This document shows, one piece after another, positions 1-64,000 of a stretch of DNA of 64,000 nt; within the stretch, counting starts at the first letter, position 1, and every line of letters begins with the position of its first letter. The stretch is from Ferroplasma acidarmanus Fer1. Lineage in GTDB: Archaea > Thermoplasmatota > Thermoplasmata > Thermoplasmatales > Thermoplasmataceae. The position numbers were made by a program, and so were the translations under genes. Where the stretch lies: NCBI RefSeq assembly GCF_000152265.2, contig NC_021592.1, forward strand, positions 1,364,001 to 1,428,000, given 5' to 3'. The notes beneath the pieces are model-generated. The model worked only from the letters and a program-made list of their open reading frames with translations, had not been told where the DNA came from and did no database searches.

Positions 1-66
1 CGATTAGGACTATTAGGACGATTATTATGGAAGGTGCCCTCTTTTTTTTCATTATTTTCTTTCTCT

Positions 67-1875
67 TCATTTTTTTTTATGTGGAGTTCCCCGTTGTTCG
101 TCCTGTTCGTCCTGTTCGTCCACGATTGCTTGCTGAGCCTTAAAAATACTGGATAAAATTGCTTTCATGTATTCTGGGTCATATCTGGATTTCAATTCAT
201 TGAGCTTTTTGTCATCTGGAATCCTAACAACGGATATTTTCTTCTTGTACGTTTCCATCCGGTCCTGTGTTTTGCGTGTGAATTCTACCCTTGGCCTGTC
301 TGTCTTGATGCCCAGTGCTGACAGGATTCTCCCTGCTCTCTGTTTATAGTTCTCTCCAATATCCTCATAGATTGAAGTAAGATATATCCCCGTATGTGCT
401 TTCCCATTTATTGTATATTCGCACTGATCCTCGCCTGAATCAATCTTGCTGAGGACTGTTTCAGCTATAATGCCGTTGGGAGTCCCCCTCGCAACCTCAA
501 CATTTCTTATGATCTGATCTTCCAGAACCTTCGTGATTTCGGGTTTGATTTCCGGAATTATCTCGATTAGATCTTCGAAAAATGATATAACTTCGAAAAG
601 CCGGGGCTCTGTCTTGTCTTCATATTTCTTAAGGAATTCACTTGGCTGCACATTATTTATTTTATCGTGCCAGTTTATACGGAATTGCAGCAACTTGCTT
701 CTGAGTTCCCGGGCCTTTGCTATGTATGCCTCGTATATTTTCCCTTTGATTTTGCGTGGTATGTCCTCACGGTTCAATGGATAATCCATGTTGATCTGCA
801 AGCTTTTTGATTCTATTGCATCGTCCTTGAATGGCTCTCTTCCTGCAAGTAACATAGGGCCGTAGATAGAGTAACCAATGATGGAGCTGAACCCCGACTG
901 TATCTCGGTGCTTGCGTTGAGCACTATAGAATTTCTGTTGTATTTCGCGTTGATTATTGCTGAAGTTTCCTGGTCCATCTGTCCCTTCTCATCAACAAAC
1001 AATATTACTTTGTAGAGTTCGGAAACACGCTTCAAAGGCGCTGACTTAATATCTATGGCATAAAAGCCGTATGGGGTTAACTCACACAGGACAGTCAGCA
1101 GGCGGGATTTCCCTTTGCCGTATGGGGCAATCATGTGCACGAACGGGAAGGAGGAATCCTTGAGAGCATCAAAAAGGATAGCTTTGAGCGTGTAAAGGGA
1201 GAGAACAATCTCGTCATCTGGCCTTAGTTCTACGTAAGTGTGAATGAACCCTCTTATCTCATTGAAGAGCCCGTATTCCGAATCGTATCTTTGGGGTTTT
1301 CCTGGAAATTTGACTGGTTCTGTTTCCTCTTCCTGAAGTATTCTATCCTTTTTTGTTTGAGCTATCTGCGGAGCCGGCACTACAGTGTACTCCTTTTCAG
1401 GATCTTCAGGATCCGGAACCTCAACACTATCCACAACCTCGAAGGAACTATATCTATACTTCAGGAACCTGAACTGCCCATCGTCTGAAAACTCGGCATA
1501 ATGGAAACCGTCAAGGTTAAAGCGTGTTTTATAAATGGCACTCATGTTTTCCTGTTTTTCCTTATCACTTTTCTTGCTTGGTGTGAAGTTGATAACCTCA
1601 AGATAGAGGTTCGCACCCAGTTGTGCCTTGTATTTCCTTAGAATAGTTTTCGCGGTTTTCAATTCTTCATAGGTCAAGGTCTCTTTGTTGGCTAGTGCAT
1701 GCCCCAGTTCCGTGTCGATTTTGTTGAAGCCCTTTCCGTTTTCCTCGAAAGCGTGATCCGTATCCATGCCCGCAAGAAGCTTTAAGCCCCTCGCAATAGG
1801 ATTTTCCCTCATTTCACCTTCTTTGAATTTCCTTTTGGCATCCTCTGCTGTATCTTTGTTATCTTTGCTTGCCAT
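67..1875 (-). CDS. Helicase-like P-loop ATPase of replicative element
   Basis: A 602-aa protein with a P-loop (APYGKGKS, about residues 249-257) and a Walker B stretch (ILFVDE, about 291-296). The pattern resembles DNA helicase/ATPase subunits that accompany element-encoded primases, probably acting as the replicative helicase. The N-terminal 200 residues show no recognised motif and the C-terminus is charged. The tail contains a DEQ repeat (EQDEQDEQ) encoded by three 9-bp tandem units at 96-122. It starts two bases after the prim-pol stop, so the two are co-transcribed and perhaps form a split version of the single-chain primase-helicase at 26809-29751. Exact helicase superfamily is unsure. 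Confidence 0.6.
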   Translation of the reverse strand: MASKDNKDTAEDAKRKFKEGEMRENPIARGLKLLAGMDTDHAFEENGKGFNKIDTELGHALANKETLTYEELKTAKTILRKYKAQLGANLYLEVINFTPSKKSDKEKQENMSAIYKTRFNLDGFHYAEFSDDGQFRFLKYRYSSFEVVDSVEVPDPEDPEKEYTVVPAPQIAQTKKDRILQEEETEPVKFPGKPQRYDSEYGLFNEIRGFIHTYVELRPDDEIVLSLYTLKAILFDALKDSSFPFVHMIAPYGKGKSRLLTVLCELTPYGFYAIDIKSAPLKRVSELYKVILFVDEKGQMDQETSAIINAKYNRNSIVLNASTEIQSGFSSIIGYSIYGPMLLAGREPFKDDAIESKSLQINMDYPLNREDIPRKIKGKIYEAYIAKARELRSKLLQFRINWHDKINNVQPSEFLKKYEDKTEPRLFEVISFFEDLIEIIPEIKPEITKVLEDQIIRNVEVARGTPNGIIAETVLSKIDSGEDQCEYTINGKAHTGIYLTSIYEDIGENYKQRAGRILSALGIKTDRPRVEFTRKTQDRMETYKKKISVVRIPDDKKLNELKSRYDPEYMKAILSSIFKAQQAIVDEQDEQDEQRGTPHKKK

Positions 1876-1876
1876 T

Positions 1877-2851
1877 TTATGCAGTCCCTAAGGCTTTTGC
1901 AAGTTTTTCATAGCTTAACGCGTATCTGTTATGGGCTGCAGCTATCACTTGCCAAAACAAATCTCCCTTTATCTTTCCAGGAACCGATTCCTCGCATCCA
2001 AAAACCCCCGTGGAAACGGCTATCCACTGAAGAGGCCCTCCGCCTGTGCCATGCCGGAAACAATACCATTCGTTTAACTCGAAATCAACAACAAAATTAT
2101 TTCCAGTTGCGCTTCCATGTATTGGATGTGGCCCCTGATATTTTGATCCACTTTGCTTAAAACCGGAAACATTAATCAGGTCTTTCATTGTAAGGGAATA
2201 GGGGTTTAACGGCTGTTTATATTCCGGTTTTGAATCGTTTTTTGACAGCTTTTCTTTGCCTTTGATATAAGGTTTGAATACCTCTAACAATTCAGATTTG
2301 GTTACAACGACAGGGGGGACTAAATGTAAATATATACTTCCGTATATGTTGCCATTCGGGTGTATAGAACCCGGCCCAAGATTCTGGCCACCTTTCCCCC
2401 TTATATAAGCCCCATCTATTAACGGAATATTGCCTACCGGTTCATCCTTGATTAAAAATAGATCACAAAAATGCCCTGGTGTTCCAGTATTAAATCTTGC
2501 AGTGTCCCCCAGAGATAGTGCCGCATTTCTTATTTTTTCATTGTCCTCGTCAATTCCAATAGACATGCCTGCCGGGTGCATCAACCCCCAGTTGCCTCCT
2601 TTTAGAAGATAGTTATGTATCTTTTCGGATGACGCCGGATAATTACAGGAACTCTGCCAGGCGTGTTCAAATGGAATTTTATCATGTGGCGATACAAGTA
2701 TGGCCCTTATTCTTGGATAAGCCGTTAAAAAGTTTATTGCCTCTCTGGCAATTTCAATCCTTTCAGAGGTAGAAATGTTTTTACCCTCGTTCTCATTATT
2801 CTTATTAGTAATAATGGAACTGCCTTTATAACTAGCAGTAAAATTTTTCAT
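1877..2851 (-). CDS. Prim-pol primase/polymerase of integrated element
   Basis: A 324-aa protein with the bifunctional primase-polymerase (prim-pol) pattern: an acidic IDEDN motif near residue 100, a GxxGHF-like stretch near 126 and GPGSIHP near 160. These correspond to metal- and nucleotide-binding elements of the family. The C-terminal part has HPIH (about 242-245) and CFRH (about 264-267), arranged like a CHC2 primase zinc finger with His replacing some Cys. I chose ATG at 2851 because it overlaps the upstream stop as ATGA and has GGAGGT nine bases upstream; an in-frame ATG at 2887 would overlap the upstream gene more. It probably makes primers for the element. Followed directly by the helicase-like gene. 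Confidence 0.72.
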   Translation of the reverse strand: MKNFTASYKGSSIITNKNNENEGKNISTSERIEIAREAINFLTAYPRIRAILVSPHDKIPFEHAWQSSCNYPASSEKIHNYLLKGGNWGLMHPAGMSIGIDEDNEKIRNAALSLGDTARFNTGTPGHFCDLFLIKDEPVGNIPLIDGAYIRGKGGQNLGPGSIHPNGNIYGSIYLHLVPPVVVTKSELLEVFKPYIKGKEKLSKNDSKPEYKQPLNPYSLTMKDLINVSGFKQSGSKYQGPHPIHGSATGNNFVVDFELNEWYCFRHGTGGGPLQWIAVSTGVFGCEESVPGKIKGDLFWQVIAAAHNRYALSYEKLAKALGTA

Positions 2852-3012
2852 TTCTGAGTGACCTCCATTGCTAAGAGTTTGTCCCATGTCCCCAGCTTAG
2901 ATATTAACTCAGTACTATCCATAGTGTCGGGTTTTGACAGAATCAGCGATTTTACAGGTTCTGGGAGTTTGAGGGCTTTGTACTTCAATTGTACAATGGA
3001 CACTTGGGTCAT
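2848..3012 (-). CDS. 54-aa hypothetical protein upstream of prim-pol
   Basis: A 54-residue reading frame beginning MTQVSIVQLKYK and ending AMEVTQK. It has a GGGGGAG ribosome-binding-like stretch just upstream and its stop overlaps the prim-pol start as ATGA, arguing that it is translated and coupled. No domain is recognised. The same position in the second element (26529-26812) is taken by two tiny genes, so small proteins just before the primase recur. Function unknown; a replication accessory or copy-control role would be inference only. Confidence 0.5.
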   Translation of the reverse strand: MTQVSIVQLKYKALKLPEPVKSLILSKPDTMDSTELISKLGTWDKLLAMEVTQK

Positions 3013-3058
3013 TTGGACTCCCCCAGCTCTATTGTGATACCTGCTAATATCGGTGATT

Positions 3059-3211
3059 TCATTTTTTATCGCCTTCCAACTTTTCCAGCTCTTTCATGGA
3101 TGCAATCCGTGCAAAGTCCGAGACAGAATTATATGCCTCATTCTTTGCTACAAATTTCTGGATCTCATCGAATAATGACGCGGGAATTTTAATGTCTTTC
3201 CAGACTTTCAT
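3059..3211 (-). CDS. RHH (CopG/Arc-like) regulator, 50 aa
   Basis: A 50-residue protein with the one-strand, two-helix pattern of ribbon-helix-helix DNA-binding proteins: the strand VWKDIKIPASLFDEI, then a helix with NSVSDFARIAS. It is likely a repressor or copy-number regulator binding as a dimer. It is divergent from a second RHH gene (3319-3486) whose strand is similar (VKIPEELF). Palindromic sites lie between them, suggesting autoregulation and cross-regulation. It heads the leftward operon with the 54-aa gene, prim-pol and ATPase. Confidence 0.6.
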   Translation of the reverse strand: MKVWKDIKIPASLFDEIQKFVAKNEAYNSVSDFARIASMKELEKLEGDKK

Positions 3212-3228
3212 ATTCTGCACCTCTTGTT

Positions 3229-3284
3229 AGACATATATGTCTAAATACTTTTTTGATTATAAATATTTCGCCATATATGTCTAA
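3229..3284. promoter_or_regulatory. Twin palindromic operators between divergent RHH genes
   Basis: AGACATATATGTCT at 3229-3242 is a perfect 14-bp palindrome. CATATATGTCTAA occurs at 3232-3244 and again at 3272-3284, exactly 40 bp apart, about four helical turns. A further half-site AGACAT lies at 3311-3316 just before the rightward gene. The position between two divergent RHH genes suggests these are their operators; binding is inferred. Confidence 0.55.
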
Positions 3285-3318
3285 TATCTTTTTTATACTC
3301 TTATAATATGAGACATTC

Positions 3319-3486
3319 ATGGCGAAAACGTATAAAGATGTGAAAATTCCAGAAGAACTGTTTTTTAACATTAAGAATTTTATAGAAAAGTATTCAGAAT
3401 TAGGCTTCAGGTCTGTTTCAGAATTTGTCAATTCTTCCGCACGGAATGAAATGGAACGGATTGAAGACAGAAAACGTGACGAATAA
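3319..3486 (+). CDS. RHH (CopG/Arc-like) regulator, 55 aa
   Basis: A 55-residue protein starting MAKTYKDVKIPEELFFNIK, with strand-helix-helix character and a second helix RSVSEFVNSSARNEME, typical of the ribbon-helix-helix fold. It is divergent from the RHH gene at 3059-3211 and resembles it in the strand region, so the two may be paralogues that recognise related sites. A long reading frame on the opposite strand here looks like a shadow. Probably a regulator of the element. Confidence 0.6.
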   Translation: MAKTYKDVKIPEELFFNIKNFIEKYSELGFRSVSEFVNSSARNEMERIEDRKRDE

Positions 3487-3746
3487 TTCATTATTCTTCC
3501 CTCCCGGGGCCAGTAACCGATAAAGAGAAGCTGGTAGGAAGAATAATACAGAAATCCCCATCCGTGCAGATGTTGACTATTAATGAGTTCATAGAAAGGG
3601 CAATTTTCTTTAAATACTATTTCATGTTAAAATAAAGGACTTGATTATGTTAATAATGGAATACGGACAGACCCATTTATAAACATAAGAGATATACAAC
3701 AAAAAGTTTTTGTGATTTTTAACAGGAGCACTAAATCAGAATATAA
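3487..3746. other. Gene-poor junction between element and tRNA-Leu
   Basis: No convincing gene. One frame stays open from about 3480 to 3633 and encodes an RHH-like tail (LTINEFIERAIFF). Its only ATG is internal, at 3570, giving a 21-residue peptide. It may be a decayed gene fragment left at the element border. The junction presumably includes the att site at the tRNA 3' end, whose partner copy is outside the window. Confidence 0.3.
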
Positions 3747-3831
3747 TGCGGAGAGTGGGATTTGAACCCACGAATCCCTGCGGAAATGGACCCTGAATCC
3801 ATCGCCTTTGTCCTAGCTCGGCAATCTCCGC
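3747..3831 (-). tRNA. tRNA-Leu (CAG)
   Basis: The minus strand folds as a class II tRNA. The acceptor pair is GCGGAGA/TCTCCGC with discriminator A, the anticodon stem ATGGA/TCCAT encloses loop TTCAGGG (anticodon CAG), there is a long variable arm, and the T stem is GTGGG/CCCAC. No intron and no encoded CCA. Its first 19 bases overlap the 3' end of the alkyltransferase-EndoV gene. An integrated element lies beyond its 3' end. Confidence 0.93.
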
Positions 3832-4727
3832 TTCCTCATAGCCACAGTTTCATTATGGACCATTTTCAGGATAGCTGGATATTTATTTTTTCCTAATAAC
3901 TTTATCTTTTTTATGCTTGATTCGAGGCTTATCATATTACCCGGGCTTACTATGGTATGCTTATTTATTGCATACCCGAGTTTTTCATTATTGTAAACTA
4001 CATATCCCGTATCATCAATTTTTCCCATCAGAAGCGATTTTGCTACCCCAATTGTAGCCCTGCCAAGCACAACACCGGCAAATGTTGCCAATCCACACTT
4101 TCTGGGGTGTAGCAATCCATTGGCATCAATCAACAGCAATGCATCAACATTCACGGAAAGCTTTTCAATAAACGGGCTTTCTCTGTATCCCAGATAACCG
4201 GGTATGTATGGGAAATTAACCTTCATTTCCAGATTTTTTACCATGTATTCACCGGAATCATAGTATACAAGTGCACCGTAACCTGTACGCCCTTCATATG
4301 ATACGTCTATAGCAGCATAATTTTCTTCATCCCGATCTCCGGCAAAATCGGCCATTGAAGCTATTTTTTCCTGCTCCTCCTGTAATTTTGCCAGCGGGTA
4401 ATCTGTTTTAAAATCTGAAAAAAACCGTTCATTAAAATTTTCAACCATTCCATTGGAAATTATAATTCCATCCTTTCTCAAACGCCTGGCTTTTTCTTCT
4501 ACCCCCAAAGCATATTTTCCCATCCTTCTATCGGTGTGTACAACCTTGTAGCATGGTATCCCATCGGGATCTTCATTTATTGACAGCATATATCCAACTG
4601 CCCTTGCCGCCCTGATATCTCCAAGAGCTTTTGCAAGTTCCCCATAGGTCGTTATATAACCTTCAGGTATCTGCTTAACAAGGCCATAGAAATAATCATA
4701 GAGGTTAATATGTGTATAATTCATCAA
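3813..4727 (-). CDS. Fused O6-alkylguanine-DNA alkyltransferase / endonuclease V
   Basis: A 304-aa two-domain DNA repair protein. Residues about 10-95 are an alkyltransferase domain with the active-site Cys in IPCYKVVH (Cys59), which takes the alkyl group from O6-alkylguanine. Residues about 135-300 are endonuclease V, which nicks near deaminated bases such as inosine. It shows AAIDVSY (Asp141), YIPGYLGYRE (about 174-183) and LLIDANGLLHPRKCG (about 198-211). The same fusion is known as a bifunctional enzyme from Ferroplasma acidarmanus. It is odd that the stop codon lies inside tRNA-Leu: the last residues KRRLPS are encoded by the tRNA acceptor and D-arm bases. The active-site motif has PCYK rather than PCHR. 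Confidence 0.93.
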   Translation of the reverse strand: MMNYTHINLYDYFYGLVKQIPEGYITTYGELAKALGDIRAARAVGYMLSINEDPDGIPCYKVVHTDRRMGKYALGVEEKARRLRKDGIIISNGMVENFNERFFSDFKTDYPLAKLQEEQEKIASMADFAGDRDEENYAAIDVSYEGRTGYGALVYYDSGEYMVKNLEMKVNFPYIPGYLGYRESPFIEKLSVNVDALLLIDANGLLHPRKCGLATFAGVVLGRATIGVAKSLLMGKIDDTGYVVYNNEKLGYAINKHTIVSPGNMISLESSIKKIKLLGKNKYPAILKMVHNETVAMRKRRLPS

Positions 4728-4829
4728 AAACTATACGCAATTACCATATATTATTATTCAGAATAATTTTATTCATTTTATGAATCATTTACTCATAAAC
4801 TTTAAATTTTATCATTTAATACACCTCCA

Positions 4830-7568
4830 ATGTTCGAGTCATTCTTTTACAAGGTTGGCAGATATGTCAAGAAAAATAAGAAAAAAGTACTGGTATTCTG
4901 GATAATATTGTTCCTGCTTATGGCATATCCGGCAACCCTTATATTTAGTGATACTTCATATAACCTTACAAATTCCCTGGTCACAAAAAATTCCCAGTCA
5001 AGTAAGGCAAATGATATACTGAGCGCACAATTTAATGGTAGTTCGTCCGATCCATCCATAATTATTGTTTCAAATAATACTCCCATAGATAACCTTACAA
5101 TAAGCAGGGATATGATGGCGTTCCAGCATTCTATGGATTCATATTTAAAAAGCATAAATGTGGGGTATAATAGTACTACAAGTATTTTTACAGTTGAAAA
5201 TAAGACACTAATGGGTTATTCAAATAGTACGTATAAGCTGGAAACTGGTACAAACTTCTTGATAGGATATACATTAACAAATCTATCTAAGAACCATAAC
5301 GTAACCATGGCTGTTGATAATATTACGCAAACCTCTCCCTACAATTCAACCTTTAAAGACTTACTTTTTGAATTAAATTTCACAACTCCTAATGAAATCT
5401 ACGGGTTTGTGGATAACATTTATAATAATATGACATCCTTTGAAAGTCACCCCTCCTACATGGAAAGTTATGTTGTAAGCCTTGTAAATAGTTCCCAGAT
5501 ATATTTAATAAACAACGCAAAACCTTTAGCTAACCCGCTTATACAGATCAACTCACCCTATTACAGTAATTATTTATACTCATTATATAACAATTCAGGT
5601 AAGAATTACAGTGCATTTGTTAGCAATATCATCAACAATACAACATACAACAAATTTCCGGTATTGCCGTCCAGCTATGGCTCATCATCCTTAATGAATC
5701 AGAAAAATTCAACACTGATAATGATATTTTCCTATAAGACCAATATTACAGCTGCACAGCAGTCACACATAGATTCAATCGAAAAGACATATAGCTCCAA
5801 AATATCATCGAGTTCATTTTATCTCGCAGGGTCTACAGTAGCCAATAACCAGCTGGCCAGTGAATCAATACATGGCATGATTGTGGCTTTGATAATAGGA
5901 ATAATTGTTTCAATAATAATTGTAGGATTGTTTTTCAGGTCTCCTGTTACCGCCTTCCTTCCGTTCCTTATATTTGTTTTTTCGGCTGTAATATCCGCTG
6001 GAATTAACGGGTTGCTATATAAATATATTTTCCACACAACCATATCTTTTATAACACCCACTTTGCTTTTAATATTAATTCTAGGTATAGCTTCAGATTA
6101 TTCTGTGTATATTCTATCAAGATTCAGATCAGAATTGAGGGCAAAAAACAAAGATGCAATACCTGAATCTTCAAAATGGGCAGGGCATGCGGTATTCACA
6201 TCAGGTACAACTGTTGCACTTTCATATATTATATTATGGATATCAAATATACCGATATTCAGTGATGCCGGGCTTACCAATGCCATAGCTGCGGTGGTTA
6301 CGATAATTATTGCAAACACACTGTTAATTGCAATACTTGCACAGTGGGGAAAGAAAACTTACTGGCCTGCAAAAATTAAAGAAAACCAGAAACTTCCATT
6401 TGAAAAATCAATGGAAAAAGTTGCACATGTTGCTTTAAATAACAGGAAAAAAATCATAGTAATATTTGTTATAGTGGCACTTGGAGCACTGTTCCTGTAT
6501 TCCACAACACCAACAAACATGGATGTTTTTGAACTGATTCCTGCAAGCAGTGGTGTCCAGGCAACAAGCGTAATTAACAGTTCCCTGGGATATGACCTGT
6601 TTGACCCTGCATACGTAATGGTAAATTTCACATCACCAATTATGACTGTAAATAATACAACCGGGGCTATTACTTTTAATAGTACAGAGTATAATCAAAC
6701 CCTTGCAATGGAGGATAAACTTGCGGCTTCGCCTTATGTCCACAGCATTTCAGGGCCCGGATATCCATATGAAAAGAAGGTCAATTACACGGATCTTGTA
6801 TCTTCACTAGTTTATAGCAGTCAGTATCTAAATCAAACTGCCACATATATAGGGCATAACCACAAATCTGTTGAAATTGTAGTGTACCTTTCAAACGTGG
6901 CCTGGAGCAATCCTTCAACGAACTATGTAAATAAAATGCCCTCAATAGTCAACGGTTCAGGCAACTATACTGCTTATGTTGGCGGAACTACAGAATATCT
7001 GAACAATGCATATTCTTTCACATCCCACTCTTTCAATAATATGGTTCCTTTGCTTGGAATTACAATATTTATCATCCTATTGATACAGCTTGCATCTGCA
7101 TTAACACCTGTAAGGCTCATCCTTATGGTTATGGCTGCTGTTATGCTGGCACTGTCGCTTACATACATTATCTTCTATTACCTGCTTCACCTGCCTGTTA
7201 TTATATTCCTTCCATTATTCGTATTCATCACCCTGTTAGCCGTAGGGCTCGATTATGATATTTTCATGATTACCAAAGTCCAGGAAAACATTTCAAAGGG
7301 AATGAACACAGCAGAGGCTGTTAAGGATTCCATAGTGGAAAATGGCGGTGTCATAATTACACTGGGCTTACTGTTATTTGCAACATTCGGTGCATTATAT
7401 TTCAGTGGATTGGGCATAATAGAAGAAATAGGAGTCGGGCTTGCCCTGGGTGTTCTGATAGATACCTTCGTAAGCTGGATGTTTTTTGTCCCTGCGATTA
7501 TGACAGTAATGGATAAATATAACTGGTGGCCATCAAGGATCGGAAAGGACCTGCCTAAGGAAAAATAA
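4830..7568 (+). CDS. MMPL/RND-superfamily membrane exporter
   Basis: A 912-aa transporter of the MMPL branch of the RND superfamily. It has an N-terminal membrane helix (about 18-38), a large Asn/Ser/Thr-rich external loop, a bundle of five to six helices (about 345-510), a second external loop, and a matching C-terminal bundle (about 735-900). Each half has the RND-type motif with acidic residues inside the helices (GIASDYSVY; GLDYDIFM). Such proteins use the proton gradient to export lipids or hydrophobic compounds, which fits an acidophile with a steep gradient. Many NxS/T sequons lie in the external loops. Substrate unknown. The small gene at 7594 follows closely and may be co-transcribed. 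Confidence 0.85.
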   Translation: MFESFFYKVGRYVKKNKKKVLVFWIILFLLMAYPATLIFSDTSYNLTNSLVTKNSQSSKANDILSAQFNGSSSDPSIIIVSNNTPIDNLTISRDMMAFQHSMDSYLKSINVGYNSTTSIFTVENKTLMGYSNSTYKLETGTNFLIGYTLTNLSKNHNVTMAVDNITQTSPYNSTFKDLLFELNFTTPNEIYGFVDNIYNNMTSFESHPSYMESYVVSLVNSSQIYLINNAKPLANPLIQINSPYYSNYLYSLYNNSGKNYSAFVSNIINNTTYNKFPVLPSSYGSSSLMNQKNSTLIMIFSYKTNITAAQQSHIDSIEKTYSSKISSSSFYLAGSTVANNQLASESIHGMIVALIIGIIVSIIIVGLFFRSPVTAFLPFLIFVFSAVISAGINGLLYKYIFHTTISFITPTLLLILILGIASDYSVYILSRFRSELRAKNKDAIPESSKWAGHAVFTSGTTVALSYIILWISNIPIFSDAGLTNAIAAVVTIIIANTLLIAILAQWGKKTYWPAKIKENQKLPFEKSMEKVAHVALNNRKKIIVIFVIVALGALFLYSTTPTNMDVFELIPASSGVQATSVINSSLGYDLFDPAYVMVNFTSPIMTVNNTTGAITFNSTEYNQTLAMEDKLAASPYVHSISGPGYPYEKKVNYTDLVSSLVYSSQYLNQTATYIGHNHKSVEIVVYLSNVAWSNPSTNYVNKMPSIVNGSGNYTAYVGGTTEYLNNAYSFTSHSFNNMVPLLGITIFIILLIQLASALTPVRLILMVMAAVMLALSLTYIIFYYLLHLPVIIFLPLFVFITLLAVGLDYDIFMITKVQENISKGMNTAEAVKDSIVENGGVIITLGLLLFATFGALYFSGLGIIEEIGVGLALGVLIDTFVSWMFFVPAIMTVMDKYNWWPSRIGKDLPKEK

Positions 7569-7593
7569 TTATACGTTGCGGCACTAAGGTGAT

Positions 7594-7818
7594 ATGAAGA
7601 CATTCCTTAAGGTGATATTCAACAGTGAGGGTACAAAGCCCAGTGAAATAGTAGGTAGATTAAGGTCTCTTGGTTTCTCGCTTATAAAAGGTGAACAGGA
7701 TATGGTTTACGAGTGGCCTGATTCAGCAACAGCCGACGATGCAATATGGTTTGCGGACAAAATACAGGCAACACTGCAGGGCTTTAACGTTTACTTTGAA
7801 ATCGAAACTCTGGATTAA
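7594..7818 (+). CDS. 74-aa conserved-looking hypothetical protein
   Basis: A small soluble protein beginning MKTFLKVIFNSEGTKPSEI. Alternating strands and helices suggest a compact alpha/beta fold. It begins 25 bases after the exporter, with a plausible GGTGAT ribosome-binding stretch upstream, so it may be the second gene of that operon. I do not recognise the family. Confidence 0.6.
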   Translation: MKTFLKVIFNSEGTKPSEIVGRLRSLGFSLIKGEQDMVYEWPDSATADDAIWFADKIQATLQGFNVYFEIETLD

Positions 7819-7833
7819 AAATTCTGCATCTTT

Positions 7834-8115
7834 CTATTTCTTAAACGGGATCCTCCTTATTTCACCACAGTAGGGGCAGCGGACCTGTACCATTTTATTT
7901 TTCAGTTTGATTCCAGGGTTCTTATATGGCGTTTTGCAATGCTTGCAGTAAGAATGTTTTATGGAAGTATTTACCGAAATATTCATTCTCATCCCTATTT
8001 TCTCCATTAATCTTATATATCTTCTTGCCAGTGCAATGTTTTCTGTATTCTCTGCTTCATTGAAAAGTGTCTGCATCCGTTCCTTTGATATGTTTATAAG
8101 TACCCGGTCTTTCAT
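7834..8115 (-). CDS. rnp4: RNase P protein component 4 (Rpp21/Rpr2 family)
   Basis: A 93-aa protein with an N-terminal helical region (IALARRYIRLMEKIGMRM) and a C-terminal zinc ribbon with Cys pairs CKHC and CPYC. This is the arrangement of the Rpp21/Rpr2 subunit of RNase P, which trims the 5' ends of pre-tRNAs with a catalytic RNA. Length is normal for archaeal Rnp4. It converges on the gene at 7594 and is divergent from the phosphatase gene at 8155. Confidence 0.82.
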   Translation of the reverse strand: MKDRVLINISKERMQTLFNEAENTENIALARRYIRLMEKIGMRMNISVNTSIKHSYCKHCKTPYKNPGIKLKNKMVQVRCPYCGEIRRIPFKK

Positions 8116-8154
8116 TTCTATAAATATTTATTAATCTTATAAATATTGCCGTTT

Positions 8155-8826
8155 ATGATTAAAATTATGGCGCTTGATGTGGATGGGACTATAACGGACC
8201 AGAACCGCATTATATGCCCGGAAGCGATAACCAGCATAAAGAAGGGCATAGAAAGCGGATTGCAAATATCACTGATCAGTGGCAATGTTATACCGGTAAT
8301 GTACGGATTGAAAACATTTCTTGGCATCAACGCCCCGGTATTCGGTGAAAATGGCGGCATAATGTATTATAATGGTTCAATAGAGAAATTTTTTGACAAA
8401 ACAAAGCCATTAGAATTCCTTGAATACATATCCAGCAGGTCATTAGCCACTCCATATTTCACAAACCAGTGGCGGGAAACATCTGCTGCATTTTCAATGG
8501 ACCCGGGAAATGAAGCCATTGTATCTAAAGAAGCAGAAAAATGGAATCTGGAAATTGTAAATAGCAAGTTTACCTGGCATATAATGAATCCCGGTCAGAA
8601 CAAAGGGTATGCAGTGGAAATTTTAAAGAAAATGTTTAACGCTAACTGGGATGAAATTCTGGTTGTCGGTGATTCTGATAATGATAATGCCATGTTCACC
8701 CTTCCTGTTAAAAAGGCATGCCCGGATAATGCAACAGATTCTTTAAAATCTATTAGCGATTATGTATCCCCCGAATCATATGGGTATGAAATAGGCGATG
8801 TAATGGCAAAATTCAATATTATCTGA
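8155..8826 (+). CDS. Phosphoglycolate phosphatase, HAD type IIB
   Basis: A 223-aa HAD hydrolase with motif I ALDVDGTIT, motif II in LISGNV, and C-terminal VVGDSDND. The sequence closely resembles the Thermoplasma acidophilum phosphoglycolate phosphatase TA0175 (shared SGNVIPV and GENGGIM stretches). It would hydrolyse 2-phosphoglycolate in the cytoplasm. I chose the ATG at 8155; an in-frame TTG three codons upstream is less likely. Confidence 0.85.
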   Translation: MIKIMALDVDGTITDQNRIICPEAITSIKKGIESGLQISLISGNVIPVMYGLKTFLGINAPVFGENGGIMYYNGSIEKFFDKTKPLEFLEYISSRSLATPYFTNQWRETSAAFSMDPGNEAIVSKEAEKWNLEIVNSKFTWHIMNPGQNKGYAVEILKKMFNANWDEILVVGDSDNDNAMFTLPVKKACPDNATDSLKSISDYVSPESYGYEIGDVMAKFNII

Positions 8827-8901
8827 TATGGAATAAAAGGCGTTTAACCCATTATCTATGCTGCATTCAACCAGACAGGAAATATTTATATAAATCCAGC
8901 C

Positions 8902-10140
8902 TTAGGATTTGTCCACGGCAGGTTTTAAATATTTTCCCATCCTATCCGCTACCAGTTCACCATTATCTATAACTGTTTCACCACGCATAACTACAATTGA
9001 CGGGAAAATGCCATTAAATCCATTAAATGGCGACCCCGGAGTTTTTGAGTGGAGCCTGTAATCATTTATCCTTTCCATGCTAGAAAAATCAATTGACATG
9101 AAATCAGCATAATTGCCCTTTTTTATTTCTCCCTTTTTGAGATTAAACAGCAGGGCCGGATTCAATATGCATGTTTTATAAAATATATCGAATGGCAGTA
9201 TCTTTTTCTGTACAAGGGCTAGCATAAGCGGAATCCTGGTTTCAACACCGATTATCCCGGCTTTAGAATATTCAAAATCAACCTTGTCATTCTGTATGTG
9301 CGGTGCATGGTCTGAGGAAACAATGTTAAATTTTCCAGAGATTAAGCCATTCAGGAGTTCTTTCTGTGTTTCCCTTGATCTCAGCGGCGGATTTACCTTC
9401 CCATATGCCCCTAGAGGCATATCATAATTGAGAAGAAGGTGGTGTGGTGTTACTTCCTTAACATAAGCTGTGGTGAAATCATGGGTCAGATGTGTAATAA
9501 CGCCCTTAGAAAATTTCATGTTCCCTGCTTTGTCTATTGCAAGGTCTTCACATTCTGGGGGCCTTGTGGCTGAATATTCTTTCAGGTTCTTTGCTATCCC
9601 GGAATGTTTTTCCAGGCATTTTCCATCTTCAGCATGAAACAGCACTGGAATATTCATATTATTTATCTTCTGTATTCCTTTCTCCGTAAAATCAACAGTA
9701 CCGGGGGCATTTGTTGTTTCGCCCATGTAGATTTTTATCCCTGAAGATTCACTGCTTATAATATCTGCATTGGTGCCCGTAAACATGGAATACAATCCAA
9801 AGTCGCAGAAGGCCTTTCTTCTTACTATGGCAAGCTTGTCACTATAAGCTGCATAATTATCTATTTTCCTTCTGTTGTTTGGCATATCAAAAATAGTGGT
9901 TGTCCCACCAAATAAAGCTGAAATGCTTCCGGTCGAAAAGTCTTCCTTTTCTGTTTCCCCGGGGTCTCTGAAATGTACATGCGTATCTGTTCCGGCAGGA
10001 ATAATAGCATTCTTCAGAATCTTTCTTTCATGGTTTATATGTTTTTTAATATCTGTTATTATTCCACTCTCAACACCAATGTCCAGTTCCTGAAAGGAAC
10101 CCTGGAAAAAAAATTTGCCGGAAAATACATTATCATACAT
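8902..10140 (-). CDS. pyrC: Dihydroorotase
   Basis: A 412-aa amidohydrolase with the metal-binding motif DTHVHFRDPG near residue 50, then GTTTIFDMPNN, HAEDG, and SSDHAPH near residue 275. These are diagnostic of class I dihydroorotase, which closes carbamoyl-aspartate to dihydroorotate in pyrimidine synthesis. Length fits the family. The gene stands alone, with no other pyr gene next to it. It is divergent from the M24 peptidase at 10219. Confidence 0.88.
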   Translation of the reverse strand: MYDNVFSGKFFFQGSFQELDIGVESGIITDIKKHINHERKILKNAIIPAGTDTHVHFRDPGETEKEDFSTGSISALFGGTTTIFDMPNNRRKIDNYAAYSDKLAIVRRKAFCDFGLYSMFTGTNADIISSESSGIKIYMGETTNAPGTVDFTEKGIQKINNMNIPVLFHAEDGKCLEKHSGIAKNLKEYSATRPPECEDLAIDKAGNMKFSKGVITHLTHDFTTAYVKEVTPHHLLLNYDMPLGAYGKVNPPLRSRETQKELLNGLISGKFNIVSSDHAPHIQNDKVDFEYSKAGIIGVETRIPLMLALVQKKILPFDIFYKTCILNPALLFNLKKGEIKKGNYADFMSIDFSSMERINDYRLHSKTPGSPFNGFNGIFPSIVVMRGETVIDNGELVADRMGKYLKPAVDKS

Positions 10141-10218
10141 AGGAAGGTATAATTGGCAAATTAAAATAGATTGCCATTTTAATCGAAATTGTTATATTAA
10201 TAAATAAAATGGGCAACA

Positions 10219-11292
10219 ATGAAAGAAAGAAAGATATTTGATTATGTGAGGAACGTTGATTCTGTACTCATAATGAATGGCGGAGAAAATCAGGTCGATA
10301 AAACATTTTTTTACCTTACGGGAGCCAAATCAGGGATATTCGAAGGTTCATTACTTCACGTAAAGCCAGAAAAAGTTACGATAATAACATCAGCCCTTGA
10401 GGAAGAAGCCGCAAAGGAGACCGGATTTGAAGTGCTTATCTATAATACAACAGCAGAAAAAAATGAAATAATCAAAAATGCATTTAAAAATGATGTCAAT
10501 GTGGGGCTTAATTATTCTGCACTTACCTTAGACCTCTATAAGCAATTAATGAAAATTATACCAGACAAGGAATTTATAGATGTTTCACAATCCATTGCTG
10601 AGTCAAGAAAAATTAAGGACGAATCAGAATTAAAGGATCTCAGGGAGGCAGCAAAAATAGCCAGTGATTCATTTGAAGACTTTACAAAGACACTGAAGGA
10701 AGGCATGACAGAGTCTGAGCTTGCAGCGAATATAGTTTATGCAATGATGAAAAACGGTGCCTCAGGGGAATCATTTAGCACTATTGTGGCTTTCGGGAAA
10801 AATTCCGCTATACCTCACTATATGCCAGGCAATGCAAAATTAAAGAAAAATGATTTTGTTTTAACCGATTACGGGGCATTGTACCACAGATATTGCTCGG
10901 ATACAACAAGGACAGTGGTTTTTGGAAGGGCTGATGAAAAGCAGAAGGATATTTACGAAACGGTAAAAAGAGCCCAGCAGGAGAGCAAAAATGCATTGAA
11001 GGCAGGAGTAAATGGAAAGGATATAGACATGATTGCAAGAAAAATAATAGACGAAAAATATCCTGGCAGATTTATACATGGCCTCGGGCACGGTGTAGGC
11101 ATGGATGTCCACGACCACCCTGCACTATCCCCATCATCCGATTTCATACTGAAAGCAAATATGGTTATTACAGACGAGCCTGGAATTTATATACCGGGAT
11201 TCGGCGGCGTAAGGATTGAAGATGACCTGATAATAAAGGATGGCGGCCATGAGGAAATAACAACTGCACCCAGGGAACTGCTGGAATTATAA
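10219..11292 (+). CDS. M24 metallopeptidase (Xaa-Pro dipeptidase-like)
   Basis: A 357-aa protein with an N-terminal creatinase-like domain and a C-terminal pita-bread catalytic domain. Metal ligands are visible: Asp in LTDYGA and CSDTTRT, His in HGLGHGVGMDVHD, Glu in ITDEPGIY and VRIEDD. These match aminopeptidase P/prolidase enzymes cleaving Xaa-Pro bonds in the cytoplasm. The primase gene starts one base after the stop, so the two form an operon. Confidence 0.85.
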   Translation: MKERKIFDYVRNVDSVLIMNGGENQVDKTFFYLTGAKSGIFEGSLLHVKPEKVTIITSALEEEAAKETGFEVLIYNTTAEKNEIIKNAFKNDVNVGLNYSALTLDLYKQLMKIIPDKEFIDVSQSIAESRKIKDESELKDLREAAKIASDSFEDFTKTLKEGMTESELAANIVYAMMKNGASGESFSTIVAFGKNSAIPHYMPGNAKLKKNDFVLTDYGALYHRYCSDTTRTVVFGRADEKQKDIYETVKRAQQESKNALKAGVNGKDIDMIARKIIDEKYPGRFIHGLGHGVGMDVHDHPALSPSSDFILKANMVITDEPGIYIPGFGGVRIEDDLIIKDGGHEEITTAPRELLEL

Positions 11293-11293
11293 A

Positions 11294-12307
11294 ATGATAA
11301 CATCAAATTTTTTTGTTGATTTTAAACTCATCGAAAATGTTGATGCAATAGATGGCATAGTAAACTCCCTCGTTCCTGAGAACCGCAGTTCGGTAAGGGA
11401 AGCATTTGAGTACCTGAATGGGGTCGTACGGAAATACGCGGATAATGAGGGCTATAATATTACAATGGGGAAGAATGCATTTGCCATTGCAATGTGGATG
11501 CTCCGTTACATAAATGAACCTGGAATGACATCAAGATTCGCCATTACCCAGAGGGATGTATTTGAAAGGGAACTCAACAGGATTTCAAAGGAAGACAATG
11601 AAAATATTATATTTTACTGTGACAGTGCAGGGATAGAAGCAACGGTGGATGGAAATACATTTCATATCCCATTCGATTTCTTTATTAAAAACAACAAAAA
11701 AATTTCAGGATATAAATACAGGTTAGTATATCAGAAGCTAAGCAGGGGGACTATCTATTTAAGCAAAAATCAGTTTATACACCTTCTAAGGGAAGATTTT
11801 GTACAGAAACTGATGGATGTTTATAGCAGGATGGGCCCGGGTGATTCCCAGAATATCTTCCGGAAGTTTATAGGGGACCTTGAGAAAATAAAGAAGGATT
11901 TCCTGGAAATAAAGTCTAAAAACACAATATCACTGGGAGAAGTTGATTTTACAATGTTCCCTCCATGCATAAAAACATATATTACGCAGATGCGGGACGG
12001 AGAAAACCTTGCCCATCTTGCCAGGTTTACACTTGCCAGCTTCCTCCACAGCGCGGGGATGAGCAATGAAAATATGTTAAATTTATTTAAATTTGCCCCT
12101 GATTATAAGGAGGATCTCGCAACATACCAGGTTAACCATATTACAGGTGTAATATCAGGTACAGAGTATTCGCCGCCCAAGTGTTCCACCCTGAGGTCTA
12201 ACCATCTCTGCTACATGGGTGATGATCCATTGTGTGCAAGAATAAAGCATCCCATGCAGTATTATGAAGCCAAAAAGAAAAGTTCAGGAAACTATAGAAA
12301 AAAATAA
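11294..12307 (+). CDS. priL: DNA primase large subunit PriL (Fe-S)
   Basis: A 337-aa protein matching the archaeal/eukaryotic primase large subunit. The C-terminal region has FPPCIK, HLARFTLASFLH, then PPKCSTLRSNHLC and a final CARIKHPMQYY, giving the conserved Cys ligands of the 4Fe-4S cluster. It partners the catalytic small subunit, which is not in the window, in synthesising chromosomal RNA/DNA primers. It is chromosomal and unrelated to the prim-pol genes of the integrated elements. Confidence 0.88.
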   Translation: MITSNFFVDFKLIENVDAIDGIVNSLVPENRSSVREAFEYLNGVVRKYADNEGYNITMGKNAFAIAMWMLRYINEPGMTSRFAITQRDVFERELNRISKEDNENIIFYCDSAGIEATVDGNTFHIPFDFFIKNNKKISGYKYRLVYQKLSRGTIYLSKNQFIHLLREDFVQKLMDVYSRMGPGDSQNIFRKFIGDLEKIKKDFLEIKSKNTISLGEVDFTMFPPCIKTYITQMRDGENLAHLARFTLASFLHSAGMSNENMLNLFKFAPDYKEDLATYQVNHITGVISGTEYSPPKCSTLRSNHLCYMGDDPLCARIKHPMQYYEAKKKSSGNYRKK

Positions 12308-12308
12308 T

Positions 12309-12557
12309 CTACAATTTCTCATTGATAATTTTTATTATTGTTGATTTTTTAATATCAGCATCAATTACAAACATTTTTGAATCCTCATATGGAATTCTTG
12401 AATAATGGGCATCTCTCACTTCATATTTGAGATTCATAGTTCTTAATATCTGCTCCAGCTTATCATCGGAATAATTTTTTGCCCTTTCCCTGCTGATCCT
12501 CCGCCCGTATTTTCTTGATATGGCGGGGTTAAAATACTGTGAATAAAGTGTTATCAT
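12309..12557 (-). CDS. srp19: Signal recognition particle protein SRP19
   Basis: An 82-aa basic protein with the SRP19 pattern: an N-terminal strand ending in YFNPAISRKYGRRIS, then a helix and a YEVRDAHYSR strand. SRP19 binds SRP RNA and helps assemble SRP54 for co-translational targeting. Its start overlaps the stop of the S8e gene by four bases, so the two are translationally coupled. Confidence 0.88.
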   Translation of the reverse strand: MITLYSQYFNPAISRKYGRRISRERAKNYSDDKLEQILRTMNLKYEVRDAHYSRIPYEDSKMFVIDADIKKSTIIKIINEKL

Positions 12558-12934
12558 TTTACTAATACTGCATTGATAATTCCACTCTGCCCGGGCCTTG
12601 ATGTAATTCTGGCATTTCCTTCTTCTGTAGATATTATCGTGCCTTTATTCATTATATTTCTCTGTACATAATGGGGATCAGCATTGTTTTCTTTTACAGT
12701 TAATATTTTCAGCTTCTTTGTGGTTTTGTCTTCCGGGTTGTATATGTTTGCAAACTGCTCTTTCAGCAATAGCAATTTCCTGTTGCCACCCATTGTCCTG
12801 AGGCTCCTGCGTTCTGTCTCACCGATTCTGGTGAATGAGGGTTCCCTGCCGAGTTCATACCTTCTCTTTGAATGCTCCCTCCTTAACTTTCCTCCTGTAA
12901 ACTTCTTTGTACTTTTACCCTGATAAATTGTCAT
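12554..12934 (-). CDS. rps8e: 30S ribosomal protein S8e
   Basis: A 126-aa protein starting MTIYQGKSTKKFTGG, with the RREHSKRRYELGREP and ITSRPGQSG signatures of archaeal S8e. Length is typical. It leads a two-gene operon with srp19. A TATA-like TTATATAA lies about 25-35 bases upstream of the start on the minus strand. Confidence 0.95.
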   Translation of the reverse strand: MTIYQGKSTKKFTGGKLRREHSKRRYELGREPSFTRIGETERRSLRTMGGNRKLLLLKEQFANIYNPEDKTTKKLKILTVKENNADPHYVQRNIMNKGTIISTEEGNARITSRPGQSGIINAVLVK

Positions 12935-13085
12935 ATCATCCCTTATTTATTGTAATTATATAAGTTTATTTATGTATTATACGGCTCAACCAATCATTAA
13001 CCGTTTATCATCTACAGAAGCAGGAATATTATAATTCCATGGATATACAAAAAATAAAAATAAACAGACGTAATTATATTTTACT

Positions 13086-14798
13086 GTGAACAGATATTCA
13101 ATTATATTTAAAAACATCAAAAGTGTATGGTATCTTATCATTGTTGTAATAGGAGCATCACTTGCATATGCCTATCTCCGGCTGCTTGTTCCACTATATA
13201 TTGGAGATGCTGTCAACAACCTGGTTGGAAAAAACTATATTATTATCCTCCATTTTGCCCTTCTTATTTTTGGTGTAACGGTGGCATCATCTATATTTGA
13301 TTTTGCCATTGATTACTATGCAAATAAGGCAAGCCAGAAATTTGTTTACAATCTCAGAAAAAATGAATTTTCACATTTGCTGGCAAAAAATTATGAATAT
13401 TTTAATAGCAATTCTACAGGCAATATACTTTCAAAATTTACCATGGATATAGAAACACTGAGGAGGCTGGTAAATATGTCACTTTCTAACCTTTTCAGTG
13501 TAACATTCCTTATTATAATAGCAGGCATTGACCTTACCAGGTTATATTACGGATTTACAGTAATATTTTTCGTGGTTATAGCACCAATAATTTATTTTAC
13601 CCTGGTTATGCAGAGGAAGCAAAGAAAGTACTGGCGTGCCCTGAGGGACAAATACGGGACAATGAACAACCTGATCAACCAGAATATTATCGGAAACAGG
13701 GTTGTCAGAAGCTTCACTGCGGAAGAGGAGGAAATTAAAAGATTTAATAACTCCACTGATTCATATTTCGATGATTATAAGGGAATAGCAGGCGTAAGGT
13801 CTCTGTATAACCCACTTCTTGCACTCTTTTTAAGCCTTGCAATAGGATTTGTTTTAATATATGGCGGAATAGAAAGCATTGATTCCATCATCTCAGTTGG
13901 GAGTGTCATTGCAGCGGTAAATATATTTACACTGGTTCTCCGCCCTGTGAGGTTTTATGGGCGTTATATCTCATTCTATGAAAATGGCATGGCAAGCCTC
14001 GATAGAATTAACGCAATAAACAATGATAACTCTGACTATAAAGGTACATTGATCCCGGAGGTGCATGGAAGAATAAGCCTGGAAAATCTCGGCTATAAGA
14101 GCAATAATTCAACTATTTTAACCGGCATTAATATGGATATAGCTCCAGGCGAAAGGGTAGCCATTGTTGGAGAGACCGGTGCTGGAAAAACCACACTGGT
14201 AAATATTATTTCGGGGTTATACAAGAACTATACAGGCCACGCATACCTGGACGGAACAGAGTTAAAGGAAATAGATGATAAGCTGATAAGGGAAAAAATT
14301 GGCATAGTATCACAGGATGCAATACTGTTTTCAGGGACTATCAGGTATAATATAACAATGGGAAAGGATTATACTGATGACCAGGTAAGGAATGCAGCAA
14401 AACTTTCCATGCTTGATGATTTCATTGACAGCCTTCCGTCAGGTTATGATACGCCGGTTGGTGAGAGGGGAATAACACTCTCCGGAGGGCAAAAACAGAG
14501 GATGGCTATTGCCAGGATAATAATCAGGAATCCACAGATTATTATATTTGACGATTCCACATCAAATCTGGATGCGGACACAGAGACAAGGTTTTTGAAT
14601 ACAATTCAAGGATTCATCGCAGGAAAAACCACCATAATAATAAGCCATAAAATCTCATCTGTAATGCTGGCTGAAAGGGCATATGTTATTGAAAAGGGAA
14701 GGGTTACTGAATATGGCTATATTAAGGACTTGATAAAGAGCAATGGCTCTTTCTCCGATATATTTGCCGGTAAGTTCAGGGGTGATGCGATTGAATAA
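13086..14798 (+). CDS. ABC exporter half-transporter A
   Basis: A 570-aa half-transporter with an N-terminal six-helix membrane domain (about 1-300) and a C-terminal ATP-binding domain. Visible motifs are Walker A GETGAGKTTL, signature LSGGQKQR, Walker B IIIFDDSTS and H-loop IIISHK. The catalytic Glu after Walker B is Asp, so this subunit contributes a degenerate ATP site. The start is GTG. The next gene overlaps its end and encodes a second half with a canonical Glu, so the pair should form a heterodimeric multidrug- or lipid-type exporter. Confidence 0.88.
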   Translation: MNRYSIIFKNIKSVWYLIIVVIGASLAYAYLRLLVPLYIGDAVNNLVGKNYIIILHFALLIFGVTVASSIFDFAIDYYANKASQKFVYNLRKNEFSHLLAKNYEYFNSNSTGNILSKFTMDIETLRRLVNMSLSNLFSVTFLIIIAGIDLTRLYYGFTVIFFVVIAPIIYFTLVMQRKQRKYWRALRDKYGTMNNLINQNIIGNRVVRSFTAEEEEIKRFNNSTDSYFDDYKGIAGVRSLYNPLLALFLSLAIGFVLIYGGIESIDSIISVGSVIAAVNIFTLVLRPVRFYGRYISFYENGMASLDRINAINNDNSDYKGTLIPEVHGRISLENLGYKSNNSTILTGINMDIAPGERVAIVGETGAGKTTLVNIISGLYKNYTGHAYLDGTELKEIDDKLIREKIGIVSQDAILFSGTIRYNITMGKDYTDDQVRNAAKLSMLDDFIDSLPSGYDTPVGERGITLSGGQKQRMAIARIIIRNPQIIIFDDSTSNLDADTETRFLNTIQGFIAGKTTIIISHKISSVMLAERAYVIEKGRVTEYGYIKDLIKSNGSFSDIFAGKFRGDAIE

Positions 14799-16500
14799 TT
14801 ATTTTATCAGGCTTTTAAAAGAGATACTTGCATATAAAAGGAATTCCACAATAATTATTTCCGCCATACTGGCGTCATCTGTAATAGCAATGATCGGGCC
14901 TTACATAATAGGTATAGCTACAGATTCTATTATAGCCCTGAAATTTAAAATACTTATAATTCTGGCGGTACTATATCTTGGCATTTATATAATAAATTAT
15001 ATAGCAGAAAACAGGCGGACTAAATACATGATGAATACATCCCAGGCCGTAATAAAGGGGCTCAGAGACAGGGCATTCAGGAATCTTCAGTACGTACCAT
15101 TAAAATACTATGCAGGCAAGAATGCCGGGCAGATTATAAGCAGGATAACCAATGATGCTGAAACACTTTCAGATTTTCTTACATTCCAGCTTCCACAGGT
15201 AGTTGCAGGCATAGCTGGAATTATAGCTTCCATATTTATTATGATCTACCTTGACCCACTACTTACAGTATACGCTGTTATTATTATCCCGATGCTGCTT
15301 GCAACTGTATTTCTTATGAATAAAAGAATTAAATTCAATTACATGAATGTGAGGAGAAGGATAGCAGAGCTTACAGGCAATGTAGGAGAATCTATTAACG
15401 GGGTAAAAGCAATAAAAAGCTCCGGAACAGAAGATGTTTTCAATGATAATTTTGAAACTGTCAACTCAAATAATTATGAAGCCAATATACGCGCAGTGCG
15501 GCTTACCTCACTGTTTTCAAGCATAGTCCAGATTATAGAGGGGTTAGGGATAATGATAGTACTCTATGAAGGTGGTGCAGAGGTTTTTGGCAGGGTTATA
15601 AGTATTGGAATCCTTGTATCCTTTATTGTCTATGTCCAGAGCTTTTTCAACCCTATTGTCCAACTGTCCCAGTTCTATAATTCATACCAGTCTTCCTCCA
15701 TAGCAATAGAGAGAATTTACCGCATAATAGATGAAGAAAATGATTATACAACCAACGGTTCTAACATACCTGCATTCACGGACAAGCTCAAATTCAACAA
15801 TGTCACATTTTCCTATGGGAAAGAGAGGATAATAGACAATCTTTCCATGGTTATTGAAAAAGGCAAGAGGATAGCAATAATAGGAAAAACAGGCGCAGGA
15901 AAAACCACCATATCAAATCTTATATTGAATTTTTACAAACCTGACACCGGAACAATAACCATGGATGGGGTGGATATAAATAACTTTAATACCATGGAAT
16001 ACAGAAAGCTTTTTGGGGTAATTTTGCAGGATCCGTTCCTATTCGATGGAACTATACTTGAAAATATAAGATTTGCAGATTATTCCATTCCGGAAGAGGA
16101 AATAAAAGAAAAAATCTCCAGCCTCGGGCTTGACAGCATTATCGGGCCTCTGGGGTTATATGCTAATGTAGGTGAACGTGGGTCCAATCTTTCCGAAGGG
16201 CAAAGGCAGGCAGTTTCAATATTAAGGGCAGCTGTTAATAACCCGCAGATCATAATAATGGATGAGGCCACATCACAGCTGGATATGAAAAATGAATCTA
16301 TAATTCAGAGTGCAATATTCAAATTTATGGAGGGAAAAACTATAATTATCATAGCACACCATCTCCAGACTATAATACATTCTGATTATATATATTACAT
16401 AGACAGGGGCAAAACGCTGGAAGAGGGCGAACCTGACATGTTAATGGGTGAAGGGACGAGATTCTATGATCTTTACATAAAAAATAAATTACTGATTTAA
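14785..16500 (+). CDS. ABC exporter half-transporter B
   Basis: A 571-aa half-transporter with a membrane domain followed by an ATPase domain: Walker A GKTGAGKTTI, signature LSEGQRQA (an atypical LSEGQ), Walker B IIIMDEATS with catalytic Glu, H-loop IIIAHH. I chose the ATG at 14785, which overlaps subunit A by 14 bases; an in-frame ATG at 14743 would overlap much more. It complements subunit A: one canonical and one degenerate site, as in TM287/288-type heterodimers. Substrate unknown. Confidence 0.87.
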   Translation: MRLNNYFIRLLKEILAYKRNSTIIISAILASSVIAMIGPYIIGIATDSIIALKFKILIILAVLYLGIYIINYIAENRRTKYMMNTSQAVIKGLRDRAFRNLQYVPLKYYAGKNAGQIISRITNDAETLSDFLTFQLPQVVAGIAGIIASIFIMIYLDPLLTVYAVIIIPMLLATVFLMNKRIKFNYMNVRRRIAELTGNVGESINGVKAIKSSGTEDVFNDNFETVNSNNYEANIRAVRLTSLFSSIVQIIEGLGIMIVLYEGGAEVFGRVISIGILVSFIVYVQSFFNPIVQLSQFYNSYQSSSIAIERIYRIIDEENDYTTNGSNIPAFTDKLKFNNVTFSYGKERIIDNLSMVIEKGKRIAIIGKTGAGKTTISNLILNFYKPDTGTITMDGVDINNFNTMEYRKLFGVILQDPFLFDGTILENIRFADYSIPEEEIKEKISSLGLDSIIGPLGLYANVGERGSNLSEGQRQAVSILRAAVNNPQIIIMDEATSQLDMKNESIIQSAIFKFMEGKTIIIIAHHLQTIIHSDYIYYIDRGKTLEEGEPDMLMGEGTRFYDLYIKNKLLI

Positions 16501-16874
16501 TCCACCTCTTTATGCTCCGGGGAGGGTATTTTTACCAGCTTTCCCTTTACTTTATCCGGGTCATAGCGTTTGTCAAGTTCTGTCATTTTCTGCCTGTAGG
16601 CTTCCTCAAGGTTAAAATGCAGGTGATCTGCAATGGCAAAGCATGAAAACAATATATCCGAGACTTCATTTTTTATCATTTCCAGTGATTTATTGTCCTT
16701 GCCATTCAATATGTTATTTTCAAATTCCTTATCCCTCCATAATAAAATTTCCAAAAGTTCATTGGATTCTACAGAGCAATTCATTGCAAGGTCTTTTATT
16801 GTGTGGAACTTCCTCCAGTCTCTTTTATCTATAAATTCAGAAGCTATGCCTTCCAATTCTTTAATATCTGACAT
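16497..16874 (-). CDS. MazG-like nucleotide pyrophosphohydrolase
   Basis: A 125-aa all-helical protein with the MazG-type signature: the ESNELLE segment, then EVSDILFSCFAIADHL and a downstream LDKRYDPDKVKG. Such enzymes hydrolyse non-canonical or excess (d)NTPs to monophosphates. The stop overlaps the end of the ABC gene on the other strand by four bases. Confidence 0.8.
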   Translation of the reverse strand: MSDIKELEGIASEFIDKRDWRKFHTIKDLAMNCSVESNELLEILLWRDKEFENNILNGKDNKSLEMIKNEVSDILFSCFAIADHLHFNLEEAYRQKMTELDKRYDPDKVKGKLVKIPSPEHKEVD

Positions 16875-17035
16875 GTTATGGTATTTAATAAATTAATAAA
16901 TAGTTGACTGAAACCTATTATGATGGATTTATTGTGAGTATTAACCGGTTACCGTTGCTCCCCTAAAGAGTAGACAATATTGTGAGATTTTTAGCAATGC
17001 TTTAATACTTTTTTCTTCTCTTCTTTTTGAGTTAT

Positions 17036-18559
17036 ATGGCAGTTGATTGTTTTAGCAAAATTACAAAAAATGACCTGGTTAAACTGGTGGATAATGCTGC
17101 AGACCTGATACGGACATCTGTGGATTATAAGTATATTCTTGTTCTTTTATTTATCAAAAGATTAAGCGACAGATGGAAAGAGGAAATTGAGGATGCTATG
17201 TCAGAAATCATGGAGGAAACAGGCATAGATGAATCAGAGGCAGCCAAACGTGCAGTTAGCAATGAGTTCCATAGCTTTATGGTTCCAGAGAACGTTCTCT
17301 GGAATAATATAAGGAAAGATAGAGATAAACTCACAGAAAACATGTCAAGGGCGATAAATGAAATAGCAAAGCAAAACAAAGAACTTGATGGGGTAGTAAA
17401 CAGAATAGATTTCATAGATTTTACTAAAACCAGGGAAAACAGAATACTACTTGAGCAGCTATTTGCCCTATTCGATAAATACAACTTTTCAAATAAATGC
17501 ATAGAGGGCGATGCCATGGGAGATGCCTATGAGCATATCCTTATGAGATTCGCACCTGAAAAAGCCAAGGAGGGTGAAGTTTACACGCCCAGGGAAGTGG
17601 TAAGGCTTATGGTTGATATACTGGACCCACAACCAGGAATGAGCGTTTACGATCCAGCATGCGGATCCGGCGGGATGCTCATAGAGGCCTATGAACATGT
17701 TAAATCAAGAATGGGCGTGGATAAGGCAAATAGGGTAGGTCTTTATGGGGAGGAGAGAAGCCCAACTACATATGCTCTGGCTAAAATGAACACAATCCTT
17801 CACGACATATCAGAATCACACCTGGAAGTCGGGGATAGCCTCCTGTATCCAAAATTTAAAACAGCTTCAGGTTTGCGCCATTTCGATTTTGTTCTTGCCA
17901 ATCCCCCATGGTCACAGAAAGGTTATGGCGAGGACACGTTGAAGCAGGCAGAATTCAAGGATAGATATGCTTATGGTTTCGTTCCACAGAGATACGGAGA
18001 CTGGGCATGGATTGAACACATGCTTTATACTTCAAAATCTAAAGTAGCAGTAATTATGGATCAGGGGGCACTTTTTAGAAGTAATTCAGAGAAGATTATC
18101 AGGCAAAAAATTGTTGATGAAAAACTTCTCGATTCAGTTACTCTTTTGCCTGAAAAGATTTTTTACAATACAGGTGCGGCAGGAGCTATACTTATATTTA
18201 ATAAGGAAAAACAGGAAGAATACAGGGATAAGGTATTATTCATAGACGCTTCCAGGGAATATGGAAAACATCCAGATATGAGGAAATTGAATATTATTAC
18301 AAATGATAATATTGACCGCATAGTTTCAGCATATAAGAAATTCGAATCAATTGATGGATTTTCAAAAGTTGTCAGTGTGGATGAGATAAAAGAAAAGGAT
18401 TATAATTTAAACGTCACCACTTTTGTGATCCCTATTAACAACGAGAGTTCGATAGACATTACGGGGACTATTGAGGAATTGAATGGGATTAATACTGATT
18501 TAACTGAAGTCGAGGAAAAACTTAATGGTTATCTAAAGGAGCTGGGTTATATTGACTAA
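17036..18559 (+). CDS. hsdM: Type I restriction-modification methyltransferase HsdM
   Basis: A 507-aa N6-adenine methyltransferase. It has an N-terminal helical HsdM domain (SDRWKEEIEDA), the SAM-binding motif DPACGSGGM near residue 210 and catalytic NPPW near 295. It methylates one adenine per strand in the target set by HsdS. The ATG at 17036 is preferred over an in-frame TTG three codons upstream. A run of pyrimidines and a weak TATA lie before it. It is the first gene of hsdM-hsdS-hsdR, and the HsdS start overlaps its stop. Confidence 0.93.
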   Translation: MAVDCFSKITKNDLVKLVDNAADLIRTSVDYKYILVLLFIKRLSDRWKEEIEDAMSEIMEETGIDESEAAKRAVSNEFHSFMVPENVLWNNIRKDRDKLTENMSRAINEIAKQNKELDGVVNRIDFIDFTKTRENRILLEQLFALFDKYNFSNKCIEGDAMGDAYEHILMRFAPEKAKEGEVYTPREVVRLMVDILDPQPGMSVYDPACGSGGMLIEAYEHVKSRMGVDKANRVGLYGEERSPTTYALAKMNTILHDISESHLEVGDSLLYPKFKTASGLRHFDFVLANPPWSQKGYGEDTLKQAEFKDRYAYGFVPQRYGDWAWIEHMLYTSKSKVAVIMDQGALFRSNSEKIIRQKIVDEKLLDSVTLLPEKIFYNTGAAGAILIFNKEKQEEYRDKVLFIDASREYGKHPDMRKLNIITNDNIDRIVSAYKKFESIDGFSKVVSVDEIKEKDYNLNVTTFVIPINNESSIDITGTIEELNGINTDLTEVEEKLNGYLKELGYID

Positions 18560-19835
18560 AGTAGGATATAAGATGACTGAGATTGGAGAGATACCACAAG
18601 AATGGGGTTTTGTCAAACTTGGTGATGTTTTATCACTTATTAAAAATGGAGTAACATATAAACAAAACAAAAAAGATAGTGGATATCCGGTTACTAGAAT
18701 TGAGACAATTTCTGAAGAGAAAATTGACACAGCTAAAGTTGGATATATCGATAATATTAAAACTGAAAATATTAATGATTATAGGTTAATTGAAGGGGAT
18801 ATCTTATTCAGTCATATAAACAGTCTGGAACATATAGGGAAAACAGCAATATATGAAGGTGAACCGGAATTATTGCTACATGGTATGAACCTCTTACTTC
18901 TAAGATCTGATAAATCAAAAATAGAACCCTCTTATCTGGTTTACTCACTTAAATTTTACAGAGCTAAAGAGCTTTTTAAAAGTATGGCTAAGAGGGCAGT
19001 AAATCAAGCATCAATTAATCAGACAGAGCTAAAAAGAATTAAAATTCCATTGCCACCACTTCCAGAGCAGCAGAAAATAGCAGAAATACTCTCCACAGCA
19101 GACGATGAAATACAGAAAATGGATGAACAGATAGCTCTGGCCGAACAGCTAAAGAAAGGACTGATGCAGAAACTTCTTACCAGGGGTATTGGACATACAA
19201 GGTTCAAAACGACTGAGATTGGGGAGATACCTGAAGAATGGGATACGTTTGGATTGGGGGAAATTTTCAAAACTATTACCGGTACAACTCCATCCACTAA
19301 AGTTAAAGATTATTGGCATGGTGGAACTATAGAATGGTTAACCCCAAAGGACCTAAATAAATTAAATAATACCATCACCCTACCTCCAAGTGAGAGAAAA
19401 GTAACAGAAAAGGCATTGAAAGAGAATAATCTAAATATTCTTCCAGAAAATTCAATATTAATTTCTACGAGAGCCCCGGTAGGATATGTTGGAATCAATA
19501 ATACAAAAATTACCTTTAATCAAGGATGCAAGGGGCTCGTGCCTCTTAATAGAGATGTATCTTTCCCTTTTTTTTATGCATATTACCTTAAATCTAAGAC
19601 TACGTTTTTGAATTCGCTTAGTACCGGCAGTACCTTCAAGGAATTATCGAAAGAAGGTCTGGATGATGTAGTAGTACCATTGCCACCGCTTCCAGAGCAG
19701 CAGAAAATAGGAGAAATACTCTCCACTGTAGATAACAAACTGGAACTGCTAGGAAACAAAAGAGAAAAACTTAACGTATTGAAAAAGGGATTGATGAATG
19801 ATCTCTTCACAGGCAAAGTAAGGGTGAAAGTATGA
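18552..19835 (+). CDS. hsdS: Type I restriction-modification specificity subunit HsdS
   Basis: A 427-aa specificity subunit with two target-recognition domains separated by conserved repeats. TEIGEIPQEWG opens the first half and TEIGEIPEEWD the second, and each half ends in the helical motif PLPPLPEQQKI. The internal duplication is the classic HsdS layout that reads a bipartite DNA target. The start is a TTG overlapping HsdM by eight bases; ATG at 18573 is the alternative. HsdR begins with an ATGA overlap. The target sequence cannot be read from this. Confidence 0.92.
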   Translation: MTKVGYKMTEIGEIPQEWGFVKLGDVLSLIKNGVTYKQNKKDSGYPVTRIETISEEKIDTAKVGYIDNIKTENINDYRLIEGDILFSHINSLEHIGKTAIYEGEPELLLHGMNLLLLRSDKSKIEPSYLVYSLKFYRAKELFKSMAKRAVNQASINQTELKRIKIPLPPLPEQQKIAEILSTADDEIQKMDEQIALAEQLKKGLMQKLLTRGIGHTRFKTTEIGEIPEEWDTFGLGEIFKTITGTTPSTKVKDYWHGGTIEWLTPKDLNKLNNTITLPPSERKVTEKALKENNLNILPENSILISTRAPVGYVGINNTKITFNQGCKGLVPLNRDVSFPFFYAYYLKSKTTFLNSLSTGSTFKELSKEGLDDVVVPLPPLPEQQKIGEILSTVDNKLELLGNKREKLNVLKKGLMNDLFTGKVRVKV

Positions 19836-22816
19836 GTTTTGATGAAGCTTCAAGCGAAAAGTGGATTATAGAAAAACTGCAGGAATTGGGGTGGACATAT
19901 AATACTCCTGAAGAATTAGAAGATATGGAAGATAATAAGTATTTTCTCAGGGAAACACTTCTAAATAGCCTGAGGAAGATGAACTCGATCCCCGATTCAC
20001 TTATCTCAGATGCAGTTTCAAAACTTGAAGAGCTTACACCATCTAAGGATGGAAATTCTAAATTCCTAAACTTCCTGAAGAATGGGATAAATGTTATTGA
20101 TGAACACAGGCAGATCCATACAGTCAGGTTGATTGCTCAATCAAATAAATATAATAATAGCTTTATTGTAACAAACCAGCTCAGCATACATGGAAAATCT
20201 AATAAACGCCCTGATATTTTGCTGTTTGTTAATGGTATTCCTGTTGTAATAATGGAAAACAAAAATCCATACAATGCAGGTAGCATAGATGAAGCATATA
20301 ACCAGATAAAGGGATATGAGGAAAGTATAGAGGGTTTGTTTACATACCTGCAAATAGCTGTAATTAACAATGGCATAAATGGCGAACTTTTCCCATTATT
20401 CTTCAATGAAAAGGGCAAAGATACCAGGGCAAAGTGGAAAACATCATATCCGATGGAAAGCAAACAGGGAAGTGAGTTTGAAACGCTGCTAAATGGAGTT
20501 TTCAATATAGATAACTTTGTAAAGCTCCTGTTAAACTATACACATATCAGGAAAAAAGGCGACAGAAACGAGAAGATACTAGCCAGGTATATGCAGTTCA
20601 GGGCCACTGAGAAAATACTTAATAGAATCCATAATAATATGGATAAAAATTTAAAGGAGCCAAAGAAAACAGGATTGATATGGCACTGGCAGGGTTCCGG
20701 CAAGACTTTAATTATGGCATATACAGCATACCAGTTAAGAAAAACTTTGCCCGATGCAACTATACTAATAGTTGTGGATAGAAAGGACCTGGACAACCAG
20801 GCATTGTCAAGCTTCTCGGATATACAGGGCCTGGAGCTTACAAAGGACATTAAAAATACAACAGAGTTAGGAGATCTTATTGCCTACAACAATGGCAATG
20901 CTATGCCAGGAATATTTATTGTAACTATCCAGAAATTCAGCCCTGAAAATTTCAAATCCATCGTTAAGGATTCTACTCTGAATAACAATGTGATATGCCT
21001 GGTTGATGAGAGCCACAGAACACAGTACGGATTAATGGCTGGAACTTTCAGAAATGCATTTCCTGATGCATTTGTCTTCGGGTTCACAGGGACCCCAATA
21101 AGGAAGAAATCCGGTGGAAATATAAGAAACACCTTTGAGGAATTCTGCCCGCCCGGTGAGGTTTACCTTGACAGGTATACCATGAAGGATGCTCAGGAAG
21201 ACGGTTTTACCGTTCCAATTGCCTATGAGTACAATGCAGCTATTCCCGCAGTTAAGGATCATATCATTAATGAAGCACTTGAACTTGATGAGGAAGCAGA
21301 AGGCCTTACAGAAAATGAGAAGGATCTTCTTAACAGAAAGATAAGGGTTATCAAGGAATTATATAAAACAGATGCCAATGTTGACACAATAGCAAGGGAC
21401 GTTGCAAACCATTTTAAAAATGAAGTGGAAAACACAAATTCCGGATTAAAGGCTATGCTTGTTGCAGTGGACAGGGAAGCATGTGTAATGTACAAGAGAA
21501 AGCTGGATAAATTGCTTGCACCGGAAACATCAGAGATCGTGATGACCTTCGGGCATAATGAATCCTCTGACATCATAAGCGAATACAGGGACGAACTCCA
21601 GAAGAGAACCGGCAAAGATGCGAAGCAGGCATGCAAGGAATTCACGGAAAGTTTCAATATCTCTGGGAATCCGAAAATACTCATAGTTACCGATATGCTG
21701 CTTACCGGTTTTGATTCTCCGAAGCTATGGGTTATGTATCTTGCCAAGCCACTCTTTGAAGAACGCCTGCTCCAGGCAATAGGGCGTACTGACAGACCAT
21801 TTAGGGATAAGGATTATGGCTATGTTATAGATTATGTGTACCTCCTGGGGACACTGAACAAGACACTGAACAAATATGAGGGAGGACCATCGAAGCCCGG
21901 CATTCAGGGCATAGTCATATCAAGGGAGGAAATTGAAAAAGATTTCATTAAGTTGCTGGATGAAACCTATGCCATCTTCGGGAATTTTGATTTCTCGGAC
22001 AATAGCCATGATAATCTTAACAAACTGATAAAGATTCTTTCTAATCCAGAAATATCAGATAGATTTGAGAAGAATTTTAGAAAATTAACGGCAATGCTTA
22101 ACCTTCCCCGGGCAAAAGCGTACCTCACATTACATATAGATAAATACCGCCAACTTGCTAAGGCATATGGCATATATGTCAATAACCTGAAGCTTGGTGC
22201 TGTTAATGGTGAAAAGGTGCAGGAGGCATATGAAAGGGTAAAGAAGATAATCAGCGAAAATTTCTTCCTGGACGTGGAAAATCGTGGCAATTTCACCATA
22301 GACAGGGATTACCTGAACACGCTTGGAAAAACAAGGGATTATGGATCTGCATTGAGGGCATTGAATACATGGCACACAGAAATTTCTAATAGAAGATTTG
22401 GATACCCAGGCCTTCTAGACAGGATAGTAGACGCATACCAGAAACTGTTAAATGCCAAAGCAGTGAATGATGAAATACTTCAACAGATAAAATCAATAAA
22501 GGACACAATGGATTCAATTGCTGAATCAGAATCAACTGAAGGTGAAACAAAAGCAGCCTTCAGGGAAGCGATAAAGATTTCCCTGGGCGATGTTAATGCT
22601 GATATACTGAACCCATTCTGTGACAACCTGGCTGTTCGGCCCGGAATAAAGTCACTCCTGAACGGTGAAAAAATTGTACGGAAGGTAGATAGGGCTAAAA
22701 TCCAAAAATCGATAAGGTATGCATACATAAAAGTGTTCGGTGCCGGTGATTTAGAGAAGGAAAAGACATCTGTAGGCGTTATATACAAAAACCTGAGGGA
22801 TACATTTGGATTCTGA
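19832..22816 (+). CDS. hsdR: Type I restriction endonuclease HsdR
   Basis: A 994-aa restriction/translocase subunit. The N-terminal nuclease has the PD-(D/E)XK pattern (PDILLFVNG then VVIMENKNP). The motor shows Walker A WQGSGKT, the DEAD-like box LVDESHRTQ, GFTGTP and the helicase motif TDMLLTGFDSPK, with QAIGRTDRP as motif VI. The C-terminal helical part would contact HsdM/HsdS. It overlaps hsdS by four bases, and the metalloprotein gene follows at once. No frameshift seen, so the system looks intact. Confidence 0.94.
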   Translation: MSFDEASSEKWIIEKLQELGWTYNTPEELEDMEDNKYFLRETLLNSLRKMNSIPDSLISDAVSKLEELTPSKDGNSKFLNFLKNGINVIDEHRQIHTVRLIAQSNKYNNSFIVTNQLSIHGKSNKRPDILLFVNGIPVVIMENKNPYNAGSIDEAYNQIKGYEESIEGLFTYLQIAVINNGINGELFPLFFNEKGKDTRAKWKTSYPMESKQGSEFETLLNGVFNIDNFVKLLLNYTHIRKKGDRNEKILARYMQFRATEKILNRIHNNMDKNLKEPKKTGLIWHWQGSGKTLIMAYTAYQLRKTLPDATILIVVDRKDLDNQALSSFSDIQGLELTKDIKNTTELGDLIAYNNGNAMPGIFIVTIQKFSPENFKSIVKDSTLNNNVICLVDESHRTQYGLMAGTFRNAFPDAFVFGFTGTPIRKKSGGNIRNTFEEFCPPGEVYLDRYTMKDAQEDGFTVPIAYEYNAAIPAVKDHIINEALELDEEAEGLTENEKDLLNRKIRVIKELYKTDANVDTIARDVANHFKNEVENTNSGLKAMLVAVDREACVMYKRKLDKLLAPETSEIVMTFGHNESSDIISEYRDELQKRTGKDAKQACKEFTESFNISGNPKILIVTDMLLTGFDSPKLWVMYLAKPLFEERLLQAIGRTDRPFRDKDYGYVIDYVYLLGTLNKTLNKYEGGPSKPGIQGIVISREEIEKDFIKLLDETYAIFGNFDFSDNSHDNLNKLIKILSNPEISDRFEKNFRKLTAMLNLPRAKAYLTLHIDKYRQLAKAYGIYVNNLKLGAVNGEKVQEAYERVKKIISENFFLDVENRGNFTIDRDYLNTLGKTRDYGSALRALNTWHTEISNRRFGYPGLLDRIVDAYQKLLNAKAVNDEILQQIKSIKDTMDSIAESESTEGETKAAFREAIKISLGDVNADILNPFCDNLAVRPGIKSLLNGEKIVRKVDRAKIQKSIRYAYIKVFGAGDLEKEKTSVGVIYKNLRDTFGF

Positions 22817-22826
22817 AATAACTATA

Positions 22827-23243
22827 ATGGGCAAAAAACTTACGGTCATAAAAAGCGAAAGGAAAAGGCCTAAACAATCTGGAAACATACTTTACATTCC
22901 CGTTTCCTTTGATGAACATGCACTCAAAGAATATTTGAGAATGAGGTTGAGGCGTATCATAAAGTCAGAATTTTCTAAACTGTCCAGCAGCGGCAAATTC
23001 TTCCTAGTGGGTGAAATAAACTTTGAGATTGTCAGAAATTTCCGGGATAAATCCATAATATCAATGCTAAAGGGTTCAACCATTCTGGTAAGGGAAGATA
23101 CCATTAAATTATCAAGGGTTGATATAAGGGAAATTCTGATTCATGAGCTTGCCCATATATTTTCCAGCCACCACGATGAGAAATTTTTGATGGCTATGCG
23201 CTATATAGGTGGGAAGCAGAGAAGATTGCCAATTCAGCTGTGA
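22827..23243 (+). CDS. YgjP-like (DUF45) zinc metalloprotein in RM operon
   Basis: A 138-aa protein with the zinc-metallopeptidase motif HELAHIFSSHHDEKF near its C-terminus (HExxH plus a downstream His), as in YgjP/DUF45 proteins. These are often seen with type I restriction genes; their role is not established. I chose ATG 22827; an in-frame TTG at 22806 overlapping hsdR is possible. It is the last gene before the att site of the 15.5-kb element. Confidence 0.75.
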   Translation: MGKKLTVIKSERKRPKQSGNILYIPVSFDEHALKEYLRMRLRRIIKSEFSKLSSSGKFFLVGEINFEIVRNFRDKSIISMLKGSTILVREDTIKLSRVDIREILIHELAHIFSSHHDEKFLMAMRYIGGKQRRLPIQL

Positions 23244-23297
23244 AACTATACCATTTTGTAATTTCTTATAAATAACCACACAGAATTAAAACAATAG

Positions 23298-23314
23298 TGC
23301 GGAGGGTCGGATTT
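23298..23314. other. Left attachment site (att) copy
   Basis: This is an exact 17-bp copy of the tRNA-Leu(CAA) 3' end, lying 40 bases before the integrase gene and with no tRNA body next to it. After the shared bases the sequence leaves the tRNA (ACACTAAA here against GAACCGG in the tRNA), so it is an att remnant rather than a decayed tRNA gene. Confidence 0.85.
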
Positions 23315-23353
23315 ACACTAAAAGGTTAAATCCCTTCACACAATAAATGTGGC

Positions 23354-24607
23354 ATGGGCATATATTTGATAGATCGGGATCTGGCAGCAGAATATGCAAG
23401 ATTAGATAAGTTAGAGGGAAAAGCAAGGGACACGATAAAGGATTTTGTAGATGAAATAAAAATTACAGGAATAACAAAATACAGGGAATACTTCTATCTT
23501 GTGAGATTAAGGATTATATATAGCGAGATGCAGGATAAATTTTTAAATCCAGACAAAAAATCAATAATAGAAATGCTTTTAAAGTTCAAGGAGAGGTATA
23601 GCGATGCAACCTTTCAGGATTATGAGCAGGTAATCAAACGTTTTTATAAATGGAAACTTGGCACCGTGCCGGATTACATAGCAAATCTAAAATTCGGTCA
23701 TAAGGCAAGCCATGACAGGAAAATAGATTTGATAACCAGGGGCGATATCGATAAGATGGTTGATAGTTGCACCAATTCAAGGGATAAGGCGTTTGTTTCA
23801 ATCCTATACGATTCAGGGTGCAGGATAGGGGAAATACTTTCATTGAGAATATCTGACGTAAGATATGATGAATACGGGGCAATTCTAAATGTCCATGGAA
23901 AGACAGGAAACAGGAGCGTAAGGATAATAGGGAATTCCATAGCTTATTTGCGAGAATATTTAAAATCCAAGGATGACAAGGATGAATTCCTGTTCACCGG
24001 AATGAAAGCGGATACAATGCATAAACAAATGCAGTATACCAGTGCCAGGAAGATTTTGCTTAGCTTGAAAGCCAGGGCAGGCATAGAAAAGAAGATTTAC
24101 GCACATTTATTCAGGCATACAAGGGCTTCCATGCTGGCTTCTAAAGTGCCGGAAGCACCGCTCGAGAACCAGATGGGGTGGATTCATGGGTCAAAGATGA
24201 CGGGTGTTTATGTCCATCTATCAATGAGGGATCAGGACAATGCGATTTTAAAGGCATACGGGGTTAAAGTCAGTGAAGAGGACAATATAACAGAGGAAAA
24301 GCCCAAGAAATGCCCCAGATGTGAACATTTGAACGCTTCCACTGCTTTATACTGCACGAATTGCTTTATGCCATTTGATGAGAAGCTGGCACTGGAATAT
24401 GAAGGCAAGGAAAAGGAGATAGTTGGCACACTGGAAAGGTCTTCCGTCGTTCCAGGAATGGCAAAGAGCATACTTGAAAAGGCACCGGATGAGTTTAAGG
24501 GCAAATTAATCGAGAACATCCTTGAACAGATTTTAAAAAATCCGGAGATGCTAAGCAAACTAAGGAATGAGATAAAGAATGGGATGGAGGGTGAAAATCT
24601 GGAATAA
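23354..24607 (+). CDS. XerA-like tyrosine integrase with zinc ribbon
   Basis: A 417-aa tyrosine recombinase. The N-terminal half is a SAM-like DNA-binding domain. The catalytic domain has Arg in DSGCRIGEIL (about 156), HLFRHTRAS (HxxR, about 250) and the nucleophile Tyr in GVYVHLSM (about 284). A C-terminal zinc ribbon follows (CPRCEHLN then YCTNC), then a charged tail. It lies just inside the left att site and points inward, so it is the likely integrase. The gene is not split by integration, unlike SSV-type integrases. ATG at 23354 is the natural start. Confidence 0.9.
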   Translation: MGIYLIDRDLAAEYARLDKLEGKARDTIKDFVDEIKITGITKYREYFYLVRLRIIYSEMQDKFLNPDKKSIIEMLLKFKERYSDATFQDYEQVIKRFYKWKLGTVPDYIANLKFGHKASHDRKIDLITRGDIDKMVDSCTNSRDKAFVSILYDSGCRIGEILSLRISDVRYDEYGAILNVHGKTGNRSVRIIGNSIAYLREYLKSKDDKDEFLFTGMKADTMHKQMQYTSARKILLSLKARAGIEKKIYAHLFRHTRASMLASKVPEAPLENQMGWIHGSKMTGVYVHLSMRDQDNAILKAYGVKVSEEDNITEEKPKKCPRCEHLNASTALYCTNCFMPFDEKLALEYEGKEKEIVGTLERSSVVPGMAKSILEKAPDEFKGKLIENILEQILKNPEMLSKLRNEIKNGMEGENLE

Positions 24608-24686
24608 TGTTGATAATAAAGGGGTTTTTGTTAAAGCAACATGGTGAATCATGAAACAAAATTACATTTTTAAATATTCTAAAATT

Positions 24687-24921
24687 AAGTTGGGACAACT
24701 TTTTTACGAGCTAAAAACCTTAATTTCACGGTTTCCAGAGTGTATAACAACCTGTCCCAACTTGTGTACTATACCATCGCATAAAAAAAAGTTGTCTATA
24801 TATATATAGATGAAATTGAAAAAGTACAGAAATAAATAGTACATAGGTTGGGACACATATTATTATTGGTGAAAAACCGTGAAATTCAACGTTTCCGATT
24901 AAAATAAATCTGTCCCAACTT
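24687..24921. repeat. Dyad-symmetric iteron region, candidate replication origin
   Basis: Four 11-bp sites occur: AAGTTGGGACA at 24687-24697, its complement at 24753-24763, AGGTTGGGACA at 24845-24855 and TGTCCCAACTT at 24911-24921. Both inward-facing pairs have exactly 66-bp spacing. AATTTCACGGTTT at 24722-24734 is matched by its complement at 24874-24886. All three mirrored pairs have the same centre (24804), next to an AT palindrome TCTATATATATATAGA at 24795-24810. The rest of 24608-25062 is AT-rich and gene-free. This order of sites fits an initiator-bound origin or partition site. Confidence 0.7.
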
Positions 24922-25062
24922 GTTTTTGCACTCATAAATTTATGATTAACATAAAAGAAAGTCAAATAAAAATTCTATTTTTTAATACTGCTTGAAGCTA
25001 TACTGGTTAAGTCACATATACTGCTTACAATAATAAAATAATTACATAACAGTTTTACGTTA

Positions 25063-26238
25063 TTATTCTTTATCCAACCTTAATTTTCCATGCGCTCTGT
25101 AAAAGCGGGAATATTTATATAACACATGCATATACGGAACGAAAATATCAGAAAAAACCACTGTACTAAAATAATGACCCATTTCCATATATGTCTCATT
25201 TTTTTTATTCCTGTTGACATACACCCTTCCGGTAAGATATGGGGCAAGAAGTGGAATTTTATGCTGGTCAAACTCCCATTCGGCTATAACGAAGAAGAAC
25301 CCTATAAACGCTGAATGAAATCCAAAAATAGGGAATGGAGCCCTAAATTTATCATCCCTTTCCTTATTTTTTCCCAGATGCTCTAATTCAAATCCAGGAA
25401 TAATGTAACTCTGTTTCCTTGATTTCAACAAACTTTTCTGTTCGTCTAACTCTTTTTCCATCTCTTCTTTATAAAGGTTAAAATATATCTCATCATTGCC
25501 AATCCATTTTAGTGCATCGAGAGATTCTTTGCTAATGGTTATATTATCTACATTATCCAATCTGGAAAAAATTAAGATAGAATCAAGAGGGGAAAAATCA
25601 TACAGTGAGCCAATATATAAGGAAGAAAGTACCCTGGTACGTGCAGCCTTCGATAGGTCGTTCAAAGGGGATGGATTTAATACTGACCTGAAGAATGTTC
25701 GTATGATTTCTGGTAATGAAACATCATCGGAAACAAAAGATTCAATTAGAATTCTTACACTGTCGAACCATTCAAACTCTTTTTCTGTTAGCGACACGGT
25801 AAAATTTATTGTTTTTTCTGGTACGTGGGGATTTTCTCCGTGTGGAAACTCCTCACCACCCTTTAAATCCGATTCAATGTTTATTTTTTCATTCCACGGA
25901 ATTTGGCTTGGGTGAAACGATCTCTCTGTCCATAGGTTATTGTGGTAATAATTTTTCAATTTAGAAATTATATCGTTTATATTTTTAGGTAATTTTGATA
26001 TATCGGTTCCATGATTGATAAAAAAAGGCGTGAGCCTTAAATTAGCCAACTCTATATCTGCCATCATTAAATCAATAGATGCACTCAAGGCAATAGCTTT
26101 TAAAACATCATTAAGTTGCCAAGATGGCACTCTTGATTTTCCAGAAAAGAGGCAACTTTCATATACAGAATACAAGAATTCATAATCATCCTTCGAGAAA
26201 GAAACGGATACACGTTTTTGGGAAATGCGTTCACTCAT
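25063..26238 (-). CDS. Element protein with two RHH-like segments, unknown function
   Basis: A 391-aa protein that I do not recognise. The N-terminus (KRVSVSFSKDDYEFLYSVYE) and a central segment (KTINFTVSLTEKEFEWFDSV) both read as strand followed by helix, so the protein may hold two RHH-like modules in one chain. The C-terminal third has hydrophobic and aromatic runs (FGFHSAFIGFFFVIAEWEF), but no clear membrane anchor. It is divergent from the RHH-led replication operon and borders the iteron region, so DNA binding in replication or segregation is plausible but unproven. Confidence 0.55.
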   Translation of the reverse strand: MSERISQKRVSVSFSKDDYEFLYSVYESCLFSGKSRVPSWQLNDVLKAIALSASIDLMMADIELANLRLTPFFINHGTDISKLPKNINDIISKLKNYYHNNLWTERSFHPSQIPWNEKINIESDLKGGEEFPHGENPHVPEKTINFTVSLTEKEFEWFDSVRILIESFVSDDVSLPEIIRTFFRSVLNPSPLNDLSKAARTRVLSSLYIGSLYDFSPLDSILIFSRLDNVDNITISKESLDALKWIGNDEIYFNLYKEEMEKELDEQKSLLKSRKQSYIIPGFELEHLGKNKERDDKFRAPFPIFGFHSAFIGFFFVIAEWEFDQHKIPLLAPYLTGRVYVNRNKKNETYMEMGHYFSTVVFSDIFVPYMHVLYKYSRFYRAHGKLRLDKE

Positions 26239-26271
26239 GAGAGAGATAATATGAATATATTATTAAATTTT

Positions 26272-26292
26272 TTGGTAGGAATACCGTACCAA
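26272..26292. promoter_or_regulatory. Inverted repeat in divergent promoter region
   Basis: TTGGTA at 26272-26277 and TACCAA at 26287-26292 form an inverted repeat with nine bases between the arms. It lies in the control region shared by the leftward gene ending at 25063 and the rightward operon starting at 26368. It may be an operator for the RHH protein encoded just downstream. Confidence 0.4.
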
Positions 26293-26367
26293 TATATTAT
26301 AATAAATGCTTGGAAAGTAACAATGCATTTAAATACTTTGTTGCGTATAAAGTGCGTAGTGACAGTA

Positions 26368-26532
26368 ATGAGTGAAGGAAAAGCGGCAAGGAATGAGAAA
26401 AGGATCGACATCTCGATCAGGCTTGATGATAAAATAAAAATAATGCGAAAGGCAGGAAAAATGGGCGTTTCTGTGTCACGGTTAATGGTAATGGCAGCGC
26501 TGGATTACGAGCCAAATTGTGTGATAAGGTGA
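26368..26532 (+). CDS. RHH-like regulator, 54 aa, heads replication operon
   Basis: A 54-residue basic protein. The strand RIDISIRLDD is followed by two helices (KIKIMRKAGKMG, SVSRLMVMAAL), matching ribbon-helix-helix regulators. The ATG at 26368 is chosen because the sequence upstream in this frame is AT-rich leader DNA with no coding character. The next gene starts inside its stop (GTGA). It probably regulates operon expression and copy number. Confidence 0.6.
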   Translation: MSEGKAARNEKRIDISIRLDDKIKIMRKAGKMGVSVSRLMVMAALDYEPNCVIR

Positions 26533-26642
26533 TAAAAACGGCGAATCAAGAAGATGTTGAAAAGCCCAGATGGTTGGAATTATGGAGCAAAGTGTTGGCA
26601 AATGGAACAGATGCAGCAGATATGGAGGTTATTGAGAAATGA
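26529..26642 (+). CDS. 37-aa mini-protein in replication operon
   Basis: A 37-codon frame starting with GTG and rich in Trp and acidic residues (KPRWLELWSKVL). It overlaps the RHH stop by four bases and the next start by four bases (ATGA). The double overlap and the lack of any other use for this DNA suggest it is translated. No family recognised. Confidence 0.45.
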   Translation: MIKTANQEDVEKPRWLELWSKVLANGTDAADMEVIEK

Positions 26643-26812
26643 AAAAAAATATCTTAATAGCCCAACCGCCAAGTTTAGCTATTCCATCTCCAAGTATGTA
26701 TACCATTAGAATACTTAAATATTTTGGTATCGTGGTGGAGAGTGTTGATTTTATTGATTTTTTCAATGTTTTTGAGAAGAAAAACACTGGAAACTACGGC
26801 GGTTTAATATGA
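26639..26812 (+). CDS. 57-aa mini-protein before prim-pol
   Basis: A 57-codon frame starting MKKNILIAQPPSLAIPSPS, then a hydrophobic stretch and an acidic, aromatic segment (VDFIDFFNVFEKKN). Its start lies in the previous stop and its own stop overlaps the prim-pol start, both as ATGA. The coupling suggests a role linked to replication, but no domain is recognised. Confidence 0.45.
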   Translation: MKKNILIAQPPSLAIPSPSMYTIRILKYFGIVVESVDFIDFFNVFEKKNTGNYGGLI

Positions 26813-29751
26813 TAAATGAAAAATACGACGCGGAGATAATAGCGGCAGCCAAAAAATACACCAAAGCGGGTCTGCCAATATTTCCAACGAAACCGGGTTC
26901 AAAAGAGCCAGACACCGTTCACGGTTTTAAGGATGCCACAAATGATTTTAACAAATTCATGCAGATGCATAGACCTGGAGATGGTATCGCGATGCCCACA
27001 GGCGCGTCAACTTATATTATCATCGACCCAGATGTCGCCAAGGATGAAAATAAAAAACCAATTAAAAAAGATGGAAAAGTTATACGTATCGGGCTTGATA
27101 ATCTGTGCAAACAGTTCAATTTGCTTGGTTTGGAAGATTCAAAACTCCAAACACTCGTGACGGAAACGCAAAGCGGCGGAGACCATTTTTGGTTTAGGAA
27201 CCCGAAGGGAAAGCCGCCACTTAAAAAAATGCAGGGGAATGAAAACAATGGCATAGATAAAGTTGACATTCAGGCGGAGGGCGCGTATGTTGTGTTGCCA
27301 CCGACAGAAGGCAAGTTTGGAAAGTACAAATTTATTACAGATGTCCCATTTGACGAAATTCCAGAAATGCCCTTAGAATTTTACAACTTCTTTGCCGGAA
27401 CAGAAAAAAAATCAGAAAATGACGCCGACTTAATTGAATATGGCGGAGAATACCATCCAAGCAATTTTAAATTTGATAATGAGAAAACCCCTTTATTAAT
27501 TTCGACCATTGCCGACATAACAAAGCGATCGAATACCGGAATCGGAGCTGAGATGACTATGTATATAACAGGAACTCTCGCATTTCACAACTTCGAAGAA
27601 CCCCACGCCTTAGCAGTATTGAAAAAGGTAGCCAACATCAACGGCTACGAAAAAACTGATTGGATTCCCATTGTTAAGGACACGTACAAAAAATTCGGTA
27701 CCAAAGATAAAAACGGAAATCAACATAAAATCCGCGGGTTGCCATGGCTTAAAAAACTGTTGGCAGAGCATAAAGAATTCTGGAACAATTATGACGAGAT
27801 AATTAAAAATCTGGAAATTCTTTTTCCAGAAAATCTATACGATATAGCAGAACGAATGTTAAATCTCGCACGAGTAGGACCTGCCAAAGTCGTGTCTATA
27901 ATTTTAGAAACAGAACATGTGGTCACAAAATCCGATAATACCACCGACCTGGAAGAGATTTATCTATATCACGATGGTTTCTATGCACGTGGTGAAGAAG
28001 AACTAAAAATTGAATCGGCAAGAATTTATACAGATGCGTGGAATAAAGCTTTAGAATTAGCAAATAAACTCGCCCCTAAAACTGACGAATTAAGCCCTGA
28101 TACTACAAAAGCAATTTTCGAAATCAGAGAATCGATGAAAAAAGTAATAGAAAGGGGACCAACGAGAAGCCAAATAAACGAAACGCTAGCTCAGCTAAGG
28201 CTTGCCACGTATACTAACCCTGATAAGTTCAATCCCGATTCGCACATACCGTTTTTAAATGGATACCTGAATACAAAAACGTGGAAATTGGAACCCCACA
28301 ACCCCGATTTGATATACCTATGGAGAATTGAAGCCAATTTGAATGCGGATAAGCTGGATGTAGTTCGCTTGCAGGATTCCCCAAAATTCTCTAAATTTAT
28401 CAATGAAACGTTTGAAGATCGTGATATACCCCTAATATTGCAATATTTTGGTTACACCATGTATCCAGATTTTCCGCGCCAGATGGTATTATTCATGACC
28501 GGGCGGGAGAGGGTAGGCAAAGGTTCCCTAGTTAGAATCCTGAAAAAAATGAATCCATATGGATATGGGTCAATTTCATTTGAAAAGTTAATAATGAATG
28601 ATAATCGATTTGCATTTCAGGGAATAGAAGGAAAGAATTTATTGGTAGATACTGAAATTATGCGATATCACCGAAGAGGTCAAACAATCGACTATAGGAA
28701 TATAAATAAACTTTTTGGCGGAGACGTCATCGACCTGGAAAAAAAAGGCGTAACACCGACAGATTATATTTCCAAAGCAAAAGGTATATTTTTGGGCAAT
28801 TTACCTTTGCCGAAAGTCACTGACGAGCCTTTTCTAGCCAGAGTTATATTGGTAAAAACAAAGGATCATAAGATAGAACAGGGGGAAAGAATTGCAAATA
28901 TCGAAGACGTAATTTTATCCGAAGAACGGGATACCATAGCAACCTTACTTGTTCATCATCTAATGGAATTATCCGCAAATAATTGGAATTTCACCAATGA
29001 AATGACTACCGACGAAACCGTTGAATTATGGAATCTGCTTTCTGATATTGTCGAGTTTTACACCGATGATGAGATTGACGATGTGCCGGAGATGGAAATT
29101 CCCGTCAATACAGTTTACGACTCCTTTAAAAGATGGTCAAAAGCAAAAGGTATTCCACTGATGGCGCAACAAACTTTCACAAAATATTTTGGTAAGAATT
29201 ATATCAAAAAAAGAATTCGGGGAGAAAATAAAGAACGTATATACGTTTTTACGGGTTGTTCTTTCCATAAGGGAAACGGTGAAATCGAAAACAACATAAA
29301 AGACACAGATTCCGGTCCTGATGATGGCAATATCAGTACACCTTCTCTAAAACCGGAATACAAAATTGAGAACTTGCCAGAGGGACCTGTCAAGCAGGAA
29401 TTCATCGAACGCCATGAAGATTTGCAGAATGAGAAATTAAAATCCCATGAAAAACACTTAAATTCTACGGAATCTCAAGAAAAAGTCTTAAACAATAATA
29501 CTCACAATGAATGCAAAAATACAGAAAAGGTAGAGAAAATCCTATTCTATAAGACAAAAAAAGAGTATAATAATACTGTCATGGATGCTTTTAAACGTGG
29601 GGATTATTTTTATTATAAGATAAGCACACTTGAAATAAACGATGGTTCAAAGGAATGGATTTCGTGGGTAACAACAGCAGATTCGATTCTTGAAGCTACA
29701 TTTACGGCACTAAAAAATGCAAAAGGCAGTCAGGTGATGCCCCGTGAATAA
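26809..29751 (+). CDS. Prim-pol / SF3 helicase replication protein
   Basis: A 980-aa two-domain replication protein. The N-terminal prim-pol domain (about 1-200) has the acidic motif IIIDPDVA near residue 72, SGGDHFWF near 125 and EGAYVVLPPT near 165. The C-terminal half is a D5-like SF3 helicase with Walker A GRERVGKGSLV near 562 and the downstream acidic motif in NLLVDTEI. A winged-helix-like segment follows (about 760-820), with an acidic tail after it. It would prime and unwind element DNA, probably starting from the iterons at 24687-24921. It does in one chain what two genes do in the element at 67-2851. Confidence 0.85.
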   Translation: MINEKYDAEIIAAAKKYTKAGLPIFPTKPGSKEPDTVHGFKDATNDFNKFMQMHRPGDGIAMPTGASTYIIIDPDVAKDENKKPIKKDGKVIRIGLDNLCKQFNLLGLEDSKLQTLVTETQSGGDHFWFRNPKGKPPLKKMQGNENNGIDKVDIQAEGAYVVLPPTEGKFGKYKFITDVPFDEIPEMPLEFYNFFAGTEKKSENDADLIEYGGEYHPSNFKFDNEKTPLLISTIADITKRSNTGIGAEMTMYITGTLAFHNFEEPHALAVLKKVANINGYEKTDWIPIVKDTYKKFGTKDKNGNQHKIRGLPWLKKLLAEHKEFWNNYDEIIKNLEILFPENLYDIAERMLNLARVGPAKVVSIILETEHVVTKSDNTTDLEEIYLYHDGFYARGEEELKIESARIYTDAWNKALELANKLAPKTDELSPDTTKAIFEIRESMKKVIERGPTRSQINETLAQLRLATYTNPDKFNPDSHIPFLNGYLNTKTWKLEPHNPDLIYLWRIEANLNADKLDVVRLQDSPKFSKFINETFEDRDIPLILQYFGYTMYPDFPRQMVLFMTGRERVGKGSLVRILKKMNPYGYGSISFEKLIMNDNRFAFQGIEGKNLLVDTEIMRYHRRGQTIDYRNINKLFGGDVIDLEKKGVTPTDYISKAKGIFLGNLPLPKVTDEPFLARVILVKTKDHKIEQGERIANIEDVILSEERDTIATLLVHHLMELSANNWNFTNEMTTDETVELWNLLSDIVEFYTDDEIDDVPEMEIPVNTVYDSFKRWSKAKGIPLMAQQTFTKYFGKNYIKKRIRGENKERIYVFTGCSFHKGNGEIENNIKDTDSGPDDGNISTPSLKPEYKIENLPEGPVKQEFIERHEDLQNEKLKSHEKHLNSTESQEKVLNNNTHNECKNTEKVEKILFYKTKKEYNNTVMDAFKRGDYFYYKISTLEINDGSKEWISWVTTADSILEATFTALKNAKGSQVMPRE

Positions 29752-29956
29752 TTTTAGTATTCAACTACCGTTAAATAAATCGCATTGCCTCATAAATGCC
29801 CGTGGCAATTATTATTACGTCGATTTCACGGAACACACCATTTCGAAAATAAGCCCAGAATTCGTAAATATGTACGATATCAAGGACATTGTGAATCTGA
29901 ATTTATCAGTTAAAGAGTTGTTGAATTCACTTCCAGATTTCATAGAGGTGGATTAA
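29744..29956 (+). CDS. 70-aa hypothetical protein
   Basis: A small protein beginning with GTG (MNNFSIQLPLNKSHCLINAR), overlapping the end of the replication gene by eight bases. It is rich in Asn, Ile and Leu and ends LPDFIEVD. No domain recognised. It lies in a close-packed operon in which each gene touches the next. Confidence 0.55.
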   Translation: MNNFSIQLPLNKSHCLINARGNYYYVDFTEHTISKISPEFVNMYDIKDIVNLNLSVKELLNSLPDFIEVD

Positions 29957-30109
29957 ATGGTTAATTCCGTATTTTTTAAAAAATTGAAAAGCCTGAATTT
30001 TACCGGTTTTCAGGGCTATATAGAAGGTGAGAAAGTGTTTGAAAAATTAAAAAACATAATAAAGAGGATTGCCGGCAAGAGAGAAAGGAAAAAATCTACA
30101 GGTGCTTAA
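29957..30109 (+). CDS. 50-aa basic mini-protein
   Basis: A 50-codon frame starting directly after the previous stop (TAAATG). It is strongly basic, with a C-terminal run KRIAGKRERKKS, and carries no acidic patch, so nucleic-acid binding is possible. The Sm-like gene starts two bases after its stop. Family unknown. Confidence 0.45.
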   Translation: MVNSVFFKKLKSLNFTGFQGYIEGEKVFEKLKNIIKRIAGKRERKKSTGA

Positions 30110-30110
30110 A

Positions 30111-30524
30111 ATGAATGATAAGCGCGAAGCGGTAAAAGTTCTGCAACCGGATGGCACAATCAAGATTTTGTTCCGGACAACTCATGAATCTGTGGGTATG
30201 AAACAAGAACCACAAAAAGATACAATTCAGGAAAAGCCACAAAATACTGATAGCCATGCTCAAAATATAAAAAAGCACGAGAAAGGGTCATCCATAGATG
30301 CGGGAAGATTCTTTAATCCTTGGAATCCAGGCTTTGCTGATATATTCGGAAAAAATTTGATTGGTAAAACCATGAATATAACACTGCTTAACGGTGAGAT
30401 TTTAAGCGGAGTACTTCGTGGATTTGGGCAATATGATATTCTTCTGGAATCAGGTGGAAAGAATGTTATACTCATGAAGTCTGGAATAGTTAAAATCGAG
30501 GTGCAAAATGAGCCAGAAAATTAA
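30111..30524 (+). CDS. Sm/Hfq-like protein with disordered N-terminus
   Basis: A 137-aa protein. A charged, low-complexity N-terminal half (about 1-80, many Gln, Lys and Glu) is followed by a C-terminal barrel-like domain: GKTMNITLLNGEILSGVLRG, then FGQYDILLESG and LMKSGIVKIEV. The short strands, the Gly-rich turn and the final strand resemble Sm1/Sm2 motifs of Sm, LSm and Hfq proteins, which form rings that bind U-rich RNA. An in-frame start at 30069 is possible, but ATG 30111 fits the operon spacing. RNA binding is inferred from the fold pattern only. Confidence 0.55.
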   Translation: MNDKREAVKVLQPDGTIKILFRTTHESVGMKQEPQKDTIQEKPQNTDSHAQNIKKHEKGSSIDAGRFFNPWNPGFADIFGKNLIGKTMNITLLNGEILSGVLRGFGQYDILLESGGKNVILMKSGIVKIEVQNEPEN

Positions 30525-30714
30525 AGATTTAAATTCTCCATTGCTCCGATTAAAAGGCAAATCGGTCAAAGCAACCATAATGGTAGCAGATTCAGCAAAT
30601 TACTACTCTGGCACGTTAATCGATACCGATGGTGAATCTATACTTTTATCTACTTCCCAGGGACTGGTATACCTTCCATCTGGCTTTTTAATTGCGGTAG
30701 AGGTGCAGAAATGA
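30508..30714 (+). CDS. Second small Sm-like protein, 68 aa
   Basis: A 68-aa protein that is almost only a barrel-like core: LRLKGKSVKATIMVAD, YYSGTLIDTDGESILLST and LVYLPSGFLIAVEV. The order of strands and the Asp/Gly turn look like an LSm fold, with the length of a bare Sm domain. It overlaps the preceding Sm-like gene by 17 bases and the next gene by four. The two may form mixed rings. Confidence 0.5.
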   Translation: MSQKIKDLNSPLLRLKGKSVKATIMVADSANYYSGTLIDTDGESILLSTSQGLVYLPSGFLIAVEVQK

Positions 30715-30914
30715 CATCAATTCTTAATTTTCCAGAACCCTGGCAATTTGTTTTAAAATCGTTGAAAGAAAGCCCGAAAACATTCCAGGAATTACTAAAA
30801 CTTGGGATTTCAGAGCAAAAACTCAATGAGATACTTCAGTCAATGGAGCAGCTTAAAATAATTCGTGAAGGGCGGGGATTCTGCTATTTCTTGAAAAACA
30901 AAGAGGTGAAATAA
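30711..30914 (+). CDS. Winged-helix-like DNA-binding protein, 67 aa
   Basis: A 67-residue protein whose helices (FQELLKLGISEQKLNEILQ) followed by a hairpin (QLKIIREGRGFCYFLK) match a minimal winged helix-turn-helix. It overlaps the previous stop by four bases, and the next gene starts at once. It probably regulates transcription of the element. Confidence 0.55.
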   Translation: MTSILNFPEPWQFVLKSLKESPKTFQELLKLGISEQKLNEILQSMEQLKIIREGRGFCYFLKNKEVK

Positions 30915-31178
30915 ATGTTAAAATCTCTATGTATTCCGGAGCAGAAAAGTCTCGATGACTTTAAAAGAATGCCCCCGATTTACAATCAATTTGAAGCATT
31001 GATTTCCAAGTTTCAATCGAAGTATGGCTTCGAAAAAAAACCTGATTGCCAGTCATTGTTTGAGTTCACATACGAACTACAGCATGGCAATCAAAGATTA
31101 CGGAATATGAGTTTTGTAGGATTTTCCAGAGCATATAGAATATATTCAAAAATTAAACAAAAGGAGGCAATAAGATGA
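30915..31178 (+). CDS. 87-aa hypothetical protein
   Basis: A mostly helical, charged protein starting MLKSLCIPEQKSLDDFKR. It starts directly after the wHTH stop, and the next gene overlaps its end by four bases. No motif recognised. Confidence 0.5.
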   Translation: MLKSLCIPEQKSLDDFKRMPPIYNQFEALISKFQSKYGFEKKPDCQSLFEFTYELQHGNQRLRNMSFVGFSRAYRIYSKIKQKEAIR

Positions 31179-31375
31179 TTAAAGAATTTTTAGAAATTGA
31201 ACCGGTGGGTCCGGATGATTATCCCCCTGAAAAGCCGGATAATTCGAAGCCAGAACCAATTATCCCGCCATTGAGTCCGAATCCGGAACCATTCATACCG
31301 GATTATTTGCCAGACGATATATCGCCCGATTCCGATGACGGCGAGGAAAGTGAAATACGAGAGGTGTTAAAATGA
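31175..31375 (+). CDS. Proline-rich acidic protein, 66 aa
   Basis: A 66-residue low-complexity protein, very rich in Pro, Asp and Glu (EPIIPPLSPNPEPFIPDY). It is probably extended and disordered. Such chains can act as linkers, acidic DNA mimics or binding platforms; none of these can be chosen from sequence. It overlaps both neighbours by four bases. Confidence 0.5.
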   Translation: MIKEFLEIEPVGPDDYPPEKPDNSKPEPIIPPLSPNPEPFIPDYLPDDISPDSDDGEESEIREVLK

Positions 31376-31626
31376 GTTTGATAAAAAGAAAAGTCAAAAC
31401 TATTGGACATAGGAAAATGAACAAGGAAGAGTTTGAGAGATTCTGGGGTGGAAGCAACGAAGTGTGCCAGATTGACACGGGCGGCGGTGACTATATAATC
31501 GTCGATAAGGTGGATTTTGATGTCAAAACCCAGAAATTAAAAGTTTTTGTGGGTGAAAAAGAAATCGGGATTTTGAGTTTATCCGAATTTGTGGAAAAAA
31601 AGAAAAATAATGAGAAGGTGAAATAA
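31372..31626 (+). CDS. 84-aa beta-rich hypothetical protein
   Basis: A basic protein with a helical N-terminus (NKEEFERFWGGSNE) and a likely beta-hairpin section (DYIIVDKVDFDVKTQKLKVF). It could be another small barrel, but the match to Sm motifs is weak. It starts in the stop of the proline-rich gene, and the next gene begins immediately after its own stop. Confidence 0.5.
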   Translation: MSLIKRKVKTIGHRKMNKEEFERFWGGSNEVCQIDTGGGDYIIVDKVDFDVKTQKLKVFVGEKEIGILSLSEFVEKKKNNEKVK

Positions 31627-32154
31627 ATGAAACTGAATGAATTAAAAGAATTCATAGAGAAGAATGTCGGTCCGGAAGTCGTGGTTTACAATACCTATGG
31701 CGAGTGCATTGAAGGATTTTTCAGTCCTGTTATTGATACTGCAGAAAAAAGCTGTAAGCTACTTTGCCCCAGATTCCTCGGCGATGTCCCATATTATGTT
31801 GATATGAATGATGTCAAAAGGGTCGTTTTGAAGGGGTCTGATTTCAGATCTAAAGTATCCGGCAATATTCAGAAATTCAAAATAATGAACATTGAACAGC
31901 TGGATGCGCTCCTAGTCTCCACGAAAAAGGGTATGACGGTCGAGCTCTTCGATAGGGAGAACAAACATTTGGCATATGGTGCGATTGAATATTATGGAGA
32001 TATATTAGATATGTGGGGCATTTCGATTGTCGCACCCGACCCAAAATCCAGGCGCATGGGCGGTATAATCGTAAATACAGAAGATGTTAGGTTTATCAGC
32101 ATTTTTGATATCAATGCGATTTTTGGGAACGGCACCACAATGGATGTTGATTAG
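31627..32154 (+). CDS. Tandem Sm-like barrel protein, 175 aa (tentative)
   Basis: The 175-aa protein seems built of two similar halves. Each starts with a helix (NELKEFIEKNV; NIEQLDALLVSTKK), then a strand after Gly (PEVVVYN; MTVELFD), a Gly-containing bent strand pair, and a last strand after a short turn (DMNDVKRVVL; NTEDVRFISI). Helix plus five strands is the layout of the Sm fold, so this may be a fused pair of Sm-like barrels. The similarity is weak by eye, and a structure prediction would decide. Confidence 0.45.
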   Translation: MKLNELKEFIEKNVGPEVVVYNTYGECIEGFFSPVIDTAEKSCKLLCPRFLGDVPYYVDMNDVKRVVLKGSDFRSKVSGNIQKFKIMNIEQLDALLVSTKKGMTVELFDRENKHLAYGAIEYYGDILDMWGISIVAPDPKSRRMGGIIVNTEDVRFISIFDINAIFGNGTTMDVD

Positions 32155-32155
32155 A

Positions 32156-32455
32156 ATGCCAAGGAAGATTGTTGATTGGAAGACAGAAAACGTATATCGT
32201 GACATAATTTTTGAACTCCCTGGAATCATGGAACGAAATGAGTGGCTACGATATATGTATCAGAATTTCCAGGAAGCAGAAGACCCTTCCGTAGCAAGCC
32301 CCTGGAGAAGTGCTATCCCGTATCGTGAAAATTCACATGTATCGAATCGCAAAAAATCACAGGAATTCACAAAATTAAGCCTTGTGGAAATGATGGATGA
32401 GAGTTGCCTTAGAAGGTTCTGGCTTACAAAGAGGGTGAAGGAAGAATATGAGTGA
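32156..32455 (+). CDS. 99-aa hypothetical protein
   Basis: A basic, aromatic protein starting MPRKIVDWKTENVYRD. I chose ATG at 32156, one base after the previous stop; an earlier in-frame ATG would overlap that gene by 70 bases. It overlaps the next gene by eight bases. Domain unknown. Confidence 0.5.
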   Translation: MPRKIVDWKTENVYRDIIFELPGIMERNEWLRYMYQNFQEAEDPSVASPWRSAIPYRENSHVSNRKKSQEFTKLSLVEMMDESCLRRFWLTKRVKEEYE

Positions 32456-33110
32456 TGAAGGCTTAAACGATTTAAAAAAGATATACGATAAACTTCTTTA
32501 TCTTGCACAATTTCCAGGAAGCAATTCACAATCACCTGCCACACTGCTTAAATGGTATGAGGACTTAAGCACTTTTTACTCTCTAATGAAAAATTTTGCC
32601 AATACGCAATTATTGGATGAAAATCAAAATACCATGGAAAAATTCGAAGCACTGTTAAAAAGCTACCGTGGACCATCTGATTTTCAATATTTTATTCTAA
32701 AAGGCTATGATATATTATTCGAATTTTTGGAGGGGTTAGCCGGAATTTTCCATGCAAACGGCTTAATGAATTCCGAGCAGGGGAAGGCGATAATCCACGA
32801 CATGATTAACAAATGCTTTGATTTTGTACAGAATAACAGGATTGACAACAACAGCTCTATATTTTTGTGGGAATGCCATTTGGACGGCTTAAATGCCCTG
32901 TTAATAGGCTTTGGCGAGAAGGCATATTCAACAGATTACCGATTGATTAAGGATCAGCTGGTAAAAATCGCAAATGAGCCAGGTTACAGTGAGGACCGTG
33001 AATTTTTATATGTAAAGGCACTGCGCCAGTATTTTGAGATTATGATTCAATGGCTTAATCAATGGGACCCGAACATACTCATCCCCCTGAATTTGTCAAA
33101 AAGCAGGTGA
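32448..33110 (+). CDS. 220-aa helical hypothetical protein
   Basis: A long mostly helical protein with repeated aromatic and Leu-rich segments (LKKIYDKLLYLAQF, FLEGLAGIFHANGLM, YFEIMIQWLNQW). No membrane helix and no known motif. It directly precedes the P-loop ATPase, so it could be a partner or adaptor of that enzyme. Confidence 0.5.
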   Translation: MSDEGLNDLKKIYDKLLYLAQFPGSNSQSPATLLKWYEDLSTFYSLMKNFANTQLLDENQNTMEKFEALLKSYRGPSDFQYFILKGYDILFEFLEGLAGIFHANGLMNSEQGKAIIHDMINKCFDFVQNNRIDNNSSIFLWECHLDGLNALLIGFGEKAYSTDYRLIKDQLVKIANEPGYSEDREFLYVKALRQYFEIMIQWLNQWDPNILIPLNLSKSR

Positions 33111-33116
33111 TTTAAA

Positions 33117-34259
33117 ATGCATACATTTTTAATGGATTTGAACAACGAGCGGCAACAAAAATTTAAGGAAGATTTTCCGGAATCTTTCAATGGCATACAG
33201 TTTAACCTTGATGTCTTTTTGTATTATTTTGGTTATTCTGAAAGCCTGTTTATCAAAAAGAGATACAAATTAGATTTAAAGGATAAGCGGGCACAGTTAT
33301 TGCTAGAGGATTTTCCCGAAGCCATGGATGGTGAATTCTTGGATATTCAGGAATTATATGAGGCACTGGATCGGGATTTTTATCTCTTTGATAATAATCA
33401 ACCGGATACGGATTTAGATGACTTGGGCGATAACGTGGATGTAATAGTCCGGTGGACGAAACAACGAATAAAAGAAAACAGAAATTGTAGTATGTTGTTC
33501 AGCGGGGAAACTGGCTCGGGAAAATCTTACTCTGCAATAGCATTGGCAGAGAAATTAGACCCTGGATTTAACGTGGACAGGATTGTGTTCAATGTAGAGG
33601 ATTTTTTAAAATTGTCTACAAGCAATCTTCCGAAAGGAAGTGTAATAATCTTCGATGATGCGGGCGTCGGCGCGAGCAATAAGGAGTGGAATTCCTTAAG
33701 TGGTCGGATAATTGGAAAGTTTAGCCAGAACTCCCGTTATTTAAATTTGATAAATATCTACACTGTTCCTTCCCTCAACTATATCGAGAAGCAGTCAAGA
33801 GAGCTCATAAATCTATATTTCGAATCTACAAAAATCCAGGGGGATGCCAAGGTCTTTCATCCATTTAGAGTGTTCAGGGGGGCAGACACTCTCGGTTTTA
33901 AATATCCAAAATTATGGATTGGGAACATCCCGATTACGATAAGTAAGTTGCACTTTAATCTCGCATCCAGAGATTTGTTAGAGGCTTATGAAAATGCAAA
34001 ACAAACTTATATGAATCGTGTTAATAAGGAATTTTTACATGAAATCCAGGAAGCACAAAGAGAGAAAAAGGAAAAATTGAATAAGAAAAATGGGACAGGT
34101 AAAGGTGACAATAAAAAGGAAACGAATAATGACATAATAAAAATTATAAAGTTGAAGATGAAGGGGCTTTCTGTGCGGGACATAGCAAAATCAACCGGCG
34201 TGCCAAGAAGCACCGTCCAGCGTGTAATATCAGAGATTAACAGTGATGATGATTTATGA
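33117..34259 (+). CDS. P-loop ATPase with C-terminal helix-turn-helix
   Basis: A 380-aa protein with Walker A SGETGSGKSY near residue 130 and Walker B SVIIFDDAG near 178. This resembles the Zot/FtsK-like ATPases of mobile elements, which move DNA or serve packaging, transfer or partition. After a charged linker (about 300-335) comes a resolvase-like HTH: MKGLSVRDIAKSTGVPRST (about 349-367). The HTH suggests it binds a specific DNA site, perhaps the repeats just downstream. It is the last gene of the operon. I cannot tell between packaging, conjugation and segregation roles. Confidence 0.65.
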   Translation: MHTFLMDLNNERQQKFKEDFPESFNGIQFNLDVFLYYFGYSESLFIKKRYKLDLKDKRAQLLLEDFPEAMDGEFLDIQELYEALDRDFYLFDNNQPDTDLDDLGDNVDVIVRWTKQRIKENRNCSMLFSGETGSGKSYSAIALAEKLDPGFNVDRIVFNVEDFLKLSTSNLPKGSVIIFDDAGVGASNKEWNSLSGRIIGKFSQNSRYLNLINIYTVPSLNYIEKQSRELINLYFESTKIQGDAKVFHPFRVFRGADTLGFKYPKLWIGNIPITISKLHFNLASRDLLEAYENAKQTYMNRVNKEFLHEIQEAQREKKEKLNKKNGTGKGDNKKETNNDIIKIIKLKMKGLSVRDIAKSTGVPRSTVQRVISEINSDDDL

Positions 34260-34275
34260 TTTATCCTGTATTAAA

Positions 34276-34426
34276 GTGTCCCATGGCATTATAACTTCAT
34301 ATATATGACAAAACCTTTAAAACTCTATTTCTGTGAATTATTTCATCTTAATAACCCGAAATATGCGTGGGACACTTGCAAAACCTTTAAAATCAATGAT
34401 TTATTCCCATTTGGGATTGTGTCCCA
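34276..34426. repeat. GTGTCCCA repeat cluster with CAAAACCTTTAAAA pair
   Basis: GTGTCCCA occurs at 34276-34283 and 34419-34426 and inverted (TGGGACAC) at 34368-34375. CAAAACCTTTAAAA occurs at 34309-34322 and 34379-34392, 70 bases apart. TCCCA/TGGGA arms at 34405-34416 form a small hairpin. The TGTCCCA core is the same as in the iterons at 24687-24921. It lies directly downstream of the ATPase operon and may bind the same initiator or the ATPase HTH. Confidence 0.55.
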
Positions 34427-34769
34427 TTGGAATGTCTATTAATATTTAATTAAATTAGGCGTGCGTGGAAGCGTTCAAAAATGGGCATTTCGCCCGTCCC
34501 ATATTTGTTTTTTTAAAGATCAGTTGCAAAATAAGTATAGGATACTATAAGAAAAACCTGCAAATCTTTTAAGGCACTGGTCTATTATCTATCCCCACCC
34601 ACAAAAAACGCAATATAATTTAATATAAAGCGTTTGAATAAAAATAAAATTCGTGTTATACTGCATTTTCATGAGAATATCATAAAAGTATCACAAAATT
34701 ATGCCATATGGATTATGTTCATGGATTGATACCAATTCTGGGATGTAGATGTTAATTATCATCTAATCG

Positions 34770-34905
34770 CTCGTGGGTGTTAAATACATACCGTTAAAAC
34801 ACATAGTAAGTCCCGACTATTAACTTACACCGTTAGTATAATTTAAAAACTTACTATGAATTAATTAATCAATCTCATGGGTGTTAAATACATACTGTTA
34901 AAACA
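34770..34905. repeat. 32-bp direct repeat enclosing an inverted repeat
   Basis: A 32-bp unit containing TGGGTGTTAAATACATAC occurs at 34770-34801 and 34874-34905 with two mismatches, 104 bases apart. Between the copies, CATAGTAAGT (34802-34811) is mirrored by ACTTACTATG (34849-34858). No gene covers this. It may be a second regulatory, partition or origin-like locus. Confidence 0.6.
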
Positions 34906-34926
34906 TACATGGACTACCGATTTATA

Positions 34927-35232
34927 ATTCCATATAAGACTTTTATAAATTAACTCTATATGACCTTACAATCATTAACAGTGTGATAGGTTATGCCAGG
35001 CAATGCAAATATTTCTATTAAAAACACGGCTTTAAGCGGTTAAAAATGCCACAATGCCTTCCATAGCCTTAAATTCGCAGTTTAAGGCAGTTATTTTGCC
35101 TTAATGGTTAATTATGTATCCATTGCATTGAAATAATTAAAATAAGCCTATCTTATAAAAATAAATATGGATTTTGCCATTTTCTGAATAGGTTTTTAAT
35201 TTCAAAATGATGTTAATAGGTTAAAGAAATTT
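34927..35232. other. Gene-free stretch with one hairpin
   Basis: AT-rich DNA with no credible gene. TTAAGGCA at 35082-35089 and TGCCTTAA at 35097-35104 form an eight-base-pair stem with a seven-base loop. It could be a small structured RNA or a protein site. A 16-codon ATG frame near 34993 was not accepted. Confidence 0.35.
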
Positions 35233-35337
35233 ACATTGACGTTCTGTATATAAAATGTCAATGTTTTTGCCATAAATATTATGGATTGTATGCCAATATC
35301 AATGTGAAAGTTTAATAAACATTGACGTATTTCTAAA
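35233..35337. promoter_or_regulatory. ACATTGAC repeats upstream of compact recombinase
   Basis: ACATTGAC at 35233-35240, its complement within TGTCAATGTTT at 35256-35266, and AAACATTGAC at 35327-35336 lie before the recombinase start at 35339. The first pair forms an inverted repeat around an AT-rich TATATAAAA. This looks like a promoter with operator sites; alternatively they are recombinase arm-type sites. Confidence 0.45.
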
Positions 35338-35338
35338 T

Positions 35339-35905
35339 ATGTCAAGTATGGAAATTATAACACGCAATGAGATCAGAATCTTAAGACCTGATGGATACCA
35401 TGCACTGAGGGAAGGTTCTAAGAAATTATCAAACCAGATATGGCTAGATGCTATGCTCCTTACCGGAATGAGATATGAGGAGCTGAGGAGATTGCAGCAA
35501 TATCCTTCATGGTTTAAAGGCGGCTATATAGACATGCCAAAGGGGAATGGCAACAAAACTAAAAAATATGCAAGGCAGAGGGAGCGGACCATACACTTAA
35601 GCACTATGGGAAAAATCATACTGCCCATATTCCTGCAGGGGAAGGTTCTCCCATCCAGGCAATCCATGGATATTAATTTAAAGAGGTGGGCATGGAATGC
35701 ACCAATGAATGATACTGATATTTCTGTGAAAACCTTTAGAAAGACATGGGAATCGTGGATGGTGTCTTCCTATCCTGGAATGAAAGCGGAAATATTTTTA
35801 AGCCAGGGGCATACTGAAATGATTTCATTGAATCATTATCTCAATATACCTTTTGATGATGTTGATAGGTTAAGGATGAAGCCGTATGTAGAAGGTTGGT
35901 ACTAA
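35339..35905 (+). CDS. Compact tyrosine recombinase (catalytic domain only)
   Basis: A 188-aa protein comprising little more than a tyrosine recombinase catalytic core: Arg in LTGMRYEELRR (about 42), a Lys-rich hairpin (KTKKYARQRER), VKTFRKTW (KxxR, about 135-138), SQGHTEM and a final LNHYLNI with the probable nucleophile Tyr. The N-terminal core-binding domain of usual integrases is missing, as in some archaeal virus integrases. It may be a second integrase, a dimer resolvase or an excision factor. All motif positions are present, so it is not clearly a pseudogene. Confidence 0.7.
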   Translation: MSSMEIITRNEIRILRPDGYHALREGSKKLSNQIWLDAMLLTGMRYEELRRLQQYPSWFKGGYIDMPKGNGNKTKKYARQRERTIHLSTMGKIILPIFLQGKVLPSRQSMDINLKRWAWNAPMNDTDISVKTFRKTWESWMVSSYPGMKAEIFLSQGHTEMISLNHYLNIPFDDVDRLRMKPYVEGWY

Positions 35906-35924
35906 AAAGAAAATGATAGAAGTG

Positions 35925-36905
35925 TTATTTATTTGATGATTTTTCAGGAATTACTCCAATAACCTCTTTGAATTTGTTTAGGACAATCTTGTTGACAATA
36001 TATAGCTTTCCATCCTGCACCTCAATTGGTTCCATTTCTGACTTCTTTTCAACCCATGCCCAGTACCCATAAGGCAACTTGACGTATTTTAATTTTGTAT
36101 ACGGATTCCATTGTTCTTCCTGATATTCCAGTTTTAACATGAATATATATACATTGTTGACGTCTTCGGTCTTAAGTGCTATAGTTACATAAGCACAAAT
36201 AATAAAAGCAGTGAAGAAAACGATTAGTTGTATTATAAGGAGTTCCAGCGACCTATATATATAGTATGTATAATACAGATAAACTGGCGTAATAGCTATA
36301 AACAGTATAAGAACTATGAGGCTAGCCCAATACCATTTATTACCTTTTATTTCATATCTGATCCTCTGGCTAGAGTCAGTTAGAATGATAAAATCCCGGT
36401 CATAGTTTTTCTTCAGCTTTTTACGTTTACTAATTGCTAAAAGTCCAAAAAACCAAGGTATAAAGCTATTTTTGTCATATTTAATCAAAATCTGGTTATC
36501 GTTCAATATGTGGTTTGGGTGCGATACTATGTGAAGGTTTGAATAGAACTCAGAAAAAGATGTAAAATCACAATTCCTACATTTATATAATCTCAGATAA
36601 ACACCTTTTCTGTTGTGATAAGACTTTCTGATAGCACGAGTGAGTCCAATATAAAGCCCTATTAAGCTAAAAATAAAGATAACGCTCAATCCAGATGCGG
36701 GAGACTGGAAGTATGTAAGATAACCAAAACCAGTAAAACTATTTATCATAACTATGATGAATTGAAAAGTAAATGTCACGACAGCAAAAAATGAAGTATA
36801 CTTGAAAATGCTAAATTCTGGATTGATGCTTGAGAAGAAATTCCTATCCTTATACAGCAACTCCTTTATTATTTCCTTTTTTGTTATATATTCGTTTTCA
36901 TCCAT
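35925..36905 (-). CDS. Membrane protein with Cys2His2-like motif
   Basis: A 326-aa protein with about four membrane helices (around 38-58, 70-92, 190-212 and 220-245). A zinc-finger-like segment lies between the second and third helices: CRNCDFTSFSEFYSNLHIVSH (Cys-x2-Cys, then two His). The C-terminus is soluble. No family recognised. It lies between the compact recombinase and the methylase, transcribed leftward; possible roles include cargo, exclusion or defence. Confidence 0.55.
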   Translation of the reverse strand: MDENEYITKKEIIKELLYKDRNFFSSINPEFSIFKYTSFFAVVTFTFQFIIVMINSFTGFGYLTYFQSPASGLSVIFIFSLIGLYIGLTRAIRKSYHNRKGVYLRLYKCRNCDFTSFSEFYSNLHIVSHPNHILNDNQILIKYDKNSFIPWFFGLLAISKRKKLKKNYDRDFIILTDSSQRIRYEIKGNKWYWASLIVLILFIAITPVYLYYTYYIYRSLELLIIQLIVFFTAFIICAYVTIALKTEDVNNVYIFMLKLEYQEEQWNPYTKLKYVKLPYGYWAWVEKKSEMEPIEVQDGKLYIVNKIVLNKFKEVIGVIPEKSSNK

Positions 36906-37212
36906 AAAACAATAAGATAGGCTTCTCTATTAATTTTACTATCAACAATTTAAGGATCAATAGCTCTATAAAAATTTGTATTAAATCATGGTTACTCCAA
37001 AAATACTGAACACTTACTAATAACCAAAAACTCAATAGGTTGTTAGAAATATTATCATGTTAAAGATGCCTGATGATGAAAAAAAGATAATTATAGGAAA
37101 GCAATCGTATCTTAAAAACAAACAACTTTGCTGCCATATTTAACGTAAAAGGATGCCATTAACATCCAGTAAAGTAAGAAATGCCTTTATCTAACGCTAA
37201 AACAACTAATAA
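36906..37212. other. Intergenic stretch before methylase
   Basis: Roughly 300 AT-rich bases with no gene that I accept. A 28-codon frame starting at about 37057 (MLKMPDDEKKII) has no coupling or motif and is left out. The right end leads into the methylase promoter. Confidence 0.3.
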
Positions 37213-37220
37213 TTTATATA
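37213..37220 (+). promoter_or_regulatory. TATA box for leaderless methylase transcript
   Basis: TTTATATA at 37213-37220 sits about 21-28 bases before the GTG at 37241, the normal archaeal spacing from TATA box to transcript start. This supports a leaderless mRNA starting at that GTG rather than at the upstream ATG (37181), which lies before the TATA box. Confidence 0.5.
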
Positions 37221-37240
37221 TCATTTACATATATTACAAC

Positions 37241-38086
37241 GTGGAATCATTACTGGATATAAACTATAAGCCTGTGCTGAAATGGGCAGGCGGCAAGAGG
37301 CAATTATTAAATGATTTAATTAAATATATACCAAATAATTTTAATGAATACTATGAACCTTTTATAGGCGGTGGTTCATTTTTAATTAAACTATATTCCA
37401 TGGACAAAATAAGCAATGCAGTAATATCTGATCTTAACACTGATTTATACAATCTATACGTTACCATAAAATCCAATCCGTATGCATTGATAAACGAATT
37501 AAAAGACATTGAATTTAAGAATAACTCTAAAGACTATTACAAAGCAAGGGAATTATTCAATTCAACAGGTAATCTTGTAAGTAGGTCCGCATTGTTGATA
37601 TATTTAAACAAGCACTGCTACAATGGCTTATACCGTGTAAACTCACAGAATAAATTTAACGTACCATACGGAAAATATGCAAATCCAGGAATGCCTATAG
37701 AATCTGATATACTTGGGCTTTCAAACCTATTCCAGAAATGCACAATATTGAATGAGGATTTTGAAGAAGCTGTTAAGACTGCGTCAAAAGGCGATTTTGT
37801 TTATTTTGACCCGCCATATATGCCGGTGAATAAAACATCAAATTTTACAGGTTATACATCAAATGGCTTCTATGAGAAAGATCAGGAAAGGCTTTACAAG
37901 GTTTTTAAAAGGCTTTCCAGCAAGGGAGTGTATGTAATGGAAAGCAATTCTGATACAGATTTTATAAAAAATCTATACAAGGATTTCAATTTAATAGAAG
38001 TAACTGCCAGACGGAGCATTAATTCCATAGGGACTAAACGTGGGATAATCAGTGAATTAATAATAACAAATTACGGTGTTCAATAA
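37241..38086 (+). CDS. D12-class adenine-N6 DNA methyltransferase (Dam-like)
   Basis: A 281-aa methyltransferase of the Dam/DpnM class. It has the N-terminal motif KPVLKWAGGKRQLL, SAM-binding EPFIGGGSF, and catalytic YFDPPYMP. Dam-class enzymes usually methylate GATC, but specificity cannot be read directly. I prefer the GTG at 37241 because a TATA box lies just upstream; an in-frame ATG at 37181 gives 301 aa. Its stop overlaps the ATG of the nuclease-like gene (TAATG), so the two form a two-gene restriction-modification unit carried by the element. Confidence 0.85.
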   Translation: MESLLDINYKPVLKWAGGKRQLLNDLIKYIPNNFNEYYEPFIGGGSFLIKLYSMDKISNAVISDLNTDLYNLYVTIKSNPYALINELKDIEFKNNSKDYYKARELFNSTGNLVSRSALLIYLNKHCYNGLYRVNSQNKFNVPYGKYANPGMPIESDILGLSNLFQKCTILNEDFEEAVKTASKGDFVYFDPPYMPVNKTSNFTGYTSNGFYEKDQERLYKVFKRLSSKGVYVMESNSDTDFIKNLYKDFNLIEVTARRSINSIGTKRGIISELIITNYGVQ

Positions 38087-38502
38087 TGCCTGGGGGGTCT
38101 GGAACCAGGACAGGCACCGGACAGGAGTTAATGATTGAAAGCCTGCTGGAGTTTAACCACTATGATTATAAAAAGCAGGTATTTATTGGAAAGCAATTGT
38201 TCAACAACAGGTATAAGGCAGATTTTGTAGTAGATAATTCCATTATTGTAAGCCTGAAATGGCAGCAGGTGGCAGGGACTGCAGAGCAGAAGGTAATATA
38301 TGAGATAGCTTCACTAATAAAAATAATAGAGAATGATAATTTTAAAAAAGCCTATGTGGTAATAGGCGGCAATGGCTTCTCGCAAAATGCAAAGGAGTAT
38401 CTTTTCAGCCAGGAACATAGAAATATATTGAAACATGGGGATTTAGTTGAAAACATAGGTGTTGAGGACTTCATAGCAAGGTTGAACAACCATAACTTAT
38501 AA
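38086..38502 (+). CDS. PD-(D/E)XK nuclease-like partner of methylase
   Basis: A 138-aa protein. The segment YKADFVVDNSIIVSLKWQQ fits a PD-(D/E)XK core (Asp, then a strand ending in SLK), here with Ser before Leu-Lys in place of the usual Glu. An N-terminal GTRTGTGQELMIE helix supplies a possible Glu. It starts in the methylase stop codon, so it is very likely the cognate restriction endonuclease. It is short for a type II enzyme, and the nuclease call rests on pattern and context. Confidence 0.6.
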   Translation: MPGGSGTRTGTGQELMIESLLEFNHYDYKKQVFIGKQLFNNRYKADFVVDNSIIVSLKWQQVAGTAEQKVIYEIASLIKIIENDNFKKAYVVIGGNGFSQNAKEYLFSQEHRNILKHGDLVENIGVEDFIARLNNHNL

Positions 38503-38826
38503 TTCTGTTATTTCCAGGTAAACTTCCATTCGCAGTTATTGTTCTCATAATATCTTTTCTGCTATATGCCCAGTAAGGTTTTTTTTCAGTAGGCAAGGTA
38601 TAATTCTACCATGAAGCATATTTCGATTAAAATAAGGGCATTATGGAAGCGTATGACCGTATATAATCATATTATCTTTAACCGGTTTTAGACTATGGAT
38701 GTCTTATAATTTTAAGGCATGGGTTTAAAAGCATGATCTGTATTTGTAATGGAAAAAACAAATCTAAATTATTATAAGAAAGAATATAATGTGTATTTTT
38801 GTAAGGGCATTAGACTTTTATATTGA
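38503..38826. other. Gene-free right end of element
   Basis: About 320 AT-rich bases between the nuclease gene and the tRNA-Leu 3' end. No coding region and no clear repeat family was seen. It presumably carries the right integrase arm sites. Confidence 0.3.
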
Positions 38827-38911
38827 TGCGGAGGGTCGGATTTGAACCGGCGAACCCCTTTGGGAATAGATTTTGAGTCTATCACCTTTAGCCTGACTCG
38901 GTAACCTCCGC
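38827..38911 (-). tRNA. tRNA-Leu (CAA), integration target
   Basis: A class II tRNA on the minus strand: acceptor GCGGAGG/CCTCCGC with discriminator A, anticodon stem ATAGA/TCTAT around loop CTCAAAA (anticodon CAA), a long variable arm, and T stem GCCGG/CCGAC with one non-Watson-Crick pair. No intron. Its 3' 17 bases (38827-38843) form the right att copy of the 15.5-kb element, so the gene stays complete after integration. Confidence 0.93.
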
Positions 38912-38970
38912 TTGCACTGATATTGCATCATATATTATAAATTTTATAATGAATGTTATTATTACTGTTT

Positions 38971-39177
38971 ATGGAGCTATGCATTTCAATAGATGAAGAT
39001 AACTGTAATGCACTGTATAATTCATTAATTCAGGACAATAATCAGGATATAGAAATGGAATGCACTAACAATAAACTTATAATAAAAATAATAAATGTAA
39101 AATTAAGTTCCATCTACAATCTTGTAGATGATATTATAAGGGACTATGAGACATATAAAAAAGTCGGTGAATTATAA
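38971..39177 (+). CDS. KEOPS complex subunit Pcc1-like
   Basis: A 68-aa protein starting MELCISIDEDNCNALYNSL. A strand, then a helix, then a strand with NNKLIIKIINVKLS, then a C-terminal helix, matches the short archaeal Pcc1 proteins. Pcc1 helps the KEOPS complex make t6A in tRNAs. I chose ATG 38971 because the upstream MLLLLF extension is not conserved-looking. It converges on tfb at 39181 with three bases between. Confidence 0.65.
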   Translation: MELCISIDEDNCNALYNSLIQDNNQDIEMECTNNKLIIKIINVKLSSIYNLVDDIIRDYETYKKVGEL

Positions 39178-39180
39178 AAT

Positions 39181-40116
39181 TCACTCCTCAATTGTTAAAT
39201 TGAGTTTTTCTGTCAGTTCCTTATATCTGTTTCTAATAGTTACCTCAGTAACACCGGCTACTTCAGCAATTGCCCTCTGGGTTCTTCTTTCCCCAGTGAT
39301 GAGAGATGCTATATATATTGCAGCTGCTGCAACTCCTGTAGGCCCTTTTCCAGATGTCAGGTCATTGTCTATTGCCATTTTTAATATTTCCTCAGCCCTC
39401 TTCCTGGCTTCCATTGATAATCTAAGCTTGGAACAGAATCTGTTCACGTAGTCATCGGGTTTTGATGGGAGTATATTCAGTTTCAGGTATCTGGCCATAA
39501 TTCTGTATGTCCTGCCTATTTCTTTCTTCTTTACCCTTGTAACAGATGCAATTTCATCCAGTGTCCTTGGAACATTTGTAATTCTGCATGCTGCATAAAT
39601 TGATCCGGCTACGACTCCCTCTATGGACCTGCCCCTGATCATATTCTGCTTAACTGCTTTTCTGTAGATAACTGCAGATGTTTCACGGACATCATTGGGT
39701 ATGCTCAGGTTTGAAGCCATTCTTTCCAGTTCCTGCAATGCCTGTGAAAGATTCCGCTCTGCTGCATTTGATACCTTTATTCTCTTCTGCCACTTTCTGA
39801 GCCTGTACAGCTGTGCCCTGTTTCTTGTTGGTATTGATTTCCCATATGAATCTTTGTTTTTCCATGAAATATCTGTGGATAATCCCTTGTCATGGATCGT
39901 GTATGTCATTGGAGAACCTGTCCTGGCCCTGCTTTCACTTTGTTCTGAGTCGAAAGCCCTCCATTCCGGCCCTTCATCAATATAACTGTCATCTATGACA
40001 AGGCCACAGTTGGAGCAAACTAATTCACCACGTTCATAATCTCTTACTAACTGTGAAGAACCGCACTCAGGACACTTGTCTATCTCATAAATATTTTTTT
40101 TCTTTTCTGTTGCCAT
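39181..40116 (-). CDS. tfb: Transcription initiation factor IIB (TFB), copy 1
   Basis: A 311-aa TFB with a zinc ribbon (CPECGSSQL then [10 protein letters not shown]), a B-reader region ([11 protein letters not shown]) and two cyclin-like repeats, the second starting at about 215. It recruits RNA polymerase to TBP-bound promoters and reads the BRE element. It follows Gar1 by nine bases, in a gar1-tfb order often seen in archaea. A second TFB lies just upstream, divergent. Confidence 0.95.
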
Positions 40117-40125
40117 TTTATCACC

Positions 40126-40338
40126 TTAACATTTAATATATACCTTCTGGATATTATCATCCTTGCTGGCTATATATGCGAGTGCATATGGACCTGATAC
40201 AGGGCCTAATATTTTTGTTACTTTTCCTATAACGGCATCATATTCATTAACCAGTTTGTTATGGAGTCCGATACAGTCATTCACCCTCAATAATACCTCA
40301 TTATTGAATTTATGTACTATTGTGCACTCAGTTTTCAT
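40126..40338 (-). CDS. gar1: H/ACA RNP protein Gar1
   Basis: A 70-aa protein with strands around VLLRVNDCIGLHNKLVNEY, GKVTKILGPVSGPYALAY and VYIKC, the small beta-barrel of Gar1. It is part of the H/ACA guide RNA complex that makes pseudouridine. ATG 40338 is chosen because GAGGTG lies five bases upstream. It is the first gene of gar1-tfb. Confidence 0.8.
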   Translation of the reverse strand: MKTECTIVHKFNNEVLLRVNDCIGLHNKLVNEYDAVIGKVTKILGPVSGPYALAYIASKDDNIQKVYIKC

Positions 40339-40556
40339 ATACACCTCTATATGCAAATTGAGTATATAAGCATTACGTAATATTATTAAAACTACCTGTT
40401 ATGATATTAAAATATTCGTGTATAAACATGTATATTACGGCATTTACTTAATTGTTATACAGTTTATCAGTAAATTTTTATAGCCAATTTTAGCTCCAAA
40501 ATATAATAAAACTTTAATACTTAATGTAATATCTATTTTAATATTTGGGTGTGTCT

Positions 40557-41474
40557 ATGAAAACAGATGAAGTTAAGAATTGTCCTGAATGCGGGTCAAT
40601 TCATTTGGTTAAGGATTATGACAGGGGTGAATTGACATGCTATGATTGTGGGATTGTTATAGAAGATTCCCTGATAGATCAGGGGCCTGAATGGCGTGCA
40701 TTTGATTCTGAACAGGATGGGAAGAGGTCAAGGACCGGGTCACCTATGAGTTTTTTAAGCCACGACAAGGGGCTTGCTACAGAAATATCATGGTCAAATA
40801 AGGACTATTATGGAAAGCGGATTCCGCATAAAAACAGGTCGCAGATATACCGTGTAAGGAAATGGCATCAGAGGATAAGGGTTAGCAATGCTGCCGAAAG
40901 AAACCTGGCACTGGCGCTCCAGGTTTTAAATGAGGACGGGGCAAAACTTGGAATTCCGAAAGATATCAAAGAAAGTGCTGCACTGATTTATAGAAAGGCT
41001 GTTGAAAAAAACCTTATCAGGGGAAGGAGCATAGAAAGCATTGTATGCGCATCCATTTACGCATCCTGCAGGATGATCAATATACCCAGAACACTTGATG
41101 AAATTTCAAAGGTTTCCGAGGTCAATAAGAAAAAAATTGGAAAAGCTTACCGCCATCTTGCCAAGGAACTGGCACTTAATCTACAGCCAACAACTCCATA
41201 TTCATATGTATCACAGTTTTGCAATAAACTGGACCTGGACAAGCAGGTTATAATGGACAGCGAGCATATAATCAGGCTTGCCGGAGAATCAGGTCTATCT
41301 ACTGGAAAGGGGCCAACTGGCATAGCTGCTGCAGCCATATACATCGCAGCCATGAAAAACGGTAAACAGCGTACGCAGAAGGATGTTGCCCGTGTGTCCG
41401 GAGTTACCGAGGTAACCATCAGAAACCGTTACAAGGAAATTAGCAAAAAGCTCGGAATAGATGATGTAGATTAA
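40557..41474 (+). CDS. Transcription initiation factor IIB (TFB), copy 2
   Basis: A 305-aa TFB with zinc ribbon CPECGSIHL and LTCYDCGIVI, the reader motif [19 protein letters not shown], and two cyclin repeats. It resembles the neighbouring copy strongly, but with many changes across the cyclin repeats, so the pair is an old duplication rather than a recent copy. It may serve a different promoter set. The ATG at 40557 is preferred over upstream in-frame starts. Confidence 0.93.
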   Translation: MKTDEVKNCPECGSIHLVKDYDRGELTCYDCGIVIEDSLIDQGPEWRAFDSEQDGKRSRTGSPMSFLSHDKGLATEISWSNKDYYGKRIPHKNRSQIYRVRKWHQRIRVSNAAERNLALALQVLNEDGAKLGIPKDIKESAALIYRKAVEKNLIRGRSIESIVCASIYASCRMINIPRTLDEISKVSEVNKKKIGKAYRHLAKELALNLQPTTPYSYVSQFCNKLDLDKQVIMDSEHIIRLAGESGLSTGKGPTGIAAAAIYIAAMKNGKQRTQKDVARVSGVTEVTIRNRYKEISKKLGIDDVD

Positions 41475-41506
41475 AATCCTGACGTATCAAATTAAACTTT
41501 ATTGTT

Positions 41507-42247
41507 TTATATAGAGGAAGTCCGGACTCCTATGGATATAAAAGCTGTATGGTCTATTATATTGTTATCGGGCCTGGTTGCATTTTCCCGAACAATAATG
41601 TTGCGTTTTATCAGTTCCACTGTTTCCAGCACATAAAAATTTAGCTTCTTCATGGCTATAACATTCTTTTCTGCCTGATTAAAATTGGGAGAGTAAGTAA
41701 CAAGGTATCCTCCCGGCACGATATGTTTCTTCATATTTTCTACCGCATCCCATGGATCAGGTATATCAAGTATAGCAGCATCATATTTGCCAGGCAAATT
41801 ATCTGACCTGATATCTCCATGAATGGTCTCCCAGTTATCCGGTAGCATAAATCTCTCCACGTTGCCCCTTGCAATATCTATAGTGCTTTTGTTTATATCC
41901 ATTGTAACCAGTTTGCCTTTACTTCCTATTGCTTTCAGGATTGAGTAGCTTAAAGACCCTGTTCCAGCGCCAGCTTCAAGGATGCATGTACCGGGGAGTA
42001 TTCCCGCAGCATGTATTATGTAAGATGTATCCAGTGGCAATACTGCCTGGGTATTTCTTCCGGAAATTTCATTAAAAAATTGAGAGTCTGGCTTCAATGC
42101 TATAAATTCTCTGTTTTTTAACCTTACAATGTCTCCAGGTTCGATAAATGAATTCTTTGGAAGGTTTATCCGATCTTTTCCAAAAAAGGCTATAAGGTTC
42201 TTTTCATCCAGAATCCCGGATATTTCCTCTGATTTTAATATTAACAT
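41507..42247 (-). CDS. trmI: tRNA (adenine-N1)-methyltransferase, TrmI type
   Basis: A 246-aa SAM-dependent methyltransferase. The N-terminal beta-domain is followed by ILEAGAGTGSLSYSI (SAM site, about 88-102) and LVTMDINKST, then HGDIRSDNL and AILDIPDPW. This matches archaeal TrmI, which methylates A57/A58 in the tRNA T loop. It follows guaA1 by ten bases and is probably co-transcribed with it. Confidence 0.85.
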   Translation of the reverse strand: MLILKSEEISGILDEKNLIAFFGKDRINLPKNSFIEPGDIVRLKNREFIALKPDSQFFNEISGRNTQAVLPLDTSYIIHAAGILPGTCILEAGAGTGSLSYSILKAIGSKGKLVTMDINKSTIDIARGNVERFMLPDNWETIHGDIRSDNLPGKYDAAILDIPDPWDAVENMKKHIVPGGYLVTYSPNFNQAEKNVIAMKKLNFYVLETVELIKRNIIVRENATRPDNNIIDHTAFISIGVRTSSI

Positions 42248-42257
42248 TTATTATCAC

Positions 42258-42824
42258 TTATTTCCTGCAAACCTCAATAAAATTCTTGAAAATTTCAGTT
42301 CCATGCTCAGTATTATTTACCTCAGGATGGAACTGGACTGCAAAAATATCTTTGGTTTTGTGGTAGAAAGCCTGCACCTTGCATGTATCAGATGAGGCAC
42401 AGAGAACATATTCATCGGATAAATTCTTAATTTCGTCGTTATGGCTTTCCCAGGCGTTAATGGTTTCAGGTATGCCGGTAAATATTGATTCACTTTTAAT
42501 AAATGTAACCTTCTTTTTTCCATACTCAGGATGAATTGCTTTGCTTACAGTTGCACCGGAATTAAGGGCGATAAATTGTGCTCCAACACATATGCCAAGG
42601 ATGGGATAACTATGGGTTTCTATATATTGTTTTATATATCCAAGTTTCCCCACTTCGGAATCGATACTTGCAGGCCCTCCTGAAAGCACCAGCCCATCAA
42701 GCCCGTCCAGGCTTGTGTTATCAACTGTGTTAGGGTATATTTCGGAATCCACGCCAAATGACCTGATAACTCTCCACTCTCTATGGGTCCACTGGCCACC
42801 ATTATCAATAACGCCTATCTTCAT
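42258..42824 (-). CDS. guaAA: GMP synthase glutamine amidotransferase subunit
   Basis: A 188-aa class I glutaminase with the nucleophile Cys in LGICVGAQF, and the His-Glu pair in VQFHPEVNNTEHG. This is the separate small subunit of archaeal two-subunit GMP synthase, which supplies ammonia to the ATP-PPase subunit, not present here. I chose ATG 42824 (MKIGVIDNGGQW) to match the family start. It leads an operon with trmI. Confidence 0.88.
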   Translation of the reverse strand: MKIGVIDNGGQWTHREWRVIRSFGVDSEIYPNTVDNTSLDGLDGLVLSGGPASIDSEVGKLGYIKQYIETHSYPILGICVGAQFIALNSGATVSKAIHPEYGKKKVTFIKSESIFTGIPETINAWESHNDEIKNLSDEYVLCASSDTCKVQAFYHKTKDIFAVQFHPEVNNTEHGTEIFKNFIEVCRK

Positions 42825-42941
42825 TTCTTGATAATACATTTCCAATATTTAAATTGCTGGCTACACTTTTTTTCATTTAAAAACCATCCGGTATAACGAT
42901 AATATTAAATATTCCCTTTGATTTATTATATCGTGATTGGC

Positions 42942-43547
42942 ATGAATGGGGAGCGTTATTTTTATTATCTTAAACTCATAAACAACCCGCCTGATAATTC
43001 TGTGGTAGAATATTACGTAGATCTATCTGCCCAGCTGGAAAATGATTATGAATTATCTGTAAGCCAGATTACAGAGCTGGAGTCACTGATTGGGAACTAT
43101 ATAAAAATGAAAGCCAATCCGCATATAAAGGTTATAAACGCAGTTACAGGCATAGAAGAGGATCCGCCAAGGACTAAAATAGACGATTTTGGTGGAAATG
43201 CAGTTTTCATAGGGAAAGAAATAAGGCATGGAATAGAATGGGATGTGTACGAGCCCAGAGCCAGCAACAATCTTTTCTTTAAAAAATGGTATTACAATGA
43301 GAGAATAGCATCCATACTTGACAAAACCCTTGAAAAGGCAATTCCACACAGAATACCGAATTATTTCGATATACCTCCATGGATATTCGGCAATTTTTCA
43401 TACAGGGGCATAAGGTATGTGCCTTTAGCTGAAATAATCAACAATGCAATTGAACTGGAAATAATACCCAATAAATATTACCTGGTACAGAAAGGCATAA
43501 GCAGGGAATTCATAGATAACATAAATGACAGTAATATGTGGCTGTGA
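42942..43547 (+). CDS. 201-aa hypothetical protein
   Basis: A soluble protein starting MNGERYFYYLKLINNPP, with many aromatic residues and Pro-rich segments (IPHRIPNYFDIPPWIFG). No motif or family recognised. The ATG at 42942 is the first good start. It is followed by the DtxR-like regulator 45 bases downstream, which has its own promoter. Likely a lineage-specific protein. Confidence 0.5.
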   Translation: MNGERYFYYLKLINNPPDNSVVEYYVDLSAQLENDYELSVSQITELESLIGNYIKMKANPHIKVINAVTGIEEDPPRTKIDDFGGNAVFIGKEIRHGIEWDVYEPRASNNLFFKKWYYNERIASILDKTLEKAIPHRIPNYFDIPPWIFGNFSYRGIRYVPLAEIINNAIELEIIPNKYYLVQKGISREFIDNINDSNMWL

Positions 43548-43562
43548 GTGCTTAAAGTTAAG

Positions 43563-43587
43563 TTTAAATATTTTAGTATTATACTAA
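43563..43587 (+). promoter_or_regulatory. TATA box plus palindromic operator of DtxR-like gene
   Basis: TTTAAATA at 43563-43570 is a TATA box 23-30 bases before the ATG at 43593. Directly after it, TTAGTATTATACTAA at 43573-43587 is a perfect 7-1-7 palindrome ending five bases before the start. The spacing fits a leaderless mRNA and a repressor site that blocks the initiation complex, probably autoregulation. Confidence 0.6.
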
Positions 43588-43592
43588 TAATC

Positions 43593-43991
43593 ATGGAATA
43601 TAATATTACCAGGAAAGAAAGGGATTGTATAGTAGCCATCCACGACAGTTCTGGCTTTCCATTAAGGTTATTCAATATAGCTGAAATATTAAATATCAAA
43701 CCTCCTACAGCATACGAACTGATTAAGCGGTTAGAATCAAAGGAAATTATAGAGAGAAAAAACGGGGTTATCTATCTAACACCATATGGCAACACAATTT
43801 ACAGTGAAATAATTATGGCACACAGGACACTGGAAGTAATGCTTACCAAAAGTGGCGTAAATTCCGACAGGGCATGTGAACAGATAGAAAAAATAGATTA
43901 CCTCATGGATGACACATCAATACAGAAGCTTTTCACAAGTCTTGGAAACCCACAGACGTGCCCCCACGGGAAACCGGTAAAATCTAACTGA
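43593..43991 (+). CDS. DtxR/MntR-family metal-dependent regulator
   Basis: A 132-aa protein with an N-terminal winged helix (FNIAEILNIKPPTAYELIKRL recognition region) and a short dimer/metal domain with AHRTLEVML, CEQIEK and a C-terminal CPHGKP. The His, Glu and Cys residues are in the positions typical of DtxR-type metal sites. It probably represses iron or manganese genes, fitting an iron-oxidising acidophile. It lacks the SH3-like C-terminal domain of long DtxR proteins. Confidence 0.75.
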   Translation: MEYNITRKERDCIVAIHDSSGFPLRLFNIAEILNIKPPTAYELIKRLESKEIIERKNGVIYLTPYGNTIYSEIIMAHRTLEVMLTKSGVNSDRACEQIEKIDYLMDDTSIQKLFTSLGNPQTCPHGKPVKSN

Positions 43992-44561
43992 TCATTTAAA
44001 GATCTTCCTGATTTCAGGTGATAAAAGAAGAGACCCTATAGCGAGAATTTTTTCTTTCTCTACATTGATGACAGACATGGACGCGTGCCTTATATCCAGC
44101 CCAAAGCTTTCTATTTCACCCAGTTTCAGGTAGTTTGCCAGCACGCATCTTATAGGAAAAGAATGGCTTACCACTATGTAGTTTCCAGTATACGAATTTA
44201 TAAGGTCAATCATTCTGCTGGTCTGGGATTCGAAGGATTCCATACCAAGTTCATCGCGGGATTTGTCAGGTATGTCCACTATCCTTTTGCCATTATACTC
44301 CCCAAAATCTGATTCAATGGCCCTGTTATCGGTCTTAATTTCAAGATTCAGGTATTGATTAATTATATTGGCTGTTTCTACCGCACGCAAAATAGGGCTT
44401 GATATTATTCCATCAAACTTTAGCCCATTAAGCTGCTCTCCAGTAAATCTGGCCTGTTCAATCCCTTCTTCTGTTAATCTATACCTATTAAGCTCACTGG
44501 AAAGTATCCCGTTTCTATTTGTATAGCTTTCCCCGTGCCTTATAAGTATAACATACTTCAT
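43992..44561 (-). CDS. Histidine phosphatase (phosphoglycerate mutase-like)
   Basis: A 189-aa protein with the RHGESYTN catalytic motif near the start and a later HSFPIR with the second His. These define the histidine phosphatase superfamily. The substrate cannot be fixed; sugar phosphates or nucleotides are possible. The ATG at 44561 (MKYVILIRHGE) is chosen. It converges on the regulator gene with no gap. Confidence 0.8.
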   Translation of the reverse strand: MKYVILIRHGESYTNRNGILSSELNRYRLTEEGIEQARFTGEQLNGLKFDGIISSPILRAVETANIINQYLNLEIKTDNRAIESDFGEYNGKRIVDIPDKSRDELGMESFESQTSRMIDLINSYTGNYIVVSHSFPIRCVLANYLKLGEIESFGLDIRHASMSVINVEKEKILAIGSLLLSPEIRKIFK

Positions 44562-44923
44562 AGCCAATATATTATTAAATGGTTTATAATTCTATTGAAA
44601 TTTTGATATATAATCCGGTTCATATATGTATAATGATGGCCTGAAAAATCCTTTTTGCTATCAAATTAAAACTACTGGAAACTAAAATATGGCGGGCTAT
44701 CAGTTCCAAACTGAGAGACAATACATGGTATTGAATTCCCATAACTCCGATTTTAATGTTTGCCAGGCTTACATATAATATTCAGTATTAGAACCTAAAT
44801 AGCCGTAGGCGCATATAGAAACATAAATTAATGAATAAGTTTTTATCTTCTGGAGCTACATATTCATAAAATATTGTAATTTTAAAATCGATAGATTGAT
44901 TTATAAAAATGCCATGACAGATT
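44562..44923. other. Intergenic stretch with no recognised feature
   Basis: About 360 bases, AT-rich, between the phosphatase start and the YyaL-like gene. I found no gene, tRNA or clear repeat. It should contain divergent promoters, but no single TATA box stands out near 44924. Confidence 0.3.
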
Positions 44924-46840
44924 ATGAATAAACTTGCAAATGAAAATAGCCCATACCTGCTGGAACATTCAAATAATCCTGTTGACTGGAATCCATGGTC
45001 TGATGAAGCCTTTAACCTGGCTAAAAAAGAGGATAAGCCTGTATTTCTCAGTATAGGTTATTCCAGCTGCCACTGGTGCCATGTTATGGAGCAGGAGAGC
45101 TTCACTGACCCTGAAGTCGCTAAAAGGATGAACAGTACATTTGTATGCATAAAGGTCGACCGGGAGGAAATGCCCGATGTGGATAGCCTCTATATGACAT
45201 TTAGCCAGGTAATGACAGGGACAGGCGGATGGCCACTGAATGTGATACTCACTCCTGATAGAAAACCAATTTTTGCATTTACCTATATACCGAGGGTTTC
45301 CAGAAATAACATGATAGGCATAATGGAATTAGCAGAAAATATTGACTATCTGTGGAAGAATAAGAGGGGCGAAATGGAAAAAAATGGCGATGAAGCCATA
45401 TCAAGGTTAAGGAACATGGAGAGGAAAGAAGAAAACAATTCTCCTGTGGATTATAAAAAAGCCATAGAAGCTACCTATGAGTCACTTAAAAGAAATTATG
45501 ACAGTGAATACGGAGGATTCGGGAACGCACCGAAGTTTCCTTCATTCCATAATATTATTTTCCTGCTGAACTATTATAAAGCACATGGAAAAGAGGAAGC
45601 CCTGGAAATGGTGAAACATTCACTGCGCATGATGTATATAGGGGGCATGTATGACCATGTTGGAGGTGGATTCCATAGATATTCAACCGATCCATTCTTC
45701 CGAATCCCGCACTTCGAAAAGATGACATATGACCAGGCAATGGCAATAATTGCATATTCATATGCATATGATGTTACCGGTGATACTTTCTACAAAAATG
45801 TTGTCTATGAAATATATAAATTCCTGAAACAGGAAATGTTTTCAAGGGGATTTTATACAGCTATGGATGCGGATTCTGAAGGCCAGGAAGGAAAGTATTA
45901 TACATGGACATATGAAGAGCTGGTAGAAAATGCAGGAAAGAAATTTGTTTATGACTTCAATATACTGCCAGAAGGCAATTTCTACGATGCAAATTCCCGC
46001 CAGACAGGGCGAAATATACTGTATATGGGCAGGGATATACAGGGTGATCCAACAACACTCTATAAAAACGAGCTTGAAGCATTGAAGAAAAGCAGGGAAA
46101 AAAGGATAAAACCATTAACAGATGATAAAATTCTAACCGATATAAACGGCCTTGTGATAAAAGCACTTTCCATAGCTTCCATGATTTTTAATGATAAAGA
46201 CATGCTCAACACTGCTGAAGGGTCAGCCGATTTTATCATGAACGATATGTATACAGATAAAAAGCTGATGCACTCCTACCGGAATGGAAAATCATCTATT
46301 AATGGCATGCTTGATGACTATTCATTTATGGTTTCTGGCCTCCTATCATTATACGAAGCATCCTTAAATGACATATATCTTGACTATGCCCGCGATCTCC
46401 AGAAAACAATTATGGATACATTTTATGATAAAACCTCTGGTGGTTTCTATAACGGCATGGGAAACCTGCTTGTAAGGCTTAAGGAATCCTATGACAATGC
46501 CATACCATCCGGTTTTTCCTTTGAGATCGGCAACATGATTGTTTTTAACTATATTGATGATAAATATAGGGTGGAACTGGAGAAATCAATCAATGCCGTA
46601 TCAAAGGACATAGAAATGCAACCCATGTTCTTTACATATACAATTTCGAATTTCTTTAATATGGTTGATTTCTATAAGGTTTCTACTTCATCTCCAGAAG
46701 TTATGGAATACCTGCAACAGCACTATCCCTATAACTACTTCTTCCTGAAAGACGGCAGTAATGAAATCTCCGTATGCGATACCAATAAATGTTATATCGT
46801 TAAGAATATGGATGAACTGAAAAAGCTAATCAAGTGTTAA
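44924..46840 (+). CDS. Thioredoxin-domain YyaL/SSP411-like protein
   Basis: A 638-aa protein with an N-terminal thioredoxin-like domain carrying [14 protein letters not shown] (CxxC, about residues 48-51), followed by a long helical (alpha/alpha barrel) region as in cellobiose-epimerase-like folds. This is the DUF255/YyaL family found in all domains. Its biochemical role is unclear. Length fits the family, and the opening stretch [15 protein letters not shown] is diagnostic. Confidence 0.85.
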
Positions 46841-46865
46841 ATAGCCTGTAGTAATATGAAATATT

Positions 46866-47858
46866 ATGAAATGTATCCTATGCGGTGAAAATGAGGCGTA
46901 TAAACTTGGACTATGCAGGAGTTGCCTTTCCGATAAAATCCACCTTAAATCAGATAATATGGACCTTACTGTGTGCCCTAAATGTGGTGCAGTGAGGCTT
47001 AATAAAAAATGGCATTACGACAATGCTGATAAATACATAATTAAAAGTGCCACTTCACATGTAATTATGGATAAGGAAGATAAGATATCCAGTGTAACAT
47101 CATACAATATAGGTGAAAATGAGATATCCATGGAGTTAGTAGTGGAAGACAGGAATCTCGGTGACGTGGAGAAGGAAATATCTATAAACCTTAAAACTTA
47201 TAAGGAAAGCTGCCCGGTTTGCAACAAGGTTACAGGATCCTATTACGAATCTGTGATACAGTTAAGGACTTATACAACTGCATACGGGAAGATACTTGAA
47301 GAGGCAAAGGATACGATAGTTAAATTTATGAAAAACCTCAACAAACACGATCCAAACTCCTTTATCTCCAGAATTGACACATTAAAAGAAGGTCTTGATA
47401 TATACCTCGGTAAAAAAGAGGATGCTGTAAAGATTGACAAGCTGATGGAACTTGATTATTTTTGCAATATGAAAATAACAAAATCACTTGCCGGGCGAAA
47501 GGATAGCAAAGACCTATTCCGGTACACTCATCTTGTACGTATACTGGACCTTCAGAAAGGTTCTGTGGTATATAATAAAGCATATTATATGGTCAAGAAT
47601 ATCAAGCCAAATACAATAGAGCTTCTGGATATACACAATGGCAGTACTTTAACAGTAAGTTCAAAGGAATTCTTCCGGGCTACATACAGAATAGTAATGA
47701 AAGAACCGGAAGCAACTAAATTTATAGTTTTATCGAGTACAGATAATGAATCACAGCTTATGAATTCCAGAACATTTGAAATTATTACATTCCGCAGCCC
47801 TTTTAAGCAGAAAGAAGTAAACCTCTACAAATACGAAGGCGTATTCTATCCCCTGTGA
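46866..47858 (+). CDS. NMD3-like ribosome-associated protein
   Basis: A 330-aa protein with two N-terminal zinc-binding Cys pairs (CILCGENEA..LCRSC, then CPKCGAVR) and a later SCPVCNKV pair, the layout of archaeal NMD3. Eukaryotic NMD3 exports the 60S subunit; the archaeal form binds the large ribosomal subunit. The ATG at 46866 follows a short leader. Arginine deiminase follows closely. Confidence 0.85.
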   Translation: MKCILCGENEAYKLGLCRSCLSDKIHLKSDNMDLTVCPKCGAVRLNKKWHYDNADKYIIKSATSHVIMDKEDKISSVTSYNIGENEISMELVVEDRNLGDVEKEISINLKTYKESCPVCNKVTGSYYESVIQLRTYTTAYGKILEEAKDTIVKFMKNLNKHDPNSFISRIDTLKEGLDIYLGKKEDAVKIDKLMELDYFCNMKITKSLAGRKDSKDLFRYTHLVRILDLQKGSVVYNKAYYMVKNIKPNTIELLDIHNGSTLTVSSKEFFRATYRIVMKEPEATKFIVLSSTDNESQLMNSRTFEIITFRSPFKQKEVNLYKYEGVFYPL

Positions 47859-47890
47859 AAAACATTTTAAAGCTCTTGCGATACGCTTCC

Positions 47891-49138
47891 ATGGAAATAA
47901 AATCAGAATGGGGGCACTTAAACAGGGTTATAATGCACAGGCCAGGAACAGAAATAACATATGCAATGCTGGCACCTAAACCATTTTTATTTGAGCGACC
48001 GTTTAACTATTCCATTGCAAATAAAGAACACCAGAATCTTGAAGATACTCTGAGGGAAAATGGTGTAAAAGTTGACCTTCTTGAAAATTTAATCGTTGAC
48101 GAAGCAGAAAAAAAAGCGTCATTCCGCCAAAAACTGGAAGAAAAAATAATGGCGCTGGTAAATTTTTACGGTACAATGGAATCAGTAGAGGAGGCAAAAA
48201 AAGACATGGAAAAGAATATAAAATATGTTGACCCGCTTTCCCTGTTCCAGGCATTGATAATGGAGCCATCAATAGACCTTAAAGAGTACGTTCCCGGAAT
48301 ACAGTATCCAAGGGTTTATTCCAACCTCCCACTTGCCAATCTTTATTTCATGCGTGACCAGCAGGCTGTATCATCCGGAGTACTTTTAGGAAAAATGAAA
48401 ATGCAGCAGAGGAGAAAAGAAACTGATATCACATCATTCGTATTCAGTGAAATCCTTGGGGCGAAAACCAAAAAAATTACAGAGGGGTATTTTGAAGGTG
48501 GGGATTTCATACCCTGTGGGGATTTTTGCCTAATAGGTACGGGAAACAGGACAGATGAAACAGGTGCAATGGAAGCAATCAATTCAGGAATTTTCAATTT
48601 TCCCACGGTAGCAATTATCACCAATCCTTTATACGATTTTATGGACGGGCATGATGTAATGGTCAATATGCATCTGGATACTTATTTCAATATACCTGCA
48701 AAGGGAATGGCTATCACATCCGTTGAGCTTGCCAGGGTAGCCCGGGCAAAGATATATACAAGGGATAGGGAAGGGCATTATGCACAGGAAACAGAAACAA
48801 CGCTTTATGATTTCCTGAAAGGGGAAGGCTATGAATTTATTAATCTTGGTATAAGTGAGCAGCTTTCATACTCTTCCAATTTTTTGACGCTGTCTGATAG
48901 GAAAATAGTGGCAATTGACTCTTCAAAAGTAATAAAAAAGCTCCTTGCAGAGAATGTTTTTGACACTGATACACGCCAGAAAATAATAAAAGATATGGAA
49001 TTGAAAAGTGGAAAAATGTTCCCGGACAGCGATGCAATGGCAAAAAGCGGGATAGATGTGATAAAAATAGACCTAAGTGAAATAACAGGCGGCTATGGCG
49101 GAGCCCATTGCATGACCTCAGCAATTGATAGAACATAA
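47891..49138 (+). CDS. arcA: Arginine deiminase
   Basis: A 415-aa enzyme converting arginine to citrulline and ammonia. Catalytic residues are visible: FEGGDF (Asp/Glu), HDVMVNMHLDTYF (His and Asp) and the nucleophilic Cys in YGGAHCMT near the C-terminus. I chose ATG 47891; a GTG at 47855 overlapping NMD3 would add 12 residues. Ammonia release and citrulline-driven ATP could help at low pH. No ornithine transcarbamylase or carbamate kinase lies next to it. Confidence 0.9.
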   Translation: MEIKSEWGHLNRVIMHRPGTEITYAMLAPKPFLFERPFNYSIANKEHQNLEDTLRENGVKVDLLENLIVDEAEKKASFRQKLEEKIMALVNFYGTMESVEEAKKDMEKNIKYVDPLSLFQALIMEPSIDLKEYVPGIQYPRVYSNLPLANLYFMRDQQAVSSGVLLGKMKMQQRRKETDITSFVFSEILGAKTKKITEGYFEGGDFIPCGDFCLIGTGNRTDETGAMEAINSGIFNFPTVAIITNPLYDFMDGHDVMVNMHLDTYFNIPAKGMAITSVELARVARAKIYTRDREGHYAQETETTLYDFLKGEGYEFINLGISEQLSYSSNFLTLSDRKIVAIDSSKVIKKLLAENVFDTDTRQKIIKDMELKSGKMFPDSDAMAKSGIDVIKIDLSEITGGYGGAHCMTSAIDRT

Positions 49139-49284
49139 TTTTAATTTATAATTTTATGGCTTCAATTCCGGGAAATGTATCTATTCCTGCAATAATGTTT
49201 ATCCCATATTTAGAAAACATTATAAATTTATAAGCAATAAAGTATTTCACTAGTAGATTAAGCTCAATTAATAAGAGGGATTTA

Positions 49285-49914
49285 ATGGCAGATAGAAGAA
49301 GGTCAACTACAAAGGATAAATGGAAGGAGAAATCGTGGTACACAATCGTCGCTCCATCATATTTTGGAGAAAAGGAAATCGGGTTAAGCCCCAGTGCTGA
49401 CCCTAAGTATATGATAAATAGGACTATAGCGGTTCCTGTATCAACTTTTACCGGAAATTTTAAGAAAGCTAGCTCTATGGTTTTATTCCAGATAGACAAC
49501 TGTGAAGGCAAAAGATGCACTACTAAATTCATAGGGCACGAAGTCAGCGATGATACGATAAGAAGAATGGTAAGGAGAAGGAGAGAAAGGCTTGACATAG
49601 TCACAGATGTAAAAACCAGTGATCTTTACAACGTGGCAGTTAAGCTGGTTCTTGTTGCTGACCAGAAACTTACAGGTACAAAGAGGTCTGAAATCAGGTC
49701 TACAGCAGTAGATTATATACTTAACAAGGCTAAGGAAATGGATCTAGGGACATTTGCAAATTATGTCATAGGAGATGCTGTCTACGGTGATTTTGTCAAT
49801 TCATTGAAGGATGTTTATCCTATTAAAAAAATAGAAGTAAGGAAAACCGAGATTGGAAAGCGCGATGAAGTACCGGATAAGGAACAGGAACCTGTAGAAG
49901 CTGTTCCAAATTGA
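49285..49914 (+). CDS. rps3ae: 30S ribosomal protein S3Ae (eS1)
   Basis: A 209-aa protein starting MADRRRSTTKDKWKEK, with SWYTIVAPSYFGEKEIG and the RRMVRRRRERLD segment typical of archaeal S3Ae. An acidic tail is normal. A TATA-like AAATTTATAA lies upstream and GAGGGAT lies near the start. tRNA-Met follows 11 bases after the stop and may be cotranscribed. Confidence 0.95.
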   Translation: MADRRRSTTKDKWKEKSWYTIVAPSYFGEKEIGLSPSADPKYMINRTIAVPVSTFTGNFKKASSMVLFQIDNCEGKRCTTKFIGHEVSDDTIRRMVRRRRERLDIVTDVKTSDLYNVAVKLVLVADQKLTGTKRSEIRSTAVDYILNKAKEMDLGTFANYVIGDAVYGDFVNSLKDVYPIKKIEVRKTEIGKRDEVPDKEQEPVEAVPN

Positions 49915-49925
49915 TATTTTCATAA

Positions 49926-50014
49926 GCCGGGGTGGCTCAGTTGGTAGAGCGTCGGACTCATAAGTGAAAAACTGAGATATCCGAAGGCCTCGGGTTCAAT
50001 CCCCGACCCCGGCA
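49926..50014 (+). tRNA. tRNA-Met (CAT), elongator, with 16-nt intron
   Basis: The acceptor GCCGGGG/CCCCGGC has discriminator A. The anticodon stem TCGGA/TCCGA encloses loop CTCATAA, with a 16-base intron at 49963-49978 after position 37. The exon CTCA pairs with the intron TGAG to give the four-base-pair core of a bulge-helix-bulge motif, with three-base bulges TAA and ATA cut after their second base. The sequence matches elongator, not initiator, tRNA-Met. The intron has only a two-base-pair inner hairpin. Confidence 0.93.
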
Positions 50015-50381
50015 TGTTAATAAAAATTGAATTCGTTTTCTATAATAACATTAAAAAATTTCTGGACATGAAATAGTTTGAATAATATATTTGTACTTTT
50101 AAAATCCAGATGCATTGTTAAATTACCATAGTTTTGCGATTTAATTGTTTATTGTATCCGGTTATTATCCTTTCAAGAAATTCATTTTCTGTTTTATTCG
50201 GCCTTGGTGTCAATAATACATAAAATTTTCGTGGTTTTATAGCACTTCTGTGCAGATATTCATAGGGAACTAGCTGTAATCATTATACGGGAGAAAAATG
50301 TGTTAATCTGCTATTTTAGTTAAATTAAAAATTTGTAGTTAAAAAAATATTATTCAATTGGATTAAAAAATATCTGGAGGA
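50015..50381. other. Intergenic stretch between tRNA-Met and surface-protein gene
   Basis: About 365 AT-rich bases. The only coding-like content is the short minus-strand frame at 50117-50279. No structured RNA is recognised. Confidence 0.3.
50117..50279 (-). pseudogene. Possible decayed gene fragment
   Basis: A minus-strand frame stays open for 53 codons and reads like real protein (LHRSAIKPRKFYVLLTPRP, then NEFLERIITGYNKQLNRKT), ending at a stop. It has no start codon except one ATG near its end and is preceded by an in-frame stop. It may be the remnant of a longer gene. No family is recognised, and chance cannot be excluded. Confidence 0.25.
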
Positions 50382-52277
50382 TTATTTGGACCCTCCCTTT
50401 CTCAACATTATTGCTACTGCTGTACCAATAACTGCCAGTGCCACAACAATACCGACTATTATGTATATGTCTGTGTTTGAAATGGATGTTGAAACTTTTG
50501 AGAATTTAGCAGTCTCAGAAGTTGAATGCCCACTTACAGTGAAAGTTCCCTTGACTGCATGATATGCACTGTCCGTTGAGCTAGCAGTGTACGCGTAAGA
50601 TCCATTCAACAGGCTCACCGTGTAGGTTGTTCCTGTCAATGGCCCTGATGAAGCCATGGAGGTTATGTTCAGATACCAGGTTGTTCCAGATGGCAATCCC
50701 GTTTCCTTGAATGTTACCGGATACACTATGAGCACGGCTGTAACCAACACGGTTATGTTATTTCCATTAACTGTTTCAGTTCCCGTAGATGGAGTGGCAC
50801 TGTAGTCAGCTGGAACTATTATAGAGAATGGATACGATGCATTTGTCATAGTAAAATTGACAGATGATGAGATGGTTGTTGTGGTTATCCCATCCAGTGT
50901 AACACCCCATTGTGTTCCAGATGCAAGCCCTGATTCATTGAATGCCACGGTGTAGGTAGCCTGATTTGGTGCTGCAAATGTAATTCCCTGGTATGCAATT
51001 TCCCCGTTAACTATTATACTTCCGGTTGATGGAAATATCTTGTCAGCAGTGCTGGAAGCAACTGAGAAGGCATAGGTGCCATTTGGTTCAGAGAACGAGA
51101 TAGTAGGAACGGTAGATGATAGTAATACGCCATTCAGTGTGACATTCCATTGTGTTCCAGATGGCAGCCCTGCTTCTGTAAATGTAACTCCATACATCGC
51201 AGCAGTTATGGACTGTGGCTCGAGAGGTGCAGTTATTGTATCAGACTGAAGGGTAACGGCGGTTTGAGCCAGTGCGAGTCCGGTCATGCTGGAACCGGTA
51301 GCAATTGTAATTGCTGTCTGTGAAAGTATTGTTCCATAAAATGTTGCACCTGTTCCTATTGTCGCTCCGCTTGCAACCTGCCAGAATATGTTCTGGGGCT
51401 GTGCTCCACCACTTAGAATAATATGTGCTCCGTTACCGAATGTAAGTCCGCCTGATATCTGGAAAATCCAGACTGAGCTTGAGTTCCCGGTGAGTGTTAT
51501 ACTTGTTGATATGGATACTCCAGTTCCCCATTTATATAATCCAGGTACAAGTGTCATACCGTTTAAATCCCCTGCTCCGAGGTTTACATAATTTGGATTG
51601 GTTCTTCCAGCTGCATTAGTATACGCTGTCTGCATATCGCCCACAGCAGTTGTTAGTGTTGAAGGAGTAGGCGATGCATATGTGGCTGCGTATACATTTC
51701 CGGTAACCATTGAGGACGTGGAAAACTGCCCTGATGAATTCATTGTTAATGATAAACCTGTTATGTAAGTGCTACTCGCGGGGCTAACACCTATGTTACC
51801 TACAATAGAAGTTGTTCCTGTGTTAGATATTCCAGTTTTTGCCAGAATTGCGTAATTGCCTGCTGTCCCGAGGTTCACTGGAGATATAGATACAGGGGCC
51901 AGTTTTGTAAATGATACGTTAACTGTAATTGCTGCTCCGTTGACAGTTACCGGGCTTGCAGGCGACACTGATTTCACACTAAATCCTGATACGTTCCCGA
52001 TTGTGTAGGAATATATGTTATTTACTTCTGAGAAAACGATTGAGCTTGATGTCGATGTTCTTGATGTGCCATTCAATACTACGTTCCATTGTGTTCCTGA
52101 TGTCAATCCTGTTTCATTGAATGAAACATTGTATGAACCGGATAAAAAAGGTGCTGCAGAAACGCCTGAATTGCCAGAATTTTGTGACTGACCCAGGAAT
52201 AGCATACTTGATGACAAAATTAGTATAATTGATATAAGAATAACCAGAGTTATTTTTATTGTATGTTTTTTATACAT
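50382..52277 (-). CDS. Surface protein with DUF3494 (ice-binding-like) domain
   Basis: A 631-aa predicted secreted protein. Its signal/anchor helix is about residues 8-25 and a C-terminal membrane helix ends in RKGGSK. About 135-360 is a DUF3494 beta-helix: NLGTAGNYAILAKTGISN, IVGNIGVSP, GAGDLNGMTLVPGLYKWGTG and VWIFQISGGLTFGNG. Flanking it are four copies of a beta repeat (consensus VxFxExGLxSGTxWxVxLNG), one before and three after. The start is ATG 52277 (MYKKHTIKITLVIL). In a thermoacidophile this is more likely an adhesin or surface-binding protein than antifreeze. No enzyme motif. Confidence 0.75.
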   Translation of the reverse strand: MYKKHTIKITLVILISIILILSSSMLFLGQSQNSGNSGVSAAPFLSGSYNVSFNETGLTSGTQWNVVLNGTSRTSTSSSIVFSEVNNIYSYTIGNVSGFSVKSVSPASPVTVNGAAITVNVSFTKLAPVSISPVNLGTAGNYAILAKTGISNTGTTSIVGNIGVSPASSTYITGLSLTMNSSGQFSTSSMVTGNVYAATYASPTPSTLTTAVGDMQTAYTNAAGRTNPNYVNLGAGDLNGMTLVPGLYKWGTGVSISTSITLTGNSSSVWIFQISGGLTFGNGAHIILSGGAQPQNIFWQVASGATIGTGATFYGTILSQTAITIATGSSMTGLALAQTAVTLQSDTITAPLEPQSITAAMYGVTFTEAGLPSGTQWNVTLNGVLLSSTVPTISFSEPNGTYAFSVASSTADKIFPSTGSIIVNGEIAYQGITFAAPNQATYTVAFNESGLASGTQWGVTLDGITTTTISSSVNFTMTNASYPFSIIVPADYSATPSTGTETVNGNNITVLVTAVLIVYPVTFKETGLPSGTTWYLNITSMASSGPLTGTTYTVSLLNGSYAYTASSTDSAYHAVKGTFTVSGHSTSETAKFSKVSTSISNTDIYIIVGIVVALAVIGTAVAIMLRKGGSK

Positions 52278-52310
52278 ATTACTATAATATATACATCTAT
52301 ATAAATGCAA

Positions 52311-52718
52311 TAGGCTGGTTTTTTATACAGTTAGCTTAAATAACGGGGTGTATTGCCCATAAAAACACTCAATTAAAATGGTTAGGCATTACATTGGAGA
52401 CGATATCTTTTGCTAATCCCTACATAACTTTTTAATCAAGAATTAGTATTAAAAAACGGAACAAAACATGGTAAAAACACTCAATGAAATGTTTTAGTGG
52501 TAGTTTATTTACAGGTACCTGTAAATTAAAATAAGCTTTTCTGGTGCTATTATAACAGATAAATTTCACGGGCAACGTAGAAGATGGACTATGAATAGGA
52601 ATACCTATATTTTATATTAACTGTATCATTTCATCCTTATATTGCAAAAAGCGGATCTGAAGTATTCAAATATGGAGATAATTTTCTGTTTTTTAAGTTA
52701 AGTAAACCTTTGCAGGAA
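52311..52718. other. Intergenic stretch with short repeat and palindrome
   Basis: About 400 AT-rich bases between the DUF3494 gene and tRNA-Gly. AAAAACACTCAAT occurs at 52361-52373 and 52473-52485, 112 bases apart, and a long perfect palindrome lies at 52507-52526. No gene found. Confidence 0.35.
52507..52526. promoter_or_regulatory. 20-bp perfect palindrome
   Basis: ATTTACAGG followed by its complement CCTGTAAAT around a central TA forms a 20-bp perfect palindrome at 52507-52526. It is about 230 bases upstream of the surface-protein start. It could be an operator for a dimeric regulator. No protein partner can be named. Confidence 0.4.
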
Positions 52719-52791
52719 TGCGATTGCCGGGATTTGGACCCGGGTTAGTGGCTTGGGAAGCCACTGTGATACCAGGCTACACCACAATCGC
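52719..52791 (-). tRNA. tRNA-Gly (CCC)
   Basis: The minus strand folds with acceptor GCGATTG/CAATCGC and discriminator A. The anticodon stem GTGGC/GCCAC encloses loop TTCCCAA (anticodon CCC), and the T stem is CCGGG/CCCGG. No intron and no encoded CCA. Confidence 0.93.
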
Positions 52792-52822
52792 TCCAGTGTG
52801 TATTGTTTAACAATATATAAAT

Positions 52823-53314
52823 TTATAATATTTTAATCTGCCTTCTTCTAGCCAGGTCTACCACAGCAAGCCCCATAGAAGTTGGCTCATAGTTTTTGTC
52901 CATTAACCCCATGTCGTATAACTTTGCGCATTTTTCACGGTTTTCTTTTCTTAGCCGTTTTAATACCAGGAGTTTCAGGCATTCTACCTGCAAATATTTT
53001 ATATATTCCTTTTCTGTCATATCCTTGAGGATGTAATGCCCTTTATTTGTTAATTCATAATAGGTATGGTGTTTATGCACTTCATTTGTTTTCTTCAGTT
53101 TAGCCTGAGTTCTCTTTACCGATGAACCGCTATACTTTTCCAGCAATTCCATAGAATAAAGCCTTTCTATATATATCTCAACATTTTCCTGTGGTATGCT
53201 GGTATAAATCTTTACATTTTTTGCATAATCAAGTTTTGCCAGCTGGAAATGCTCCAGAACCATAAGCATCTGATGGTCCATTGCCAGTTTTTTCTTAATC
53301 TCTGCATCCTCCAT
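52823..53314 (-). CDS. DUF2250-like winged-helix protein
   Basis: A 163-aa protein with an N-terminal helical winged-helix section (MLMVLEHFQLAKLDY then YIERLYSMELLEKY) and a charged strand pair with a His-rich turn (NEVHKHHTYYELTNKG). This resembles archaeal DUF2250 proteins, thought to be transcription regulators. It stands alone between tRNA-Gly and gdhA, divergent from gdhA. Confidence 0.6.
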   Translation of the reverse strand: MEDAEIKKKLAMDHQMLMVLEHFQLAKLDYAKNVKIYTSIPQENVEIYIERLYSMELLEKYSGSSVKRTQAKLKKTNEVHKHHTYYELTNKGHYILKDMTEKEYIKYLQVECLKLLVLKRLRKENREKCAKLYDMGLMDKNYEPTSMGLAVVDLARRRQIKIL

Positions 53315-53441
53315 ATATTTTTTATAATGTTATCATAATATAAAAATTAAATCGTTACAGGATACGTGTTATCAATACTCATTGTATAGGTATCGAAGCA
53401 AACATTAAACTACATCCTAGTGATTTCAATCTGGTGTTTAT

Positions 53442-54692
53442 ATGGAAAATTTAGATCCGTTTGATATTGCGCTGGAACAGCTTAACAAGGCTGCTAAAGT
53501 TATGAAGCTTGATAAGGCAAGCATCGATGTTTTGAGTTCTCCCAGGGAGATCCTTCAGGTGAGCATACCTGTGAAGATGGATAATGGAACAACTGAAGTT
53601 TTTACCGGGTTCAGGGTACATTATAATAATGCCAGGGGGCCTATGAAAGGAGGAATCAGATATTATATTAAAGAAAACCTTTCTGAAGTAAAGGCTCTAT
53701 CAGCATGGATGACATGGAAAACAGCACTTCTCGGGCTTCCATTCGGTGGTGCAAAGGGTGGTATAATATGCGACCCGAAGAAAATGAGCAAGATGGAACT
53801 GGAAAGATTGAGCAGAGGGTATATCGATGCCATAGCAAACTTCATCGGCCCTGAAATAGATGTTCCGGCTCCAGATGTTTATACAACACCCCAGATAATG
53901 GGCTGGATGATGGATGAGTACGAAAAAATAGTCAGGCATTCAGCTCCAGGAGTTATCACAGGAAAACCATTGACAATAGGCGGGTCTCTTGGAAGAGGAG
54001 ATGCCACAGCCAAAGGTGGAATGTATGTATTAAGAGAAGGTGCAAAATACAAGGGCATAGACCTTACAAAGGCAAAATTTGCCGTGCAGGGTTTCGGAAA
54101 TGCAGGCCAGTTTGCTGTTAAATTCGTAAAGGAAATGTTTGGCGCAAAGGTTGTTGCAGTTTCTGACTCAAGTGGCGGAATTTACAAGGAAAGTGGCATA
54201 GACTATGCAGAACTTCTTGCACATAAAGAAAAACACGGATCAGTAGAAAACTTCCCCGGGTCAAAGAACATATCAAATGAAGAATTATTAGAATCTGATG
54301 TTGATGTATTGATACCCTCAGCAATAGAAGACCAGCTAACCGGCGCGAATGCATCGAAAGTAAAGGCAAAAATCGTGCTGGAACTTGCAAATGGGCCATC
54401 AACACCGGAAGCTGATGAAATATTCTACAAAAACAATGTGTTGCTGTTACCTGATTTCCTATCCAATGCAGGTGGTGTCACAGTATCATATTTCGAATGG
54501 GTTCAGAATATAACCGGAGACTACTGGACAGAGGATGTTGTATACAGCAAGCTGGATGAGAAGATGACATTTGCAACAAAAGATGTACTGGCAACCCATG
54601 AAAAATACCAGACTGACCCCAGGACAGCTGCATATATAATAGCCATACAGAGAGTACTCGACGCTATGAAAGCCAGAGGACTCTTAAACTAA
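53442..54692 (+). CDS. gdhA: Glutamate dehydrogenase
   Basis: A 416-aa Glu/Leu dehydrogenase with the substrate motif GGAKGGI, upstream [10 protein letters not shown], and a Rossmann nucleotide-binding motif [12 protein letters not shown]. It interconverts glutamate and 2-oxoglutarate plus ammonia with NAD(P)H. Length is normal for archaeal GDH. Coenzyme preference cannot be read. The gene stands alone, with a TATA-like ATACCT-free leader and no clear operon partner. Confidence 0.93.
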
Positions 54693-54753
54693 TTTTTTAT
54701 TTTTGTTTTTTCAAAAAGAATATTTATAACATACTAATCAATGTCATGATTAT

Positions 54754-55494
54754 ATGACTAGAATGAACATTTCTGTAAAGAATCTCAGGGACGTAGTAGA
54801 TATGCTCGGTACCGTTGTAACTGAAGCTAAATTTAAAATAGGCCAGCAGGGCATATCTGTAAATGCTGTGGACCCTGCACATGTAGCCATGGTTTCACTG
54901 GAAATTCCGAAGGGCATTCTCCTGGAATATGATGTGGAAAGTGAGGAGGAATTATCACTTGACCTTGAAAAGGTAAAAGGTATTTTAAAACTTGCATCGG
55001 GCAATGATTCCTTCATAATAACAAAAGATAAGGAAAAATTAAGATTTGAGATAGGCAATATAATTAAAAGCATATCACTTCTTGACAATAGCCAGATAAG
55101 TACACCAAGAGTTCCGCAAATTGTTGCAGAGGATTATATTGTAATAAACAAAGGAGACCTTGAAAAGGGGTTAAAGGCTGCTGAAGATGTATCGGATGCC
55201 ATAAGGTTTACAATGAACCCTGATAGCTTTTCCGCCAAATCAATGTCAGATGCAGATGAGAGTGAAATGATATTGCCCGGTGACAAGCTGAAAGAAATAC
55301 AGTGCCACGAGTCTATAAAATCATCGTATCCCCTGGAATACCTCCTGAAGTTTATGAGATCAATATCTCCAAATGAGGAAGTAAAACTTTCCTTCAAAAG
55401 TGATTATCCACTTACAATTGAATTCAATCTAGGTTCAGAATCGGCGGACAGAATAAAAGGAAGATTTTTGCTTGCCCCAAGAATGGAATCATAA
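54754..55494 (+). CDS. pcn: Sliding clamp PCNA
   Basis: A 246-aa PCNA with two similar halves, starting TRMNISVKNLRDVVDML and including ISVNAVDPAHVAMVSLE and the interdomain region near residue 120. It forms the homotrimeric ring that tethers replicative polymerase, FEN1 and ligase. An ATG nine bases downstream is an alternative start. A TATA-like TATTTATAAC lies about 27-36 bases upstream of the start, consistent with a leaderless transcript. Confidence 0.93.
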   Translation: MTRMNISVKNLRDVVDMLGTVVTEAKFKIGQQGISVNAVDPAHVAMVSLEIPKGILLEYDVESEEELSLDLEKVKGILKLASGNDSFIITKDKEKLRFEIGNIIKSISLLDNSQISTPRVPQIVAEDYIVINKGDLEKGLKAAEDVSDAIRFTMNPDSFSAKSMSDADESEMILPGDKLKEIQCHESIKSSYPLEYLLKFMRSISPNEEVKLSFKSDYPLTIEFNLGSESADRIKGRFLLAPRMES

Positions 55495-55496
55495 AG

Positions 55497-55571
55497 CGGG
55501 CACGAGGGGATTTGGACCCCTGATTTACAGCTTAGGAGGCTGTTGCCCTATCCATGCTAGGCCACGTGCCC
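55497..55571 (-). tRNA. tRNA-Arg (CCT)
   Basis: The minus strand gives acceptor GGGCACG/CGTGCCC with discriminator G. The anticodon stem ACAGC/GCTGT encloses loop CTCCTAA (anticodon CCT), and the T stem is AGGGG/CCCCT. No intron. It converges on pcn with two bases between. Confidence 0.92.
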
Positions 55572-55922
55572 ATTTCATAGGTAATTAAACAAAAGCATTT
55601 AATTTTTTTTAATTGTCATGATGAAATAAATATTTTCATATCCTGATTTTCGAACTTTCTGGAATAACATCAGGATAATTATCCGGTATTGTTATTTTTA
55701 CAAATTAAAACATTAAGTTTCATTGAAGCCGCAGCAAATCTTAATGGGAAAGACCTTCTGCAATCTATGACCCATGAAACGCACAAATATCAATAATTTC
55801 CGGGCAGTTAGAAAAGAATAATAATATTCTGAATCATAATATTAAATAAAGCCCGTTGAATGCATCGTTATCCATTTCAGCATAGGAATTTTTTTAAGGC
55901 TAAATACTATATACACATTATA
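55572..55922. other. Intergenic stretch before ahcY
   Basis: About 350 AT-rich bases with no gene or clear structure. AAATACTATATAC around 55901-55913 is a TATA-like stretch shortly before the ahcY start. Confidence 0.3.
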
Positions 55923-57152
55923 ATGACAGATAATAATGGATTTTTAAGGTTAAAGTGGGCAAGAGACCATATGCCAGTTTGTGCTAATATACGTGAAAGA
56001 TTTCTTAAGGAAAAACCATTCAAGGGAATAAAAATTGCGATGGCACTGCATGTGGAAGCGAAAACAGGGATATTTGCACTTTTGCTTACAGAAGGTGGTG
56101 CTGAAGTCCGTTTAGCCTCATGCAATCCCCTCAGTTCAGATGACAGTGTTGTCCAATCATTAAGCAAAGATTATAATTATATGGTTTATGCTAAAAAGGG
56201 AGAATCTGAAAAAGAATACTATGAAAATATTAATAAAACTATTGAAGCTGCACCTGATATTATCATAGATGATGGTGGAGACCTTACAAACCTTGTTGCC
56301 TCAAAACCGGAACTGGTAAAAAAAGTGATTGGTGGCAATGAAGAGACAACTACCGGTGTGGTAAGGCTTAAGGCTATGGAAAAAGCAGGAGCTTTAAAAT
56401 TCCCAATGTTTGACGTCAATGATGCGCAGATGAAACACTTTTTCGACAACAGATACGGTTCAGGGCAAAGTGCACTGGATGGATTTATGAATGCAACAAA
56501 TATCCTCATAGCAGGAAAAAATGCACTTGTAGCCGGATATGGGTATGTAGGCAAGGGAGTAGCCATGAGGTTAAAGGGCATGGGTGCGAGGGTTACTGTA
56601 ACAGAAGTGGACCCTGTGAAAGCAATTGAAGCTGTTATGGATGGATTTACAGTAGATACAATGAACAGCGCTATAAGATACTGTGATCTCATATTCACAG
56701 CTACGGGCATGAAAAATGTGGTGAGCTATGATGATATGCTGGTTGCAAAGAAAGGCATAATAATGGGAAATGTAGGGCATTTTAACAATGAAATAGATTA
56801 CTCCTCACTTGAAAAGAAAAATATAGGAAAAACACCTGTGAGAAATCTTGTTACAGAATATAAACTTGAAAATGGCAATACAGTGAATTTAATATCTGAT
56901 GGAAGATTGCTTAACCTTGCAGCAGGGCAGGGGCATCCAGTTGAAATTATGGATTTAAGCTTTGCACTTCAGGCTCTGACAGCTGAATATATTGTGAAAA
57001 ATAAGGGAAAACTATCAAACAAAGTTTATCCTGTGCCGGCGGAAATAGATACAGAGGTTGCAAAAATAGCACTGGAATCACTTAATTTTAAAATAGATAC
57101 ATACACAGAGGAGCAGCTAAAATACCTGGATAGCTATCAGGAAGGTACATAA
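55923..57152 (+). CDS. ahcY: S-adenosylhomocysteine hydrolase
   Basis: A 409-aa enzyme that splits S-adenosylhomocysteine into adenosine and homocysteine, keeping methylation going. It has the N-terminal substrate part (HVEAKTGIFALLL), the NAD site AGYGYVGKGVAMRLKG and the C-terminal GQGHPVEIMDLSFALQ. The ATG at 55923 is used; upstream in-frame codons belong to AT-rich leader. Length fits the archaeal form. Confidence 0.92.
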   Translation: MTDNNGFLRLKWARDHMPVCANIRERFLKEKPFKGIKIAMALHVEAKTGIFALLLTEGGAEVRLASCNPLSSDDSVVQSLSKDYNYMVYAKKGESEKEYYENINKTIEAAPDIIIDDGGDLTNLVASKPELVKKVIGGNEETTTGVVRLKAMEKAGALKFPMFDVNDAQMKHFFDNRYGSGQSALDGFMNATNILIAGKNALVAGYGYVGKGVAMRLKGMGARVTVTEVDPVKAIEAVMDGFTVDTMNSAIRYCDLIFTATGMKNVVSYDDMLVAKKGIIMGNVGHFNNEIDYSSLEKKNIGKTPVRNLVTEYKLENGNTVNLISDGRLLNLAAGQGHPVEIMDLSFALQALTAEYIVKNKGKLSNKVYPVPAEIDTEVAKIALESLNFKIDTYTEEQLKYLDSYQEGT

Positions 57153-57181
57153 ATTTTTATATAATTTACTTATCAATAGCC

Positions 57182-58006
57182 ATGAAAATAGCGTCCGTAA
57201 CTATAGATAATAAAAACCATCTTGCACTGTACAGAGAAGGAAAGTTAGCACTTCTGGATGATTATGGCATAAAGGCAACATCAGTTGCCGAACTTTCACA
57301 TGATGATTTTGCAAAATTAAAAGATATAAACAGGTTTCAAGATTATACATTTTCATATAATTCTATTATTGATCAGAAATCAAGTCTGTTATGCATTGGC
57401 CTTAACTATAAAAGCCATGTATCGGAGCACGCTGGAGGGAAAATACCTGAAACGCCAGTGGTATTCTCAAAAGCAAATAATGCATTTACCGGAAATCATT
57501 CTATTGTTCAAACAGGGAATGGAATGCATATGGATTATGAGGGAGAACTCTGCGTAATGATCGGAAAAACAGCCAGGAATGTTGGCGAAGCAAATGCCCT
57601 TAACTATGTGCTGGGTTATTTCATAGGCAACGATGTCAGTTCACGGCTAATGCAGTACAAAACAACGCAGTTCTTCCTTGGCAAGAGCTTTGATAATTTT
57701 TATCCCAATGGGCCATATATTTCAATAGGAGAAATAAACGACCCGCAGAACTTAACAATTCAAACAAGAGTAAACGGTGAGTTGAGGCAGGATTCAAATA
57801 CAGGGCTTATGATATTCCCTGTAAATAAGCTGATAAGCTATATTTCACAATTTATGACCCTGAGACCAGGAGACTGCATTTCTACGGGAACACCGGCCGG
57901 AGTAATAATGGGAATGCCTGAATCTAACCAAAAATGGCTTGGAAAGGGCGATAAGGTGGAAGTTCAGATTACTGGATTGGGGAAACTGGAAACTACATTT
58001 GAATAA
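57182..58006 (+). CDS. Fumarylacetoacetate hydrolase-family protein
   Basis: A 274-aa FAH-family enzyme with metal-binding motifs MDYEGELCVMIGKTARN (two Glu) and YFIGNDVSSR (Asp), plus STGTPAGV near the end. The family includes hydrolases, decarboxylases and dehydratases acting on 2-oxo acids; the substrate cannot be chosen here. It precedes the 2H gene by one base, so the two may be cotranscribed. Confidence 0.83.
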   Translation: MKIASVTIDNKNHLALYREGKLALLDDYGIKATSVAELSHDDFAKLKDINRFQDYTFSYNSIIDQKSSLLCIGLNYKSHVSEHAGGKIPETPVVFSKANNAFTGNHSIVQTGNGMHMDYEGELCVMIGKTARNVGEANALNYVLGYFIGNDVSSRLMQYKTTQFFLGKSFDNFYPNGPYISIGEINDPQNLTIQTRVNGELRQDSNTGLMIFPVNKLISYISQFMTLRPGDCISTGTPAGVIMGMPESNQKWLGKGDKVEVQITGLGKLETTFE

Positions 58007-58007
58007 G

Positions 58008-58547
58008 ATGCAGTATACACTTATACTTAAGCCATCTTTGAGTGCGAGGCGTAAAATTACCGCAAAGAAAAAGCGCCTGGAGAAATTATATGGCTATACA
58101 GGGTCACTGAGCAACAAGGGTGTACATATAACAATGGCATATCTAAGAAACTCCAGATTTCTTGATGTAAACCCCATAATAACACTTTGTGGAAAAACAG
58201 CACCATTTACATATGAGATGGGGGAAGTTGGTTATTTCGAAAAGGTCAGGAAGGGAAAAATTTCCTATATTGTTTTTTTAAATGTAATACCATCCCCGGA
58301 AATGTACGAATTCCATGAAGGACTTATAAAAGCACTGGGGGATAATACCACAGAAGCCGGGAAATTCATTCCCCACATTACACTTATCAGAAAAAATGTA
58401 AACGAAAATAATCTTAATGAAATAGTAAAATTCTGTGAAAACTTAAAAATTGACTGTAAATTTTTATCCACCTATTTGATTCTTGGAAAGCGTTCATCAG
58501 AATATTCCCGGTGGCATTTTGAGCACATTGATTTCCACAAAATTTAA
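58008..58547 (+). CDS. 2H phosphoesterase-like RNA-processing protein
   Basis: A 179-aa protein with two HxT motifs, VHITMAYL near residue 41 and PHITLIRK near 122. These define the 2H fold of 2'-5' RNA ligases and cyclic phosphodiesterases. It probably acts on RNA or nucleotide cyclic phosphates. ATG 58008 is chosen, since earlier frames overlap the FAH gene. Followed by apgM after 22 bases. Confidence 0.75.
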   Translation: MQYTLILKPSLSARRKITAKKKRLEKLYGYTGSLSNKGVHITMAYLRNSRFLDVNPIITLCGKTAPFTYEMGEVGYFEKVRKGKISYIVFLNVIPSPEMYEFHEGLIKALGDNTTEAGKFIPHITLIRKNVNENNLNEIVKFCENLKIDCKFLSTYLILGKRSSEYSRWHFEHIDFHKI

Positions 58548-58569
58548 AAGGAATTTACAATAACAACCT

Positions 58570-59778
58570 ATGAAAAAAATTATTCTCATAATAATGGATG
58601 GGTTAGGAGACCGACCCAATAAGGAACTGGATGGCCTGACAGCACTTCAGGCGGCTAACAGGCCGAATTTAAATTATTTATCTTCACATGGAACTACCGG
58701 GTTGATGTCTCCTGTAGCATCAGGCATCAGAGCCGGTTCGGATACTTCCCACCTCTCAATTCTGGGATATGACCCCAATAAATATTACACTGGCCGTGGG
58801 CCATTTGAAGCCCTTGGTGTTGGATTGGAATTGAAACCGGGAGATATAGCATTCAGGGCAAATTATGCATCAATTATAGATGGAAAAATTGTTGACAGGC
58901 GTGCAGGAAGAATCCAGAACACTGCAGAACTTTCCAGCGCACTTGAAACAGAAATAGATGGGGTAAAATTCATCGTAAAATCCGGGGTTGAGCACAGGGC
59001 AGCAGTAGTTATGAGGGGCCCGAACCTCTCCGATAAAGTTTCAGAAACCGATCCCCATTCAGTAGATTCTTCACCAATGGATACAGAACCGCTCGCACCG
59101 GAAGCTAATTTTACATCGGCAGTAATAAATAAATTTCTGGAAAGGTCAAGAAAAATACTTGCTAGCCATCCATTAAACCGGAAATTAATATCCGAAGGCA
59201 AACTGCCTGCAAATGAAATTATGCTCAGGGGAGTAGGAAAAATGCCGGCTATACCATCATTCCACGAAAAATATGGCATGAAAGCTGCATGCATCTCCGG
59301 GACTCCATTGATCAGGGGAATTGCGGGGCTTGCAGGTTTTGATGTATTAAGTGTTGAGGGAATGAACGGGAGGGTCGACACAAACTATGAAAATATCATT
59401 TCTTCTGCTATTAAATCTCTGGAAAAATACGATTTTATACTTATTAACTTCAAGGGAACAGACATAGCCGGACATGACAGGAAACCACGGCTCAAGAAGC
59501 AGGTGATAGAAAGCGTTGATTCTGTGATAGCTCCTTTGCTTAAACTGTTGCAGGATACACTGATCGTTGTGACCGGAGACCATTCCACTCCATGTTCCTT
59601 CGGCGACCATACCGGCGACCCTGTACCTATAATGTTTGCCACTGATGGAATTATAAATGACAACGTAAGATCCTTTGATGAGCTAAGTGTTTCAGATGGC
59701 TATTACAAAATAACCAGTGAAGATATAATGCCTATAATAATGTCATATTCGGACAGGTCAGAAAAGTATGGTGCATAG
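58570..59778 (+). CDS. apgM: Archaeal 2,3-BPG-independent phosphoglycerate mutase
   Basis: A 402-aa alkaline-phosphatase superfamily enzyme with IIMDGLGDRP near the start, the Ser motif ASGIRAGSDTSHLSILGYD, and GTDIAGHDRKP and TGDHSTPCSFGDHTGDP near the C-terminus. It interconverts 3- and 2-phosphoglycerate in glycolysis. The archaeal ApgM type is recognised by its length and motifs. It converges on rnz. Confidence 0.92.
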   Translation: MKKIILIIMDGLGDRPNKELDGLTALQAANRPNLNYLSSHGTTGLMSPVASGIRAGSDTSHLSILGYDPNKYYTGRGPFEALGVGLELKPGDIAFRANYASIIDGKIVDRRAGRIQNTAELSSALETEIDGVKFIVKSGVEHRAAVVMRGPNLSDKVSETDPHSVDSSPMDTEPLAPEANFTSAVINKFLERSRKILASHPLNRKLISEGKLPANEIMLRGVGKMPAIPSFHEKYGMKAACISGTPLIRGIAGLAGFDVLSVEGMNGRVDTNYENIISSAIKSLEKYDFILINFKGTDIAGHDRKPRLKKQVIESVDSVIAPLLKLLQDTLIVVTGDHSTPCSFGDHTGDPVPIMFATDGIINDNVRSFDELSVSDGYYKITSEDIMPIIMSYSDRSEKYGA

Positions 59779-59783
59779 GATTT

Positions 59784-60722
59784 TTAGGAAATGCTAATTA
59801 ACCTGTCATTTTTCTCTATATCATACTGTCCCAGTTCATGGCTTAGATAGGATTCCGGAAAGGCTTTCCTTGCATCTTTTAAAAGTATATCAAGGTCGTT
59901 GTACCTGGAACTGTAGTGAAAGAGAAATAATTTTTTAACACCGCCTTTCAGGGCAATCTCTGCCGCCTGCCTTGCAGATGAATGGCCGTATTCATTCACC
60001 ATGGGCTCCATGGAAGAATCCATGGTGGTGTCGTGTATGAGTACATCTGCATTTTTAGCAAATTCTGGCATTTCTGGAACTGGCCTGGTATCTCCGGTAT
60101 ATACAACCTTCCTGCCCTTCTTTATCCCCATTGCCACATCATTTAGCAGGTACTCTTTTCCATTTAATTCAACCTTTCCGTTTTTTCTCAACTCCTCAAG
60201 CCTGTATACTGGAAATCCAATTTCATCAACTTTTTTTCTATCGATTTTTGTCAGGTCTTTTTCTTCCAGTGAATATGAAATAGAGGGGACTGTATGGTTA
60301 TTAGCCAGTGTCCTGATAGTAAATTTGCCGAGATTATAGGAAGTGCCAGGAATAACCTCATACACATTTATATTATAGCTAATTCTTCCATAGCCAAGGG
60401 TTATAGCATTGCGTATAAAGTTGACCGCACCTACCGGCCCAAATATGTTTATGTCTTCTGTCCTGCCCATGAATGAGAGAGAATTCAGAAGCCCGGGCAA
60501 TCCAAGAAAATGGTCGGCGTGAAAATGAGATATAAATATGTTTGAAAGGGACATGAAGGAAACTCCGCTCTTCATAAATTGTTTCTGTGTGCCCTCTCCA
60601 CAGTCGAACAGATTCAGGATATCATCAACCTGAATAGCAACTGCCGGCAAACTTCTCCCCGGTTTTGGCATTGACCCCCCAGTACCGAGAAAAGTTATTC
60701 TAATATTTGAAGCCATATTCAT
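59784..60722 (-). CDS. rnz: Ribonuclease Z
   Basis: A 312-aa metallo-beta-lactamase nuclease with ITFLGTGGSMP, LFDCGEGTQKQ and the zinc motif SHFHADHFLGLPG, then YTGDTRP and DVLIHDTT with later GHSSARQAAEIA. This is RNase Z, which removes the 3' trailer of pre-tRNAs and exposes the end for CCA addition. No tRNA in the window encodes CCA, so the activity would be needed. ATG 60722 or a codon two downstream is the start. Confidence 0.92.
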   Translation of the reverse strand: MNMASNIRITFLGTGGSMPKPGRSLPAVAIQVDDILNLFDCGEGTQKQFMKSGVSFMSLSNIFISHFHADHFLGLPGLLNSLSFMGRTEDINIFGPVGAVNFIRNAITLGYGRISYNINVYEVIPGTSYNLGKFTIRTLANNHTVPSISYSLEEKDLTKIDRKKVDEIGFPVYRLEELRKNGKVELNGKEYLLNDVAMGIKKGRKVVYTGDTRPVPEMPEFAKNADVLIHDTTMDSSMEPMVNEYGHSSARQAAEIALKGGVKKLFLFHYSSRYNDLDILLKDARKAFPESYLSHELGQYDIEKNDRLISIS

Positions 60723-60783
60723 GTATTACCGGATAATATATTATTTTTGATAAATTAATTATACAGAATAGGCATTTAACATT

Positions 60784-61071
60784 ATGATAAATCAGGAGAT
60801 TGAAATAAAAGGCAGGAAATACCAGTATATCAATGAAAAGATCGGCAAAAAGGCACCGCTTATAATTGTAAAGGGTGAAAACGGATACATAATGTGCGGG
60901 TATCTTAACATAGATGCAGCCAATTCTCTGGGAGATGTTGCTGTCCGTGTATCAGGTGTAAACGACATAAATGACGTTTTAAATACCTCCGTAAATGCAT
61001 GCACTGATAAGGCAAAGGAACTGGGAATAAAGCCGGGTGATAGCATTATGGATATTGTTCAGAAATTATAG
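60784..61071 (+). CDS. DUF1805 protein
   Basis: A 95-aa protein with KKAPLIIVKGENGYIMCGYLN, the DUF1805 signature, and IDAANSLGDVAVRVSG. Homologues are common in euryarchaea, but no function is known. It is probably followed by the gene at 61121. Confidence 0.75.
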   Translation: MINQEIEIKGRKYQYINEKIGKKAPLIIVKGENGYIMCGYLNIDAANSLGDVAVRVSGVNDINDVLNTSVNACTDKAKELGIKPGDSIMDIVQKL

Positions 61072-61120
61072 AAATCCGGTAAACTGGTAATCCTTATATA
61101 CTAGATTACAATATATAATT

Positions 61121-61591
61121 ATGACAGAAGAAAATAAAGAAAATGAAACAACTGAAGATGAGAATGTTGTAAGAAAAACCATATCAATTAAGGGCGTTAG
61201 TGCAGACCTGTACAGAAGAATCCAGAAAATATCCAATGATACGGGAAAAACAATAGGGCAGGTAACCGATGACGCATATAAATCGTTTATGGGCACTGTT
61301 GAAAATGCAAAGCATCTATCAGATGGCTTTATGAAAGGAATGAAAGAAGGATCATCCCAGTTTATAGAGAACATAAAAGAACTTGAAATCACAGGAAATG
61401 ACCTTAAAGAAATAGGAAGAAAAATTATATTCAAGAACATAGAAAGCCTTACCTTCAAAGATATTGACAACGAAACATTTGATAAATACGTCAATGCTAT
61501 TATAATGGTAAAAACCGTTACAATTCCCAAGGGGCTCAGCAAAGCCAAGATTCTCCTGAAGGGCAATTTTATAGATAAGATAGTACAATAA
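61121..61591 (+). CDS. RHH-like N-terminus, 156-aa hypothetical protein
   Basis: An acidic leader is followed by a strand (VVRKTISIKGVSAD) and two helices (YRRIQKISNDTGK, TIGQVTDDAYKSFM), as in RHH proteins, then a helical C-terminal domain of about 80 residues. It could be a transcription regulator with a ligand or dimer domain. No family named with certainty. Confidence 0.5.
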   Translation: MTEENKENETTEDENVVRKTISIKGVSADLYRRIQKISNDTGKTIGQVTDDAYKSFMGTVENAKHLSDGFMKGMKEGSSQFIENIKELEITGNDLKEIGRKIIFKNIESLTFKDIDNETFDKYVNAIIMVKTVTIPKGLSKAKILLKGNFIDKIVQ

Positions 61592-61608
61592 TTTTTTTGT
61601 TTCCTACC

Positions 61609-62154
61609 CTATAATTTTTCCTCTTTATAAAAAAATGCACTTTCCACATCTGAAATTACTGCATCATACTTATTTTTGTTTGTTTCAATATAATTATACA
61701 CATCCATATGGAGCGGCAACCAGTATTTTTCAATATATTCCGGATTTACTGACTGGATAAATTTATTTTTCACCCTATATATACTATCGGTAACTTCTGA
61801 ATTAACGGTTTCAGGGCTCTTCCAGTACCCTTTCAAATAAGAATTAATGACCGTTTCTATTATGTCTACAATGTTTTTCTTTGTAACCTCTTCCGCATTA
61901 TGGGTCTCTAAGGAATACCTGGTTAATAATTCATTATATTTATCATAATCAATTTCCGGGAAAAAAACATTGAATGAATTTTCAAGCAATTTTATTTCCC
62001 TGAATTCATCCTGTTTCATATTATAATTATGCCGGGATGTGTATGTAATTATTAGATTTTTTACTTTCAGTTCACCCAGATATGTGATCAGGTCTTCATA
62101 TCCATATCCAATGGTATTTTCGTGCATTTTGCCTAGAGTAGAAATTATTATCAT
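61609..62154 (-). CDS. 181-aa hypothetical protein
   Basis: A protein starting MIIISTLGKMHENTIGYGYE, with a beta/alpha start that may be Rossmann-like (NLIITYTSRHNYN). Rich in Tyr and Asn. No family recognised. It converges on the RHH-like gene at 61121. Confidence 0.5.
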   Translation of the reverse strand: MIIISTLGKMHENTIGYGYEDLITYLGELKVKNLIITYTSRHNYNMKQDEFREIKLLENSFNVFFPEIDYDKYNELLTRYSLETHNAEEVTKKNIVDIIETVINSYLKGYWKSPETVNSEVTDSIYRVKNKFIQSVNPEYIEKYWLPLHMDVYNYIETNKNKYDAVISDVESAFFYKEEKL

Positions 62155-62609
62155 AGTTATATGTATTTCATGGTTGCATTTAAAACTAATTTAAATTGGC
62201 CATATGTAAATAATAGGTAGCTGAAAATTTATCTATACGGGTTAGATGAATACCGGGCAACAATTACATTCAAGATACGGTATACAGCAGTGGAAAAAAG
62301 ATATTGCAATTCAGAAAGTTTAGAAAGTAAATACAACACATTACAGTAGATGTTTTCTAAAGTCCCTTATAAAAGGCTACAGGTATAGAATGTACCCTGA
62401 TTCTACTGGCAATTATATAACACAATTGCTCTACGTTCTAGATTTACCGAAACACCGGTTAATGGGGGTATACCTCAATAAAAAGGGGAAGTATGGAATA
62501 AAATTCCCTGCTGCATTTATGGAAATTCTGTATCTTTTATCATTAAAAATTATTCATATGGATGAAAGATAAGTATTTATACATTTAATTATTGTTATAA
62601 TTGATAAAT
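62155..62609. other. Intergenic stretch, no gene accepted
   Basis: About 450 AT-rich bases. A 60-codon plus-strand frame (62390-62572, MYPDSTGNYITQLL) has no family resemblance or coupling and is not called. The end of the stretch contains AAGTATTTATAC, a TATA-like promoter for the gene at 62610. Confidence 0.35.
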
Positions 62610-62996
62610 ATGTCAGTGTTAGGAAAAAATACAGAGGCCGGGTTAAAAGAACTTTTAACAGCCAACGCAGAGGATCATATGAGACTGAATGCCGCATCGA
62701 ACTACTTTGAAAAAATAGGTGATCTGGAAACAGCCAGAGAATTGAAAGACAAAGCCAATGTAGAACTGGGGCATTTCAATGCAATATTCGCTACACTTGT
62801 AAAATATGAAGGGCTCAAAGGTCTGGTAAACGACATGGCAAAGGAAGAAACTGAACAGCATGTATCAGAATATACAAACGTTGCCAACGCTGCAAAGGCT
62901 GAAGGGCATGATGACATTGAAGCAATGTTATGTGCATTCTCCGAGCAGGAAAAAGGCATAGCTGAAACTTTGAAAAGAACAAGAAATGCTTTTTAA
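62610..62996 (+). CDS. Rubrerythrin/ferritin-like protein
   Basis: A 128-aa four-helix protein with the acidic and His residues of a di-iron ferritin-like site: NAEDHMRL, ELGHFNAIF and KEETEQHVSEY. The C-terminal rubredoxin domain of rubrerythrin is absent. It may detoxify peroxide or store iron, fitting an iron-rich acidic habitat. ATG 62610 follows a TATA-like stretch by about 25 bases. Confidence 0.65.
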   Translation: MSVLGKNTEAGLKELLTANAEDHMRLNAASNYFEKIGDLETARELKDKANVELGHFNAIFATLVKYEGLKGLVNDMAKEETEQHVSEYTNVANAAKAEGHDDIEAMLCAFSEQEKGIAETLKRTRNAF

Positions 62997-63006
62997 GCAT
63001 TTTTTA

Positions 63007-63432
63007 TTAATCAATATCTTTTTTTATAATATGGATAAAGTTTGTTGATTTTTTCATCTCTTTTATAAATTCCATTGTGCTTTCATTGATACTATTGTCC
63101 AGTGATTCCATATCAAAATATTTGAGCCTCAAAGCATCCGATCCAGCGTGTTCTATCCCTTTTACGGGCCTGCATTTATAATCCAGGATAATATAATGAA
63201 AATCCTTTCTAATTATCTCCGAGATGCCCAGAAGGTTTTCTACTTCAACAGTTAATCCGGTTTCTTCAAGCATTTCCCTTTTTAGCCCCTCTTCAATGGT
63301 TTCATTTAACTCCAGCTTCCCACCCGGTATCGCCCATTTGTATCTATCAGGTTCGTCCCTCCTTTTCCCCAGCAGTATCTTATTTCCAAGTGTTATTACT
63401 CCGCCAACAGCAACTTTCGGATACGTTTTCAT
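63007..63432 (-). CDS. NUDIX hydrolase
   Basis: A 141-aa NUDIX protein with the catalytic box GGKLELNETIEEG followed by REMLEETGL, at about residues 37-59. It hydrolyses nucleoside diphosphates linked to another group, such as ADP-ribose or 8-oxo-dGTP. The substrate cannot be chosen. It converges on the gene at 62610 and lies just downstream of the permease gene. Confidence 0.85.
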   Translation of the reverse strand: MKTYPKVAVGGVITLGNKILLGKRRDEPDRYKWAIPGGKLELNETIEEGLKREMLEETGLTVEVENLLGISEIIRKDFHYIILDYKCRPVKGIEHAGSDALRLKYFDMESLDNSINESTMEFIKEMKKSTNFIHIIKKDID

Positions 63433-63458
63433 ATCTTTCTAATTCTAACGGAATATTT

Positions 63459-64000
63459 TTATTTATTTATCTTTTCATTGTTGCTTCCTGGAAGAGGGGC
63501 TTCTATGGTTCCTATATCTTCTATGCTCTTCCCTCTTTTTTTAGCAAAGTGTGCCACGAATATTCCTATTAAGGCAATAAGAATAACTGTGGCTGTTGTA
63601 GCCAGGCTGTATGGAAATACAGGAGGTATAACACTGAAATACACCCCGAATACCAGCACTATCAGAGATGTGATAGGCAATATTATATGTAAACCAATAT
63701 TTAATTCATGTAGTTTATGATATAGAAATGGCAAAGCGAAATCGCTCATTATATGACCGGCAAAAAGTGCCAGGCTTGCAATTGTGATCAGTATTATGTA
63801 ACCATAAAAAGGCCCATAGACCAGCCCTACAATAACACTTACAACTATACTGGATATTCCCATAAAAGCAATTGCGTTTGAAGGAGTTTTGTACTTTGGA
63901 TGAATTTTGACAAACCATGGCGGCATTACGCCATCCCTGGAAAATGAGTAAGATATCCTGCCAAGGACATTCAGTGGAGATACCATGGATACAAAAACAC
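63459..64000 (-). CDS. APC-family amino acid permease (C-terminal part)
   Basis: The C-terminal 180 residues of a multi-helix transporter; the frame runs off the window edge, so the true start lies outside. The visible part begins VFVSMVSPLNVLGRISYSFS, with RDGVMPPWFVKIHPKYKTPS, a segment typical of APC-superfamily amino acid permeases. Four to five membrane helices follow. The hydrophilic C-terminus ends in NEKINK. Substrate unknown. Confidence 0.8.
   Translation of the reverse strand, partial: VFVSMVSPLNVLGRISYSFSRDGVMPPWFVKIHPKYKTPSNAIAFMGISSIVVSVIVGLVYGPFYGYIILITIASLALFAGHIMSDFALPFLYHKLHELNIGLHIILPITSLIVLVFGVYFSVIPPVFPYSLATTATVILIALIGIFVAHFAKKRGKSIEDIGTIEAPLPGSNNEKINK

Follow-up and report, generated by a model that had tools for sequence, protein, structure and literature searches.

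Replication operon of an integrated element

The 64,000-nucleotide stretch of the Ferroplasma acidarmanus Fer1 genome analysed here (the window) contains an integrated plasmid-like element. Its extent is placed at approximately 23298-38826 because a copy of a tRNA 3′ end lies at the left, the tRNA-Leu(CAA) gene lies at the right, and an empty site is found in another genome of the same species (G092). That genome aligns to window positions 3660-16913 and 38827-40799, with 16914-38826 absent and the tRNA kept. The 17-bp core TGCGGAGGGTCGGATTT, together with 10 bp of the left flank of the empty site, occupies 23288-23314, directly before the integrase gene. The integrase, the borders, and the empty site show that the element is mobile, and bear out the 'mobile-element operon' of an earlier, sequence-only reading of this DNA. 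The element is delimited by the following features.

23298..38826, no strand: integrated plasmid-like element of ~15.5 kb, bounded by a partial tRNA-Leu copy and an intact tRNA-Leu(CAA)
23298..23314, + strand: left attachment core, a 17-bp copy from the 3′ end of tRNA-Leu
23354..24607, + strand: tyrosine integrase (PF00589, E=3.6e-21)
38827..38911, − strand: tRNA-Leu(CAA) gene with the right attachment site, the junction lying at the tRNA 3′ end

No capsid gene was recognised in the element, and an Rfam scan of it returned only the tRNA over cut-off and no small RNA; an rli60 match (38 bits, cut-off 60) was taken as chance. TGTCCCA/TGGGACA motifs, in inverted and direct repeats at 24686-24923 and 34275-34430, flank the replication operon and are possible origin or operator iterons. 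Some 1.08 kb without an evident gene (34260-35338) contains a 54-nt direct repeat (at 34770 and 34874, 78% alike) and is followed by a second, short tyrosine-recombinase-like ORF (35339-35905; PF00589, E=6e-4, under cut-off), perhaps an integrase remnant. The cargo at 37181-38502 consists of a D12-class N6-adenine methyltransferase and then a PD-(D/E)XK_11 nuclease, which may form a restriction-modification-like pair. The type I restriction-modification system at 17027-22816 (HsdM 17027-18559, HsdR 19832-22816, with an HsdS-like internal-repeat gene between them) is a separate neighbour of the element, and is also missing from G092.

Within the element, a compact operon on the + strand opens with the gene of a 980-aa primase-polymerase/D5 helicase. 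Its genes overlap or abut and have ribosome sites of GAGGTG type, read by eye. The three ORFs singled out by the sequence-only reading (P0001, P0002, and P0003) are all present where it had placed them. P0001 lies on the same strand as the helicase and at operon spacing from it, with two small ORFs in the gap between them, and the P0001 and P0002 genes share a 17 nt overlap.

26809..29751, + strand: primase-polymerase/D5-type replication helicase (PF09250, E=1.2e-20; PF08706, E=3.4e-8; PF19263, E=1.1e-7)
30111..30524, + strand: P0001, Hfq/Sm-like protein with N-terminal extension
30508..30714, + strand: P0002, predicted second small Sm-fold barrel (AlphaFold2, Foldseek to Hfq and SmF, relatives)
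30711..30914, + strand: P0006, small winged-helix-like protein and conserved neighbour (weak HTH matches; relatives beside related genes)
30915..31178, + strand: P0007, 87-aa conserved operon protein (relatives in related loci L034 and L035; similar ORFs in L106 and L108)
31627..32154, + strand: P0003, orphan protein (barrel claim unsupported)
33117..34259, + strand: P-loop ATPase with C-terminal HTH (kept in related element L046)

Upstream of the primase-polymerase gene, an ORF at 26368-26532 encodes a 54-aa ribbon-helix-helix regulator-like protein with a weak NikA-like match (E=0.0015), an order that recalls orf56-orf904 of pRN1.

Three candidate small barrels

P0001 is a genuine Sm/Hfq protein, as had been proposed from its strand and turn pattern. 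The domain spans residues ~79-132, behind an N-terminal extension of ~78 residues. It matches Pfam Hfq (PF17209) with E=3e-5 and 24 bits, under the curated gathering cut-off of 27, and Pfam LSM with E=0.004. In a PDB sequence search the closest solved structures are those of the Hfq of M. jannaschii (MJ1435; 5dy9 and 2qtx), which match residues 79-130 with E=5e-5; MJ1435 differs in that it is a cellular protein encoded on the chromosome and has no counterpart of the N-terminal arm of P0001. Relatives occur in 18 of the 61 genomes around the source species. A search of 350 genomes of the class with a profile built from 17 sequences of the family (A1) gave matches in 24, almost all of them from a single order. 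Pfam Hfq is matched by 15 of these 17 members (best 3.7e-7) and LSM by 11, and TIGR02383 is matched by 15 of 17 relatives. Against the PDB, the A1 profile matches 37 sequences at E<=0.01, every one Hfq or LSm. No unrelated beta protein scores better, which answers the refuting condition that the sequence-only reading had set.

At the proximal-face positions 41, 42, 56, and 57 of Hfq (E. coli numbering), the residues of P0001 are Q, Y, K, and Ser. The lysine equivalent to K56 and an aromatic residue (Y/F) at position 42 are kept in all 33 family members with that region, the Gln41 equivalent in 18 of the 33, and the His57 equivalent in 10; an NG turn is present in most of the family. In the N-terminal arm (residues 1-78), conservation among the closest relatives covers the first ~20 residues (EAIR.QQPDGSFKI.FRE); the remainder is charged and looks disordered. 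The arm has no cysteines and hence no zinc finger. When P0001 and one relative were compared with viral contigs, phages, and plasmids, only weak bacterial Hfq-like matches were obtained. The host genome has two canonical LSm genes elsewhere.

For P0002, which had also been read as Sm-like, the claim held at the level of the predicted fold and not in the profile searches. The AlphaFold2 model, with a three-sequence alignment as input, has a mean pLDDT of 83 and places a short helical turn before strands 19-26, 29-40, 44-49, 52-57, and 61-66, a five-stranded barrel whose elements follow one another as in an Sm domain. Foldseek superposes this model on M. jannaschii Hfq, among its closest folds (TM 0.72/0.85, 1.2 Å), and also on yeast SmF, with no E-value under 0.01 against the PDB. 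The P0002 sequence has no match in Pfam, PHROG, or the PDB, and no Sm, LSm, or Hfq HMM matched it. Syntenic relatives are found in four genomes (G262, G006, G029, and G220), with weak matches in long frames (L026-L031, 366-411 aa) excluded. The four-member profile finds PDB entry 1ycy (E=2.6e-4), a 'conserved hypothetical protein' that SCOP places among the Sm-like proteins. Compared with A1 by hhalign, the P0002-like profile gives P=1.7e-4 and a probability of 50%, and the direct alignment of P0001 and P0002 is better than shuffles (p=0.004). These comparisons support an Sm fold for the predicted structure of P0002; they do not support RNA binding.

P0003 had been read as two helix-plus-barrel halves, and no test either supports or refutes a barrel in this orphan protein. 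It has no match in the HMM libraries and no credible relatives in the 350 genomes or in viral contigs, its single-sequence AlphaFold2 model is unusable (pLDDT 37), and its internal repeat gives a weak signal (p=0.03-0.05 against shuffles). Matches in G021 (a 506-aa histidine-ammonia-lyase-like frame) and in G112 and G098 (frames of 450-455 aa) were taken as chance. Of the checks that the sequence-only reading had suggested, structure prediction gave an Sm topology for P0002 and nothing usable for P0003, and profile HMMs recognised P0001 and neither of the other two; its observation was two-thirds right overall.

Related loci and known counterparts

The arrangement around P0001 recurs. Among 33 related Hfq-like loci in Thermoplasmata, several of which end at contig ends, a D5-type helicase lies within 4 kb of the Hfq-like gene in 14, always upstream and on the same strand. 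At four further loci a DUF3987-like gene adjoins the Hfq gene (three weakly matched by Pfam, L043 by similarity to L110), and some loci are without a recognisable helicase. Reading of the loci identified another family, A4, whose genes come immediately 3′ to the helicase gene, which they overlap or adjoin, or one small ORF further on. The pattern of their sequences suggests that A4 proteins may be small barrels; hhalign gave them probabilities of 7-12% (7% against A1). In a class-wide search, 8 of 17 A4 matches, counted by eye and with one match in a 968-aa frame excluded, have a same-strand Hfq-like gene at a distance of ~1.6 kb or less, and an A4 member had no match in viral contigs. At locus L105 (G262), A4 (5387-5647), Hfq-like (5959-6198), and P0002-like (6430-6684) genes stand in a row. 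Because these genes co-occur in relatives, the idea of a small-barrel cluster holds as a recurring feature, with members that differ from those first proposed.

In L106 (4663-4950) and L036 (528-812), a gene for a zinc-ribbon-type protein stands just before the Hfq-like gene; another is found in L134 (7130-7492), where there is only an A4 gene. In these related elements, the zinc-ribbon genes occupy the place where plasmid homologues carry a fused zinc finger.

It is somewhat less likely than not that P0002 and A4 are SH3-like barrels of the RimP, GatD, or biotin-ligase type, functionally unrelated to Sm rings, with P0001 the only Sm protein; such a reading is compatible with every mechanism proposed below. 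The best family match of one P0002 relative is the RimP C-terminal HMM (E=2.5e-4), and the other Foldseek matches of P0002 (GatD, MscS, GerQ, the biotin-ligase C domain, and RimP-like proteins) represent the small-barrel superfold at large. The limited hhalign probabilities against A1, for P0002-like and for A4 proteins, point the same way. Against this, the P0002 model fits closely onto M. jannaschii Hfq, and the P0001 and P0002 sequences can be aligned directly.

The sequence-only reading had held that no system of this kind was described, which proved incorrect. Hfq-like proteins are encoded on the plasmids pP12-1, pCIR10, pIRI48, and pMETVU01 of Thermococcus and Methanocaldococcus, by genes immediately downstream of a helicase and apparently co-transcribed with it, and relatives are known on M. 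jannaschii ECE1 and ECE2, along with an Hfq-like protein of Pyrobaculum spherical virus (PMC3543421). Like these plasmid proteins, P0001 carries the Hfq-like domain at its C terminus, preceded by an N-terminal extension, and its gene follows a helicase on the same strand. Unlike most of them, it has no N-terminal C2H2 zinc finger; pIRI48 gp2 also lacks it (PMC3543421), so the finger is not strictly defining for the plasmid group. The element also differs from the plasmid systems in its primase-polymerase/D5 helicase, its integration at a tRNA gene, and its extra small-barrel genes. Searching ECE1 and ECE2 with the A1 profile ranked two proteins first, one per plasmid (E=1.9e-6 on ECE1 and 1.6e-3 on ECE2). 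As the paper describes, a Cys/His finger-like motif lies in the N-terminal part of each protein; the ECE1 gene stands after that of a DEAD/DEAH helicase.

Other archaeal mobile elements provide further parallels. Borgs encode Sm proteins, some with disordered N-terminal repeats (PMC9879509), and thus resemble P0001 as extended Sm/Hfq proteins of a mobile element; unlike the element here, Borgs are giant linear elements of Methanoperedens, and the extensions are tandem repeats. When the P0002 model was compared with viral folds, the best matches included two proteins of Pyrobaculum spherical virus, another archaeal mobile element with a small barrel and, in this case, a virus; these two may differ from the published Hfq-like protein. 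In the open-access literature, no description of Thermoplasmatales cases or of multi-barrel clusters was found. Helicase-linked Hfq-like genes are already known, and what is new is their extension to Thermoplasmatales and the multi-barrel clusters.

A possible role at the RNA level

The element is best viewed as an integrative plasmid-like replicon, in which the operon that starts with the primase-polymerase/helicase also contains the P0001 gene. As its most likely role, to which we give about an even chance, the Hfq-type ring would act at the RNA level, on the element's own replication-operon transcripts. P0001 would form a homomeric ring, probably hexameric, and bind U-rich single-stranded RNA through its proximal face; it may then act on the polycistronic transcript of the element through stability, translation, or copy-number control, perhaps tethered to an element protein by its N-terminal arm. 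P0002, from the overlapping gene, could be a diverged Sm-fold partner, and would more probably serve the P0001 complex as a protein-binding subunit or an accessory than bind RNA on its own. Of the RNA-chaperone set that had been envisaged for the element, the analysis supports P0001, as an Sm/Hfq protein in the company of replication genes, and P0002 by its fold alone; P0003 is unsupported as a member. The control of replication by small RNA, or protection of transcripts, that the sequence-only reading also envisaged is speculative, and Rfam gave no RNA besides the tRNA.

This RNA-level model is favoured by the Hfq HMM and PDB matches, the retained K56 and F/Y42 equivalents, and the NG turn of most family members. 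The helicase linkage, the DUF3987-like neighbours, and the position of A4 3′ of the helicase also favour it, as do the Sm topology of P0002, the borders, integrase, and empty site of the element, and the plasmid precedent with its matching gene order (PMC3543421). It is weakened by the lack of an Rfam small RNA, by the Ser at the H57 equivalent of P0001, and by the score under the Pfam cut-off. It is further weakened by the resemblance of P0002 to small barrels that do not bind RNA (GatD, MscS, the biotin-ligase C domain), with Foldseek E-values above 0.01, and by related loci in which a helicase is not recognisable.

We judge it unlikely that the target of the Hfq-like ring is DNA, or transcripts still being made, at the origin of replication rather than mRNA, with the ring as a nucleoid- or helicase-associated cofactor and the small barrels as helicase adaptors. 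The genetic linkage to replication helicases would fit such a role, as would the A4 genes that overlap or abut the helicase stop codon and the zinc-ribbon gene before the Hfq gene in L106. The fused C2H2 finger carried by most plasmid homologues also suggested DNA targeting to those who described them (PMC3543421). However, the residues that are kept belong to the RNA-binding proximal face of Hfq, and P0001 itself has no zinc finger. Interference with, or insertion into, the host RNA machinery (the two LSm proteins, the exosome, and RNase P), for example as mixed rings favouring element transcripts, is improbable: the host does encode two canonical LSm proteins, and the element protein belongs to a different subfamily from them, but the linkage is to element replication genes rather than to host-takeover genes.

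It would be a long shot that the Hfq-like, P0002-type, and (in relatives) A4-type subunits assemble into a single heteromeric Sm-type complex, as a mixed ring or a stack, and link the replication helicase with RNA of the element; if true, mobile elements would have an equivalent of the heteromeric Sm rings of eukaryotes. Helicase-linked Hfq-like genes are a recurrent part of Thermoplasmatales integrative elements, and travel with one or two more families of putative small barrels. What had been anecdotal co-occurrence becomes a testable association of RNA-binding rings with the replication of archaeal mobile elements.
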